From: Saprospiraceae bacterium
Lineage (GTDB): Bacteria > Bacteroidota > Bacteroidia > Chitinophagales > Saprospiraceae
DNA: 51,410 nt
Direction of reading: 5' to 3'
Assembly: GCA_016787545.1 (NCBI GenBank)
Contig: JAEUUS010000013.1
Span: 1 to 51,410 of the forward strand
The notes beneath the pieces are model-generated. The model had not been told where the DNA came from. It saw only the letters and a program-made list of their open reading frames with translations, and searched no databases. A program made the position numbers and the translations under genes. Position 1 is the stretch's first letter. Each line of letters starts with the position of its first letter. Shown piece after piece: positions 1 to 51,410 of this stretch.

Positions 1-51
1 TTGAAAATCAACCCAATAAATCCATAACCTCTCACTCATTCAATTTATAGA

Positions 52-807
52 ATGGCCGTAGAAGCATCCATTGCCGACAAACTCAGCATGCTGTGGAATT
101 TACAGCAGATTGATTCACAACTCGATGAAATCCAGATTCTGAAAGGAGAACTTCCCATGGAAGTGGCAGACCTGGAAGACGAGGTAGCGGGTCTGGATAC
201 CCGCATTAAAAAAATGAAGGCTGTACTGAAGGAAAGCGAGCAGGATATTGCAAAAATGCAGGCACAGGCGAAGGATGCCGATGCCAACATTAAAAGGTAC
301 CAAAAGCAGCTTGACGAGGTCAAAAACAACCGCGAATATGAAGCGCTCCAGAAAGAAATTGAACTGGCCAAGCTTGATATTCAGTTATCGGAAAAGCGTG
401 TACGTGAAGCCAAAGGCAGCCTCGAAAGCAAAAAAGAAAGCCTGATGGTAGCTGAGGCCAAGTTTGAAGCCAAACAAAAGGAATTGGAAGCCAAAAAGGT
501 TGAGCTTCAGGGCGTTATCGAAAAAACGGAAGGCGAAGAAAAGCGCCTGCATAAACACAGCGAAAAAGCACGCGAGGGTATTGAAGCGCGTCTGCTGAAT
601 GCATACGACAAAACCCGTCGCACCTACCGCAATGGCGTTGCAGTAGCTACCGTTGAACGCAATTCCTGTGGCGGATGCTTCAATAACGTTCCGCCCCAGA
701 TTCAACTGGAGATAGGTCTTCACAAACGTGTTATTGCCTGCGAACACTGCGGTCGTATCCTGGTAGACCAAACCATCGTGTCGCCAGAATCTGCCGTTGA
801 AGCATAA
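52..807 (+). CDS. Coiled-coil protein with C-terminal C4 zinc ribbon
   Basis: 251-residue protein. Residues about 30-180 are heptad-rich, charged and almost free of Pro and Gly, as expected for a long antiparallel coiled coil. The C-terminus carries two Cys-x-x-Cys pairs (Cys206/209 in CGGC and Cys230/233 in CEHC) that form a zinc ribbon. This is the architecture of the C4-type zinc ribbon (DUF164/CT398-like) family, thought to bind nucleic acid or act as an adaptor; the biochemical role is not settled. It is cytoplasmic, with no signal peptide. The ATG at 52 follows an AT-rich leader without a Shine-Dalgarno site. A strong intrinsic terminator follows the stop, so this gene ends its transcription unit. 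The family call is firm and the function is unknown. Confidence 0.85.
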   Translation: MAVEASIADKLSMLWNLQQIDSQLDEIQILKGELPMEVADLEDEVAGLDTRIKKMKAVLKESEQDIAKMQAQAKDADANIKRYQKQLDEVKNNREYEALQKEIELAKLDIQLSEKRVREAKGSLESKKESLMVAEAKFEAKQKELEAKKVELQGVIEKTEGEEKRLHKHSEKAREGIEARLLNAYDKTRRTYRNGVAVATVERNSCGGCFNNVPPQIQLEIGLHKRVIACEHCGRILVDQTIVSPESAVEA

Positions 808-823
808 AAAACATCCGCTTACT

Positions 824-866
824 CAAAAAAGCCTGCCGATCCTTAGCGATAGGCAGGCTTTTTTTG
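824..866 (+). terminator. Rho-independent terminator after the zinc-ribbon gene
   Basis: Perfect 8-bp inverted repeat AGCCTGCC (830-837) / GGCAGGCT (852-859), followed by a run of seven T to position 865 and preceded by six A. It lies 23 bp after the stop codon of the zinc-ribbon gene. Confidence 0.85.
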
Positions 867-1348
867 TTTAGCTTTTCACAAAATGAAAATAAAAATTAAA
901 AATTTAACACATTAATTCATTGACAATCAATGGATTTAAATTTTAATAACAATTGAGCTTGGAGGAATGGCATGTGTTTTGGCATATAGCCGACATCTGC
1001 GGCATCTGAACATCCGCTGAAAACATCTGCCAAACACTATGATTATCTTCACCCTCCTCTGCCTTTGGGCAGCGCGTTCCGGGAGCAGTCTTCCGCGTTT
1101 TTTTCCAAAAACGATCTTTCAATACAATAAGCACATCGTGGTTCATCAGGACCCTCGATAATGTATTGTTAAAGCCTCTATTTAGCACATTCCAACCAGA
1201 TTACAAAAAAAACAAAGCATTGTCAACCTCCGATTTTGCAACTTTAGCATGTTACCTCCGTCATAAATTCGACGGAAAAAATGTTAAAGCACTTGACGTT
1301 CTCGCAAATCGTCGTTCCTTGCATTGTCTTTTTTAATATCCAAGTCTC
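867..1348. other. Intergenic region with no supported gene
   Basis: About 480 bp, AT-rich at its left end. A weak open frame on the minus strand (943-1188) has no recognisable domain and an unusual residue mix, so it is not called. A small hairpin CCGTC/GACGG (1258-1275) followed by six A lies about 75 bp upstream of the next start codon. It may be part of the leader of the thioredoxin-like gene. No clear TAnnTTTG promoter was found. Confidence 0.5.
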
Positions 1349-1915
1349 ATGTTTCTCATGGAACGCCCGTTTCGCCTTTCCCTTGTAACCCTCCTATTCA
1401 CAGGATTTCTCTGTGGATCCACTACCCTGCGGTCGCAGGATTTCGTCATATACGATAATCTGGATCAACTTCAGGCGCGTATTGATAGAGCCGGTGACAC
1501 CACCCTCTTGCTCAATTTCTGGGCAACCTGGTGCAAACCCTGTGTAGAGGAGCTACCTTGTTTTGATGAACTCCGCGAGCTTTACGGCGAGCAAAATATA
1601 CAGATCGTATTGATTAGTCTGGATTTTAAAAGTCAGTTGGAGAAAAAATTCATCCCTTTCCTCCTGCAACATCACCTCAAATCTGAGGTTGCGTTGATGG
1701 CTGATCAGGATCTCGACAAATGGATACCGGTAATTTATGAAGATTGGGACGGCGCCATCCCTGCTACCTTGATCATCAAAGGCAAAAAACGCCGTTTCAA
1801 CCTGGGTAAATTTGAAAATCTTGAAGAATTAGAAACTTTTGTACGTCCTTTCGTCACAGATTCAGCTGCTGTTTTTAACCCGAATTCCGAATTGGAGCAA
1901 GGCCGTAAAAAATAA
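1349..1915 (+). CDS. TlpA-like thiol-disulfide oxidoreductase, exported
   Basis: 188-residue thioredoxin-fold protein with active site W-C-K-P-C at Cys62/Cys65, within NFWATWCKPCVEELP. This is the classic TlpA/ResA signature. An N-terminal hydrophobic segment (residues about 10-24) is a signal peptide, so the protein probably acts in the periplasm as a reductant or disulfide exchanger. Translation may begin at Met1 or Met4; both keep the signal. The next gene also encodes an exported thioredoxin-fold protein on the same strand 92 bp downstream, so the two may work together or be cotranscribed. The partner substrates are not evident. The C-terminal tail is polar and unremarkable. Confidence 0.85.
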   Translation: MFLMERPFRLSLVTLLFTGFLCGSTTLRSQDFVIYDNLDQLQARIDRAGDTTLLLNFWATWCKPCVEELPCFDELRELYGEQNIQIVLISLDFKSQLEKKFIPFLLQHHLKSEVALMADQDLDKWIPVIYEDWDGAIPATLIIKGKKRRFNLGKFENLEELETFVRPFVTDSAAVFNPNSELEQGRKK

Positions 1916-2007
1916 GCCAGTCTGCTTCACCCGACCCGATTTTTCGCATCAACCGAGCATATTCCTGTTTCACGCATCGTTTCAAATTTTTTAATATTTT
2001 TTTACTC

Positions 2008-2691
2008 ATGAAAACTCCCCTCCTCCTCCCGCTGGCCCTGGCAGCTTTCCTGCTGCTATCTGTAAATGCTACTACCCCAAAAGGGTATTCCGTAGGCGAC
2101 ATTGCAGAAAATTTCACCCTGAAAAATGTTGATGGCGAATTCGTGTCGCTATCTGATTATCAGGATGCAAAAGGCATTATTGTCATTTTTACCTGCAATC
2201 ACTGTCCATTTGCTCAATTATATGAGCAGAGGATCATCGAACTGCACAAAAACTTTGCGCCCAAAGGCTATCCTGTGGTAGCCATTAACCCTAATAGTCC
2301 GATTGTAGCGCCTGAAGACAGCTATGAAAAGATGCAGGAGCACGCAAAAGCCAAGAACTATCCCTTTGCTTATCTTTTTGATGAGCACCAGAGCGTTTAT
2401 CCCAAGTTTGGCGCAACCCGGACACCACATGTGTTTCTGCTGGATGAAACCCGCGCTGTAAGGTATATAGGCGCTATCGATAACAATGCAGAAGCTCCCG
2501 GCCCAACTACACAACGTCATGTAGAAAATGCCATTCACGCCTTAATGAAAGGTGAAAATCCAAGTCCTGCAAGTACAAAATCTATTGGCTGTACCATCAA
2601 GAAAGCGCCTAAGGTGGTTACGCCTGTACCTGCAACGCCAACACCTGCTACTCAACCAGCCTCGTCCGCTCCTGTAGCTGAAAGGCACTAA
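2008..2691 (+). CDS. Exported thioredoxin-family protein with CNHCP site
   Basis: 227 residues. It has a signal peptide (residues 1-21, ending near VNAT) and then a redoxin/peroxiredoxin-like fold with C-N-H-C at Cys63/Cys66, in the motif FTCNHCPFAQ. The family usually has a conserved Gly-Cys-x-Ile-Lys near the C-terminus, and this is present as IGCTIKK around residue 195. After it comes a low-complexity Pro/Thr/Ala tail of about 25 residues, longer than usual and probably unstructured. It is probably a periplasmic thiol-disulfide or peroxide-handling enzyme paired with the TlpA-like gene upstream. A large palindromic repeat array begins 7 bp after the stop codon and may end the transcript. 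Confidence 0.82.
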   Translation: MKTPLLLPLALAAFLLLSVNATTPKGYSVGDIAENFTLKNVDGEFVSLSDYQDAKGIIVIFTCNHCPFAQLYEQRIIELHKNFAPKGYPVVAINPNSPIVAPEDSYEKMQEHAKAKNYPFAYLFDEHQSVYPKFGATRTPHVFLLDETRAVRYIGAIDNNAEAPGPTTQRHVENAIHALMKGENPSPASTKSIGCTIKKAPKVVTPVPATPTPATQPASSAPVAERH

Positions 2692-2697
2692 GATTGA

Positions 2698-3020
2698 GCT
2701 AAGACACGAAGCGCTAAGACACGAAGACGCTAAGACACGAAGGCGCTAAGACACGAAGGCGCTAAGACACGAAGGCGCTAAGACACGAAGGCGCTAAGAC
2801 ACGAAGGGCCGGCTGAAAGCCGGCCCTTCGTGTCTTAGGTGGGAGAGTAGCGACCTTTGTCTTAGCGTCTTTGTGCCTTAGCGTCTTTGTGTCTTAGCGT
2901 CTTTGTGTCTTAGTGCCTTAGCGCCTTTGTGCCTTAGCGCCTTCGTGTCTTTGCGTCTTTGTGCCTATCTAATTGTCCCACACCTTTGTGTCTTCTTGCC
3001 TGACCCTTCGTGTCTTTCAA
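2698..3020. repeat. Inverted pair of tandem arrays around a perfect palindrome
   Basis: The left part (2698-2806) holds seven copies of aagacacgaag at spacings of 15, 16, 16, 16, 16 and 16 bp, nearly without variation. A perfect palindrome follows (2795-2837: 20-bp arms, 3-nt loop). The right part (2838-3020) contains the reverse-complement words, such as cttagcgtctttgtg, in about ten diverged copies. The array fills the gap between two convergent genes. The core could work as a bidirectional terminator. There are no unique spacers, so it is not a CRISPR array. Similar short-word arrays occur in other environmental genomes; their function is not known. Confidence 0.85.
2795..2837. terminator. 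20-bp palindrome between convergent genes, likely bidirectional terminator
   Basis: Left arm 2795-2814 and right arm 2818-2837 are exact reverse complements around the loop GAA. The inner half is very GC-rich (GGGCCGGCT/AGCCGGCCC). There is no clean T tract, so termination is inferred from the strength of the hairpin and from its place between converging genes. Confidence 0.5.
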
Positions 3021-3022
3021 TA

Positions 3023-3976
3023 TTAAAATGGGCGCGCAGGTCCCACGCGGTCCACTTCATCCGGTGGATTGATGTAGTAGCGCACCGTAACCTCTACAGA
3101 TCCATTGTGCTGCTTTCGAAGGCGTGTAAGACCAATATCATAAGACAAGCAAAAGAACAATTCGTCAATGGCCTGCAAGCCTAATGCCACATCTATGCTT
3201 TCGCCGGCAAAATTGATATCACCCCCGACACGATACGTGAGTCCAGCATAAAATTTGTTTCTCAAAAGTGCGCCAACATTCACTTCTGCATCAAATGGCG
3301 CTCCAAGGGCATAACGCAACAACACCTGAGGTGTAACCTTCAGATCTTCAGTTGGCGTCAACTGGAGTCCCCCCATCGCATTGAAGTGTTGTACTTCCCG
3401 GGACAATGTGTCACCAAATTCGGAAAAATCAATACTTGAACTAAAAATTCTGGGCAAGGCCACACCGGCATACCACTTGTCATGATAGGCCTGGTAATAC
3501 AATCCAACGCCAAAATTGGGCACGAATTTGCTTTTGGGATCTAGCGGAATTCCAGGATCGCCCTGATCAATTGCTATAATCCTGGGATCATTCCAGTTTT
3601 GCCTAACATTTAACAGACTAAATTGCAGCCCGGTTGCCAGCACGCCCCGTTTCATTTGAATGCGATAGTTATAGGCAGCTTCAAAGGTGAGGTTGCTGTT
3701 GATCCCGATACTTTGCCTGGCAATATTTGCTCCGATGCCAACCCGTTTGTTCAGCAATGATTGGGCAAAAGAAAATGCAAGGGCCTTGGGAGCACCGTCT
3801 AACCCCATCCATTGATTGCGATAGACGGCAGTGAGGGTTGGCGCTACGAAGCTACCCGCGTAAGCCGGGTTATAAGCCTGTTTATTAAAGGCAAACTGGG
3901 TGTACATCTGCTGCTGCTGGGCTTGCGCCAAGCTGGCAAATGTCAAAAAAACAAAGGTTACAATTTGATTTCGCAT
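3023..3976 (-). CDS. PorP/SprF family T9SS outer-membrane protein
   Basis: 317 residues with a signal peptide (1-19, ending AQAQ). Next comes the typical family opening YTQFAFNKQAYNPAYAGS, then regular amphipathic beta strands, as in the PorP/SprF outer-membrane barrel family. SprF-like proteins help one specific large T9SS cargo reach or attach to the surface, and they are usually encoded directly after that cargo gene. Here the gene starts 14 bp after the end of the giant CHU_C-type adhesin on the same strand, so the two form a cargo-helper pair. The C-terminus ends in barrel-like aromatic strands. Family confidence is high; the specific partnership is inferred from position. Confidence 0.9.
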   Translation of the reverse strand: MRNQIVTFVFLTFASLAQAQQQQMYTQFAFNKQAYNPAYAGSFVAPTLTAVYRNQWMGLDGAPKALAFSFAQSLLNKRVGIGANIARQSIGINSNLTFEAAYNYRIQMKRGVLATGLQFSLLNVRQNWNDPRIIAIDQGDPGIPLDPKSKFVPNFGVGLYYQAYHDKWYAGVALPRIFSSSIDFSEFGDTLSREVQHFNAMGGLQLTPTEDLKVTPQVLLRYALGAPFDAEVNVGALLRNKFYAGLTYRVGGDINFAGESIDVALGLQAIDELFFCLSYDIGLTRLRKQHNGSVEVTVRYYINPPDEVDRVGPARPF

Positions 3977-3990
3977 GGTGAAGGGAGGGG

Positions 3991-6900
3991 TTAACGTTGA
4001 ATAAGCAAAAAGCCGGTGCGAGGTTCTGTATTTGAATCCAGCTTAATCCGGAAAAAATAAGTACCCGCAGGAAGTTCTTCGTTATTATAGGTTCCTCCCC
4101 AATCGTTTAGGTAAGGTTTGGCATGAAATACCACATCACCCCATTGATTAAAGATGGTTACTTCCAGATTTGCAGCGCCTTCACCCAAGGTACATTGATC
4201 AGGAATTTTAAACAGGTCATTGAAACCATCCGAGTTGGGCGTTATAATGGTTGGAATGAAGCACTCAGGAGCACCACCTACAGAAAAATTCACATTGGCA
4301 ATACTACAGGCGTCCGGACATTGCGTATTACAAATCCGGTAGGTCAGCACATCATTGCCCGTAAATCCTGAATTAGGGCGGTATACATAAACCCCCGTAG
4401 CAGGATTCTCAACTATGGTTCCATTCACCGGATGTGTGGTGATTACTACCGTAAAATTGTCCGGCAAATCATCATTGGATAACACGTTAAACTGCGCTGA
4501 AGATCCAAAATTTACACTTACATTATCCACAAACGCCGTTGGGAAAATCTCGTAATAAACTTCCAGCGTATCTTTATTGGAATTCAGATCGCAGGAGTCC
4601 CTATTAACTGTCCAAACGAAAATATTGGAACCTCCTACCAACCCACAAACGGTAGTAGTGTCATTAAAGCGATTGGTATACGTAACCATTGGATTATTCA
4701 GACAGGTCCATTCACCTGTTTCAAAGGGAGCCAAAGGAGAAACCGTCAGTACCGTGCAATCATCATTGCTGCAAATAAACTGGTTCGAACTGGTTTGAGG
4801 TTTTCCACTGTAAACATAAATGGTTACCGGATCAGAACTTACACCACATCCCGGATTGCTAATAACCCAATAAAACACAAAGTTTTGCCCAAGGCCGATA
4901 TTTCCACTGATGGTTGAATTAGGATCCAAAACATTATCGATTTGTATACCTAACCCGGGCTGCCACTGGGTCCACGCACCCGGTGTATTTACACCTTGTG
5001 TGGCATGAAGTTGAATGTTTGACGGATCGCAAACATATTGATCTTCACCGGCATCGGCAACTTCAGGGAATTGTGCCATAATTTCCACAGTATCCCTGCT
5101 GAAGTTCCTGCATTCTCCATTGGACAAACTCCAAACAAAGGTGTAGGTAGTAGCGGTATCAGTGCTCAAAAAAGATGCAACAGGCGAACCGGCATTATCA
5201 ATCGCCACCACAGGAGTACCGATCTGCGACCATAACCCATTCACCATTCCAGGCAATGGGTTTGGCAAAGCATTCAATACGATAGGCGTACTGTTACAGG
5301 CAGGGTGATTTAAACCGGCAAATGCGTTCACGCCTTCAGGTATGGTATCAAACCTAACCGTTACTACATTGGAATAAATGGACCTGCAATATGGTGTGTC
5401 TGGCGTACTGGCCACTACCCGGAATGAATGCGAGCCTGGACCCAATGCCAGCACCTGCGGCTCATTCAGGGAAAGGGTATTAATGGTTGAAGGGCCTTGA
5501 AGCACTATCCCGGAAGCAGCATCTTCCCAGGTGTATTCCATTCCACTTACAGGATTTGCAATATTCAGAAAAATACTAAAAGGCGCATCTACACAAATGG
5601 CCGGCGGAGGTGGAGCAATAACCGGGGTAACAGGCGTATGTACCACCGTTACCATCAGTGAGGTCTCTCCGGAGATGCATCCAAGTGCTTCTACGTGTAA
5701 TTTGTATTCACCAGCCATATTTTGTGTCACCGGACTTCTGGTTGGGTCTTCCGCCATACTTATAAAACCAGCAGGCCCGGTCCAGAAATAACTGACCATA
5801 GGAATTGTATTACTGTACAGGTTAAGCACACCCCCTTCACAAACCGGAGAGCTTGAGCTAATGACCGGTGTTGGCGGAATGGGGTTAACTGTTACTGTAA
5901 CACTATTGGATATACCTGATTGGCACAATGCATTGGCAGATATTGCCATGACAGTATAGTTACCTGAATGCCAGGTTTGGGCATTGGGTATAACCAGCGT
6001 GGGTACAAGCGTAGTGGTATCCGGCAGATTTCCCGGACGGTTCCACAAGTATGAAACGCCTGGTGTAGGGTTTCCAATGGTCAGCGTAATCGTAGCCCCT
6101 GCGCAAACAGGTTGCTGGGTTACGCTCAAGCTAGGTGTAACTGGCGGCGCCTGAATATTAATTTCAGTGGTGGCGGGCAATGACGGGCACCCGAAGGAGT
6201 CTTTTACTACCAGGGTATATTGACCATTAAAAGGCGTACAAACATCCGGGATCACCGGATTAGCCAATGTAGACGTTCCAAACGTCGGAGGACCAGTCCA
6301 CAAATAGGTATACGGCGTGTTGGGCGATGTGATACTGGCCATCAGCACGGCATCAGTAGTACCGTCGCAACATACAGGGGCATTGTTGCTGATAGAGCCG
6401 ATAGCCGGCGGCGTTACATTCGTAACCTGTACCGTAGAGGTATCAGCACAACCATAAGATGTTTTTCCAACCACCTGATAGATGCCGCTACTGCCGTTTG
6501 GCACAGTTATATTCTGTGTAAAATGCTGCGAACCATTTGGGAATGTCCAGCACCAGGTGAGTGGCACTTCAGAAGAAAATGTGGCGCTCAGTTGCAGAAG
6601 AGAATCTTTACAAATGGATGGACTCGCATTAGCCGTAACCATTGGGATGTCATGCACATCCAAACAAATCGGATCCGACTGGTTTGAAAAACAACCGTTT
6701 GCAAAAACTTCTACAGAATAACAACCCTCATTTTGGTTGGTAACTCCAGGTATAAGAAGACTATTGGTGGTGGTATTAATATTCACCGGGCCAGACGGCG
6801 TTGGAATGTTCCAAAGGTATTGGGCGGCATTGGGATGGTTGCTACATACCAATGTAACGTTTTGCCCGGCACAGGCATTGACGTTGCCCCCCAGAATTGG

Positions 6901-9900
6901 TTTGGCCGGTTTATTATTGATACTTACCATCACTGTATCAGGAACAGAAAAACACCCGTTTTGCTGTGTAACCAGAATATATTTCCCGGCATGTTGGCTG
7001 GCAATCATAATATTGGGCACCACCGGATTTTGATCTGTGCTGGTAAAACCCGACCCTGGAGGACCTGTCCAGAAATAGGTCAGCCCTCCTGTTGGAGGTG
7101 TCAATGATTGAAGTGATAAGGCATCTCCTTCGCACTTCAACTGCATCTCGGGCACAGCATCTGCCGGTGGCGTGGGATGCATGGTTATGGTAATGGAATT
7201 GGACAATGCCGTAGCACAACCGTTAGCAAAAACCTTGACGTAAAATGTATGGGTGCCTGGCGCCAGGTTATTAACCGTGAAGTTATTGACGAAGGTTTCA
7301 CTAATTTCTGTTGGAGTACCATTTACATCCTGTAGCCATTGGTAGCTAACATTCTGCCCCAGATAGGTACCTGTAGATAATTGTACGTTTTGGCCGGGGC
7401 AATAAGATGTCGGGATAGCATTCAGTGTTGGTGTAACTGACAATATGGCCAACTGTACCTGGATACAAGCAGAAGAAGTACACCCTCCAGCGCCAGTAAT
7501 GGTCACACAATAGGTATCATTGTGAATGGCCATTGCAGTAGAATCCACTACCGGATTGGCATTTAGACCGCTATAAAAGAAATTATTATTTAAGCCTTTC
7601 CAGGTATAAAAATAAGGACCTGGAGAGGGTGGATTTGTAAAAACTTGCAGGATGCCGTTTTCGCAAACAGGCGTAAAACTGGGCGACGGGGGTTCATTAA
7701 AGATCCCTATTACAGTTTTGCAGGTTGATGAATTCTCGGAGGTGTCGGTAACGGAAAGGGTTACCATAGGACTCATTCCCGCCTGACTGCACGTGAAAAT
7801 ATTGGGGGATACAGAATACGTCAGATTGGGTGTTGGCGTACAATTGTCAAAACTACCGTTGTTAATCTGAAAAGGCTTTATGGTATCCGGAGCGCCAGAT
7901 GGATCAACCTGTAAAATGTAAGCAGACAGACACAATGCTTTAGGCTTCACCGTATCTCTCACTGTAACTGAAAAACTGGTCATACCTACCAAACCAGCAT
8001 TGTCTGTGGCTTGGTACATCACGTTATAATTGCCCGCTGAGAGCGTGTCTTTGGTGATATTTCCTGTGATGGATCCGGTAGAGACGACTTGATTTGCTGC
8101 ATTTTTGATGGAATAGTTCACAATGGCGTAGCTGTATTCCAACACTACCTGCACCTGACTCACACCATCGGTTCCGTTTGGCAGCAACGGGCCGCAACTC
8201 CCAATCGAGTTCGTATCCCGGTTGGTTTCCAAATAAAAGGATGTACTTCCAAAAGGCGGATTTGACGCCCAGGCATTGATATTTGCAGCAGAGACCGGAA
8301 TAGCAGTTTCCCAAAATCCAATGCATTCATTTGCCATGGCTCCCTGGGTGGTAGAGCCCAGCGGATTGCCTTGTTCATCATACACATTGAAGAATTCTCC
8401 CGCCCCTGCGTTGTCACCTTTATGTCTGATCCGCAAAATACCATTGCCCACCGCATTGGGAATTAATCCAGAAAGTTGCACGGTGATATCTGATGCAATG
8501 ATGCCCAAATCAGGGTCATTGGCAAAATGTAAAGGCAGCACTGCAGAAGCCAGACTGAAACTGGCCGACATAGCACAGTTTTCCGTAATAGCAGGAAAAG
8601 GCAGCATAACTACCCCATCACAATTGTTTTGACCAGTAAATACCGTAATATTGGCAGGAGCCGCAAGGCTTGGTGGCTCTGTATCATTCACGGTGATTTG
8701 CATCGAAGCCGTGGAGGAGTTCCCAACACAATCTGTAGCTGTGTACACGATGGTATGAACACCGGTACCCAGCAGTTCCGGCAAAGAGGGTGGATAATTC
8801 TGTTGTGGCCCTCCATCAACGGAATATTGCAATAAAATGGGCACATCAGAACTTTCTCTTGCATAAGAAAGTTGGGCCGTAACCTTGCCATTGGGGCAGA
8901 TTGGGTTGCAAGCCGTTGGCCCTGAGCCATTGGGCACCATAGAAAAGGTGGCCGTGCCGTCAGTCAGCCACTTGTTGACCTGAATAGGACTCAACACAAA
9001 GTTGGTTGTTTTGTCACCACACTGCGAGTCTGTATCTGCCGTCCCCAGCAGATTCCCGTTTTCATCAAACACATTAAAATCCTCCGTAGCACCTTCTGCA
9101 TCTGCATTCTCAATGATAGCTTTCAAAGTTACTGCGCCTACTGCCGGAGAAAACGGCGGTGTTTTGGTTGTCGACAGACTGAAAGTCATGGCCGCAACCG
9201 GAACCACGAAAGGCGACCCCGGACCTGATGCTACCAAGGGCTTCAGGTCAGACAATAGCACAAATTCTCCCTGGCTACTACAAACATCCGTAACCGACAT
9301 CGGGCCGGGAATCAGGATTTCTGCCCCACAGATCCCCGGATCGTTTTCCAAAACCAAAGGCTGTTGAGGGATGATTTCAGGAGGAGTTGTATCTTCAATC
9401 TGAATAAGTTGTGTATACGTTCTGGCATTTCCACATTGATCCGTTGCCGTCCATTCGCGTTTTACGATGTAATCCGTCCAATGTTCGCAGGAAGTGGTAT
9501 CCGGATTTCTGATTTCGGTTTCTGTTAGTATAATACTCACCGGTCCCAGACAATTATCCTGCGCATTTAAGGCCGCATTGGCCGGTGGTGCAGGTATAGC
9601 ATTACATTCCACCGTAATATTTGCCGGCACACTCAGCAGTTGAGGCGCTACGGTGTCCACCACATGCACCAACTGATCAAAGGGGGTTTTGTTACCACAC
9701 ACATCCTCCGCACTCCAATGTACCCGAATGGTATATTGATCTGCACATGGTCCTGGGTCAATGGTTTGACCAGAACTCACTGGTGGATCAGTTGGGCCGC
9801 TACAGGCATCAACAGCCAACGGTGCGGGCGCCGGGAATGGCGTTAGTGCGCTACACAGCGCTGTAGTATCCAGCACACCTCCTGGCACCGGCCCGAGGTT

Positions 9901-11964
9901 GTCGATAACAGAAATTACTTGTGTGGCAGTTTGTGTATTGCCGCATTCATCTGTTGCTGTGAAAGTACGTACAATGTTGTAGGTGTAATGCCCGCAAACG
10001 CCAGGATCCGGATTCTGAAAAGATTGAGTAGTGGTAGTAATAGAAACAACCGGGCTGCACACGTCTGTTGCCATGATGTTTATGCCCATCACCGGAACAA
10101 GCGGTAACATAAAGGTATCGCAGCGGAAGGTTAGTGGACCCGGAACCAGCGTAAATACCGGTTTGGTGGTGTCGCGTACAAAAATGTTTTGTACCATATT
10201 GGTTACGTTCCCGCAATCATCGGTAGCCGTCCAGGTCGTTTCCACCGTATAGGAGCCATCACAAATACTGTCTTTATACACCCTGGCAAAGGTAATGGCT
10301 ACGTTAGCATCACAATTATCTGTCACAGTTGCTGCCGGCACATTAGGCAATGGGTTTGGGCAATACACGGTGATATCCGGTTGGAGTCCGGTAAACACCG
10401 GCTTTAGTGTATCAAAAATACTCCAGCGAAGCGTAATGGTATTGGAATTATTACAGTCATCCGTTGCTTTAAAAGTTATGTCTGTGTACCAGCTGCAATT
10501 ATTTGCCTGAACGGTTGGGTATGGCCCTGAGTTGAAGATACCATCGCCGGTTTGCCCGGTGGAGGTAACAAAAGTAAAGTTGGTCCAGGTGAACCCTGAG
10601 CAATCATCCGTTACTATAGCATTACCGTGTGCATTGATCCAGGATTGCAAGGAGGTTTGATCATTACCTCCACCGCATTGTTCGGCTACATTGATACCCG
10701 TAATGGTTGGCGCAAGTGTATCGATTGCCCCAAAGTCGGCATCTCCCATGGCCGTTTCATTCCCACAGGCATCTTTCACAAAGAAATTGACGGTAATTTT
10801 GGCATGAACTTTCTGGTAGCTTTTGGTGCCAATAAACCGGGTGTTGCAACCACTCGCAAAATTAGCCTGAAAGGCGGCTACTACCTGAGCTGAGTCCACA
10901 ACTGTGGTTCCGATTTTCATCGAATAGGACAGCGGTCCCGAGCAGGTATCCTTTGCCTGGGTATATCCTTTTTTGTTGATCCACTCGCCTAATTTGACAA
11001 ACTCATTATCGGTCTTGGAGCAATAGGCTACCGTATCCTTAGGTGGGATAATCACGACCGGACCAGCATTATCGGAGGTAGTGAAGACTACGTCAACATT
11101 CAGCTGGAACATGCAGTTGTCAACAGCCTTAAACCGCACCGTCAGCGGCGCCTTACATCCTGGCGGGAAAGTCGCTGGACCGTTATTACTCAGCGAAAAT
11201 ATCCCGGAAGGGTCTGTAGCACTAAAAATGGCAGTCTGGGCGGCAAGCCAGGCCGGATAAGCCGAAGCTAATTGTTCACAAGGAGCCGAACCATCCTGAG
11301 GATAACCCGTAATTAAAGGAGGAAGTGAATCCTTGTAAATGATGATGGTTTGGGTAAAAACAGAAGTGTTGTTGTTGGCATCAGTTGCCTTCCAGGTTCT
11401 GGTAAAGGTTCCAGATTGGCATAAAGGTGGCGGAGTGGTCTGGTAAAAAGTATCATTCACCACAGGCGTACAATTGTCCATCACAGGCAGAGCCACTTGC
11501 GGTGGAACCGCTGCGCTGGAACTGAACTCAAGGGTATCCAGCACGCCGGTCAGGTCGAAAGCAGGAGGCAGGTTATCCACGAAATTGATGAAATACTCGT
11601 AGGTATTAGAATGTCCCTGATCATCTGCTACATCCCAGAAAACATGGGCTACGGAGCCGGCCGTGAACAATCCGTTGTACGTAAAGCCCGATAAAACGGG
11701 ATTGAACTGCGACAGGATGATATTGGCGCCAACGGTTGAGGATACTACCGGATTGGGCACATTGCCTTGCAGCATGGATGTGCAACCCTGATCAACATAA
11801 AGGGTGGTAGGACCGTTGTAGCTGAAATTAAAAAACGCCGGCTGTGCCAGAAGCCATGCCGTTGGGAGTAAAAAAAGACAAAGACCTGCAATCCAAGACT
11901 TTGCCCGCATAGGGTTGCGTAACCGGTTTGTCATACGGACGGGTTGGGTTTCATAGGGCGGCAT
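3991..11964 (-). CDS. Giant secreted adhesin with HYR/Ig-like repeats and CHU_C sorting domain
   Basis: 2657 residues with a signal peptide around residues 19-41 (ending LLAQ). Met19 (11910) or Met11 (11934) are alternative starts; the AT-rich DNA begins just upstream of 11964. The N-terminal 1400 residues hold many HYR-like modules with recurring VTDNC/ATDxCGN motifs and paired cysteines. Residues about 1450-2300 are PKD/Ig-like modules (patterns such as PVCEGG, YxWTGP, NSVTVTV). A cadherin/VCBS-like module (about 2465-2560, NDDLPDN, GNDVLTYRICN) precedes the C-terminal CHU_C domain (ITPNSDGFNDLFKI to GTYFFRIKLD, 2565-2657), the type B sorting signal for T9SS. It is probably displayed on or released from the surface for adhesion or gliding. 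The sprF-like gene follows by 14 bp. Confidence 0.93.
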   Translation of the reverse strand: MPPYETQPVRMTNRLRNPMRAKSWIAGLCLFLLPTAWLLAQPAFFNFSYNGPTTLYVDQGCTSMLQGNVPNPVVSSTVGANIILSQFNPVLSGFTYNGLFTAGSVAHVFWDVADDQGHSNTYEYFINFVDNLPPAFDLTGVLDTLEFSSSAAVPPQVALPVMDNCTPVVNDTFYQTTPPPLCQSGTFTRTWKATDANNNTSVFTQTIIIYKDSLPPLITGYPQDGSAPCEQLASAYPAWLAAQTAIFSATDPSGIFSLSNNGPATFPPGCKAPLTVRFKAVDNCMFQLNVDVVFTTSDNAGPVVIIPPKDTVAYCSKTDNEFVKLGEWINKKGYTQAKDTCSGPLSYSMKIGTTVVDSAQVVAAFQANFASGCNTRFIGTKSYQKVHAKITVNFFVKDACGNETAMGDADFGAIDTLAPTITGINVAEQCGGGNDQTSLQSWINAHGNAIVTDDCSGFTWTNFTFVTSTGQTGDGIFNSGPYPTVQANNCSWYTDITFKATDDCNNSNTITLRWSIFDTLKPVFTGLQPDITVYCPNPLPNVPAATVTDNCDANVAITFARVYKDSICDGSYTVETTWTATDDCGNVTNMVQNIFVRDTTKPVFTLVPGPLTFRCDTFMLPLVPVMGINIMATDVCSPVVSITTTTQSFQNPDPGVCGHYTYNIVRTFTATDECGNTQTATQVISVIDNLGPVPGGVLDTTALCSALTPFPAPAPLAVDACSGPTDPPVSSGQTIDPGPCADQYTIRVHWSAEDVCGNKTPFDQLVHVVDTVAPQLLSVPANITVECNAIPAPPANAALNAQDNCLGPVSIILTETEIRNPDTTSCEHWTDYIVKREWTATDQCGNARTYTQLIQIEDTTPPEIIPQQPLVLENDPGICGAEILIPGPMSVTDVCSSQGEFVLLSDLKPLVASGPGSPFVVPVAAMTFSLSTTKTPPFSPAVGAVTLKAIIENADAEGATEDFNVFDENGNLLGTADTDSQCGDKTTNFVLSPIQVNKWLTDGTATFSMVPNGSGPTACNPICPNGKVTAQLSYARESSDVPILLQYSVDGGPQQNYPPSLPELLGTGVHTIVYTATDCVGNSSTASMQITVNDTEPPSLAAPANITVFTGQNNCDGVVMLPFPAITENCAMSASFSLASAVLPLHFANDPDLGIIASDITVQLSGLIPNAVGNGILRIRHKGDNAGAGEFFNVYDEQGNPLGSTTQGAMANECIGFWETAIPVSAANINAWASNPPFGSTSFYLETNRDTNSIGSCGPLLPNGTDGVSQVQVVLEYSYAIVNYSIKNAANQVVSTGSITGNITKDTLSAGNYNVMYQATDNAGLVGMTSFSVTVRDTVKPKALCLSAYILQVDPSGAPDTIKPFQINNGSFDNCTPTPNLTYSVSPNIFTCSQAGMSPMVTLSVTDTSENSSTCKTVIGIFNEPPSPSFTPVCENGILQVFTNPPSPGPYFYTWKGLNNNFFYSGLNANPVVDSTAMAIHNDTYCVTITGAGGCTSSACIQVQLAILSVTPTLNAIPTSYCPGQNVQLSTGTYLGQNVSYQWLQDVNGTPTEISETFVNNFTVNNLAPGTHTFYVKVFANGCATALSNSITITMHPTPPADAVPEMQLKCEGDALSLQSLTPPTGGLTYFWTGPPGSGFTSTDQNPVVPNIMIASQHAGKYILVTQQNGCFSVPDTVMVSINNKPAKPILGGNVNACAGQNVTLVCSNHPNAAQYLWNIPTPSGPVNINTTTNSLLIPGVTNQNEGCYSVEVFANGCFSNQSDPICLDVHDIPMVTANASPSICKDSLLQLSATFSSEVPLTWCWTFPNGSQHFTQNITVPNGSSGIYQVVGKTSYGCADTSTVQVTNVTPPAIGSISNNAPVCCDGTTDAVLMASITSPNTPYTYLWTGPPTFGTSTLANPVIPDVCTPFNGQYTLVVKDSFGCPSLPATTEINIQAPPVTPSLSVTQQPVCAGATITLTIGNPTPGVSYLWNRPGNLPDTTTLVPTLVIPNAQTWHSGNYTVMAISANALCQSGISNSVTVTVNPIPPTPVISSSSPVCEGGVLNLYSNTIPMVSYFWTGPAGFISMAEDPTRSPVTQNMAGEYKLHVEALGCISGETSLMVTVVHTPVTPVIAPPPPAICVDAPFSIFLNIANPVSGMEYTWEDAASGIVLQGPSTINTLSLNEPQVLALGPGSHSFRVVASTPDTPYCRSIYSNVVTVRFDTIPEGVNAFAGLNHPACNSTPIVLNALPNPLPGMVNGLWSQIGTPVVAIDNAGSPVASFLSTDTATTYTFVWSLSNGECRNFSRDTVEIMAQFPEVADAGEDQYVCDPSNIQLHATQGVNTPGAWTQWQPGLGIQIDNVLDPNSTISGNIGLGQNFVFYWVISNPGCGVSSDPVTIYVYSGKPQTSSNQFICSNDDCTVLTVSPLAPFETGEWTCLNNPMVTYTNRFNDTTTVCGLVGGSNIFVWTVNRDSCDLNSNKDTLEVYYEIFPTAFVDNVSVNFGSSAQFNVLSNDDLPDNFTVVITTHPVNGTIVENPATGVYVYRPNSGFTGNDVLTYRICNTQCPDACSIANVNFSVGGAPECFIPTIITPNSDGFNDLFKIPDQCTLGEGAANLEVTIFNQWGDVVFHAKPYLNDWGGTYNNEELPAGTYFFRIKLDSNTEPRTGFLLIQR

Positions 11965-12049
11965 GCACCCTATTTAGTTCTAATTAGTTTCAATGGCAAC
12001 AGTATTGGGGAACTGCAACCAAAGGGGATTATTGGGATTAAAAAACGAG

Positions 12050-13552
12050 TTATCTGCCAGATTGCAAGGCTTTGAGCCTTGTTACAGTTTCTTCCCTGCC
12101 AAGGAGCTCTGCCATCTCAAATACAGCAGGACCTTTCATGGTTCCTGCCAGCGCTATACGGAGCAACGGCAGGATATCGCCAGGCTTAAGTTGCTTTTCC
12201 TGAATAAATAGTTTCACCGATTCTTCTAATGCCGGCGCATTAAAGTGTTCAAAAGTAGCAACTTTCCTAGTCAACTCAGCAAAAACTGATGGTATGTCGC
12301 CATTCCATCGTTTTTGCAGGGTTTCTTCATCATAAGTTTTTACCGGTTCAAAGAGGTAGTACCCTGTTTCGACAAAATCTTGCAAAAAGGTAACACGTTC
12401 CTTCATTAAGCCAACTGCTTTGCTCAGGTATTCATCGGATACCTGATATCCTTTTGCAGCCGCTATTGGTCTGACCATTGACGCCAACGAAACATTATCT
12501 TTTGCGTGTATGTATTTCTGATTGAACGACTTAGCTTTTTCATAGTCAAATCGAGCGCCACTTTTTCCGATATGTTCAATGGAGAATGACTTTATCAATT
12601 CTTCTCTGGAAAAAATTTCCTGATCACCACCAGGATGCCATCCCAGCAGGGCTAAAAAGTTAACAACCGCCTCAGGCAAAAAACCGGCCTCTCTGAAGCC
12701 TTCAAAGCTGTCGTCTTCCGTTTCACCTTTCCAGCTAAGCGGAAATACCGGCATACCAAACTTCGCACCATCGCGTTTGCTTAGCTTGCCGTTTCCAACC
12801 GGCTTCATAATCAGTGGCAGGTGACTGAACTTGGGCATGGTATCCTGCCAGCCAAATCCCTCGTACAACAACACGTGGTGGGCAGTACTGGGTAACCATT
12901 CCTCCCCACGAATGACGTGGGTGATCCGCATCAAATGATCGTCAACAATATTTGCCAGGTGATACGTTGGCATTCCGTCTGCCTTTAAGAGTACTTTGTC
13001 GTCCAATTCGCTGCTCTCGAATACGACTTCCCCCCGGATCAAATCCTGGATGATTATGCTTCGACCTGGCATCACTTTCAATCTGACCACAAAAGGATCG
13101 CCCTGGCTGATGCGTTGCTGAACAACAGCATGCTCCAGCACAAGGCCATTATTCAATCCATCACGCGTGAGGTGGTTATAGGTAAAATGTTCTTCGGCCT
13201 GCCTGCGTTCTTCCAATTCGATCGGTGTATCAAAGGCGTAGTAGGCATGGCCGCGCGCTACCAGATCATGTGCATATTTCTGGTAAATCTCCTTGCGGTC
13301 GCTTTGCCGGTATGGTCCATCATTGCCACCAAATCCTACCCCCTCATCCGGAACAAGACCTACCCATTTGAGGGCTTCAATGATATAATCTTCTGCGCCT
13401 GGCACATACCGCCCCTGGTCTGTGTCTTCAATACGAAGAATAAACGTTCCGCCTTGCTGGCGGGCAAAGAGATAATTGTATAATGCCGTGCGCACGCCTC
13501 CAATATGAAGCGCACCGGTTGGGGAAGGAGCAAAACGTACCCTGACTGCCAT
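12050..13552 (-). CDS. gltX: Glutamyl-tRNA synthetase
   Basis: 500-residue class I aminoacyl-tRNA synthetase that charges tRNA-Glu with glutamate in the cytoplasm. The start MAVRVRFAPSPTGALHIGG carries the HIGH motif as HIGG at residues 16-19. RIEDTDQ follows, and the KMSKS loop is present as KLSKR near residue 257. The length is normal for bacterial GltX. The C-terminal anticodon-binding part is helical and complete. The gene is 85 bp upstream of the adhesin gene on the same strand, but the functions are unrelated. The region upstream is shared with the divergent deacetylase gene. The ATG at 13552 is the only sensible start. Confidence 0.97.
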   Translation of the reverse strand: MAVRVRFAPSPTGALHIGGVRTALYNYLFARQQGGTFILRIEDTDQGRYVPGAEDYIIEALKWVGLVPDEGVGFGGNDGPYRQSDRKEIYQKYAHDLVARGHAYYAFDTPIELEERRQAEEHFTYNHLTRDGLNNGLVLEHAVVQQRISQGDPFVVRLKVMPGRSIIIQDLIRGEVVFESSELDDKVLLKADGMPTYHLANIVDDHLMRITHVIRGEEWLPSTAHHVLLYEGFGWQDTMPKFSHLPLIMKPVGNGKLSKRDGAKFGMPVFPLSWKGETEDDSFEGFREAGFLPEAVVNFLALLGWHPGGDQEIFSREELIKSFSIEHIGKSGARFDYEKAKSFNQKYIHAKDNVSLASMVRPIAAAKGYQVSDEYLSKAVGLMKERVTFLQDFVETGYYLFEPVKTYDEETLQKRWNGDIPSVFAELTRKVATFEHFNAPALEESVKLFIQEKQLKPGDILPLLRIALAGTMKGPAVFEMAELLGREETVTRLKALQSGR

Positions 13553-13783
13553 TAATGTGTAAGCTGTATAATCGGAAATGGCTCTTTACCATTCTCCGTG
13601 GTTCAAATGAAAAAATACTTTAAAGCGCACAAATCAGATTGTGAAACAGTTCAGTCCAGAATGTCTGGACCGCTCAGCCTGTGAACAGGGCGCAAAAATA
13701 ACAGTTTTCTGTCAGGAAAAACCCAGAGTTGCCAACATGTCGGATTCTGGCACTAAAAAGTGCAAATTTTCGCAATATTACCC

Positions 13784-13791
13784 TAACTTTG
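13784..13791 (+). promoter_or_regulatory. Promoter -7 element (TAACTTTG)
   Basis: Exact match to TAnnTTTG, 34 bp upstream of the deacetylase start codon in the gltX/deacetylase divergent gap. No matching TTG was found 17-23 bp further upstream, so only the -7 part is supported. Confidence 0.4.
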
Positions 13792-13825
13792 CCTGCAGAA
13801 ACTCCAACACCCTACCACTCAGCGC

Positions 13826-14440
13826 ATGTTTTTTGCCAAAACCCCATTGGTTGTTAAAGCGTTGTTGCCACAATATGTCTGGCACATTCCCACTGAAGAT
13901 AAGGTACTCTATCTTACTTTCGACGATGGCCCAGTGCCCGAAGCTACCCCCTGGGTACTTGATTTACTGTTACATTATGGTGCTAAAGCCACTTTTTTTT
14001 GTGTGGGTGATAATGTCCGCAAGCATCCGGAGATATTTGAGCGTATTTTGCAGGACGGCCACGCGGTGGGCAATCATACCTACAACCATTTGAATGGCTG
14101 GAAAACACAAACCTTTGATTACCTTAAAAATGTTCAGCGTTGCCGGCAAATGGTATCGAGTCCGCTTTTCCGGCCGCCGTATGGCGCTTTGCGCCCCTCG
14201 CAAACCAGAACGCTCAAATCCAGATATCGCATCGTTATGTGGGATGTGTTAAGCGGCGATTACGACCCTGAAATCACACCTGAACAATGCCTGGAAAACG
14301 TTTTAGTGAATATTCAACCTGGTTCAATTGTGCTGTTTCACGACAGTCTGAAAGCGGAAACCCGGATGCGATATGCCCTTCCTAAAGTATTGGAACAACT
14401 CGGGCGGGAAGGCTGGACCTTCAGGGCATTGGAAAACTAA
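13826..14440 (+). CDS. Polysaccharide deacetylase family protein (NodB domain)
   Basis: 204 residues made almost entirely of one NodB/carbohydrate esterase 4 domain. Motif 1 is TFDDGP with Asp33/Asp34. Motif 2 is H-T-Y-N-H with metal-binding His84/His88. Motif 3 is RPPYG (116-120). Then come W139-D140 and a late LFHDS with the catalytic His. All residues needed for metal-dependent N- or O-deacetylation are present. There is no signal peptide or clear membrane segment; the N-terminus (MFFAKTPLVVKALLPQYVW) looks like a short amphipathic helix. The substrate is unknown (peptidoglycan, chitooligosaccharide or another glycan). Its stop codon lies 5 bp from that of the convergent hydrolase gene. 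Confidence 0.92.
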   Translation: MFFAKTPLVVKALLPQYVWHIPTEDKVLYLTFDDGPVPEATPWVLDLLLHYGAKATFFCVGDNVRKHPEIFERILQDGHAVGNHTYNHLNGWKTQTFDYLKNVQRCRQMVSSPLFRPPYGALRPSQTRTLKSRYRIVMWDVLSGDYDPEITPEQCLENVLVNIQPGSIVLFHDSLKAETRMRYALPKVLEQLGREGWTFRALEN

Positions 14441-14445
14441 GGCCT

Positions 14446-15309
14446 TTAACGCATTTCCAGCAACAATTTTTTGACTGTATCCGGCTGGGTCCAAAGCACA
14501 AAATGATCTCCTTTTTCAAAGGTTTTATCCCGCAAATCCGGACAATTTATCAGCATCCGGTGCGCAAAATCCACATTGGCGTATGGCACCAATCGGTCGT
14601 TTCGGGCATGAATCAGCATGACCGGACAACGAATTTGTTGCCAGCCAGGCTCCATCAGTTCCAGTTCTTTTTCCAACGGAATAATTTCCGCATTACTAGT
14701 CCATAATGCCTTGGGAGTCAGCCATTTTAAAGGCGCCTTATCCACTGCCTTTTGCCACCAGGGATGTTCTTCCTGTTCCGGATCAATAGACCCGCCAAGA
14801 AAAATTAAACCAGCGGTTTGATCAGGAAAATCCATGGCAAAACGCGCTACTACCGGCGCCCCAAGCGAATGCCCGGCCAATATTACTTTCTGGTCAGGTG
14901 CAAAAGCATCCACAATTGCCTTCACTGCAAGTGCCTGCTCCTGCATGGAAGGTTCTGGCCGTCCAAAGCCTTCTGTGTAGCCAAAGCCCGGTCGATCCAG
15001 TGCCACCATTCGGAAGGCAGAAGCCATACTTATATCAGCCAGGTATTCCAGAAAAGCATCCGACGAGCCTGGCGAGCCATGCACCAGCACTAAACAGGGT
15101 AATGAATCTGATGTGGATACTCCAACGGCATGAATCCGTCTGCCAGACGGAACATTTACATCCAAAAAAAGTGGCTCAAGTGCGGGCGATTTTTCCCGCA
15201 TTTTTCGTTTCCAACCCGCATCTGAAGTACACATTGACAAGCATCCAAGCTGGACTGCAGTGAGCCAGATGAATAATAATATGGCAAAGATGTACCACAT
15301 TCGACGCAT
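14446..15309 (-). CDS. Alpha/beta hydrolase, membrane-anchored or exported
   Basis: 287 residues. A hydrophobic N-terminal segment (6-22) is followed by LGCLSMC, so the protein is either a lipoprotein or membrane-tethered. The hydrolase core has the oxyanion motif HGSPG (77-81), the nucleophile elbow GHSLG with Ser148, an acid at Asp238 (HARNDRLVP) and His269 (KGDHFVLW). The triad is complete. The substrate cannot be told from the sequence; such proteins are usually esterases or lipases. The gene starts 16 bp after the end of htpG on the same strand, so the two are probably cotranscribed. Met4 is a possible alternative start. Confidence 0.85.
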   Translation of the reverse strand: MRRMWYIFAILLFIWLTAVQLGCLSMCTSDAGWKRKMREKSPALEPLFLDVNVPSGRRIHAVGVSTSDSLPCLVLVHGSPGSSDAFLEYLADISMASAFRMVALDRPGFGYTEGFGRPEPSMQEQALAVKAIVDAFAPDQKVILAGHSLGAPVVARFAMDFPDQTAGLIFLGGSIDPEQEEHPWWQKAVDKAPLKWLTPKALWTSNAEIIPLEKELELMEPGWQQIRCPVMLIHARNDRLVPYANVDFAHRMLINCPDLRDKTFEKGDHFVLWTQPDTVKKLLLEMR

Positions 15310-15325
15310 GACGGAAAATTGAGTG

Positions 15326-17206
15326 TTAAACCTTACCCAAGGTTTCCTTCACAAAACCGGTGAGCGCTTCACCACGCAACATCCCTTGTTGGAGGAGCGC
15401 GAGGTTGAGCAAATATTTGGCAAGACCTTGTTTTTCGGTTTCGTCTGTAGCTTTAAGCAACTTATGGATAAAAAGCGGATGGTTGGAATTAACCACTACC
15501 TCATAGGAGTCAGGCATATCACCCAGGCCGCCCATCCCGTGCATAGCCTGCATTTCCTTCATACGGCGCATAAATTCAGGCTTCACAATTTGAACCGGTT
15601 GTTCATCCGGGGAGAGCGCAGAAAGTTTCACGCTGGCTCCAGCCTGGCCATTAATGACTGTTTCAAAGACTCCTTTCAAGTCGCCCTGCTCAGTTTCTGA
15701 AAGTACAGATTCACGTTGTTCGTCCTTTTGTACCAACTGGTCGGCAGTAGCAGAATCTACCCGAACAAAGGTAAGTCCCAGTTCAGAGCGGTATTCTGCG
15801 TGTTGCATCCAATGGTTGTCTAAAACCGTGTCGAGTTTCAGTACATCATATCCACGGGCTTCTGCCGCAACAATTTGTGCGTGCTGCCCTTCCGGGTCGT
15901 TCGTATAAATGACCACCACTTTTTGGTGCTTGTCGGTCTGGTTCTCTTTGATTTTTTCCTTGTAATCGCTCAGCAAGGAAAACTCCGAACGCGTATTTTC
16001 CACCAACACAAAATTTTTGGCCCTTTCTTCAAATTTTTGATCGGAGATGATGCCATATTTGACAAAAATGCCAAGGTCACGCCATTTTTGTTCAAATCCG
16101 GGTCTGTCGTTTTTAAATAATTCGTGGAGTTTGTCCGCTACTTTTTTGGTGATATGCTCACTGATCTTTTTTACATTTCCATCTGCCTGCAGATAAGATC
16201 TGGACACATTCAACGGAATATCCGGGGAGTCAATCACGCCGTGGAGCAGCTGTAACCATTCCGGTACTATATCGCGCACATCATCCGTTACAAAAACCTG
16301 ATTGGAGTACAGGTGGATTTTGTTGCGTTGCAGCTCCATTGCGCTACCTCCTAGTTTGGGGAAATACAGCACCCCGGTCAGGTTAAACGGGAAGTCAATA
16401 TTCAAATGGATCCAGAACATTGGATCGCCGGCCATGGGGAAAAGCTGGCGATAGAAATTTTTATAATCGGTCTCATTCAGATCCGAAGGTTGTCTTTTCC
16501 AGATCGGGCGTGTTTCGTTGATAATATTGGGTACTTCTACCGCTTCTTCCTTTTTTTCTTCTCCATCTCCGGTTTCCACATATTCTGTTCTGGCGCCGAA
16601 TTGAATTGGAATGGGCAGGAAACGACAATATTTTTCAAGCAACCCTTCCAGCTTGTATTTTTCCAGAAAATCCTTGTTCTCCTCGTTGATATAAAGGATA
16701 ATATCAGTGCCACGCCCGGTTTTTTCCGGGGCAGGCTCAAGGGTGTAAGAAGGGTCGCCGGCGCAGCTCCAGCGAACAGCCGCAGCGCCTTCCTGCCAGG
16801 ATTTGGTAACTACCTCCACTTTATCTGCCACCATAAAAGCAGAATAAAAGCCCAGTCCGAAATGACCTATAATCCCGCTGTCTTTGTACTTCTCCAGAAA
16901 TTCTGTGGCACTGGAAAACGCTATTTGATTGAGGTATTTTAACACTTCCTCTTCGGTCATGCCAATTCCCTTGTCGCGAATAATGAGCCGATTTTGATCG
17001 GCTTCCTGTATGATTTCAATAGTTGTATCACCAATTTCGTGTTTCACCTCACCGCGTTGGGCAAGTACCTGAAGTTTGGTGGTGGCATCAACGGCGTTGG
17101 ATACGAGTTCCCGCAGAAAAATTTCATGATCTGAGTAGAGAAACTTTTTGATGATGGGAAAGATGTTCTCTGTTTGGACAGAAATAGTTCCGGTTTGCAT
17201 GGACAT
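15326..17206 (-). CDS. htpG: Molecular chaperone HtpG (Hsp90 family)
   Basis: 626 residues from the ATG at 17206 (MSMQTGTISVQTENIFPII). This start is preferred over an in-frame ATG 93 bp upstream because Hsp90 N-termini begin at this point and the extension has no homology-like features. The GHKL ATPase motifs are present: ELVSNAVDA, DKGIGM and GHFGLGFYSAFMVADKV. The middle-domain arginine is kept in LNVSRSYLQ. A short dimerisation domain ends the protein. It is an ATP-driven cytoplasmic chaperone for late folding of client proteins. An alpha/beta hydrolase gene follows after 16 bp. The 533-bp divergent gap toward aroC must hold its promoter. Confidence 0.96.
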   Translation of the reverse strand: MSMQTGTISVQTENIFPIIKKFLYSDHEIFLRELVSNAVDATTKLQVLAQRGEVKHEIGDTTIEIIQEADQNRLIIRDKGIGMTEEEVLKYLNQIAFSSATEFLEKYKDSGIIGHFGLGFYSAFMVADKVEVVTKSWQEGAAAVRWSCAGDPSYTLEPAPEKTGRGTDIILYINEENKDFLEKYKLEGLLEKYCRFLPIPIQFGARTEYVETGDGEEKKEEAVEVPNIINETRPIWKRQPSDLNETDYKNFYRQLFPMAGDPMFWIHLNIDFPFNLTGVLYFPKLGGSAMELQRNKIHLYSNQVFVTDDVRDIVPEWLQLLHGVIDSPDIPLNVSRSYLQADGNVKKISEHITKKVADKLHELFKNDRPGFEQKWRDLGIFVKYGIISDQKFEERAKNFVLVENTRSEFSLLSDYKEKIKENQTDKHQKVVVIYTNDPEGQHAQIVAAEARGYDVLKLDTVLDNHWMQHAEYRSELGLTFVRVDSATADQLVQKDEQRESVLSETEQGDLKGVFETVINGQAGASVKLSALSPDEQPVQIVKPEFMRRMKEMQAMHGMGGLGDMPDSYEVVVNSNHPLFIHKLLKATDETEKQGLAKYLLNLALLQQGMLRGEALTGFVKETLGKV

Positions 17207-17739
17207 AATTAAGTATGGATGGTTAATGTAATCCGCTTTTTCAAAGTGTGTGCCATTGCCTTCATGCTGCCAAAATGTCTGAATCTGACATTCAGCCATC
17301 TAAACAATTGATTATCAGTTAAATAACCATGAAATTGACCCCGGATGGCAATGGCCCTGAAGGAAATCAACCCAAAAAAATGTTGCACAATTGTTAATTA
17401 TGGCACAGAAGTTGCCTTTAGAAAGATACGAACGCTGCTGCCGCTGATTGAACGGAAGCGGTTCTGGAAAACGAGAACAAACGCTACAGAGATTAAGATC
17501 CTTGTGGTCTTAAGCCCGTGGGCGAGGGACCAGTCCATCTGGGGGGTAGGGCTGGTCTCCTCACCACAATTATCCTTCGGGGTGACGAGAGGCTGAATGT
17601 AAGTTCCCCCTTTATGCTTTTCGGTTCTTTTTTTCAAAACTCGGTTCTATAATCCATTCATCATCATCAGTGCAGCAGCAGGTGGCCTCCTTCTTGGCCT
17701 CCTGCTTTTTTTTTGGAACATTCCTCGTTCCTTTGCAGC
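17207..17739. other. htpG/aroC divergent intergenic region
   Basis: About 530 bp without a convincing protein gene. Near the htpG side, the minus strand has TTTG, then 20 bp, then CACACTTTG, which is a weak match to the Bacteroidota promoter. Positions about 17495-17640 hold nested complementary segments that may form a structured RNA (listed separately). A weak minus-strand frame at 17398-17637 has no recognisable family. Confidence 0.45.
17495..17640 (+). ncRNA. Possible structured RNA between htpG and aroC
   Basis: The stretch can form an outer helix TTGTGGT (17502-17508) / ACCACAA (17563-17569). Directly inside it is a second helix GAGGGACCAG (17524-17533) / CTGGTCTCCTC (17552-17562) with one bulge. 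A short GCC/GGC hairpin (17514-17523) bulges from the 5' side only. A further GGGG/CCCC pairing (about 17579-17610) and a run of seven T (about 17628-17634) follow. The shape, a long interrupted hairpin, resembles a 6S-like or leader RNA, but no family-specific sequence was recognised. The strand is assigned from the T run only. Confidence 0.25.
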
Positions 17740-18822
17740 ATGTCCAACACTTTCGGCCAACTTTTCAAAGTGACGACTTTCGGGGAATCCCATGGCGAAG
17801 CCATTGGATGCGTTGTAGATGGCTGCCCTGCCGGTTTGGTCCTTGACCTGAATTTTATTCAACAGGAACTGGATCGTCGCCGACCCGGACAGAGTGCTAT
17901 TGTAACCCAGCGAAAGGAGTCGGATACCGTTCAGGTTTTAAGTGGCCTGTTTGAAGGTAAAACCACAGGTACACCCATAGCCTTGATCATTCCGAATGAG
18001 GATCAAAAAAGCAAGGATTACGATCATCTGGCCCATGCCTTTCGGCCAAGCCATGCCGATTACACCTGGCAAGTAAAATTTGGCCACAGAGATTTCCGGG
18101 GAGGGGGCCGGAGCAGCGCCAGAGAAACGGCTGCGAGAGTGGCTGCAGGCGCTATCGCTAAATTATTATTAAAGCAGTTTGGTGTTGACATTCAGGCTTT
18201 TGTAAGTCAGGTAGGGCATTTAGAGCTCAAAAAAAACTACACGGCACTGAGTCTATCGCAAACAGAGCAAAATGATGTTCGTTGTCCGGATCCGGAAATG
18301 GCCCAAAAAATGATCAATCTGATCAAAAAAATCCGGAAAGCCGGAGATACCATTGGCGGTGTGGTGAGCTGCGTGGTAAAAGGCTGCCCGGCTGGATTAG
18401 GAGAACCGGTATTTGATAAACTTCATGCAGATTTGGGTAAAGCCATGTTGAGTATCAATGCAGCCAAGGGATTTGAATATGGATCCGGATTTGCGGGGGT
18501 CGCCATGCGTGGCAGCGAGCATAATGATTTATTTGTACAGCCTCATCCCAATGCCCCACCCACTACCCTATCCAATCATTCAGGTGGCATACAGGGAGGC
18601 ATTTCCAATGGCATGGATATTTATTTCCGGGTTGCCTTCAAACCAGTTGCCACGATTATGCAAGACCAGGAAACCATTAATGCACAGGCTGAAAAAGTGG
18701 TACTTAAAGGAAAAGGACGCCATGATCCCTGCGTAGTTCCCAGAGCAGTTCCCATTGTTGAAGCAATGGCAGCCCTGGTACTGGCAGACCACCTGCTTCG
18801 CAGCAGAGCTAACAAGGTGTAG
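17740..18822 (+). CDS. aroC: Chorismate synthase
   Basis: 360 residues from the ATG at 17740 ([19 protein letters not shown]). An in-frame TTG 27 bp upstream is not needed. The protein has the family signatures GESHG, the [19 protein letters not shown]-type FMN/EPSP-binding segment, and the late [13 protein letters not shown]. It catalyses the last shikimate-pathway step, 5-enolpyruvylshikimate-3-phosphate to chorismate, and needs reduced FMN. It is cytoplasmic and of typical length. The threonine aldolase gene follows on the same strand, separated by a 241-bp gap filled with two low-complexity repeats. No other aro genes are nearby. Confidence 0.97.
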
Positions 18823-18872
18823 ATTTGCGATTTGCGATTTACGATTTGGGATGTACGATTTGGGATTTGCGA
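18823..18872 (+). repeat. Short gatttg-word tandem repeat after aroC
   Basis: Starting right after the aroC stop codon, the words gatttgc, gatttac and gatttggg recur with a 7-8 bp (sometimes 15 bp) period. Two copies read TACGATTTG (18840-18848 and 18854-18862), which resembles a TAnnTTTG promoter element with one extra base. TTG words lie at about the right distance upstream, so a promoter role for ltaE is possible but unproven. Confidence 0.6.
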
Positions 18873-18885
18873 CTGCTCCTTCAGG

Positions 18886-19061
18886 TTCATCACATTGCCC
18901 ACATTCATCACATTCACCACATTTCCCACATTCACCACATTTCCCACATTCACCACATTTCCCACATTCACCACATTTCCCACATTCAACACATTTCCCA
19001 CATTCACCACATTTCCCACATTCACCACATTTCCCACATTCAACACATTTCCCACATTCAA
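18886..19061 (+). repeat. G-poor 9/18-bp tandem array ending at the ltaE start codon
   Basis: About 19 hemi-units of 9 bp alternate between ccacattca-like and ccacatttc-like words, giving an 18-bp repeat. The coding strand contains almost no G. The array ends two bases before the ATG at 19064. Because the period is a multiple of three, all frames stay open through it, which creates spurious reading frames on both strands. Its place suggests an unstructured leader or a spacer whose length could vary by slippage. Confidence 0.9.
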
Positions 19062-19063
19062 TT

Positions 19064-20080
19064 ATGGTTAACCTGATTTCGGATACTGTTACCAAGCCTA
19101 CTCCTGGTATGTTGCAGGCTATGTGGGCCGCAGAAGTTGGAGATGATGTTTTTAAGGAGGATCCCACGGCAATAGCACTGGAGCATTTATGCGCGGAAAG
19201 GTTTGGTATGGAGGCGGCATTGTTTTGTCCAAGTGGAACTATGGCCAATCAAATCGCGCTGAAGGTGCATACGCGCCCCTTGGACGAAGTAATTTGCGAT
19301 GAAATGAGCCATATTTACCAATACGAAGTAGGAGGTTATGCCTTTCACTCCGGTATTGGCGTAAATCTGCTAAAAGGCGAAAATGGAATATTAACCGCCG
19401 AAATGGTGGAAAATGCCATCAAACCACCCTTCGACTGGCTACCCAAAAGCACATTGGTGGTCATTGAAAACACCTGCAATAAAGGTGGTGGAAGTATGTA
19501 TGATTTGGAAACCATCCGGCAGATAGGCGCAGTATGCAGGAAGCATGGTATGGCCTATCACATGGATGGCGCCCGATTATTTAATGCGCTGGTAGAAACA
19601 GGCAATACTCCGGAGGAAATCGGTGCAGAGATGGACAGCATAAGCATTTGTCTTTCCAAAGGACTTGGCGCACCGGTAGGCTCTGTGCTATTAGGCACTC
19701 AGACTTTTATTAAAGAAGCCAGAAGGGTTAGAAAAGCTATGGGCGGCGGGATGCGGCAGGTAGGATATTTAGCTGCTGCAGGTATTTATGCGCTCAATCA
19801 TCACGTAACCAGGCTAAGGGAAGATCATCAGAATGCACGAACGCTTGCCACCATTCTGGAGACATTACCCTGGGTATGCAATATCCGGCCGGTTCAAACC
19901 AATATTTTGATTTTTGACCTGAAGCCTCCACTAACGCCAGCCATATATCTGGAAAAACTCAAACAAAATGGTATTCTGGCATCTGCTTTTGGTCCCCAAA
20001 CCATCCGGTTTGTTACCCATCTGGATATTACGCAACCCATGATGGATCATGTAGGCCGGATATTGCATCAGATAAAATGA
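19064..20080 (+). CDS. ltaE: Low-specificity L-threonine aldolase
   Basis: 338 residues from the ATG at 19064 (MVNLISDTVTKPTPGMLQAM). A longer frame reading through the upstream repeat array is rejected, because homology-like sequence starts exactly here. It is a fold type I PLP enzyme that cleaves L-threonine or L-allo-threonine to glycine and acetaldehyde. Visible signatures are the DTVTKPTPGM opening, GDDVFKEDPTA, the PSGTMANQIA phosphate-binding turn, HMDGARLFNA (PLP-binding Asp) and SKGLGAPVGS with the Schiff-base Lys. It is cytoplasmic. The stop lies 5 bp from that of the convergent lipoprotein gene. Confidence 0.94.
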   Translation: MVNLISDTVTKPTPGMLQAMWAAEVGDDVFKEDPTAIALEHLCAERFGMEAALFCPSGTMANQIALKVHTRPLDEVICDEMSHIYQYEVGGYAFHSGIGVNLLKGENGILTAEMVENAIKPPFDWLPKSTLVVIENTCNKGGGSMYDLETIRQIGAVCRKHGMAYHMDGARLFNALVETGNTPEEIGAEMDSISICLSKGLGAPVGSVLLGTQTFIKEARRVRKAMGGGMRQVGYLAAAGIYALNHHVTRLREDHQNARTLATILETLPWVCNIRPVQTNILIFDLKPPLTPAIYLEKLKQNGILASAFGPQTIRFVTHLDITQPMMDHVGRILHQIK

Positions 20081-20085
20081 AGGGA

Positions 20086-20550
20086 TTAATTCCCGCTATT
20101 CATGGCTTTGATCTTTTCCTGCATTTCCTGCATGGTCTTATTATAGCGTTCAATGGATTCCGAGTAATCTTTTAATACAGAAGGATTAATCGGATTGGAA
20201 GGAACATCTTCCGATGCGCCAAGAACCTTTTCTGCAGGAGTCACCGTTGCCTTCATTTCGCCCATCATCATGCCTTCTTTTTCAACCATGCCTTCCAGTT
20301 CACCATAAAAAGCAGCAATCTGGTCTTTATTTTTACTTTTTACGGGTTCCGGCAATTTATCCAACTGATCCCGGAGGGATAATGCCAACTCCCGGCTGCT
20401 TGCAGCTACGGTAATGGCAGCCTGCAAAGCCTCCGGAGAAGCGCTACTTTCCGTTCCCGCAGGCTGTGGTGCTTCCGCAGCACTTTTTGGTGTGTTTTGA
20501 CAGGCCATAAACAATAGGCCAAGAAAAATGGAGAAGATAATTTTTCGCAT
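20086..20550 (-). CDS. Small predicted lipoprotein, function unknown
   Basis: 154 residues. The N-terminus is a lipoprotein signal with lipobox LFMAC and the lipidated Cys at residue 17, so it is anchored in the inner or outer membrane. A Ser/Ala/Pro-rich linker (20-45) is followed by an amphipathic helical region rich in Glu, Lys and Met, ending in a likely coiled coil (NKTMQEMQEKIKAMNSG). No known domain is recognised. The gene is divergent from the PorE-like gene across a 238-bp gap, so the two may share regulation. That is inference. Confidence 0.75.
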   Translation of the reverse strand: MRKIIFSIFLGLLFMACQNTPKSAAEAPQPAGTESSASPEALQAAITVAASSRELALSLRDQLDKLPEPVKSKNKDQIAAFYGELEGMVEKEGMMMGEMKATVTPAEKVLGASEDVPSNPINPSVLKDYSESIERYNKTMQEMQEKIKAMNSGN

Positions 20551-20788
20551 TTTTTACGTTAATTTGATCATTAATTGAGCCCTCAAAAGCCGCAAAATGA
20601 AACGATACAGCCTCTTACATGCTCATCCGGCACAAAAATATGGTGAAAAATTGGATTGCTGATTTTAACCTATCGCCAGCAATGGTAATTTACGCAGAAA
20701 TCAACACCTTTGTTGAGTCGTCTTTTTCTGACGGAACTTTAAAGCATGTTAGCTTCTTATTCATTTATCGCGGGCTGATCTACCAATC

Positions 20789-22852
20789 ATGAACACAAAA
20801 ACAATTTCCCCCCTTTTTTCAAGCGGATTTTTTTCCACCTTGCTCTTTGTAAGCCTGCTTTTTGCAGCAGCTTGCAGCTATACTTTAAAGGTAAAAGATG
20901 GTCGCACAGCTTATGATCGTAAGCAGTTTGCCCATGCGATTCCGATGCTGGAAAAAGAATACGCAAAAGCAAAAATCCGAAAAGAAAAAGGCCAGTTGGC
21001 CTTTATGCTGGGCGATGCCTTGAGGAGAACCGGAGAGGATGAAAAAGCGCTTCCATGGTTTGAAGCGGCCTATAACAACAACTATGGGCCGGAAGCCCTG
21101 AAAGCTCAGGCACTGACGCTTAAAAAACTGGAAAAATATACAGCAGCCGGAGAGGCTTTTAAAAACCTTGGCATTGAGATAGGGTCCCCCTACGAATACC
21201 GCAAGGAAATAACCGCCTGTACCGTTTCAGATGGTTGGCTGCGGGAACAGCCCAATAATGGCTGGTCCGTTCAACCTGTTCCATTCAACAGTGCGCAAAA
21301 TGATTTTGCCCCGGTTTGGTATTTTGACAACCGATTAGTTTTTACCAGCGACCGGAATATGGGCGCCGGCAAAGAAAATTATCTGTGGACCGGCAACAAG
21401 TTTATGGATATTTTCATTTCTGAAAGCAACAGCGCCAGCCCACAAACATTTGACAGTCAATGGAATACATCGGGAAATGAAGGCACACCCTGCTTCAATA
21501 AAAGTGGTACCGAAGCTTTTTTCGTGCGTGCTGTTGGCGCTTACAAGGGCGACGATGCCTTTTGTAAGATATATTTCACTGAAAAAGGTCGTACCGATGC
21601 GCTTTGGTCAGTGCCTGTTCCACTTCCTTTTCAAAAGGAAAAAATCAATTATTTCCATCCCATGTTAAGCCCCGATGGGAATACCTTATTTTATTCCTGT
21701 AATGATCCGGAAGGTTGGGGCGGTTTTGACCTTTGGTCGGTACAGCGCAATGCTAAATCTGAGACCGGCTGGGATGAACCCAAAGTGTTGCCAAGAAGCA
21801 TCAATACATCCCAAAACGAACTATTTCCGGTATTCGACGCCGATACCCTGTATTTTGCTTCAGATGGTCATACCGGTATGGGAGGATTAGATATTTTCCG
21901 TACTTACCGCTTTGATAAAAGCACCTGGTCGCCACCATACAATCTAAAGTCGCCTATAAACAGTGGCGCCGATGATTTTACGTTTCTGGTTGACCCCAAA
22001 AGTGTTGCTGAAGGCAAAAAAGCATCCAGGCCGGGAGAATTGATCCGGGCAGGATACTTTACCAGCAATCGAAAAGCAGCAGATGCCAAAGGGGGCGATG
22101 ATATTTTCAGATTTGAACAAAGAATACCGCCACCAAAACCTCCCAAGACAGACACCCTTCCCGCCAAACCTCTGGCGTACAAGTTTATACTGGATGTCTA
22201 TGTCCTGGAAAAAATATTCTCGGAACCCAATAACCCAAACAGCAAAATCCTGGGCAGAAAACCGCTTGCCGGAGCGCTTGTAAAAGCCGAAGGTGGCGGG
22301 AAAAAGCCAACTTTCACGGTAAAGGAGGATGGCCTTTTTAGACTGGAATTGGCAGAGAACACAGATTATCTTTTTAACGCCGGACTGGAAGGGTACTTGT
22401 CTAATACAGCTAAATTCAGTACCAAAGGCATTGCCAAAGATCCCGCCAATCCGGTTCAGACGTTTGAAATTGAAATTGTGCTTGACCAGATTTACCGAAA
22501 CCGGGAAATTGTGCTTGAAAATATATATTATGATTACGACAAATGGGACATCAGACCTGATGCGGAACCTACCCTGAATCGTTTGGCAGAAGTATTAAAA
22601 GAAAATGCCCGGATCAACATCCAATTGGGAAGCCATACCGACTGTCGCGGCAATGACGCGTACAACCAAACGCTTTCCCAGCGACGGGCGCAAAGTGCCG
22701 TTAATTATCTGATTTCCAAAGGAATAGACCCTGCCCGCTTGTCTGCCAAGGGCTATGGCGAGAGTCAACCAGCAGCTTTATGTGCCTGCTCCTCCTGTAC
22801 AGAGGCCGAGCATCAGACCAACCGGCGAACCACTTTCAAAATTGTGGAATAG
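20789..22852 (+). CDS. PorE-like lipoprotein: TPR, PD40 beta-propeller, CRD and OmpA domains
   Basis: 687 residues with a lipoprotein signal (AAAC, Cys29). The order of parts is: TPR-like helices (about 35-135); a PD40/WD40-like beta-propeller (about 150-440; motifs such as PVWYFDNRLVFTSDR, HPMLSPDGNTLFYSCND, LFPVFDADTLYFASDGH); a carboxypeptidase-regulatory-like fold (about 465-560); and an OmpA peptidoglycan-binding domain (585-687, IYYDYDKWDIRPDA, GSHTDCRG, NQTLSQRRAQS). This exact order is that of PorE, the T9SS component that links the outer-membrane machinery to peptidoglycan. A related gene lies at 29122-31182. The architecture match is strong, but equivalence to PorE is inferred. It converges on the TonB receptor with a 12-bp gap. 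Confidence 0.87.
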   Translation: MNTKTISPLFSSGFFSTLLFVSLLFAAACSYTLKVKDGRTAYDRKQFAHAIPMLEKEYAKAKIRKEKGQLAFMLGDALRRTGEDEKALPWFEAAYNNNYGPEALKAQALTLKKLEKYTAAGEAFKNLGIEIGSPYEYRKEITACTVSDGWLREQPNNGWSVQPVPFNSAQNDFAPVWYFDNRLVFTSDRNMGAGKENYLWTGNKFMDIFISESNSASPQTFDSQWNTSGNEGTPCFNKSGTEAFFVRAVGAYKGDDAFCKIYFTEKGRTDALWSVPVPLPFQKEKINYFHPMLSPDGNTLFYSCNDPEGWGGFDLWSVQRNAKSETGWDEPKVLPRSINTSQNELFPVFDADTLYFASDGHTGMGGLDIFRTYRFDKSTWSPPYNLKSPINSGADDFTFLVDPKSVAEGKKASRPGELIRAGYFTSNRKAADAKGGDDIFRFEQRIPPPKPPKTDTLPAKPLAYKFILDVYVLEKIFSEPNNPNSKILGRKPLAGALVKAEGGGKKPTFTVKEDGLFRLELAENTDYLFNAGLEGYLSNTAKFSTKGIAKDPANPVQTFEIEIVLDQIYRNREIVLENIYYDYDKWDIRPDAEPTLNRLAEVLKENARINIQLGSHTDCRGNDAYNQTLSQRRAQSAVNYLISKGIDPARLSAKGYGESQPAALCACSSCTEAEHQTNRRTTFKIVE

Positions 22853-22864
22853 GGGTGCCCAGAT

Positions 22865-25537
22865 TCAAAACTTCAATTCATACCTAAAGGCCGGCAATAC
22901 CGGAAGCAGGGTGTATTGAATTGCTTTCCCTTTGATGCTGCTGCCAGCATCTACATATAAATAAAAGGGATTGGAGCGGTTATACACGTTATACACGCCT
23001 ATTTGAAGCCCGTGTTTCCATTTGTGACTGCTCCAATGCGCATTCAATGCCGCATCAAGCCGGTGATAGGTTGGCAGGCGATATCCGTTTACCTCGGTAT
23101 AAAAATATACCTGGCGCTCTACTTCGCCTTCTACGGATTCGTGCTGGAATTTTACGCCGGCTAATGTAATCGGATTGCCGGATGCAACCGCCCAAATCAG
23201 GTCGGCTTCCAGCCAATCGAATATCTGTTGCCGCAGGGTGACTTTCAGGTCGTGTCGCCTGTCAAACCTGAACGGGAATGGACGTCCGGCATTTAAATCC
23301 GGAAAATATCGGTTCGTTTTTGAAACGGTATAGGCCAATGCACCTCTGAACCGTCCTTTTGTTTTCTCCAGGTTAACTTCCAGACCCTTGCTGGAGCCTG
23401 TTCCTATGGCTATCCGATCTTCCCAGCCACTCGCATCCACAGCGCCACCCGCAAACAAGGCATCATTGGAAGAGATAAAAGTAAGTACACGGGGCATCTC
23501 CTTTACATAACCTTCCACCTGAAAAGCCCATTGCCCACCCTGCCAGCCAAAACCGGCAGAAGTTTGCCACACAATTTCGGGCGGTACGCGCCGGGTACTG
23601 GGCACCCAAAGTTCAAAAGGCAAACTCACATTAAAAGTGCCGATTTGGTGCAGATTTTGCGCCATTTTATGCCAGCCCAACCATTGACTCCAGCCGGAAG
23701 GGCCATCCCGCCTGATTCTTATACGAGGTTGCAGTAGTCGGTAATTTGTGTTTTTCGTTTGAAATACAGAAGCATTCATACCAACTTCAAGTCTGTAATA
23801 TTTGCCGAAATCCCATTCACCATCAAAGTAGCCTTCCACCTCATCAGCATTCAATCGCTCGTTGTTTAACAGGATATTGGCCAATGAATCAACGTTTTCC
23901 TGGGTTTGACCAGGTTGCAAAAAGTTAGCCGACAAAGCGCCTGGCTGGAAATCATGCGCCGTTATCGAAGCTCCCCAACGCAGGGTCAGGTCTTTTTTTA
24001 CATAAAAAGTAAAATCAGTTTTGCCGGACCAGTCGCGAATCAAGGTTTGATAAGATTGACCATAATTGGCTAACACAAATTGCTTGCCGTTGGGATAAAG
24101 GATGTTGGACTTAAATGCCAGGGTGCTTTGATAAAAAAAGCGACTATACCGAAGTGTGGTATTGGTAAACAAATTCTCCCTGAGCAAATGATTCCATCGC
24201 AAAGCTGCAATACTATTGCCCCAATCTGTTTTCAAGTCTGACTGATCCGTGATATACCCTTTGGGGTCGTCATAGTTTTGAAGCAAAGCATTTTTGAATT
24301 GGTCTCCTCCTTGGTAAAAGGAGAAAAACACCCGATCCCGGTCGCTCAGGGAATAATTCAACTTCAGATTGAGGTCGAAAAAACGATACTTTATATCATC
24401 TCCTGAAAAGTTAAGCAAATTGCCTCTTTTACTAAAAAAGTCAACCCAGGGTTCAAAATAGGTTATCCGTCCTCCTAACAAAAACGAACTTTTTTCCTTC
24501 TTCAAGGGCCCTTCCACCAAAGCTGAAGAGGCAAACAAACCACTGGAAACCTCACTTCGGAACCGCCTGGAATCGCCATCCCGGGTTCGAACGTCTAAAA
24601 CCGAGGAAGCCCTGCCGCTGTAACGGGCCGGAAAATCTCCTTTCCACAATCGAACGCTGCTCACGGTAGAGGGATTGTATATGGAAAATAAGCCCAGTGC
24701 ATGACTCGGGCTATACACCGGTACATCGTCGAGCAGGAAAAGGTTTTGATCGGCATTGCCGCCCCGAACGTGAAGCCCGCCCAGCCCATCGGCGCCGGTT
24801 TGTATCCCGGATTGAAGGGCTGTCTGTCGCAACAAATCTGCCTCCCCACCCGGCATTGGCAAGGCGCTCAGACCCTTCAAATCCAGGTATACCGGACTGC
24901 CTCCTTTATGCTCCTTGGCTTCACTGCCCGACATCCCGCTTACCAGTACTTCCTTTAATACCGAAGAGGATGGCAGGCGGACACGGATTATTTTATCCAC
25001 GGAGACTTCCACCGGGTACTGAATAGCCTGGTACCCAACGTATGAAATCAACAATGTATGTGCGCCTTCTTCAAGCTTCAGGCTAAAAAAACCGAATTCG
25101 TTGGTGATTGTCCGGACGCCCTGCTCCTTGTTTTCGCCCGCTATTTTGATGCTTGCACCAATCAGGCGTTCTCCGGATTCCGCATCCTGGACATAGCCAC
25201 TCAGGGTATATTTACCGGATTTTCGGTATACGACTATTTGATCGTCCAACTGTTTATACTGCACCTTTCCACAACGAACAATTTTATCCAGCACAGTGGC
25301 AACGGTTTGTTGCCGTGCCTCAATCCGAACCACAGGACATTGTTCAAAGAAGCGGTCGCTGAATACAATATTGATTCCTGATTGATTACTCAACGCAACC
25401 AAGGCTTCCGCAGGGCTGCAATCCTGACAGGTAAAATCTACTTTTCGGGAAAGCAGCGATTGTGCCCCAACCAGTTGAGTCAGGCCCAATAGTAATCCCA
25501 TTAAAGCAGCTTTTATACGTGTCATTGATCTGGCCAC
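22865..25537 (-). CDS. TonB-dependent outer-membrane receptor with STN domain
   Basis: 890 residues. After a signal peptide (to about residue 25) come an STN (secretin/TonB N-terminal) domain (about 33-108), a carboxypeptidase-D-regulatory-like domain (112-195, TLSGYVQDAESGERLIGASI and FGFFSLKL), a plug (about 215-320, LHVRGGNADQNLFLLDDVPVY) and a long beta-barrel. It imports a substrate through the outer membrane with TonB energy. STN domains normally signal to a FecR/FecI anti-sigma/sigma pair, but none is encoded within the window. The substrate is unknown. Met5 (25525) is a possible start with a better signal peptide. Its 3' end is 12 bp from that of the PorE-like gene. Confidence 0.92.
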   Translation of the reverse strand: MARSMTRIKAALMGLLLGLTQLVGAQSLLSRKVDFTCQDCSPAEALVALSNQSGINIVFSDRFFEQCPVVRIEARQQTVATVLDKIVRCGKVQYKQLDDQIVVYRKSGKYTLSGYVQDAESGERLIGASIKIAGENKEQGVRTITNEFGFFSLKLEEGAHTLLISYVGYQAIQYPVEVSVDKIIRVRLPSSSVLKEVLVSGMSGSEAKEHKGGSPVYLDLKGLSALPMPGGEADLLRQTALQSGIQTGADGLGGLHVRGGNADQNLFLLDDVPVYSPSHALGLFSIYNPSTVSSVRLWKGDFPARYSGRASSVLDVRTRDGDSRRFRSEVSSGLFASSALVEGPLKKEKSSFLLGGRITYFEPWVDFFSKRGNLLNFSGDDIKYRFFDLNLKLNYSLSDRDRVFFSFYQGGDQFKNALLQNYDDPKGYITDQSDLKTDWGNSIAALRWNHLLRENLFTNTTLRYSRFFYQSTLAFKSNILYPNGKQFVLANYGQSYQTLIRDWSGKTDFTFYVKKDLTLRWGASITAHDFQPGALSANFLQPGQTQENVDSLANILLNNERLNADEVEGYFDGEWDFGKYYRLEVGMNASVFQTKNTNYRLLQPRIRIRRDGPSGWSQWLGWHKMAQNLHQIGTFNVSLPFELWVPSTRRVPPEIVWQTSAGFGWQGGQWAFQVEGYVKEMPRVLTFISSNDALFAGGAVDASGWEDRIAIGTGSSKGLEVNLEKTKGRFRGALAYTVSKTNRYFPDLNAGRPFPFRFDRRHDLKVTLRQQIFDWLEADLIWAVASGNPITLAGVKFQHESVEGEVERQVYFYTEVNGYRLPTYHRLDAALNAHWSSHKWKHGLQIGVYNVYNRSNPFYLYVDAGSSIKGKAIQYTLLPVLPAFRYELKF

Positions 25538-25616
25538 AATGTCGGTGCAATGTACTGCGATTGAAAAATGAATTGAATGGTTTAACAGAAGCTTGTGTGC
25601 GGAAAGCGGAAAGAAG

Positions 25617-25648
25617 TTGTCTGGATGATCCAGTTAGCGCTACTTTTG
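25617..25648 (+). promoter_or_regulatory. coaE promoter, TTG-N21-TACTTTTG
   Basis: TTG at 25617-25619, 21 bp spacer, then TACTTTTG at 25641-25648. This is a full match to the Bacteroidota pattern TTG-N17-23-TAnnTTTG. The expected transcription start is only about 10 bases ahead of the first possible coaE start codon, so the leader would be very short. Confidence 0.6.
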
Positions 25649-25664
25649 TCGTGTACATTCAAAA

Positions 25665-26315
25665 TTGCTTCTTACTTTGAAACCCACTGGCGCCACACCA
25701 CATCCATCTTTTCCCCGGGTAGGCATTACCGGTGGTATTGGGAGTGGGAAAAGTACCGTTTGCCGTATTTTCCAGGAGACATTTGGCATTCCGGTTTTCA
25801 ATGCAGACAGCTGGGCCAAAAACCTGATCGAATCCGATCCTGAGCTAAAACGGGGAATTATTTCCATTTTTGGTGAAGAGGCTTATGACGACAGCGGACG
25901 TTACAACCGGCCTTTTGTAGCTACCGCGGCTTTTTCCAGTCCGGAAAAACTGTCGGCCCTGAATGCCCTTGTTCACCCTGCTGTAGAAAAAGCGGCGATT
26001 GCATGGCATCTTGATCAGGTTCAATCAGGTGCAGCTTACACCATCAAAGAAGCGGCATTGATGGTTGAAAGCGGAAGTTACCGCCAACTGGATTACCTGA
26101 TTGTTGTAAGCGCCCCGGAAGATCTCCGCCTGCAACGGGTGATGGATCGGGATGGTTTGAGTGAGACGCAGGTGCGCGCACGTATGAAGGGCCAGTGGCC
26201 GGAGTCGGAAAAACTGGCGCTTGCCGATTTTGTTATTTACAACGACGGGAGCCAGCTGCTTTTGCCACAAATCTGGCAGGCACACAGGCAGATTCTGGTT
26301 ATATCACAAAATTGA
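25665..26315 (+). CDS. coaE: Dephospho-CoA kinase
   Basis: 216 residues. It carries out the last step of coenzyme A synthesis, phosphorylating dephospho-CoA with ATP in the cytoplasm. The P-loop is GGIGSGKST (23-31), followed by NADSWAKNLIE and the late RDGLSETQVRARM lid region typical of CoaE. There is no ATG ahead of the P-loop; the possible starts are TTG at 25665 or TTG at 25677, giving 21 or 17 residues before the P-loop. A full promoter match sits just upstream. The last 17 bp overlap the 3' end of the convergent serine acetyltransferase gene. Function is confident; the exact start is not. Confidence 0.93.
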   Translation: MLLTLKPTGATPHPSFPRVGITGGIGSGKSTVCRIFQETFGIPVFNADSWAKNLIESDPELKRGIISIFGEEAYDDSGRYNRPFVATAAFSSPEKLSALNALVHPAVEKAAIAWHLDQVQSGAAYTIKEAALMVESGSYRQLDYLIVVSAPEDLRLQRVMDRDGLSETQVRARMKGQWPESEKLALADFVIYNDGSQLLLPQIWQAHRQILVISQN

Positions 26316-27129
26316 CAGGTTCATCAAAAGGACGGGTACGCACTTTGACCTGACTTTGGTGCAGTACCACGGAAAAGGGCGGAACACTTTCCGTGAGCCA
26401 GGAGTTGCCCCCAATAACAGAGTCGTGTCCGATTACGGTTTTCCCTCCTAAAATGGTACAGTTGGCATAAAGCACACAGTTGTCTTCAATGGTTGGATGG
26501 CGTTTTACATTGGCCAAAGATTTATCCACCTGCAAGGCTCCGAGGGTAACGCCCTGATAAATTTTAACTTTATTTCCGATGGTAGCCGTCGCGCCTATCA
26601 CCACACCTGTACCGTGATCGATGAAAAAAGAGCGGCCAATAGTTGCGCCAGGATGGATATCAATACCCGTTTTGCCATGCACATATTCGGCAAAGAATCT
26701 GGGCAACATTGGAGCGCCCAATCTGTACAAAAGGTTGGAAATGCGATAGTTGGCGATGGCGTAAAATCCCGGATAAGCGGCTATTACCTCTTCCGTACAA
26801 GTGGCCGCAGGATCAAAGGCATAAAAAGCCTGGGCATCCTCCATCAGCATCTCGTAAACCGATGGCAATTCATCAAAAAATCCATTGGCGATGTTGGCCA
26901 CAGATTCACCGCCGTCTTTGGTAAGCGGATACAACAACTTCATCAAGTCATGACGAAGCAAGGCATATTGTACCCGTGCCGGCTTAGGATCTTCACTCAG
27001 CATGGGAAACAAAAAATAAAAAAGAGCGTCTGCCAATCGCTGCGCTTCAGCCTTGGGTGGAATCTGCACATTTTGCGACAAGGACTGATGTTCCAGTGTT
27101 TGGAAAAAATTTTCGAGATGTAGTTTCAT
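26299..27129 (-). CDS. Serine O-acetyltransferase (CysE/EpsC-like)
   Basis: 276 residues from the ATG at 27129 (MKLHLENFF). An in-frame ATG 39 bp upstream is possible but adds an atypical basic stretch. A helical N-terminal domain is followed by a left-handed beta-helix of hexapeptide repeats. It includes the catalytic-His segment DHGTGVVIGATATIG, then YQGVTLGAL and KRHPTIEDN. The enzyme acetylates L-serine with acetyl-CoA, the first committed step to cysteine. No cysK is encoded in the window. The last 17 bp overlap the 3' end of coaE, tail to tail. Confidence 0.9.
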   Translation of the reverse strand: MKLHLENFFQTLEHQSLSQNVQIPPKAEAQRLADALFYFLFPMLSEDPKPARVQYALLRHDLMKLLYPLTKDGGESVANIANGFFDELPSVYEMLMEDAQAFYAFDPAATCTEEVIAAYPGFYAIANYRISNLLYRLGAPMLPRFFAEYVHGKTGIDIHPGATIGRSFFIDHGTGVVIGATATIGNKVKIYQGVTLGALQVDKSLANVKRHPTIEDNCVLYANCTILGGKTVIGHDSVIGGNSWLTESVPPFSVVLHQSQVKVRTRPFDEPVNFVI

Positions 27130-27308
27130 GATTATTCCGTTAAACGTGCCTTTTCTCCAAGCAGGCATCCAATTATTAAGCCAAAGAAAAGGTTTTCATT
27201 AAATTCTTCAGACATATTTTTGAGTCTTTCGACCTTTGCCTGCGATTCAGGGTTTCTGCCTGAAAATACCAGGCAAATACGCCCCTTTCTTTTTTCAACA
27301 CACATAGC

Positions 27309-28118
27309 ATGTTACAACTGCCACAATTAAAATATACAGATTCAGGCCATTTTTTCCTGATTGCCGGCCCTTGTGCCATTGAAGGCGAGCAAATGGCCAT
27401 GGATATTGCCGGTCAGGTAAATGAAATCTGTACCCGTTTGCAAATTCCCTATATTTTCAAAGGCTCTTACCGCAAAGCCAATCGAAGTAAAAAAGACTCG
27501 TTTACCGGCATAGGAGATGAAAAGGCCCTCAATATCCTCCGGAAAATCGGAGAACACTATCAGATCCCTACCACTACGGATATTCATACCGAGCCTGAAG
27601 CGGCAATGGCTGCGGCATACGTTGATATACTTCAAATCCCGGCGTTCCTATGTCGACAAACCAGTTTGTTGGTTGCGGCAGCACAAACCGGCAAAGTAGT
27701 AAACATCAAAAAAGGGCAATTTGTTAGTCCGGAGTCCATGCGTTTTGCAGCAGAAAAGGTTCAGGAAGAAGGCAATCCGCATGTCATGCTCACGGAACGT
27801 GGTACCACATTCGGCTATCAGGATTTGATTGTTGATTTCAGAGGCATCCCCACCATGCGGGCTATTGGCGTTCCGGTGGTGCTGGACTGTACCCACTCAC
27901 TTCAGCAACCCAACCAATCCAGCGGCGTAACCGGTGGTCGGCCGGCGCTGATTGAAACCATTGCCCGCGCAGGTATTGCTACCGGCGCCGATGGTTTATT
28001 CATCGAAACACATCCACGTCCGGCTGAAGCAAAATCGGACGGTGCTAATATGTTGCCGCTGAGCGAGTTGGAACGTATCCTGGAAAAACTTGTAAGGATC
28101 AGAAAAGCGATCCAATAA
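27309..28118 (+). CDS. kdsA: 3-deoxy-8-phosphooctulonate (KDO-8-P) synthase, metal-dependent type
   Basis: 269 residues. It condenses phosphoenolpyruvate with arabinose 5-phosphate to KDO-8-phosphate for the lipopolysaccharide inner core, in the cytoplasm. Motifs are IAGPCAIEG, FKGSYRKANRSKKDSF, LTERGTTFGY, DCTHSLQQPNQ and ETHPRPAEAKSDGAN. Cys22, His196, Glu233 and Asp244 match the metal ligands of the Aquifex enzyme (Cys11, His185, Glu222, Asp233) with a constant offset of 11. This marks it as the metal-requiring class rather than the E. coli Asn type. The MscS gene follows by 31 bp, probably in the same transcript. Confidence 0.96.
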   Translation: MLQLPQLKYTDSGHFFLIAGPCAIEGEQMAMDIAGQVNEICTRLQIPYIFKGSYRKANRSKKDSFTGIGDEKALNILRKIGEHYQIPTTTDIHTEPEAAMAAAYVDILQIPAFLCRQTSLLVAAAQTGKVVNIKKGQFVSPESMRFAAEKVQEEGNPHVMLTERGTTFGYQDLIVDFRGIPTMRAIGVPVVLDCTHSLQQPNQSSGVTGGRPALIETIARAGIATGADGLFIETHPRPAEAKSDGANMLPLSELERILEKLVRIRKAIQ

Positions 28119-28149
28119 CCCAACAAGTATTGCAAGCATAAACATTATC

Positions 28150-28953
28150 ATGAACACTAATATATTTCTTGAAAAAGCCATTGCCCTGGGCTGGGAATAC
28201 GGTCCAAAAACCTTGGCTGCGCTGGCCCTGTTGTTTGGCGGTTTATGGATTATCAGGCGTTTGAGCAATGGTTTTGAACTCTTTTTGAAGGCAAGGAAAG
28301 TAGACGAGGGACTAAGACCTTTTTTTACGTCTTTAGTGGATACCGGATTAAAAATCGCCTTAATCCTGATGGTTGCCGGGATGGTAGGTATTGCCACCAC
28401 GTCGTTTATAGCCATATTTTCTGCCATTGCTTTTTCGGTAGGTCTTGCCTTGCAGGGAAGTTTGGGCAATTTTGCCAGCGGGGTATTGATTCTGTTGTTT
28501 CGGCCATTCAAGGTGGGCGATTTTTTAACGGTTGCGGACAAATCCGGCAAGGTGGCAGAAATTCAAATCTTCAGCACCATTCTTAAAACTCCATCCGGCA
28601 AAAAAATCATCATTCCAAACGGAAAAATGACGGAAGGCCCTATAGAAAACATTGCCGACAGCACAGAGGTTCAAGCCGAAATAACACTCTTGCTGCACGG
28701 TAGCACGGCATTGGATAAAGTGCAGGTGGCAGCCCAGGAAGCCGCAGCTAAATGCCCCTTTGCCTTGCCCGACAGAGCTGTTGAGGTGAAAGTTGCCGGA
28801 ATTACCCGCGATGACATGAAAACGCAAGTGGCCGTGTGGACCATGGGGCAGCATTACGAAGACACGCTTAATCATTTTTACGAGGCATTGAGAAGCTCTT
28901 TTCAGGAAGCCGGCATTGAATTAGCCAAGGAACGACGAAAGGAAACGGTCTGA
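28150..28953 (+). CDS. Small-conductance mechanosensitive channel (MscS family)
   Basis: 267 residues with three predicted membrane helices (about 18-36, 60-82 and 86-117). The pore helix is recognisable as AIAFSVGLALQGSLGNFASGV, followed by the beta-domain opening FRPFKVGDFL and the segment IIIPNGKM. These are the standard marks of the minimal MscS type. It sits in the inner membrane and releases solutes on hypo-osmotic shock. It lies 31 bp downstream of kdsA and is probably cotranscribed. The C-terminal cytoplasmic domain is complete. Whether it is tuned for potassium or small solutes cannot be told. Confidence 0.93.
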   Translation: MNTNIFLEKAIALGWEYGPKTLAALALLFGGLWIIRRLSNGFELFLKARKVDEGLRPFFTSLVDTGLKIALILMVAGMVGIATTSFIAIFSAIAFSVGLALQGSLGNFASGVLILLFRPFKVGDFLTVADKSGKVAEIQIFSTILKTPSGKKIIIPNGKMTEGPIENIADSTEVQAEITLLLHGSTALDKVQVAAQEAAAKCPFALPDRAVEVKVAGITRDDMKTQVAVWTMGQHYEDTLNHFYEALRSSFQEAGIELAKERRKETV

Positions 28954-29042
28954 CCGGATAAGTTGTTAACCTTTTTTTAAGCGCTTCTGCAAAACGAGGG
29001 CAATGCCTGAACTTTCGTGACGTTTGTATAAAGAAAGGTCTA

Positions 29043-29060
29043 AGAGCATGTTGATGCTCT
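29043..29060 (+). promoter_or_regulatory. Perfect hairpin in the leader of the OmpA/propeller gene
   Basis: AGAGCAT, loop GTTG, ATGCTCT: a 7-bp perfect stem 61 bp before the ATG at 29122. No T tract follows, so it is not an ordinary terminator. It could be an operator half-site pair or a leader RNA hairpin. Confidence 0.3.
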
Positions 29061-29121
29061 AAACCATTGTCCTTTCACAAAATCAACTGTAGCCATCACC
29101 TTTTTCATTATTGAGGAATCC

Positions 29122-31182
29122 ATGCAAAACAAGTTAATCCTGCTGTGCACTCTGCTTTTGTTGTCCATTTCCCTGTCAGCCCAGGGATCAGGTTCTTCCA
29201 AAAGCAAATCCAAAGACCGGTTTCGGGAAAAGGATGATCGTCGTTACCCAGTACAGATTGTGAATGCCAAAGAACTCAATCAACCAGGCACGGATTATGC
29301 TCCGATGTATTACGACAATGGCATTCTGTTCGTTTCGGCGCGCGGCAAAAAAGGGCCTCGCAATGAGCGCACCGGAGAAGCTTTTGAAGCGCATTATTTA
29401 TCCACTTTCGACAGGCTTGGTGCTTTGGTCGTTCCGGAGGTATTTGAATTCAATGCTGGCAAAAAATCGGATTTCCATGAAGGCCCGGTTGCTTTTACCC
29501 GTGATTTCAAAATGGCATTTGTGACTCGTAACAACAACGACAATGGCATATTACGTGGCGGGAAAGGCGGCAGAGCTTCCATGAAAATTTACCAGATGGA
29601 ATACGGGTTTCCAGACTGGACGCCGCCCATTGATTTGCCTTTCAATAGCGATGACTACTCTTGTATGCATCCCAGTCTCAGTGTAGATGAAAAATGGTTA
29701 TTTTTTGCTTCCGATATGCCCGGTGGCAGCGGAGGTTTTGATTTGTATGCTGTGGAGCGTCTGGGTAACAATAAATGGGGAGAACCGGTGAACCTTGGGC
29801 CGGCAATCAATACTGAAAAACAGGATTTATTCCCCTTCATGAGTGAATATGGCTCCTTGTTTTTTGCATCCAATGGCCGTTCCAACAGCATGGGTGGCAT
29901 GGACATCTATTTTGTAAACAATCCGCTCAAAAAGGAAGATGAAAAGGAAGTCGTAAACCTTGGAGAACCATTTAATACGCCTGAGGATGACTACAGTTTC
30001 ATCACCGATCCGGATGGGCACAACGGTTATTTTGCCAGTACGCGCAAGGAAAAAAACTATGGCAAAACGGACATTTATTCATTTGTTGCACCAAGGGGGC
30101 TGGAAGGCACCGGAAAACCGGAAACCAACACAGCCCGGATAACGGTGATTGATGACAAAACCGGACTCCCCTTACAAGGTGCAGAAATCCGCATTTTCCA
30201 ACCAACGGATGATGGATTCATTTCCGGCAATAACGACTTTTACGACTTTGATTATGAGCCAGATCCGGACAGGCCGGACGTTTTTTCCTTTAAATTAGTG
30301 CGAAAAGATGCCAAAGACATGGGCAAACCGGATTTATACTCCAATGCCGAGGGCGGGGCACAAACAGATTTTACCCGTTATCGCAATTACCTGATTATGG
30401 TTAGCGCCAAAGGATACACTTCCCGTGATCGTTTTATGGTGGTTGATTCTGATGATGAATTAACCCTTTACTTTAAAATGAAAGAATCGCCTCCCTGTCT
30501 GCGTGCCGGAGGTATCGTGCTAACCACAGAACACAATACGCGTATTGCCAATGCGAGTGTCAGGTTTGAGCACCGTTCGAGCGGGGCGGTTGAAACTGCC
30601 CGCACCACACGCAACGGCGAATTTGATGTTTGCCTCTCACGGGAAGGTGAGTGGATTGCCAAGGTGGAAAAGAACGGTTTCCGTGCTGAAACTTTCCGTG
30701 TAAATGCCTCAAAAGGCGGCAACTCCAACGATGAAGTGCGACTAAAACCGCTAACAGAGGGTCTGACGGTGGCAGAAACAATGCCGCTGGCAAACGGATT
30801 GCTGGAAGGCTCCATGTTCATCCTTGACAAGATATTTTATGAAAAAGACAAAGCGACTTTGAATCAGGGCGCTGTTAGGCACCTGGAAGCCTGGTTGGAA
30901 CATATGCGCAATTATCCGGAAATGGAAATTGAGATTACAGCGCATACGGATGTACGTGGCGATGAACGCATGAACATGGAACTGACAGAACAACGCGCTA
31001 AAAATGCCAAGATATTTCTGGTTGCCAAAGGCATTGAAGAAACCCGCATCAAAGCCACGGGCAAAGGCGAGTTACAGCCGCGCAATCATTGCGTAGAAAG
31101 TGCAGAATGTTCTGATGAGGAACATGAGCAAAACAACCGTTTGGAAATCAAGATCAAACGACTCGGTCCGCCAAGAACGTGA
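29122..31182 (+). CDS. OmpA-family protein with PD40 beta-propeller and CRD domains
   Basis: 686 residues with an ordinary signal peptide (1-20, LSAQ) and no lipobox. A basic linker (GSSKSKSKDRFREKDDRR) precedes a PD40 propeller (about 45-335; HPSLSVDEKWLFFASDM, LFPFMSEYGSLFFASNG). Two carboxypeptidase-regulatory-like folds follow (about 340-460 and 465-555). A C-terminal OmpA domain (about 575-686, IFYEKDKATLNQGA, TAHTDVRGDERMNMELTEQRAKNAK) binds peptidoglycan. It is a paralogue of the PorE-like protein at 20789-22852 but lacks the TPR part and the lipid anchor. It is probably a periplasmic link between the outer membrane and the cell wall; a T9SS role is possible. An inverted repeat array begins 4 bp after the stop. 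Confidence 0.87.
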   Translation: MQNKLILLCTLLLLSISLSAQGSGSSKSKSKDRFREKDDRRYPVQIVNAKELNQPGTDYAPMYYDNGILFVSARGKKGPRNERTGEAFEAHYLSTFDRLGALVVPEVFEFNAGKKSDFHEGPVAFTRDFKMAFVTRNNNDNGILRGGKGGRASMKIYQMEYGFPDWTPPIDLPFNSDDYSCMHPSLSVDEKWLFFASDMPGGSGGFDLYAVERLGNNKWGEPVNLGPAINTEKQDLFPFMSEYGSLFFASNGRSNSMGGMDIYFVNNPLKKEDEKEVVNLGEPFNTPEDDYSFITDPDGHNGYFASTRKEKNYGKTDIYSFVAPRGLEGTGKPETNTARITVIDDKTGLPLQGAEIRIFQPTDDGFISGNNDFYDFDYEPDPDRPDVFSFKLVRKDAKDMGKPDLYSNAEGGAQTDFTRYRNYLIMVSAKGYTSRDRFMVVDSDDELTLYFKMKESPPCLRAGGIVLTTEHNTRIANASVRFEHRSSGAVETARTTRNGEFDVCLSREGEWIAKVEKNGFRAETFRVNASKGGNSNDEVRLKPLTEGLTVAETMPLANGLLEGSMFILDKIFYEKDKATLNQGAVRHLEAWLEHMRNYPEMEIEITAHTDVRGDERMNMELTEQRAKNAKIFLVAKGIEETRIKATGKGELQPRNHCVESAECSDEEHEQNNRLEIKIKRLGPPRT

Positions 31183-31186
31183 TCGG

Positions 31187-31296
31187 GGACGTTGGACTAT
31201 TGGACGTTGGACTATTGGACGTTGGACTATTGGCCATACAGTCCAATGTCCAAAAGTCTAACATCTAATGTCCAACAGTCCAATAGTCCAACGTCC
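31187..31296. repeat. Inverted pair of 15-bp tandem arrays
   Basis: Three perfect, abutting copies of ggacgttggactatt (31187-31231) are followed after a few bases by a diverged array of the opposite strand. The array ends with an exact reverse complement of the unit, aatagtccaacgtcc (31282-31296). Between them are partial words (gtccaatgtcc, gtctaacatc). In RNA this would form a long imperfect hairpin just after the OmpA gene. The layout is the same as in the array at 2698-3020, but the word is different. Confidence 0.88.
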
Positions 31297-31367
31297 TCAC
31301 TCCGTCTCCGTTTTGTCAAATAATGCAGTTGAGGCGAACGAAATGAGCCTTTTTGGGTTTAATAGGC

Positions 31368-31375
31368 TATCTTTG
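31368..31375 (+). promoter_or_regulatory. Promoter -7 element (TATCTTTG) of the metallophosphatase gene
   Basis: Exact TAnnTTTG match 33 bp before the ATG at 31409. It lies inside the longer possible reading frame starting at 31268, which argues that translation begins at 31409. No TTG was seen at the ideal distance upstream. Confidence 0.45.
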
Positions 31376-31408
31376 CCTGCTATTCGAACAAAAACGCTCC
31401 GTCCAATC

Positions 31409-32545
31409 ATGCTTTTGCGTCTCTTTCCCTTTTTATTATTGGGTATACCGGCATCTCTCATGGCGTTCAACGTTGAACCCAATGATGCTTCCCGGGCGGA
31501 TACCGATGGCCCGCATGTATTTTATCGAGGCAATAAAATACAGGTTAAATACGTGTTTCGCAGAGACACCGGAGTAGTCAGCAAAACCCTGGAATATACC
31601 AACAAAAAAGAGATTTCTCTTACTTGTCAGGTACCCAAAACAGGGGATTCTTTTTCTTTTTTGTTAAAGGAGGAGCTTCAAAACGAAGCCTGTTTTTACC
31701 CGGCCGCGCCTCGTATGCTGGCCCTTTCAGACATCGAAGGTGATTTCAAAGCTTTCAAAACGATCTTACAGGGAGGGGGTGTAATTGATGAATCCCTTAA
31801 CTGGCAATTTGGGAACGGACATGTTGTGCTGCTGGGCGATTTTTTTGACCGTGGTTTGCAGGTTACGGAATGTTTATGGCTGATTTACAAATTGGAATCG
31901 GAAGCCGAAGCGGCCGGCGGTAAAATCCACTTTATTCTGGGCAACCATGAAATCATGAATCTTCAGGGAAATACAGCGTATGTGCGGCGAAAATACCTGG
32001 AAAATGCCCGGTTGATAGGTGAGGATTTCACAACATGGTTCGACCGAAATTCAGAATTGGGCAGGTGGCTGCGGACGAAAAATGCCGTAGAAAAAATAGG
32101 CGACTATGTTTTTTGCCATGGAGGAATCAGCCCTGAGCTGGCTCAAACTCGCCTGAGTCTCACCGAAATTAACAAGATTAGTCGGCAACACCTGGGCAAG
32201 CCCCAGGATGAGATTTTAAGTGATGCTGCAAAAGCTATTTTTGATCTCCAAACCGGCATTTTTTGGTATCGCGCTGCGGCCAAAAATCTTGCCTCCGATG
32301 CAGAAATCACCTATGTCCTGCAGTTTGCAGGCGCCAAACGAATGGTGGTTGGGCATACGCTCCAACCGGATCTCACTGCGTTATACAATGGAAGGGTTAT
32401 CTGCATCGATCTTTATCACGAGCAGAATTTGAGGGAGGGGTTCATGAAAACCTTGTTTATTGAAGATGGGTTTTGCTATGTGATCAATCATCTGGGGGAA
32501 AAGTCGTCTTTGTTTAGCGTTTCTTTCCCCAGAAAATCAGAATAA
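31409..32545 (+). CDS. Exported metallophosphoesterase (Shewanella-like phosphatase type)
   Basis: 378 residues from the ATG at 31409, chosen because it starts a clean signal peptide (MLLRLFPFLLLGIPASLMA) and lies downstream of a -7 promoter element. A longer frame from 31268 runs through the repeat array and is unlikely. The PPP-type metal-site motifs are all present: DIEGDF (108-113), GDFFDRG (143-149), GNHEIMNL (178-185), HGGIS and VGHT. It probably removes phosphate from a protein or small-molecule substrate in the periplasm, as expected of Shewanella-like phosphatases. The last 9 bp overlap the 3' end of the convergent kinase-like gene. Confidence 0.87.
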   Translation: MLLRLFPFLLLGIPASLMAFNVEPNDASRADTDGPHVFYRGNKIQVKYVFRRDTGVVSKTLEYTNKKEISLTCQVPKTGDSFSFLLKEELQNEACFYPAAPRMLALSDIEGDFKAFKTILQGGGVIDESLNWQFGNGHVVLLGDFFDRGLQVTECLWLIYKLESEAEAAGGKIHFILGNHEIMNLQGNTAYVRRKYLENARLIGEDFTTWFDRNSELGRWLRTKNAVEKIGDYVFCHGGISPELAQTRLSLTEINKISRQHLGKPQDEILSDAAKAIFDLQTGIFWYRAAAKNLASDAEITYVLQFAGAKRMVVGHTLQPDLTALYNGRVICIDLYHEQNLREGFMKTLFIEDGFCYVINHLGEKSSLFSVSFPRKSE

Positions 32546-33574
32546 GTTATCTCCCATTGCTTCAAACAGTTGCAACTGATTTCTGGCGCGCACGAGGTTA
32601 TGTTCCGGGTAAACTATTTTGTAATAAACATCTCCCGCAATCCAGTCGGTGAGAAAACGAAGCGCCTGCTCTCCAATGATCCAGGCGCCGCCGGCCAGCA
32701 AATGTTTTCGTTCGATTGGGGTAATGAAATCACCCGTCTGGGATAAAAAACCATCCAGGAGGGCTTGGAGCATCTCCACCCTGATGGCGGGTTCTTCAGT
32801 TGCATCTTCTGTCAAATTTGGTACAAATGTGCGCACCATATCACCAAAATCCGAGAGTAGGGTACCCGGCATAACTGTGTCGAGATCAATGACCGCCAGG
32901 GCTTTGTGGGTGTTTTTACAAAACAAAACATTGCCAGCTTTGGTGTCATTGTGCGCTACCCTTAACGGCAAGTCTCCGGATCGTTTTAACTGACTGATCA
33001 GATCAAATAAGGGTTTTGCCCTAAAAAGGGCGTCTACCTCCCTTTTAACCCCTCCTACCCTGCTCACAGGATCTTTTTTTACAACTTCCAGAAATACCTG
33101 CCAGCGTTGATCGGTATCGTGAAATCCAGGTATGGTTTCAGCAAGTGTGTCTGCCGGAAAATGTCTCAACGCGCGCGCAAACGCCCCATATGCACTTGCC
33201 GCCTCCTTTGCCAATTCAGGCGAAACCAGCCCCTCCGTTGTATAGGAATTTTGAATAAAAGGGAATGCCCTCCAATAATTTCCTTGATTATCCTGTACCA
33301 GATATCTGCCATCCCTGTCTGGTATTGGTTGCGGAACCTGTAAGGGATAATCCGGTTGATTAGCCAGATAGGTGCATACTTTTACGGTATTCTCCATCAC
33401 CCATTCCGGTTTTTTAAACACCTGGTGATTCAAACGTTGCAAAAGGATACTCCCGGGATGATTATCTTTCTGGTAGTCAACCCGATAGGTATCATTGATA
33501 TTCCCCTGACCAATGGGAATTGGCAAAGTAATTGATTCGTAATCAATGAATTGCGCAGCGATTCGATCAAGCAT
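32537..33574 (-). CDS. Aminoglycoside-phosphotransferase-fold kinase, N-acetylhexosamine kinase-like
   Basis: 345 residues. It has the kinase-like fold of the APH/choline kinase superfamily, with a nucleotide loop GQGNINDTY (22-30), a catalytic loop HNDTKAGNVLF (208-218) and a metal-binding segment IDLDTVMPG (229-237). The HNDTK...IDLDTVMPG pair closely matches the N-acetylhexosamine 1-kinase (NahK) type, so phosphorylation of GlcNAc/GalNAc or a related sugar is likely but not certain. It is cytoplasmic. The gene begins 4 bp after the BNR-repeat gene on the same strand, so they are almost certainly cotranscribed. Its 3' end overlaps the metallophosphatase gene by 9 bp. Confidence 0.82.
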   Translation of the reverse strand: MLDRIAAQFIDYESITLPIPIGQGNINDTYRVDYQKDNHPGSILLQRLNHQVFKKPEWVMENTVKVCTYLANQPDYPLQVPQPIPDRDGRYLVQDNQGNYWRAFPFIQNSYTTEGLVSPELAKEAASAYGAFARALRHFPADTLAETIPGFHDTDQRWQVFLEVVKKDPVSRVGGVKREVDALFRAKPLFDLISQLKRSGDLPLRVAHNDTKAGNVLFCKNTHKALAVIDLDTVMPGTLLSDFGDMVRTFVPNLTEDATEEPAIRVEMLQALLDGFLSQTGDFITPIERKHLLAGGAWIIGEQALRFLTDWIAGDVYYKIVYPEHNLVRARNQLQLFEAMGDNLF

Positions 33575-33578
33575 ACGA

Positions 33579-36500
33579 TTATTTTATTCGAATCAGGTCC
33601 ACCCCTGAATTGCGCACCATTTGATTGAGTGCCGGCAGTTCTTTTTCTTTTATAGCTTGCCAAATACGGAGCTGTTCATCCGTTAACCGGAACAATAAAT
33701 CACGCACTTCTATGGCTTGCTGGGTTGGAGGGAAATCTCCCTCAACGGTTTGTCCCATGAGATTTGCTAATTTATCATTCAGCCGAACCGGGAAATTTAA
33801 CGGATCCTGGCTGCTCCGGCTTTTGGTTTGATACAGCGCTTCTTCCACACGGGTCATACTGGAATCCATTTTTGCTGCCATTGCTTTAATGGCCTTGAAC
33901 GTCTCTCCTTTGGGCAAATCAGAGGTGATAGCCTGTATTTGTGTCCGAACTTTCCGAATTTCCTTGATCGCACGGTGTGCTTCAGTCAATTTGGCGCTTA
34001 CGGATTGAACAAAGGCAAATTGCTCCTGAAAAACCTGACTGCTTACACCAGACCGGGGGTCTGGTAATATAGTAAAGGGTTGTTCCTCGGTTTTTCCGGC
34101 TGCAGTAATCCGTACCTGATAAGCGCCCGGAACAGCCTTTGGCCCCTCCAGATCATAACTCCAAAGAATCATTCCTTCAAACTTTTCTGCATCCGGGTAC
34201 CGGTGATTCCAGGTAAACACATTGCCGCCAGCTTTCAAATCAGCTAACTTCCCACCTTTATGCTCCCAATTGGACGGCAGATTTTGATTGGAAAACAATT
34301 TGATCGTGTCGCCATCTGCTTCTAAAATAGCAATGGTCACGGTATCCTTCTCTGAAGGTTTTTGTTGCAAAAAATAGTGAACCACTGCTCCATTCGCATG
34401 ATTTTCTCCACTGGTTTTGGAGCCTTTCATGGCGCCGCCCCTCATTCGGTAGGATGCAGCTGGTTGAAAAACATGCAGGGCTTTTTTTGAAAGATCACCC
34501 TTGGACAAAAAATCCGGGGCGGCCTGAATCTGATGTAAAGGCGTTAGATCATCGATCATCCAGAAAGAGCGCCCCTGGGTAGCTACAATCAGGTGATTTT
34601 CTTTGATCGTCAGGTCAGTAACCGGCACCACAGGCAGGTTGAGTTGAAATTTTTGCCAACTTTTCCCGTCTGTAAAACTCAGGTACATCCCCTGTTCGGT
34701 ACCGGCGTACAACAAACCAGGACGGACGGGATCCACCCGCACCACACGGGTAAAATCTTCAGAACCAATGCCTTCAGTGATACGCACCCAAGTTTTGCCA
34801 AAATCTTTGGTTTGGAAAATATAAGGCTGATAATCTCCCTGTTTATAACCGGTACAGGCCAGATAGCAGCCTCCATCTGTGTGTGGATCAGGTTCCAGGG
34901 AGTTGATCATCGTCCATTTGGGCAAACCTGTAGGTGTGACATTTTCCCAGGTTTTTCCGCCATTCCGGGTCAGGTGTACCAGACCGTCATCGCTTCCGGT
35001 CCAAATCAAATCTTTCACACGCGGACTTTCCGCAGCGGCGAAAATGGTGCAATAATATTCCACGCTGGTATTGTCCTGCGTAATAGGCCCGCCGGAAGAC
35101 TTTTGCCTGGTTTTATCATTTGTGGTGAGATCGGGCGAGATGGTCTCCCAACTTTGGCCTTCGTTTTTGCTTACGTGTAAATGGTTGGAAGCAGCGTAAA
35201 GTTTATTCGGATCATGGGGACTGAAAAACAGTGGATAGTTCCATTGAAAACGATATTTAGCATCTTCAGCGCCATGGCCCATATTATCCTCCGGCCAAAC
35301 GTTGATGGGGCGACTTGTTCTGTTTCGATGGTCCACTCTGCTCATAAAACCATGATACTCACCCCCATAAATGATGTCATTGTTTTCCGGATCCACAGCA
35401 ATATGTCCGCTTTCTCCTCCTGCTGTGGATTCATAATCCTTGTCTCCAATAGATCCACCATCGGTCCGGTGAAAAATACGCACGCTGCTATTGTCCTGCT
35501 GCGCGCCATAAATGCGAAACGGGAAATGATTGTCGGTGGTTACACGGTAAAACTGGGCAGTAGGTTGGTTATGGTAGGTACTCCAGGTTTCGCCGCCATC
35601 ATAACTCACCTGTGCCCCGCCATCATCGCCAATGATCATACGTTTGGGGTCTTCCGGCGCTACCCAAAAATCGTGGTGATCGCCATGTGGGGCATATTTG
35701 GATTGGAAGGTTTTGCCGCCGTCCTTGGATTTGTGGTAGGCAACATTCATTACGTAAACCACCTCTTCATCTTTGGAATCTGCATAGATACGCGTGTAAT
35801 ACCAGGCTCTTTGTCGTAAATTCCGGTCGTCATTCACTTTTATCCATTTTTTCCCACCATCGTCTGACCGGAAAACACCACCTGTCTGACTTTCCATAAT
35901 AGCCCAAACCCGGTCTGGGCGAACAGGACTTACTGCCACACCAATGATCCCAAGGGTGTCTTTCGGCAGGCCTTCATTTGCGGTAAGGTCCACCCAGGTA
36001 TCGCCGCCGTCGGTACTTTTCCAGAGGCTGGATCCTGCGCCACCGCTCGATAAGTCGTAGGGGGTTCGGCGAACTTTCCAAAAGGAGGCATACACGATAC
36101 GGGGATTGCTTGGATCAAGGCACACATCTACAGCGCCTACATGTCCATTGATAAAATGGATTCGCTGCCAGGTTTTGCCACCATCACGGGTCCGGTATAG
36201 TCCGCGTTCTTCTGATGGTTTGAACAAATCGCCCAACACTGCTGCATACGCTATATCTGCATTGGTAGGATGGACCCGGATACGCGGGATGTGACGGCTG
36301 TTTTTCAAGCCCGAAAACTTCCAGGTTCGACCAGCATCTTCACTTCTCCACAGACCGGAGCCGGCACTTACATTCCCTCTAACGGTACATTCTCCGCCTC
36401 CCACATAAATCACATTATGATCAGACGGGGCCACTTCTATAGCCCCAATGCTGCCACCAAAGAATCCGTCGGAAATATTTTCCCAGGTACGGCCGCCGTC

Positions 36501-36740
36501 TGTGGTACGCCAGACACCGCCACCTGTGGCGCCGAAATAAAACAAGTTCGGCTTGCCCGCCACACCCGTTACTGCCGCCGACCGACCTCCCCGAAAGGGT
36601 CCAACGTTTCGATATTGCAGGGAGGAAAAAAGCTGCTCATTAACCAGTGTCGGTTCGGAAGGCTGGTTGGCTTTAGTTTTTTGCGCAATGGATGTGGTAA
36701 GGGCGCAAAAAAGTGCGATTAGCAGGGTAAAAGTCCTCAT
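33579..36740 (-). CDS. Exported BNR/Asp-box (VPS10/sortilin-like) beta-propeller protein
   Basis: 1053 residues from the ATG at 36740 (MRTFTLLIALFCALTTSIAQ), a clean signal peptide. An in-frame ATG 69 bp upstream would add a Cys/Tyr-rich stretch and is not preferred. The protein has about ten Asp-box motifs of the form S/T-x-D-G-G-x-T-W (for example RTTDGGRTWENI, RTRDGGKTWQRI, KSTDGGDTWVDL), which form one or two large beta-propellers (about 50-730). A beta-sandwich-like part follows (about 750-920), then a helical C-terminus. The family is common in Bacteroidota as an exported glycosidase/sialidase-like or sortilin-like protein; the catalytic activity is unknown. The sugar-kinase-like gene follows by 4 bp. 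Confidence 0.85.
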   Translation of the reverse strand: MRTFTLLIALFCALTTSIAQKTKANQPSEPTLVNEQLFSSLQYRNVGPFRGGRSAAVTGVAGKPNLFYFGATGGGVWRTTDGGRTWENISDGFFGGSIGAIEVAPSDHNVIYVGGGECTVRGNVSAGSGLWRSEDAGRTWKFSGLKNSRHIPRIRVHPTNADIAYAAVLGDLFKPSEERGLYRTRDGGKTWQRIHFINGHVGAVDVCLDPSNPRIVYASFWKVRRTPYDLSSGGAGSSLWKSTDGGDTWVDLTANEGLPKDTLGIIGVAVSPVRPDRVWAIMESQTGGVFRSDDGGKKWIKVNDDRNLRQRAWYYTRIYADSKDEEVVYVMNVAYHKSKDGGKTFQSKYAPHGDHHDFWVAPEDPKRMIIGDDGGAQVSYDGGETWSTYHNQPTAQFYRVTTDNHFPFRIYGAQQDNSSVRIFHRTDGGSIGDKDYESTAGGESGHIAVDPENNDIIYGGEYHGFMSRVDHRNRTSRPINVWPEDNMGHGAEDAKYRFQWNYPLFFSPHDPNKLYAASNHLHVSKNEGQSWETISPDLTTNDKTRQKSSGGPITQDNTSVEYYCTIFAAAESPRVKDLIWTGSDDGLVHLTRNGGKTWENVTPTGLPKWTMINSLEPDPHTDGGCYLACTGYKQGDYQPYIFQTKDFGKTWVRITEGIGSEDFTRVVRVDPVRPGLLYAGTEQGMYLSFTDGKSWQKFQLNLPVVPVTDLTIKENHLIVATQGRSFWMIDDLTPLHQIQAAPDFLSKGDLSKKALHVFQPAASYRMRGGAMKGSKTSGENHANGAVVHYFLQQKPSEKDTVTIAILEADGDTIKLFSNQNLPSNWEHKGGKLADLKAGGNVFTWNHRYPDAEKFEGMILWSYDLEGPKAVPGAYQVRITAAGKTEEQPFTILPDPRSGVSSQVFQEQFAFVQSVSAKLTEAHRAIKEIRKVRTQIQAITSDLPKGETFKAIKAMAAKMDSSMTRVEEALYQTKSRSSQDPLNFPVRLNDKLANLMGQTVEGDFPPTQQAIEVRDLLFRLTDEQLRIWQAIKEKELPALNQMVRNSGVDLIRIK

Positions 36741-36861
36741 AATGTAGTAGTAAAAATTACAGCTGCAAGAATAATACAATTGAGGAGCATGTGGATGAAA
36801 TCCCGACAAAGCTTTTGATTTCTGCTCGCAAGGGTTCAGAAAACCTATAGGACTTAAAAAT

Positions 36862-37527
36862 TCAGTAGGAAATAGTAACAGCAGAGGTGTCGCCTCTGGT
36901 TACAAAAACGGAATCTCGAAATGCATCTGCCAGGTTGATAGGTTTGAAATCCCAATATATAGTGAGCATTTCGTTGGATGCAACAGGAAGAAATTGTGCA
37001 TAGGTCTGTCCTTCTGTAAGCTCCAGTTCATCCTCCATTAACGCGACCTTACCAAGGGAGATTCCTATTTCACTCTTGAGTATTGGAGAATAAACGCTTA
37101 AATAAATTTTAGATTTGCCTGATGAAACTTTATCAACTTGAAGATTGAGCCAACAATCATTTGGGAAAAGCGGTATTACTGCCTCATTCACTGCCCCTTT
37201 TTGATAATTATCAAACGAATCATATATTATATTGTCTTTGTATACATAACCCAATTTTCGCATATCTCCAATTCGGAAATCAGGGTTTTCTGCATCCCCA
37301 AACTCAAAATATCCATTTGAATCACTATATATCGTTGTATAATAACGATACGAAAGGTAATCTTTGTGCCACTTATAAATCGTAATTTCTACCCCTTCCA
37401 GAGGCTCCTGTGTATAATAATCTACTACCTTCCCTTTCACTATAGTTGGTGATGGTTCCTTACAATCAGAAAATGTCTGGGAAATAACTATTGCTAAAAA
37501 ACAAATGATAAAAAATCGGGCTTTCAT
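36862..37527 (-). CDS. Exported protein with carboxypeptidase-regulatory-like domain, function unknown
   Basis: 221 residues from the ATG at 37527 (MKARFFIICFLAIVISQTFS). The longer frame to 37602 adds a basic, non-signal stretch and is less likely. After the signal peptide is a Cys22 in FSDC, which is not a good lipobox. A carboxypeptidase-regulatory-like beta-sandwich follows (about 28-75, KGKVVDYYTQEPLEGVEITIY and SDSNGYFEF), then a beta-rich domain with no recognised family. The DNA is clearly richer in A and T than the neighbouring genes (for example around 37200-37360), which may point to recent acquisition. It lies between the BNR gene and a repeat-rich gap. Confidence 0.68.
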   Translation of the reverse strand: MKARFFIICFLAIVISQTFSDCKEPSPTIVKGKVVDYYTQEPLEGVEITIYKWHKDYLSYRYYTTIYSDSNGYFEFGDAENPDFRIGDMRKLGYVYKDNIIYDSFDNYQKGAVNEAVIPLFPNDCWLNLQVDKVSSGKSKIYLSVYSPILKSEIGISLGKVALMEDELELTEGQTYAQFLPVASNEMLTIYWDFKPINLADAFRDSVFVTRGDTSAVTISY

Positions 37528-37643
37528 ATCAGACGCAATTTTGATGTTAAAATACGGATTATACTTTGAAAGGGTACACATTTTTAATTTGCTTAACACC
37601 ATTTTTTACACTACGTGTTAAAATGACCAGCGACCGAGAAAAA

Positions 37644-37782
37644 GACCTCGCAAGAGGTCCAACCTTTGTAGCACATTAAACGCAATTTACATCCAGGACC
37701 TCGCAAGAGGTCCAACCTTTGTAGCGAGGTCCTAAAATCTTCTAACCCATGGTGCTACAAAGGTTAGACCTCTGCCGAGGTC
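37644..37782. repeat. Three copies of a 29-bp hairpin repeat, two direct and one inverted
   Basis: Copies at 37644-37672 and 37697-37725 are identical. The copy at 37754-37782 is inverted with three differences. Each unit contains GACCTC-loop-GAGGTC, a 6-bp stem; the loop of the direct copies is GCAA, a stable GNRA tetraloop in RNA. A constant tail aacctttgtagc follows. Copy 2 is also followed by GAGGTCC, giving a second way to fold. The structure suggests a small mobile or RNA-based repeat family. No protein gene fits in this gap. Confidence 0.88.
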
Positions 37783-37803
37783 TACTGCACAAAGCCAAAA
37801 ACA

Positions 37804-37844
37804 AAACATGAGTCACCCCAAAAAAATCGGGATGACTCATGTTT
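37804..37844 (-). terminator. Terminator of the SprB-repeat gene
   Basis: A 12-bp perfect inverted repeat, AAACATGAGTCA (37804-37815) / TGACTCATGTTT (37833-37844), extends inward through CCC/GGG. On the minus strand a T-rich tract follows (complement of 37796-37805). It lies 32 bp after the SprB-repeat stop codon. Confidence 0.8.
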
Positions 37845-37875
37845 GTGGTTCACTAATTTGTAGTATCCGAAATGC

Positions 37876-40800
37876 TTAAATCTTAGCAATCTTCAGTGTC
37901 TTCACCTCGCCGTTTCCAAACCGGATTTTAGCCATATACATGCCGGATGGCAAATCTTCCACCGGAAGATCTTCCAGATGCATTTTTCCGGCCGGTATGG
38001 TGATGGTGTGCAGCACAGCGCCGTTAGTAGCCGTGATCTGGATGGTCACATCTGAATCATACTGTATTGCGTTCATGATGCGCAGGGTTTTGCCCACCGG
38101 ATTCGGTGCAATCAATACACCGTTGGATGGTGAGAACTGCACTTCAATGGAACGGATTTCAGTAAATGCCTGCTGCCCCATGCTGCTCAGGCGACGAATA
38201 CGGTAGAAGTTCCTGCCAATTGACGGGGTTTCGTGCATAAAGCTGTATTCGTTAGGATTCACCGCATCCTGTTTGCCCATCAGCGTGGTAACATTTGTCC
38301 AGGTTTGCATATCCATGGAATGTTGCACGGTGTAGGAGTATTCTGTAGCTTCGGGCAAGGTGGTCCAGTTGATCAGCACACCGGTCTGACCCGTTTGTTG
38401 CAGGTTGAAATTCAAGTTGAAGCCATCACATCCAGGTGATCCTGCTGGCAATACCTCAATAGTAACAATATTGGATTCCAGGAATGGACAACCTTCCCGA
38501 CGAGCGCAACGCATGAACTTGGCGGTTTCAAACAATGGTCCAGGAGCATAAGCCGAGCCGGTTGCGCCTGGTATGGCCACCCAGGAAGGAGGCGCCTGGC
38601 CAATCTGAATAAACTGCATCCACAGATATTGGATCTGTCCACTGCCACCAATTGGTGCAATGGTTTCTACTATAGGAGCAGGGGCTTCGCCTTCACAAAT
38701 GGTCTGATTGCAACAAATGGCGCCAGCATTGGTGATGTTTTCGCAAATAGTATGGATGCCGGCGTCAAAACAGAGATCGTCTGGTTGACCGGCAACGATG
38801 GTAAACGGATCCGTTCTGCCATTTGTTTTGACATCACTATCCTTACAGTCGTTATTCACCCAGTCTTTTTTGGTCCACTCATATCCAAGTGGCTTATTGC
38901 TGAAGGCCAGGATATAGGTACCGGGCACCACACAATTGAAGAAATAAAAACCGGCATTGTTGGTGGTAGTTGTTTCCACTACCACATCGTCTGGTGTGCC
39001 GAATGCCCCGTCAGGTCCCGGTTTGATCAGTTTTACTTCGATGTTAGGCACTCCGGTTTCCAGTGTTGGATGCTGGAAGCCATTTTGATCGTCATCATAC
39101 CAAACCCAATCACCAATTTTGATGCCGTTGTTGGTGGAGCCAATGGTAACTGTAGCCGTTGCAGTACAGTTATTGGCATCTTTTACCGTTACAGTATAGG
39201 TTCCCGCTTGCAGATTAACCGCTGTTGCGTTGGTTTCGCCGTTGCTCCAGTTGTACATATATGGAGGTGTTCCACCGGATACACTGGCGGTAGCACTTCC
39301 CGGAGTAGAGCAGTTGGCATTGGAAGAAGCTACTATCACTACATTAGGGGCTTGTGAAGCGCCTATGGTTACAGAAGTGGTCGCTGTACATCCGGCAGCA
39401 TCCGTAACGGTCACCGTATAGGTTCCGGCGCCGAGGTTACTTATCGTAGCGGTGGAGGTCATACCCGGGTTACTCCACTTATACGTGTAGTTTGGGGTGC
39501 CTCCGGATACAGAAACAGTAGCCGAGCCGGTATTATTTGCGCAGGCAGATGGTGTGCTGCTTGAAATAACCGCTACAGGGGCATTAGGCACTGTAATGGT
39601 AACCATACCAACAACGGCGCATCCACTATTGTCGGTTACTGTTACACTGTGGGTACCTGGTGCAAGGTTTGTAGCGGAAGAGGAAGTTTGGTTCCCTGCC
39701 GAAGCCGACCAAAGGTAGGTGTAAGGCTGAGTTCCTCCTGTTGCGATGGCTGTTGCGGTGCCGCCGGTAATACAGGTTGCCTGGTTATTGACAACCACAG
39801 AAACATCCGGTCCCTGAGATTGAACGATGGTGACTGTTGCAACAGCTGTACATCCGGAAGCATCTGTAACCGTTACATTATGCTGGCCGGCAATGAGGTT
39901 TGTGGCAGTAGGGGTAGTTTGCAGGTTATCCCACTTATACGTATAAGGAGGAATACCGCCAGAGGCTGTAACCATCGCAGAACCACCCGTCAGGCAGGTG
40001 GCCGGAGCGGTTGGAGTTGCTACAGGAATAATGGGTGTAGCAGGTTGAATCGTTCCTGAGCCTAATCCCTGGCAACCGGTTGTTATATCCACTACGGTTA
40101 CCTGGTGCGTTCCGGCAGACAAGTTGGTTGCTGTAGCCGTGGTTTGTCCGTTATCCCAGTGATAGGCATAGTTGGAGGTACCGCCCGTTGCGGTCGCGGT
40201 TGCGCTTCCTCCTACCAAACATCCGGCAGGCAGGGTAGGCAATACTGTAACGGTAAGGGCAATACTATTGCTACCTACTTCGATGGAACTACTACAGGTA
40301 CATCCATGAGCATCTGTGACGGTTACGGTATAAGTGCCAGCCGGAACAGCGATACTTGGCGTAGTTTGAAGATTGCTCCATAAAATGCTGTATGGCGCTG
40401 TTCCTCCGGTTGCTGAAATAGTAGCGGTACCATTCAGTCCGCAGTTGGCGGGAATGGAAGAAGGTGTGCAAATCAATGCGGCAGGCTCTTCCAGGGTAAC
40501 AGAGGCAACATTGGAACAGCCTGTAGCTAAATCAGTTACCGTAACCGTGTAAGTGCCCTCAGACAAATTGGTGATATCCGAGGTGGTACCACCGTTGCTC
40601 CAGATATAGGTGTAAGGGCCAATGCCCGACATGGTGCTTACGTGCGCCCAGCCATCGTTTGCGCCAAAGCAGGTTATTTCCTGGTACACGGTATCCATGA
40701 GCCAGATACCTTCGTTCCAGAAACCTACTTCAAAGCTTCCGGAGGCGGTACAACCATTCACATCAGTAACCGTTACGGTGTAAACACCCGCAGCAAGGTT

Positions 40801-41253
40801 ATTGATTTGTGGCGTAACACCTCCATTACTCCAAAGGTAAGTGTAAGGCGGAGTGCCGCCATTCGGGGTTACCGCTGCAAATCCGTCAGGCGCATTCCCG
40901 CAAATCTGGCTTTGACCAAATACGGTAACGCCCACGGGTGTAGGCTCGGAAATCGTGATACTTCCAGTGCCTGTACCCAGGTCGATATCAACTACGGTGA
41001 CGGAATAATTGCCGGGTCCGAGGTTGGTAATGGTTTGAGTGGTAGCGCCATTACTCCACAAAAAAGTGTATGGCGCCCAGCCTCCTGAAGGATTGGCTGT
41101 TGCGGTACCATTATGGTCGCCATGACAGGTAATGTTGGTTCCGGTAACCGTCACCTGAACTTGTGCCTGAACAAAAGTGGCAGAAGCCGAGGCAAGCAGG
41201 AGTGCGAAGACGGGAATAAAACGAAAAACGGATTTTGTAAACTTTTGTCCCAT
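37876..41253 (-). CDS. SprB-repeat surface protein with T9SS type A sorting domain
   Basis: 1125 residues from the ATG at 41253 (MGQKFTKSVFRFIPVFALLL), which starts the signal peptide. A frame open 84 bp further upstream is not needed. Nine SprB-type repeats of about 75-80 residues follow. Each has a Cys near its start, GG-x-PYTYxW(S/D)N, NLxAGTYTVTVTD and a Cys-Thr/Ala near its end, so each may hold one disulfide. Next are an SdrD-B-like domain (IGDWVWYDDDQNGFQ, likely calcium-binding), an Ig-like region and a fibronectin-like region. The protein ends with a type A C-terminal sorting domain (IAPNPVGKTLRI to LPSGMYMAKIRFGNGEV). It is probably a surface adhesin for gliding or attachment. A promoter match lies at 41419-41450 and a terminator at 37804-37844, so it forms its own unit. 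Confidence 0.93.
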   Translation of the reverse strand: MGQKFTKSVFRFIPVFALLLASASATFVQAQVQVTVTGTNITCHGDHNGTATANPSGGWAPYTFLWSNGATTQTITNLGPGNYSVTVVDIDLGTGTGSITISEPTPVGVTVFGQSQICGNAPDGFAAVTPNGGTPPYTYLWSNGGVTPQINNLAAGVYTVTVTDVNGCTASGSFEVGFWNEGIWLMDTVYQEITCFGANDGWAHVSTMSGIGPYTYIWSNGGTTSDITNLSEGTYTVTVTDLATGCSNVASVTLEEPAALICTPSSIPANCGLNGTATISATGGTAPYSILWSNLQTTPSIAVPAGTYTVTVTDAHGCTCSSSIEVGSNSIALTVTVLPTLPAGCLVGGSATATATGGTSNYAYHWDNGQTTATATNLSAGTHQVTVVDITTGCQGLGSGTIQPATPIIPVATPTAPATCLTGGSAMVTASGGIPPYTYKWDNLQTTPTATNLIAGQHNVTVTDASGCTAVATVTIVQSQGPDVSVVVNNQATCITGGTATAIATGGTQPYTYLWSASAGNQTSSSATNLAPGTHSVTVTDNSGCAVVGMVTITVPNAPVAVISSSTPSACANNTGSATVSVSGGTPNYTYKWSNPGMTSTATISNLGAGTYTVTVTDAAGCTATTSVTIGASQAPNVVIVASSNANCSTPGSATASVSGGTPPYMYNWSNGETNATAVNLQAGTYTVTVKDANNCTATATVTIGSTNNGIKIGDWVWYDDDQNGFQHPTLETGVPNIEVKLIKPGPDGAFGTPDDVVVETTTTNNAGFYFFNCVVPGTYILAFSNKPLGYEWTKKDWVNNDCKDSDVKTNGRTDPFTIVAGQPDDLCFDAGIHTICENITNAGAICCNQTICEGEAPAPIVETIAPIGGSGQIQYLWMQFIQIGQAPPSWVAIPGATGSAYAPGPLFETAKFMRCARREGCPFLESNIVTIEVLPAGSPGCDGFNLNFNLQQTGQTGVLINWTTLPEATEYSYTVQHSMDMQTWTNVTTLMGKQDAVNPNEYSFMHETPSIGRNFYRIRRLSSMGQQAFTEIRSIEVQFSPSNGVLIAPNPVGKTLRIMNAIQYDSDVTIQITATNGAVLHTITIPAGKMHLEDLPVEDLPSGMYMAKIRFGNGEVKTLKIAKI

Positions 41254-41612
41254 GGGAATCAAGGTTTGTATGTAATCGGAATGGTTTTGTTGTATGCTAT
41301 TTACAGCAAAAGAAAGGCCACTTTTAAGTGTAACCACAATCTTTCCAGTAAAACATTAGTACGGACGGGGGAGCGAAAAAATAGGCGAGCGATTAAACCG
41401 GGGACATCTTATGCTCGACAAAAGTAGGCTTTAATTACGGTAGTACACAAGGTCAGGCCAGTAATTTTTTCCGCTAAATGGGAATCTGTCGGGTAGACTA
41501 CTCATTTGCCTGCCGGATTCTCAAGGAATTCACCAGATTATAAAACTGACTTTAACAAATAAGTATTGTTTTTCATGGGTATTTTTTTTCTGGAACAGGA
41601 CTTTACATCCGG
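41254..41612. other. Intergenic gap upstream of the SprB-repeat gene
   Basis: 359 bp without a protein gene. It holds the promoter of the SprB-repeat gene (listed separately), a leader of about 160 bases and the end of the polX transcript. No clear terminator was seen for polX. Confidence 0.5.
41419..41450 (-). promoter_or_regulatory. SprB-repeat gene promoter, TTG-N21-TACTTTTG
   Basis: On the minus strand: TTG (41450-41448), 21 bp spacer, TACTTTTG (41426-41419). It is a full match to the Bacteroidota consensus with the same spacer and the same -7 octamer as the coaE promoter. The leader would be about 160 bases. Confidence 0.6.
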
Positions 41613-43244
41613 TTATTTTATAAAAATATCCATTGCGGTGTTCAAACAAGCGGCCGTTGTTAGTCCGCCTTTTCGGGCCAACATGACCCCAAAACGGGTA
41701 TGCAGGATACCATCTTTACTATGGGCATCCGGGTTGATACTGATTTTAATCCCCATGGACATAGCTTTGGGTATCAGCGCCCAGTCAATGTCCAGGCGCC
41801 GTGGGTGCGCATTGAGTTCAATGGCTACATTGTGTTTTAAGCAGGCTTCCATGATGGCATCCCAATCCAAAGGGTACCCTTCCCTACTCAACAAGAGTCG
41901 ACCCGTTGGGTGGCCCAAAATAGTGGTGGAGGGATGTTCAATGGCTCTCAAAATACGTTCCGTGGCTTTTTCCTGCGTCATACGCAAATTGGAGTGCACA
42001 GATGCAATAACGAAATCAAATCGCTCCAGCAGGGCATCATCGTAATCCAGGGAGCCGTCGTTCAGGATATCGCTTTCAATGCCTTTGTAAATTTTAAAGG
42101 GCGCCAATTCCTCATTCAGGCGGTCAATTTCCTCCATTTGAGCCAAAACGCGGTCTGGCTTCAATCCGTTGGCATAAAAGGCAGATTGGCTGTGATCCGT
42201 CATGCCAATGTACGCATAGCCCAGCGAACGGGTGTACTCGCACATTTCACGCAGGGAATGCAGGCCATCACTCCAGGTGCTGTGTACGTGAAGGATTCCG
42301 CGAATATCGGCGTCTGTAATCAAGTTTGCAGGCGTGCCTGAGTGCAAAAACGAAGCAGATTCCCGCAATTCCGGCACAACAAAAGCAGCATTTGCTTTAT
42401 CAAACACCTGGGTTTCCTGCTCCAGTCCTTTGAAATCCAGTCCCGGGTGTGCCTGAACAAAATTTTCCAGAAATTCGGGTGAACCCGTGTATCGGAACAG
42501 TTTGGAGCCCCATTCTCCGGGCTGGCAACTGATCACGCGTATACGCGCGCCTTCGCCCCTGCGCAGGAAAACTTCGCCATTCTCGCCTGTTTCCCGACTG
42601 AATTCGCCTCCTTCAGCCAGTATAAGTTGTGCAGGATCAGCAGTGGTGAGTACGTCAATGGACTCCACCACCTGGCTTCTGCGGCGCACTTCGCCAACAG
42701 GTTCTGCCAAAACGCCGGGAAAACCATTGAGCAACAATTGGCAGGCCGCTTCTGCTTCAGCCAGGGCGGCATCCAGGTGCATTTTACCCCTGCTGCGGAA
42801 GAAATAATCCAGCTTATGCTTCAGGTCTTCCTGGGTTTTCAGTCCAAATCCTTTGTATTCAATCAACCTGTTTTCATTACAGGCATACCAGAGCTCGCCC
42901 GGGTTTTCAATGCCCATTTCCTGCCAAACCTGCCGCACTTTCTTGGGTCCGAAGCCACCTATTTCCAGCATTTCCCGCACTCCGGAGGGCGTTTTTTCCC
43001 TGAATTTTTCCAACGTATCCATTTTCCCTGTTTCCAGCAACTCACGGATTTTAGCCGCAATGGCCGGACCAACTCCTTTAATGGCTTTAATCTCGGCATC
43101 GCTCAATTCCGCCAAAGAGCTATCGAGTTTGCGCAAGGTGAGATAGGCGCTTGCATAAGACTTAATGCGGAAGGAATCCTCCTCATGCAGTTCCATCAGA
43201 TTGGCAAGCTCGTCAAAAGAAAGGGCGATTTGTTTGTTGGTCAT
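41613..43244 (-). CDS. PolX-type protein: degenerate polymerase palm fused to intact PHP domain
   Basis: 543 residues from the ATG at 43244 (MTNKQIALSFDELANLM). A longer frame through the upstream array would add Ser-Asn-Pro repeats and is rejected. Helix-hairpin-helix parts (about 1-150; IKGVGPAIAAKI, IGGFGPKKV) are followed by a pol-beta-like palm (about 155-290). In the palm, the usual GS-x-RR motif reads GEVRRR (184-189). The first catalytic Asp is Ser195 (SIDV) and the third is lost (ARIR, 233-236). The PHP phosphoesterase domain (about 316-540) keeps its metal motifs HVHSTWSDG, TDHSQS, GIESDI, ASVHSN, GHPTGR and NPDAHS. It is therefore probably a nuclease/phosphoesterase, perhaps in DNA repair, without polymerase activity. 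Confidence 0.9.
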   Translation of the reverse strand: MTNKQIALSFDELANLMELHEEDSFRIKSYASAYLTLRKLDSSLAELSDAEIKAIKGVGPAIAAKIRELLETGKMDTLEKFREKTPSGVREMLEIGGFGPKKVRQVWQEMGIENPGELWYACNENRLIEYKGFGLKTQEDLKHKLDYFFRSRGKMHLDAALAEAEAACQLLLNGFPGVLAEPVGEVRRRSQVVESIDVLTTADPAQLILAEGGEFSRETGENGEVFLRRGEGARIRVISCQPGEWGSKLFRYTGSPEFLENFVQAHPGLDFKGLEQETQVFDKANAAFVVPELRESASFLHSGTPANLITDADIRGILHVHSTWSDGLHSLREMCEYTRSLGYAYIGMTDHSQSAFYANGLKPDRVLAQMEEIDRLNEELAPFKIYKGIESDILNDGSLDYDDALLERFDFVIASVHSNLRMTQEKATERILRAIEHPSTTILGHPTGRLLLSREGYPLDWDAIMEACLKHNVAIELNAHPRRLDIDWALIPKAMSMGIKISINPDAHSKDGILHTRFGVMLARKGGLTTAACLNTAMDIFIK

Positions 43245-43246
43245 GG

Positions 43247-43325
43247 TGGGTGAGGATGGGGGTGAGGGGTTTGAAGGGTTAGAGGGGTTTGAAGGGTTTG
43301 AGGGGTTTGAGGGGGCAGGGGGCGG
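43247..43325 (-). repeat. 9-bp tandem array upstream of the PolX start codon
   Basis: On the minus strand the words aaacccctc and aaacccttc repeat with a 9-bp period (best copies 43265-43311), then degenerate C-rich sequence continues to the ATG at 43244. The coding strand is almost free of G. A -7 element at 43332-43339 would place the transcription start at the outer edge of the array, so the array would be the whole leader. Confidence 0.82.
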
Positions 43326-43331
43326 CGGGCA

Positions 43332-43339
43332 CAAAACTA
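43332..43339 (-). promoter_or_regulatory. Promoter -7 element (TAGTTTTG) upstream of polX
   Basis: Exact TAnnTTTG match on the minus strand, placed between the ABC-gene terminator and the repeat array. No ideal TTG was found 17-23 bp upstream, so support is partial. Confidence 0.42.
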
Positions 43340-43368
43340 ATCATTGAGTGGGGTAAGCACCTAATAAA

Positions 43369-43401
43369 AACAGCCATCTCGCAGATCACGGGATGGCTGT
43401 T
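43369..43401 (-). terminator. Terminator of the ABC ATPase gene
   Basis: Ten-base perfect inverted repeat AACAGCCATC (43369-43378) / GATGGCTGTT (43392-43401). On the minus strand a run of five T follows directly. It begins 20 bp after the ABC gene stop codon. Confidence 0.82.
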
Positions 43402-43420
43402 GGGTATTCAACTAAGGTTT

Positions 43421-44143
43421 TTATCCTTCTGTGGGAGCAGGCTCGTTGGCCAGACTAATGATGTTTGGATTTTGAATATCTGATTCAATCAGTCCATCGC
43501 GCAATCGGACAATTCGGTGGGCGTGTTGGGCAATATCTTGTTCGTGTGTAACAAGGATTACTGTGTTGCCAGCCTTGTGGATTTGCTCAAAGAGTCCCAT
43601 AATCTCGTAACTGGTTTTGGTATCAAGGTTACCGGTAGGTTCATCGGCCAGGATAATCGCTGGGTTATTCACCAGGGCACGCGCTACAGCAACACGTTGG
43701 CGCTGACCACCGGAAAGTTCGTTGGGTTTATGCATTACGCGATCACCAAGGCCTACCGACTCCAGTGTTTTTCGGGCGCGTTCGAGTCGCTCTTCTTTTC
43801 CAACGCCGGCATATACCAGAGGCAGGGCTACATTTTCCAAAGCGCTCAATCGGGGCATAAGGTTAAAGGTTTGGAACACAAACCCAATTTCCTTATTGCG
43901 TACTTCCGCCAAATCACTGTCATCCATGGTACTAACTTCCGTGCCATTCAACCAATATTCCCCTTTTGTTGGGGAGTCGAGACACCCGATGAGGTTCATG
44001 AGTGTGGATTTACCGCTACCGGAAGGCCCCATGAGCGCTACATATTCGTTCTTCCGAATATCCAAACTTACATCCTTAAGGGCCTCTACTTTTTCGTGGC
44101 CCATGATGTAGGTTTTGTTCAAATTTTTGATGGATATGAGCAT
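43421..44143 (-). CDS. ABC transporter ATP-binding protein, LolD/MacB type
   Basis: 240 residues with all ABC motifs: Walker [10 protein letters not shown] (about 38-46), Q-loop [14 protein letters not shown], signature [15 protein letters not shown], Walker [13 protein letters not shown] and switch His in VTHEQD. The GxxGSGKST...NLIGCLD...FNL pattern is that of the LolD/MacB/FtsE group, whose partner permeases work in lipoprotein release or efflux. No permease gene is encoded in the window, so its partner must be elsewhere. A 55-residue membrane protein gene lies upstream on the same strand, separated by a G-poor repeat array that ends at this start codon. A terminator follows the gene. Confidence 0.93.
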
Positions 44144-44144
44144 A

Positions 44145-44236
44145 AATGTGGGGAATGGGGTTAATGTGGGGAATGGGGTTAATGTGGGGAATGGGGTTAA
44201 TGTGGGGAATGTGGGGAATGGGGGAATGTGAGGAAT
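44145..44236 (-). repeat. 18-bp tandem array ending at the ABC gene start codon
   Basis: On the minus strand the unit aaccccattccccacatt repeats about four times, followed by partial copies. The array has 9-bp sub-periodicity and no G in its core. The last copy ends one base before the ATG at 44143. The unit shares the word cccacatt with the ltaE array and has the same placement directly before a start codon. Confidence 0.9.
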
Positions 44237-44243
44237 GGGGGTG

Positions 44244-44411
44244 TTATTTCTTTTTACGGAAAATAAGTCCGAAAAGGAATACGAATAATGCGATTGTTGC
44301 GGTAACCATTTGTTTCAGGATTTGTGGAAAAAAGAACCACACAACGACCAATGCTGCCAGGGTTGCAATGACTGCGATGGTGATCCAGGAAAATTTCGAG
44401 GTATTTGCCAT
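44244..44411 (-). CDS. 55-residue two-helix membrane protein
   Basis: A short gene not obvious at normal length cutoffs: 55 residues starting [20 protein letters not shown]. It has two hydrophobic helices (about 9-29 and 34-51) separated by PQILKQ, and a basic tail FRKKK. This is a convincing small integral membrane protein with a positive C-terminus. It is the first gene of the minus-strand unit leading to the ABC ATPase. It could be a small accessory subunit, but no family is recognised. The TAA stop lies 8 bp ahead of the array. Confidence 0.65.
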
Positions 44412-44737
44412 ATCAATGAAATATTAAGTTGAGTCGGCAATGTACACACCTTTCAAAAAACCTGTGGTGAAGGTCAGTTTGATGTCCGAACTATAAAAAA
44501 AGGATAGATGATTGACGGAGCTTGTTCGTTGAACGTATCTGGTTTCTCGGTAAACGTTCCAGCTAATGCCCGGGATCCCCGCGAGTGCAAGGCAGTCACC
44601 CCGGCAATATCCACCTGCATGGAGCTGAGCCGAATACCGTTAAAAATTTCTTAGCAGTGTTTGTAATTCCAATGATACGTCTACTTTTGCCAACACTTAA
44701 CTCTCTAAATTACTCATTCATCTAACAAAAAAAATCC
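44412..44737. other. Divergent gap with promoter, no supported gene
   Basis: 326 bp between the 55-residue membrane protein (minus) and the first tandem paralogue (plus). The right end holds a strong plus-strand promoter. A 48-codon frame on the minus strand (44474-44620) was considered and rejected. Positions 44563-44604 are unusually GC-rich (CCGGG/CCCGG termini) with no clear function. Confidence 0.45.
44661..44689 (+). promoter_or_regulatory. Promoter TTG-N18-TACTTTTG before the tandem paralogues
   Basis: TTG at 44661-44663 (part of TTTG), 18 bp spacer, TACTTTTG at 44682-44689. The expected transcription start is about 40 bases ahead of the ATG at 44738. It has the same -7 octamer as the coaE and SprB-repeat promoters. 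Confidence 0.62.
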
Positions 44738-45214
44738 ATGAAGAAACTTCTGACTCTGGCTTTTTGCGCTTTGCTGGGTGGCGTTATGTGGGCGGCTTCG
44801 TCCAATAACACTCCGGCAAATCCTTTCCAGGATGACCTCAGCCGTCTGGAAAATGAATTCGCAGGTATGTCGCAGCTTGAGCAGTTGGTGGAAGAGCGCA
44901 ATGCTACTTACTCCGAACTCGCAGCTGAAAACAACACACTGCTTCAAAATGTAAACAGCGATACCGACATCGCTTCTTCACTGATGGGCTCTGTAGCTCC
45001 GGACGGTGAGCGTTTGCTGGGTATCCCTGGCTTCTGGTGGGGCTTCTGCCTGGGTGTGCTGGGTATTATCCTGGTTTATGTTGCCGTTGAAGGCGACGCC
45101 AAAAAACGTGAAGGTAAAAAGGCTATTATTGGCTGTGCTATTTGGACAGTTGTTTGGCTGGTATTGTACCTCGGATTCTTTGCTTCTGCTGCATGGTTTG
45201 CTGCAGGAGGATAA
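44738..45214 (+). CDS. Exported two-helix membrane protein, tandem paralogue A
   Basis: 158 residues. A signal peptide (1-20) is followed by a polar, Asn/Glu-rich segment with NPF and helical heptads (about 27-80). Then comes the conserved block ERLLGIPGFWWGFCLGVLGI, a first membrane helix (about 92-112), a basic loop AKKREGKK, and a second helix (about 122-148) opening with IIGCA. The gene 98 bp downstream encodes a clear paralogue (NPF, ERLxGIPGFxWGFC, AKKREG, IIGCA and LYxxxxxS shared). The Cys in WGFC and GCA are kept in both. No function is known. It may belong with the YidD-containing cluster that follows. A strong promoter match lies upstream and a terminator downstream. Confidence 0.78.
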   Translation: MKKLLTLAFCALLGGVMWAASSNNTPANPFQDDLSRLENEFAGMSQLEQLVEERNATYSELAAENNTLLQNVNSDTDIASSLMGSVAPDGERLLGIPGFWWGFCLGVLGIILVYVAVEGDAKKREGKKAIIGCAIWTVVWLVLYLGFFASAAWFAAGG

Positions 45215-45232
45215 CCCCCTTCCTTGACTAAC

Positions 45233-45270
45233 AAACCGGGTTGTTCCGCTACAGCGAAGCAACCCGGTTT
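45233..45270 (+). terminator. Terminator between the tandem paralogues
   Basis: AAACCGGGTTG (45233-45243) / CAACCCGGTTT (45260-45270), an 11-bp perfect stem, followed by ATTTTTG. It starts 19 bp after the paralogue A stop codon, so paralogue B is probably read at a lower level or from its own promoter. Confidence 0.82.
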
Positions 45271-45311
45271 ATTTTTGAGGCGTCGTTTGTCTACACAAAA
45301 ACACAATAACC

Positions 45312-45779
45312 ATGAAAAAACTGTTTCGATCCCTCATTTTACTATTTCTGATCACCCCTACCCTGCTCTCCGCAGGTACAAGGGCCTCCAATAATCCCTT
45401 TACCGACAATCCAATCTGTTGGGAGCAAGAATGCACTGAATTGTCGCAACTGGAAGCCCTGACCGAATCTACCGGACTCAGTCTGAGCCAGTTGCAGGCC
45501 GCCGGAAACCCTCTTGCCGAATCTGTTTTGGCCGGCGACAACCTGTTTAACTCCCTGATCGGCGCCACAGCTCCTGAAGAAGAACGACTGATGGGTATCC
45601 CAGGATTTCTCTGGGGCTTTTGCTGTTCCTTTGTGGGAGCGTTCCTCGTTTACTTGTCGATAGACGACCCCGTAGCGAAAAAGCGTGAAGGTTCTCAGTC
45701 AATTATTGGTTGTGCAGCCGGCACAATCTTATGGGTCGGCTTGTATATCTGGCTGGTGGTGTCTTTGAGTTTTCAGTGA
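45312..45779 (+). CDS. Exported two-helix membrane protein, tandem paralogue B
   Basis: 155 residues with signal peptide (1-21), NPF motif, a helical Ser/Leu/Glu-rich segment containing one extra Cys pair (CWEQEC), and the shared block ERLMGIPGFLWGFCCSFVGA. Two membrane helices (about 95-115 and 126-150) flank AKKREGSQSIIGCA. Identity to paralogue A is highest in the C-terminal half, so the duplication is old and the N-terminal half has diverged. The function is unknown. It lies 41 bp upstream of the LolA-like gene, which has its own promoter match. The ATG at 45312 starts a clear signal peptide. Confidence 0.78.
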   Translation: MKKLFRSLILLFLITPTLLSAGTRASNNPFTDNPICWEQECTELSQLEALTESTGLSLSQLQAAGNPLAESVLAGDNLFNSLIGATAPEEERLMGIPGFLWGFCCSFVGAFLVYLSIDDPVAKKREGSQSIIGCAAGTILWVGLYIWLVVSLSFQ

Positions 45780-45810
45780 TTGAGTGTGTGTGTGAACTCC
45801 ATTACCTTTG
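45780..45810 (+). promoter_or_regulatory. Promoter TTG-N20-TACCTTTG of the YidD cluster
   Basis: TTG at 45780-45782, 20 bp spacer, TACCTTTG at 45803-45810, only 10 bp before the ATG at 45821. The transcript would have a leader of just a few bases. Confidence 0.55.
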
Positions 45811-45820
45811 TTGAACTACT

Positions 45821-46516
45821 ATGAGCTTTTCAAAATATTTTTTCGGCTGGATATTGGTTTGTTGCTGGGTATTCCCAGCTCAGGGTCAATCCGATTTCTA
45901 CCGCTTTAAATCCGATTTTTCCATCAAGGAGAAGGAGTCCGGCAAAGACCAGGGCCGCTTGATTACCGGAAACATATATTACGACAAAAACCTGCACAAA
46001 ACGGTGTACAATATCCGTTTTCCAGAGCCGGAACAATGGCTGGTACGAGATACTTTTATGTACCGGAAAAAAGCCGACACTCTGGTTTCTAAGCAGGTGG
46101 TGCCACCGGTGGGAGAGTTTTCCATTTTCAACATGATTTTGAGCCAACAGCTCACGGATTTTGGGCTCGCCAAAGTGGGATATACCCCCGGCGATGTGCA
46201 ACAGGATGGGAATCAAGTCATTGCCCAATGGCTTCCACCTGAGCAATTTAAAGCATATTTAGGCCCTGTGTCCCTGGCTTCAGAGCAGAAACGCCTGACA
46301 GCTGCAGCTTTTTACGATACGGAACAAAAGCTGGTTTCCAAATTCTATTTCCAGGACTATACCATGGAAAACGGACTGGCTATTCCCGGTAAAATCTACC
46401 AGATTTATTATCGCGAATCTGGTGAATTTATTCGGATCATGGCCCTCAAAAATATTATTATCAATCAAACCGATGAAGATCAATATTACGATTTTGAGTT
46501 GCCTGCTGGCGGTTAA
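45821..46516 (+). CDS. Exported LolA-like-fold protein, function unknown
   Basis: 231 residues with a signal peptide (1-22, ending QGQ). The mature part is beta-rich with a LolA-type pattern: GRLITGNIYYDKNLHKTVYNI, an aromatic strand series, and a late IYQIYYRESGEF...NIIINQTDEDQYYDFELP. This resembles the half-barrel fold of LolA and related lipid-binding periplasmic proteins. The relation is inferred from pattern, not from a definite motif. It is the first gene of a compact cluster; the YidD-domain gene starts 44 bp before its stop codon, which points to coupled translation. Confidence 0.65.
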   Translation: MSFSKYFFGWILVCCWVFPAQGQSDFYRFKSDFSIKEKESGKDQGRLITGNIYYDKNLHKTVYNIRFPEPEQWLVRDTFMYRKKADTLVSKQVVPPVGEFSIFNMILSQQLTDFGLAKVGYTPGDVQQDGNQVIAQWLPPEQFKAYLGPVSLASEQKRLTAAAFYDTEQKLVSKFYFQDYTMENGLAIPGKIYQIYYRESGEFIRIMALKNIIINQTDEDQYYDFELPAGG

Positions 46517-46895
46517 ACTCAGCGCGCAGGCGCCTCCTTCCCTGCCACCCTCCCTTGGCTCCGATTTTACGGTATTGCATCAGGCATTCAGCAACCCTGG
46601 CAAAACCCGGCTCTCCGACAAATTCAGTCTGAGTCGGGAAAATACCAACGAATTACAGGCTGTGTTATCCGGACTTTTTCTGGTCTACAAATCATTCTTT
46701 TCCTCGCAGGACAACCAGCGTTGCAGCTTCCACCCTTCCTGCTCGGAATACGGACTGGAGGCTGTGAAAAAACTGGGAGTCATCAAAGGGGTTATTTGCA
46801 CCTGCGACCGGCTTACCCGCTGCAATGGTTTTAGTCCGGAGCAATATGAGGTTGATTTTAAGATGAGGCGGTTAATAGACCCGGTCTCCTGGTAA
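46473..46895 (+). CDS. YidD-domain protein with an added signal peptide
   Basis: 140 residues from the ATG at 46473 (MKINITILSCLLAVKLSAQ). An in-frame ATG at 46422 is possible but would break the signal-like start. The C-terminal part (about 67-140) is a clear YidD domain: VYKSFFSSQDNQRCSFHPSCSEY, the LGVIKGVICTCDRLTRCNGF segment and all family cysteines. Ordinary YidD proteins are about 70-90 residues with a short N-terminal amphipathic helix and stay on the cytoplasmic side near YidC/Sec. Here a signal peptide and a linker of about 45 residues precede the domain, so it may be periplasmic. The gene overlaps the LolA-like gene by 44 bp and precedes two TPR/membrane genes. Confidence 0.83.
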   Translation: MKINITILSCLLAVKLSAQAPPSLPPSLGSDFTVLHQAFSNPGKTRLSDKFSLSRENTNELQAVLSGLFLVYKSFFSSQDNQRCSFHPSCSEYGLEAVKKLGVIKGVICTCDRLTRCNGFSPEQYEVDFKMRRLIDPVSW

Positions 46896-46925
46896 TATAA
46901 CAGCCTCATTCCCAAGCATTTTTGC

Positions 46926-47753
46926 ATGAAATTTCTGATACCCGTTCTTTTCTTTTTTCTACCTGCATTATCCGCACAGGACTTGTATGACTACCCACAT
47001 TCGCGGTCTTATGCCCGCTATTTATTGCAATCCCAGCAATACAAACTGGCGGCAGAAGAATACGAACGCCTGATTTTTCTACGCCCTGAAAACGACACAT
47101 TGCGCTCGGATCTGTTGCGCGCCTACCGTCGGGGCAATACCCCGGAAAAAGGATTGGAACAATGGGCCAAATGGCAACAGGAGTCCAGACCCAAAACCCG
47201 GCTTCTGGAAACAGAATACAGCAAACTCCTGCTCCGAGGCGGCTTTCCGGCCGAGGCGCGCACAGTTGCTGCACAATCTGACCTATTCGACAGCCTACAG
47301 ATACGGCGTACCATGTTGTATGCCGATTTGCTGGAACAAAAATGGAAACAGGCCGGTGTTTCGCTGGCGCAAATTCCCGCTTCCGACAAACTTGCGCGGC
47401 GTTCGGAAATTGAAACGCTGATCAAAAAAGGGCAGCAGCAAAAAAGGAAAAAGCCCTGGGTAGCCACCGCATTATCCGTACCAGTGCCAGGCCTGGGCAA
47501 GGTGTATGCCGGCGAATGGAAAGACGGGATCATAAGTCTGTTGTTCGTAGGCGTAAACACCTGGCAGGCCGTGCGCAGATTTGATAAAGAAGGACTTGAC
47601 ACCTTCTGGGGATGGATACACGGCGGATTTGCGTTAGGTTTTTATTCCGGCAACCTGTACGGGGCGCACAAAGCAGTTCGTCGTTATAACCAAAAGAAAT
47701 TCAACAAATTAAAGCATGAAACGGAGGCTATTGTTTTTCCTGTGCTGGATTAG
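46926..47753 (+). CDS. Exported TPR protein with C-terminal membrane hairpin
   Basis: 275 residues. A signal peptide (1-16, LSAQ) is followed by TPR-like helices (about 25-165). A basic linker (KKGQQQKRKKPWV) precedes the block SVPVPGLGKVYAGEWKDGI, which resembles the TM2/DUF5683-type PGxGxxYAG motif, and a hydrophobic helical region (about 200-250). The paralogous downstream gene has the same plan and the motif IPGAGQFYAGDIKNG. It probably sits in a membrane with the TPR part exposed. It is encoded 30 bp after the YidD-domain gene and overlaps the next gene by 38 bp, so it is part of one operon. Function unknown. Confidence 0.75.
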   Translation: MKFLIPVLFFFLPALSAQDLYDYPHSRSYARYLLQSQQYKLAAEEYERLIFLRPENDTLRSDLLRAYRRGNTPEKGLEQWAKWQQESRPKTRLLETEYSKLLLRGGFPAEARTVAAQSDLFDSLQIRRTMLYADLLEQKWKQAGVSLAQIPASDKLARRSEIETLIKKGQQQKRKKPWVATALSVPVPGLGKVYAGEWKDGIISLLFVGVNTWQAVRRFDKEGLDTFWGWIHGGFALGFYSGNLYGAHKAVRRYNQKKFNKLKHETEAIVFPVLD

Positions 47754-48561
47754 TGCCTCCGGCTGGCTGATGGGTCAGACGCTGGAACAAAGCCTGGCTT
47801 TTGCCCGAACCCAAAGTGCAGAAGGGCATACAGAACTGGCACTCAAGACCTATCAGCGGGTATTGTTTTTTGGTGGCAGCGCTCATCGTGATGAGTGTTA
47901 CAGTGAACTGGCCGCTCTGCATGCAAATTTGGGTGAATTTGAGCGGGCAGCGTTTTACTACGACCTGATTTACCAAAGTGCGGGAACGGACAGTCTGCGG
48001 TATGAAGCTTTGTTTCACAAAACGGCAGCGCTGATGCTGCAGCAGCAACCCAAAAAAGCGATATTGGAACTGCTTTCGCTGCCCAAAAACCTTCCCGAGC
48101 CCTGGTTGTCCCGCAAACGCTTGTATTTGGGCGCCGCGCATTTTTCCATTCGGGAATTTGATTTAGCGAGGCAGGATTTATTGCCTTTGTTTGGTCCGGA
48201 AGCCACGAAAGAAAAGGCGGAATTTGAGCGGTTATTCAGGCAGGCAGAAAAAGTGGCGCGGAAAAGTCCCAAAACAGCCAGAATATTGAGCATGATCATA
48301 CCGGGCGCCGGACAATTTTATGCCGGGGATATCAAAAACGGTTTGAATTCACTGCTATTGAATGCCTTGCTGGGGTATTGGTTTGTGGTTACCGGCATCA
48401 ATTATTCCTTCATCGATGCTGGCGCCACAGTTACTCCCTGGTTGTTCCGGTATTACGGTGGAGGCATACGCAGGGCGGGCGAAATCCTGGAAAAGAAAAA
48501 GGAAGAAAGGCTGCGTAAAATTTTTCAAAAGGTCTTGACCACAATCGAGGTGGAACGATAG
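47716..48561 (+). CDS. Exported TPR protein with C-terminal membrane hairpin, second copy
   Basis: 281 residues. Signal peptide (1-20, LMGQ), TPR-like repeats (about 25-170; SYxxLAxLHANLGEFERAAFYYDL type), then a basic segment and ILSMIIPGAGQFYAGDIKNG with a hydrophobic part (about 205-240). The C-terminal tail is charged (EKKKEERLRKIFQ). It has the same architecture as the gene upstream, but with low identity. The PGAGQFYAG motif is shared with TM2 and DUF5683 proteins. It starts 38 bp before the previous stop codon, so translation is probably coupled. It ends the cluster; the kinase gene follows after 72 bp. Confidence 0.75.
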   Translation: MKRRLLFFLCWISASGWLMGQTLEQSLAFARTQSAEGHTELALKTYQRVLFFGGSAHRDECYSELAALHANLGEFERAAFYYDLIYQSAGTDSLRYEALFHKTAALMLQQQPKKAILELLSLPKNLPEPWLSRKRLYLGAAHFSIREFDLARQDLLPLFGPEATKEKAEFERLFRQAEKVARKSPKTARILSMIIPGAGQFYAGDIKNGLNSLLLNALLGYWFVVTGINYSFIDAGATVTPWLFRYYGGGIRRAGEILEKKKEERLRKIFQKVLTTIEVER

Positions 48562-48633
48562 TCTGGTTTTTCTACCTTCGCTGCCGCTTTTATTTGGCGC
48601 GTCACTGATTTCAGATAAACAAATCAACCAACA

Positions 48634-49284
48634 ATGGCCTCTTCATTGCCTTCAGAGAAGAAAACGATTAAATACATTGCCATTGCCGGCAATATCGGAG
48701 CCGGGAAAACCACCCTGACCGAGATGTTATCCAAGCACTTCGGCTGGGATGTTCATTATGAAAATACCGAGAACAACCCCTATTTGTCTGATTTTTATCT
48801 CGACATGAAGCGCTGGTCGTTTAACCTTCAGGTATTCTTTTTATCCAGTCGGTACCAGCAAGTGTTGCGTATATTGCAAGGCAACCGTACTGTTATTCAA
48901 GACCGGACGATTTATGAAGATGCCTTCATTTTTGCTCCCAACCTCGCAGACATGGGTTTGATGGAGCGCCGCGACTTTGAAAACTACCTCACCCTGTTTC
49001 AGTCGATTGTATCACAGGTAAAAGCGCCGGATTTGCTGATTTACCTGAAAGGCAGCATCCCCACCCTGGTGGAACACATACAAATGCGCGGCAGAGATTA
49101 CGAAGGCAGCATCAGTATTGATTACCTCAAACGGCTCAACGACCGTTATGACAATTGGATCAACGGCTATAGGGAGGGTAAATTGCTGGTTATCAATGTA
49201 GACAACCTCGATTTTTCCAGCAACAAGGAACATGCTGCCAAAGTGCTGGAAATGGTACAGGCAGAACTGCACGGGTTGTTTTGA
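48634..49284 (+). CDS. Deoxynucleoside kinase
   Basis: 216 residues of the dNK/dGK/dAK family. The P-loop is GNIGAGKTT (19-27). The ENTENNPYL segment holds the catalytic Glu region. The family DRS-like motif is present as QDRTIYEDAF (about 90-99), and the lid region is RGRDYEGSISIDYL. It salvages deoxynucleosides by 5'-phosphorylation with ATP in the cytoplasm. The exact substrate preference (dA/dG or dC) cannot be read with certainty. It may be unrelated to the upstream envelope cluster. A weak TACCTTCG element at 48573-48580 may be its own -7 site. A hairpin cluster follows the gene. Confidence 0.9.
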   Translation: MASSLPSEKKTIKYIAIAGNIGAGKTTLTEMLSKHFGWDVHYENTENNPYLSDFYLDMKRWSFNLQVFFLSSRYQQVLRILQGNRTVIQDRTIYEDAFIFAPNLADMGLMERRDFENYLTLFQSIVSQVKAPDLLIYLKGSIPTLVEHIQMRGRDYEGSISIDYLKRLNDRYDNWINGYREGKLLVINVDNLDFSSNKEHAAKVLEMVQAELHGLF

Positions 49285-49380
49285 CCTCACCCCCTGGCCC
49301 CCTCTCCTGAAGGAAAGGGGGGGACTTCGTCCCTGCGTTTTTTTTGATTTCCAGGAAATCAAAAAAGGGGCGTAGCCCCG
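49285..49380. repeat. Hairpin cluster after the kinase gene
   Basis: Four adjacent inverted repeats: CCCCCTCTCCT/AGGAAAGGGGG (about 49310-49322), GGGAC-TTC-GTCCC (49321-49333), the 13-bp palindrome listed separately (49340-49366), and GGGGC-GTA-GCCCC (49367-49379). The first part (cctcaccccctggccccctctcct) belongs to a word family common in interspersed repeats of many bacteria. The whole could be a small mobile element or a terminator block. Confidence 0.65.
49340..49366. terminator. 13-bp palindrome with T and A tracts
   Basis: TTTTTTGATTTCC (49340-49352) / GGAAATCAAAAAA (49354-49366) around a single base. The A/T tracts on both sides make it a possible bidirectional terminator for the deoxynucleoside kinase gene. 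Confidence 0.6.
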
Positions 49381-49413
49381 ACATTCTAGTAGCCCCGAAA
49401 ATGTTAAATTATT

Positions 49414-50124
49414 ATGGATAAAAAAATCACGATTATTTCAGGTGCATCCAGAGGGATTGGCCGCGCGGTATCGTTGCGTTTGGCGCATGAGGGTCATTTT
49501 GTGATTGTGCTGGCTCGGAATGCAGAAGAAATTGGCGAATTAGAGCACGAAATCGACGAAGCTGGCGGCAAAGCCCTTGCGATCGCTTGCGATATCTCTG
49601 ATGAGAAACAGGTTGCGGAAGCGGTGAATCAGGTAATGCGCGATTTCAAACGCATTGATTGTGTGGTAAACAACGCTGGAATAGGCGTATTTAAACACGC
49701 AGATCTATTGGAAGCCGACGATTGGGATCGGGTGATGGATATTAATGTAAAAGGTTCCTTTTTACTGACCAAGGCAGTGCTCCCGCACATGAAAGCGGTC
49801 GGGAAAGGCCATATTTTGGGTATTGCCTCTGATGTTTCCAAACGCACTTTTGCCGGAGGCAGTCTGTATACGGCCAGCAAATATGCGCAACATGCCTTTT
49901 TTGAAAGCTTGCGCCGGGAGGTGCGTTCACTGGGTATTAAAGTCAGCGTAGTATATCCCGGACTGGTGGACACCTATTTCCACGGAGAAGCCCAGGGAGA
50001 AGAAAAACAGGCAGAATACCTGCATGCCGATGACATCGCCCAGGCTGTTTCCTACATACTTAACACTCCGCCGCATGTGCTGGTAGACGAGATCATGCTC
50101 CACCCGATGTGTCAGGAGTGGTAA
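49414..50124 (+). CDS. Short-chain dehydrogenase/reductase
   Basis: 236 residues of the classical SDR family. The cofactor loop is GASRGIG (10-16), NNAG is at 86-89, Asn111 is in DINVKGS, and the catalytic Ser139, Tyr152 and Lys156 (YTASK) are all present. Arg35 after the second strand (VLARNAEE) suggests NADP(H) preference. The substrate is unknown. It is cytoplasmic. The ATG at 49414 follows an AT-rich stretch. A two-part repeat array begins right after the stop and runs to the next gene. Confidence 0.9.
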   Translation: MDKKITIISGASRGIGRAVSLRLAHEGHFVIVLARNAEEIGELEHEIDEAGGKALAIACDISDEKQVAEAVNQVMRDFKRIDCVVNNAGIGVFKHADLLEADDWDRVMDINVKGSFLLTKAVLPHMKAVGKGHILGIASDVSKRTFAGGSLYTASKYAQHAFFESLRREVRSLGIKVSVVYPGLVDTYFHGEAQGEEKQAEYLHADDIAQAVSYILNTPPHVLVDEIMLHPMCQEW

Positions 50125-50132
50125 GGTTGGGA

Positions 50133-50255
50133 TATTTAGGTCATTGGGGAGGTCATTGGGGTCATTTTGGTCATTTGGGGTCATTTTGGTCATTTGGGGT
50201 CATTTGGGGTCATTTTGGTCATTTGGGTCATTTGGGTCATTTGGGGTCATTTTAT
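50133..50255 (+). repeat. G/T-rich tandem array (gtcatttggg words)
   Basis: About ten copies of the 10-11-bp words gtcattttg and gtcatttgggg, starting 9 bp after the SDR stop codon. Its reverse complement forms the array at 50408-50516, so the two halves would pair in RNA across the element between them. Confidence 0.88.
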
Positions 50256-50261
50256 CAAAAT

Positions 50262-50395
50262 GGGTTGTCATCTCACGTGGATTGTCATCCAGAGCGCAGC
50301 GAAGGACCTACACAAGCCCGGTTTCCGAAATGCCCTGGCCAAATTTACCCGAATAGCCTGGCTTGTGTAGGTCCCGGTTCCCGGGATGACAACCC
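50262..50395. mobile_element. Small non-coding inverted-repeat element (MITE-like)
   Basis: 134 bp with perfect terminal inverted repeats GGGTTGTCAT (50262-50271) / ATGACAACCC (50386-50395). A second, inner perfect 15-bp pair is ggacctacacaagcc (50304-50318) / ggcttgtgtaggtcc (50360-50374). It contains the word gagcgcagcgaaggacc, of a type seen in interspersed repeats of many genomes. It encodes no protein. The element sits between the two opposing low-complexity arrays, which suggests insertion into a former larger array. Mobility is inferred. Confidence 0.6.
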
Positions 50396-50407
50396 ACGTT
50401 GATTAAA

Positions 50408-50516
50408 CGACATTAATGACCCAAATAATGACAATCCTAATGACCCCCAAATGACATAAAATGACCTAAAATGACCCCTAAATGACCCCTAAATGCCCCC
50501 TAAATAACCTCAATGA
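50408..50516 (+). repeat. C/A-rich tandem array (aatgacccc words)
   Basis: About ten degenerate copies of aatgacccc/aatgacctaa with an 10-11-bp period. They are the reverse complement of the array at 50133-50255. The array ends about 10 bases before the ATG of the histidine kinase gene. The coding strand is G-poor, with G only in the word atgac. Confidence 0.85.
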
Positions 50517-50526
50517 CTAGTAACCC

Positions 50527-51410
50527 ATGAAATCTCCCTCGCTCACAACCAGATCCCATCTTGTTATTGGATATATGATCCTGGCTTTTGGCTGGTGGTC
50601 GTTTCATTTGTGGCGTCAAAATGACCGGGTTTTTGAGAAGGAGAAAAAGATTCTGGAGTTGAAATATCCCAATGTGGACTACACATATGCTACTGAGTAT
50701 GCTATAGCGGAAAACACCTGGGAAAGTGGTCGCCGCATGGTGATAGCGGAGGGATTATTTTTCACGGCTTGTTTGATTTGGGGATTGTGGGTCATCCGGC
50801 GGAGTGCATTCCGTGAGGTTGGATTGGCTCGACAGCGGAGGAATTTTCTCTTGAGCATTACGCATGAATTAAAATCACCCATAGCCGGGATGCGTTTGGT
50901 GTTGGAAACCCTGGGAAAGCGGGAGCTCAGCAAGGAGCAACGTACACCATTGATTTCCAACGGCTTAAAGGATGCGGACCGGCTGCAAAATCTGGTAGAA
51001 AGTTTGTTGCTAGCCGCCAGATTGGAAGACAATTGGCGACCCTTGCAGGAACCGCTTGATTTCAAAAAGTTGGTTCAGGAGGCGGCAGACAGCTTGCTGA
51101 TACGTTTTCCGGAGGCCTCCTTTAAACTAAATATTCCCGAGCATCTGCCGCCTGTTCAGGCAGACCAAATGGGTTTGCGCGCCATCGTGCAGAACCTGTT
51201 GGAGAATGCCTTGAAATATTCGCCTGAAGGCGCTCCGGTGACTGTTTCAGCCGAGCAATCCAATGGAAAATTCCGATTCCAGGTGGCTGATCTGGGTCAG
51301 GGCATCCCGGATGATGAAAAGCAATCGGTTTTTGAAAAGTTTTACCGCATGGGGAATGAAGAAACCCGGCATTCCACCGGCACCGGATTGGGGCTGTATA
51401 TCGTGAAACA
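50527..51410 (+). CDS. Sensor histidine kinase, truncated by the window end
   Basis: At least 294 residues; the frame is open to the last base. Two membrane helices (about 12-29 and 78-97) enclose a short periplasmic loop (about 48 residues). Then comes a dimerisation domain with H-box FLLSITHELKSPIAGMR, whose His is the phosphorylation site. The catalytic domain follows with N-box NLLENALKYS, G1 DLGQGIPDDE, F-box FEKFYRMG and G2 STGTGLGLYIVK. It autophosphorylates and passes the phosphate to a response regulator, which is expected downstream beyond the window. The ligand is unknown. The start codon lies just after a G-poor repeat array. Confidence 0.93.
   Translation, partial: MKSPSLTTRSHLVIGYMILAFGWWSFHLWRQNDRVFEKEKKILELKYPNVDYTYATEYAIAENTWESGRRMVIAEGLFFTACLIWGLWVIRRSAFREVGLARQRRNFLLSITHELKSPIAGMRLVLETLGKRELSKEQRTPLISNGLKDADRLQNLVESLLLAARLEDNWRPLQEPLDFKKLVQEAADSLLIRFPEASFKLNIPEHLPPVQADQMGLRAIVQNLLENALKYSPEGAPVTVSAEQSNGKFRFQVADLGQGIPDDEKQSVFEKFYRMGNEETRHSTGTGLGLYIVK

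Follow-up and report, generated by a model that had tools for sequence, protein, structure and literature searches.

Start-adjacent G-poor tandem arrays in a Saprospiraceae genome as probable arms of polarised intergenic palindromes

The short tandemly repeated repetitive sequences of cyanobacteria are intergenic arrays of heptamers, and we know of no case in which they pair into polarised palindromes. Heptamer arrays between genes are also present in the Saprospiraceae genome considered here, and the two are alike as far as the general description of the cyanobacterial repeats goes. Another type of repeat, the TAACTGA direct repeat, is found in Beggiatoaceae, Cyanobacteria and some Bacteroidetes (MacGregor 2015, PMC4679880). 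For example, in Flexibacter litoralis 12 of the 14 TAACTGA sets point to the start codon, and one is reversed directly after a stop (PMC4679880). A role in translational regulation was proposed in that work. REPs, which are dispersed, intergenic and hairpin-forming, are 20-40 bp (PMC3733652). The leaders next to which such repeats may lie have properties of their own in this phylum: Bacteroidetes mRNAs are without Shine-Dalgarno sites, and low structure and an A-rich context favour initiation (PMC6847099).

The Saprospiraceae arrays resemble the TAACTGA repeats in having short tandem units that end a few nucleotides before the starts of unrelated genes, mostly in one orientation, and the set reversed after a stop in F. 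litoralis corresponds to a mirror pattern that is also seen here. The window, 51,410 nucleotides, is the whole of contig C560 in a genome of 5.48 Mb and 741 contigs, to which MAGs of Saprospiraceae and other Bacteroidota are the closest named relatives; the largest open reading frame listed in it codes for 2657 aa (3991-11964, minus strand). A sequence-only reading of this window had described four G-poor arrays, before the genes for ltaE, an ABC ATPase, PolX and a histidine kinase, and base counts and an array search find all four of them. The last three gene names are those of that reading, predicted from sequence; ltaE is a predicted identity too, for a protein whose relatives were found by sequence comparison. 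The gene upstream of ltaE is presumably aroC (chorismate synthase), as judged from its C-terminal sequence. The arrays are the following.

18886-19061, plus strand: CACATT-family tandem array in the ltaE leader, a solitary C-rich right-side array between aroC and ltaE
18822-18872, plus strand: G/T-rich heptamer array (GATTTGC type), a left-side array of a family other than CACATT
44145-44241, minus strand: CACATT-family array in the ABC ATPase leader, 9/18-bp unit, 0 G in 97 bases
43245-43325, minus strand: TCAAACCCC-type array directly upstream of the PolX start, with a 9-bp unit at 43263-43314 and 2 G in its 81 bases
50415-50513, plus strand: AATGACCCC array, the C-rich right arm upstream of the histidine kinase gene, 11/22-bp unit, 8 G in 99 bases

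The period of 9 bp that had been read in three of the four is correct, the histidine kinase array (11/22 bp) being the one that differs, and the word cccacatt is indeed common to the ltaE and ABC ATPase arrays. In the ltaE array an 18-bp unit, CACATTCACCACATTTCC (2 x 9), is repeated in 9.4 copies over 18891-19060 with 94% matches. This array ends 3 bp upstream of the ATG at 19064, and has a single G in 176 bases (18886-19061); no G is found over 18915-19063. The aroC-ltaE gap is absent from the gaps of the window listed with an inverted repeat score of at least 40; the GATTTGC-type array sits in it directly at the aroC stop, 5' of the ltaE array. The ABC ATPase array fills the spacer between the stop of a 55-aa open reading frame (44244-44411, below the size limit of our home-made gene caller) and the ATG at 44143. 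The PolX ATG at 43244 directly adjoins its array. The histidine kinase array is less regular (68-81% matches) and lies 13 bp before the ATG at 50527; this is the least certain of the four starts, the gene caller having chosen 50575.

Read by eye, a TAnnTTTG-like sequence is present on the minus strand at 43332-43339, immediately upstream of the PolX array, and a terminator-like hairpin with a T-run precedes it. TAnnTTTG is a promoter motif of Bacteroidota. Given this candidate just upstream, the PolX array may be a transcribed leader.

The same window holds G-rich inverted partners, or mirror arrays, that the sequence-only reading had missed.

50151-50252, plus strand: GGTCATTTGGGG array, the G-rich left arm after the stop at 50124, inverted partner of 50415-50513
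50253-50414, no strand assigned: GTCATTT element core, in which GGACCTACACAAGCC pairs with GGCTTGTGTAGGTCC to give an inner hairpin; the genome has related copies at other sites
2698-2807, plus strand: GCTAAGACACGAAGGC array with G 33 and C 27, the left arm of an inverted pair whose flanking genes are convergent
2861-2966, plus strand: right arm CTTAGCGTCTTTGTGC, G 26, C 27, nearly no GC skew, partner of 2698-2807
31187-31233, plus strand: GGACGTTGGACTATT array that follows the stop at 31182, the left arm of another inverted pair
31238-31296, plus strand: right arm of ACAGTCCA type, partner of 31187-31233

The RNA of the spacer that ends at the histidine kinase start (50125-50526) is predicted to fold as one long hairpin of -189 kcal/mol, with a z of -10.8 and none of 100 shuffles as good.

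The genome-wide pattern was examined in 80 contigs (536,715 bp) of the same Saprospiraceae MAG, chosen by number and not by content, in steps of 12 for the first 60 and in uneven steps for the other 20. Contigs fetched earlier for array hits (e.g., C112, C580 and C616) were not repeated, so array-bearing contigs are under-represented. The count covers 84 of 111 arrays; those inside genes or at the ends of contigs, and those in gaps of <60 or >1200 bp, were left out. An array was scored as following the rule of polarity if it is G-rich at the left end of its gap or C-rich at the right end. This is the case for 72 of the 84 intergenic arrays of the 80 contigs (binomial-tested): 29/30 in convergent gaps, 34/42 in co-directional gaps and 9/12 in divergent gaps. 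Seen on the coding strand, arrays whose nearest boundary is a start are C-rich in 28 of 33 cases, and those closest to a stop are G-rich in 44 of 51. If each gap has a single vote, which avoids counting the two arms of one palindrome twice, 42/54 gaps agree with the rule throughout, 8 go against it throughout and 4 are mixed. Convergent gaps counted in this way give 17/18 by the rule and 1 mixed; the divergent array-bearing gaps, with 5/8 by the rule and 3 against, are the weakest class.

Distances to gene edges were compared with random placement in the same gaps. Starts have 17 arrays at a distance of 15 bp or less, whereas random placements average 7.6 (0/2000 with as many), for starts called by the home-made program, which penalises array codons and may bias start distances though not stop distances. 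Where the start is the nearest boundary and lies within 15 bp, 16 arrays divide into 8 that are G-poor (G <=6% on the coding strand), none that is C-poor and 8 that are neither; the array-codon penalty is independent of orientation. C is above G on the coding strand in 21/22 arrays within 40 nt of a start. The G-poor orientation at starts is thus not chance, and the opposite orientation is not equally common there.

These counts bear on the proposal first made for the four leaders, that a G-poor array is a device of the start codon, selected as an unstructured leader of variable length that tunes translation. Several further observations are in its favour. The predicted RNA fold energy is 0 kcal/mol for 18915-19063 and likewise for the ABC ATPase array, which bears out the idea that these two CACATT leaders are unstructured. 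In Flavobacterium johnsoniae the level of initiation is adjusted by structure and an A-rich context close to the start (PMC6847099), and the TAACTGA repeats of Beggiatoaceae most often end 1 nt before starts (PMC4679880). However, the enrichment is mirrored at the other end of the gene, with 35 arrays within 15 bp of a stop against 10.7 expected, which differs from a repeat of TAACTGA type found mainly at starts. Nearness to starts above chance therefore holds for these arrays, and its specificity does not; stops are enriched more strongly. Of the 35 arrays at stops, 9 are C-poor, 2 G-poor and 24 neither, and the two G-poor ones fill co-directional gaps and are also 2 and 20 bp from a start. 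Convergent gaps contain no start codon, yet the polarity is cleanest there. Because stops and convergent gaps show this mirror image, and start codons are not the key to the arrays, the start device was dropped as the main account; we consider it unlikely. The four genes, in addition, share no function.

The ltaE locus of relatives, the clearest single example among the loci compared, also argues against a start device. The aroC tail precedes ltaE in 4/4 related species inspected, with spacers of 241 bp in the present genome, 150 bp in G029, 68 bp in G026 and 27 bp in G021. The G029 spacer has a CACATT array, with ACGATGG words in place of GATTTGC in its left part, and the G026 spacer has three CACATT units. 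Among these four species the 27-bp spacer of G021 is without an array. G021 is a near relative, the closest searched genome by PolX (90% identity), and by ltaE it is about as close as G029 (84% and 85%). Tuning of translation by array length is weakened by this spacer, and the ltaE array appears dispensable, to judge from the sequences compared. At most 7 G in the last 100 nt before ltaE are found in 3/30 loci (the present one, G029 and G023), and the low-G leader of G023 belongs to another array family. The spacer with the ABC ATPase array is not aligned to G021, though both flanks align; the PolX array lies inside a single alignment to that genome.

Partner arms are common in the sample as a whole. 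A complementary partner is present in the same gap for 51/84 arrays: 25/30 in convergent, 20/42 in co-directional and 6/12 in divergent gaps. Long inverted repeats are found in 27/40 convergent, 33/116 co-directional and 6/46 divergent gaps (convergent versus divergent, p 2e-7). The ranking convergent > co-directional > divergent is the same in the two length classes compared for the present genome and the genus together, with 18/29, 21/105 and 0/36 gaps of 60-199 bp and 15/19, 16/47 and 4/26 gaps of 200-399 bp. This enrichment is possibly mere tolerance, because convergent gaps need no promoter.

With arms split at the centre of the palindrome, 49 of the 66 inverted repeats have a G-rich 5' arm and a C-rich 3' arm (G5/C3), 11 are C5/G3 and 6 are neutral. 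Without gene calling the figures for 75 inverted repeats are 57, 9 and 9. The 96 inverted repeats of the present genome and the genus were grouped by shared 9-mers into 42 clusters, of which 30 are G5, 6 are C5 and 6 are neutral, so that 30/36 polar clusters are G5 (binomial 7e-5). The clustering is single-linkage, and several families have run together in the three largest clusters, which have 22, 18 and 12 members. The second largest is mixed, with 11 G5 and 6 C5 among its 18. That clusters agree in polarity does not prove that they descend independently, and clusters of shared 9-mers may share ancestry. In one minority family of opposite polarity (AACCACAAAGTCACAAAGGACACAAA type; L085, L197, L199 and L220) the 5' arm is C-rich and the arms are A-rich.

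The usual element is therefore G5/C3, with arms that often nearly reach the flanking genes. Most arrays are arms of palindromes or share the same polarity, and many are flush with gene edges. We conclude, with moderate confidence, that the start-adjacent G-poor arrays are mostly C-rich 3' arms, whole or left over, of intergenic palindromic tandem-repeat elements of the genus. Solitary arrays, such as that of ltaE, would be remnants of palindromes.

The arrangement follows from geometry. A palindrome is the same on both strands, so a G-rich arm comes after the stop and a C-rich arm before the start in either direction of insertion; polarity is a fixed trait of the element, for which there is no wrong direction. 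A family with a G-rich arm reading outward would be expected to spoil leaders and to vanish from co-directional and divergent gaps. Families with C-rich outward arms would survive, and their polarity in convergent gaps would be the same by geometry. Tolerance is the likely cause of the prevailing polarity, since leaders in this genome avoid G and should stay unstructured for translation without Shine-Dalgarno sites. Composition in array-free gaps (60 contigs and the window) agrees with this. The last 10 nt before a start have 14% G and 27% C for 69 co-directional starts, and 11% G and 25% C for 68 divergent starts. The first 10 nt after 69 co-directional stops have 22% G and 24% C, with a skew near zero; the 28 convergent stops have a mild G excess (skew +0.14), and the stop side is thus not neutral. 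Families that are C-rich outward may be tolerated beside starts because leaders avoid G even without arrays and the palindrome cannot be flipped. The hairpin in a convergent gap may also halt read-through from both sides, and from the sequences a role of the elements in termination or insulation is plausible.

Several results stand against the palindrome account. Solitary arrays without a partner arm are 33 of the 84, and 26 of these 33 are still by the rule, so palindromy alone is insufficient unless they are remnants. A C5/G3 minority exists (6/36 polar clusters). The rule is weakest in divergent gaps, where the leader idea would lead one to expect it. A leader constraint acting as the sole cause should deplete the minor base more strongly in gaps that hold a start. 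This expectation was rejected: the depletion is seen in 18/54 arrays of such gaps and in 6/30 arrays of convergent gaps, a difference that is not significant (p 0.22).

The genus provides a further comparison, in 16 stretches from eight genomes. Inverted repeats are present in 30/114 gaps, and 22 are G5, 5 C5 and 3 neutral (18, 8 and 4 of 30 without gene calling). Arrays are by the rule in 20/24 cases; in convergent gaps this is so for only 5/8, which is another point against the palindrome account. Within 15 bp of starts 2 genus arrays are G-poor and 2 neither, and within 15 bp of stops 7 are C-poor and 3 neither. Four extra stretches chosen for array hits were kept apart; they have 10/11 arrays by the rule and inverted repeats that are 5 G5, 0 C5 and 2 neutral. 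The genus thus follows the same trend in polarity, less cleanly. In 20 stretches from other families of the order an inverted repeat is found in 2/87 gaps, one of each polarity. Both of these lie in convergent gaps, of which there are just 8; the contrast therefore depends on the remaining 79 gaps and on density, which is 2 in 254 kb for the other families versus 75 in 537 kb for the present genome and 30 in 292 kb for the genus.

A variant of the explanation makes selection the direct cause, with a strand rule in the genus by which repeats are G-rich where they are met leaving a gene and C-rich and G-poor where they are met entering one. Unrelated families would be filtered to one polarity, the outward arm serving as an unstructured, R-loop-free leader and the inward arm as a barrier to read-through. 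We hold this as a tentative possibility.

The elements could instead be dispersed repeats of a MITE- or REPIN-like kind, neutral or selfish, growing by slippage into whatever intergenic space is free, with a polarity that is an accident of few ancestral families. Dispersed homologous copies are indeed present. The element at 50140-50520 has 148 matching segments on 36 contigs of its own genome, among 40/119 candidates scored, a number that includes the element itself and both strands, so that copies are counted more than once; many matches also occur in G021, among the matches listed. In ten GTCATTT stretches that were read, the core hairpin is common to four and similar in one, and five have arms alone. 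This element thus has dispersed copies with a common core, as a MITE would. Its core hairpin is repeated in a row at a spacing of about 180 bp in C296:8958-10077 and C447:1599-2322 of the same genome (with one larger step in the latter), and such rows resemble a tandem array of cores. Four ACGCGGAT stretches have a different core, a GCTGCCTTCGGCAG hairpin followed by T-rich sequence, and no common core is seen in five CACATT elements read on contigs chosen for hits.

The CACATT word is patchy, with a match in 9/60 genomes, the present one included, and more than 10 matches only in this genome and one other. A 19-base pattern from the ltaE array has 114 matches in the genome (79 forward and 35 reverse) at <=1 mismatch, overlapping units being counted singly; the reversed pattern, as a control, has 1. 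CACATT arrays also lie at or near contig ends (C524:6-96, C536:1-46 and C13:106-160). The assembly may have been broken by such arrays, in which case array counts are lower bounds. Most of the repeats lie in gaps with few constraints, as neutral repeats would. Against neutrality, the polarity across 30 of 36 polar clusters is shared by many clusters for one accident, if their ancestry is not shared. Neutral spread is in our view possible and somewhat doubtful.

A bidirectional, Rho-assisted terminator was considered as well. RNA at Rho loading sites is typically unstructured, rich in C and poor in G. On this reading the G-rich arm and core would be followed by such a site before the next gene, and read-through and antisense transcription would be stopped. 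The composition of the arrays matches, the genome encodes a Rho RNA-binding domain, inverted repeats are commonest between convergent genes, and no gap class is rich in U-tract terminators. With a Rho site so close to a start, however, the downstream gene in co-directional gaps would be endangered, and the C-rich arm would be hidden in the folded hairpin. We regard this mechanism as improbable.

Intrinsic terminators are like these elements in being intergenic hairpins that are commonest where two stops face each other, and the ACGCGGAT stretches, with their hairpin and T-rich sequence, add to the likeness. In L058, L065 and L108 of that family the inner hairpin has a T-run on one strand; in L058 and L065 the opposite strand has a similar hairpin too, an arrangement like that of a bidirectional terminator. 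By a simple, home-made test for a hairpin plus U-tract, terminators are rare at stop ends with inverted repeats (3/33 co-directional and 2/54 convergent). Without inverted repeats the signal is present in 6/83 co-directional and 3/26 convergent cases, and in 41/1956 coding segments. Since U-tracts are rare with or without inverted repeats, the known intrinsic mechanism is unsupported for most elements, which by the same simple test lack a U-tract and are far longer than intrinsic terminators. Placement of promoters was also tried as an account of the arrays. Upstream of 208 starts TAnnTTTG has a peak at 25-49 nt, with 24 sense versus 13 antisense occurrences, a weak signal, and it is found anywhere in the gap for 4/22 near-start arrays; no claim is made for it.

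Returning to the polarised palindromes, these differ from each of the described systems. TAACTGA is one fixed heptamer, and the Saprospiraceae genome has many unit families; TAACTGA is not seen, by eye, among the consensus units listed for the arrays. For the main genome of the TAACTGA work a single inverted repeat is reported (PMC4679880), in contrast to the majority of Saprospiraceae arrays that have a partner arm. The change from G-rich to C-rich across the gap is likewise a feature of the Saprospiraceae arrays. REPs, REPINs and BIMEs are similarly intergenic, dispersed and hairpin-forming. The single arms of the inverted repeats are from 15 to 315 bases long, and they exceed 40 bases in 44/66 cases in the present genome and 20/30 in the genus, and many are tandem arrays, unlike REPs; the shorter ones could be of REP size. 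The Saprospiraceae arrays are thus a variant of known intergenic repeats that falls outside the TAACTGA, REP and intrinsic-terminator families. Polarised inverted tandem arrays were not found in the titles and abstract openings of the literature searched, which leaves their absence from it unproven.

The data suggest that stops and partner arms deserve inspection in TAACTGA systems too. For the Saprospiraceae, four odd leaders have become a rule that can be tested genome-wide, in which repeat families of different sequence mostly take one polarity relative to gene edges. If that polarity is neutral, it still explains the arrays and is a caution against calling repeats regulatory because they adjoin a start. 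If selection is its cause, the repeats would be a natural assay of what leaders and 3' flanks require in an organism that translates without Shine-Dalgarno pairing.
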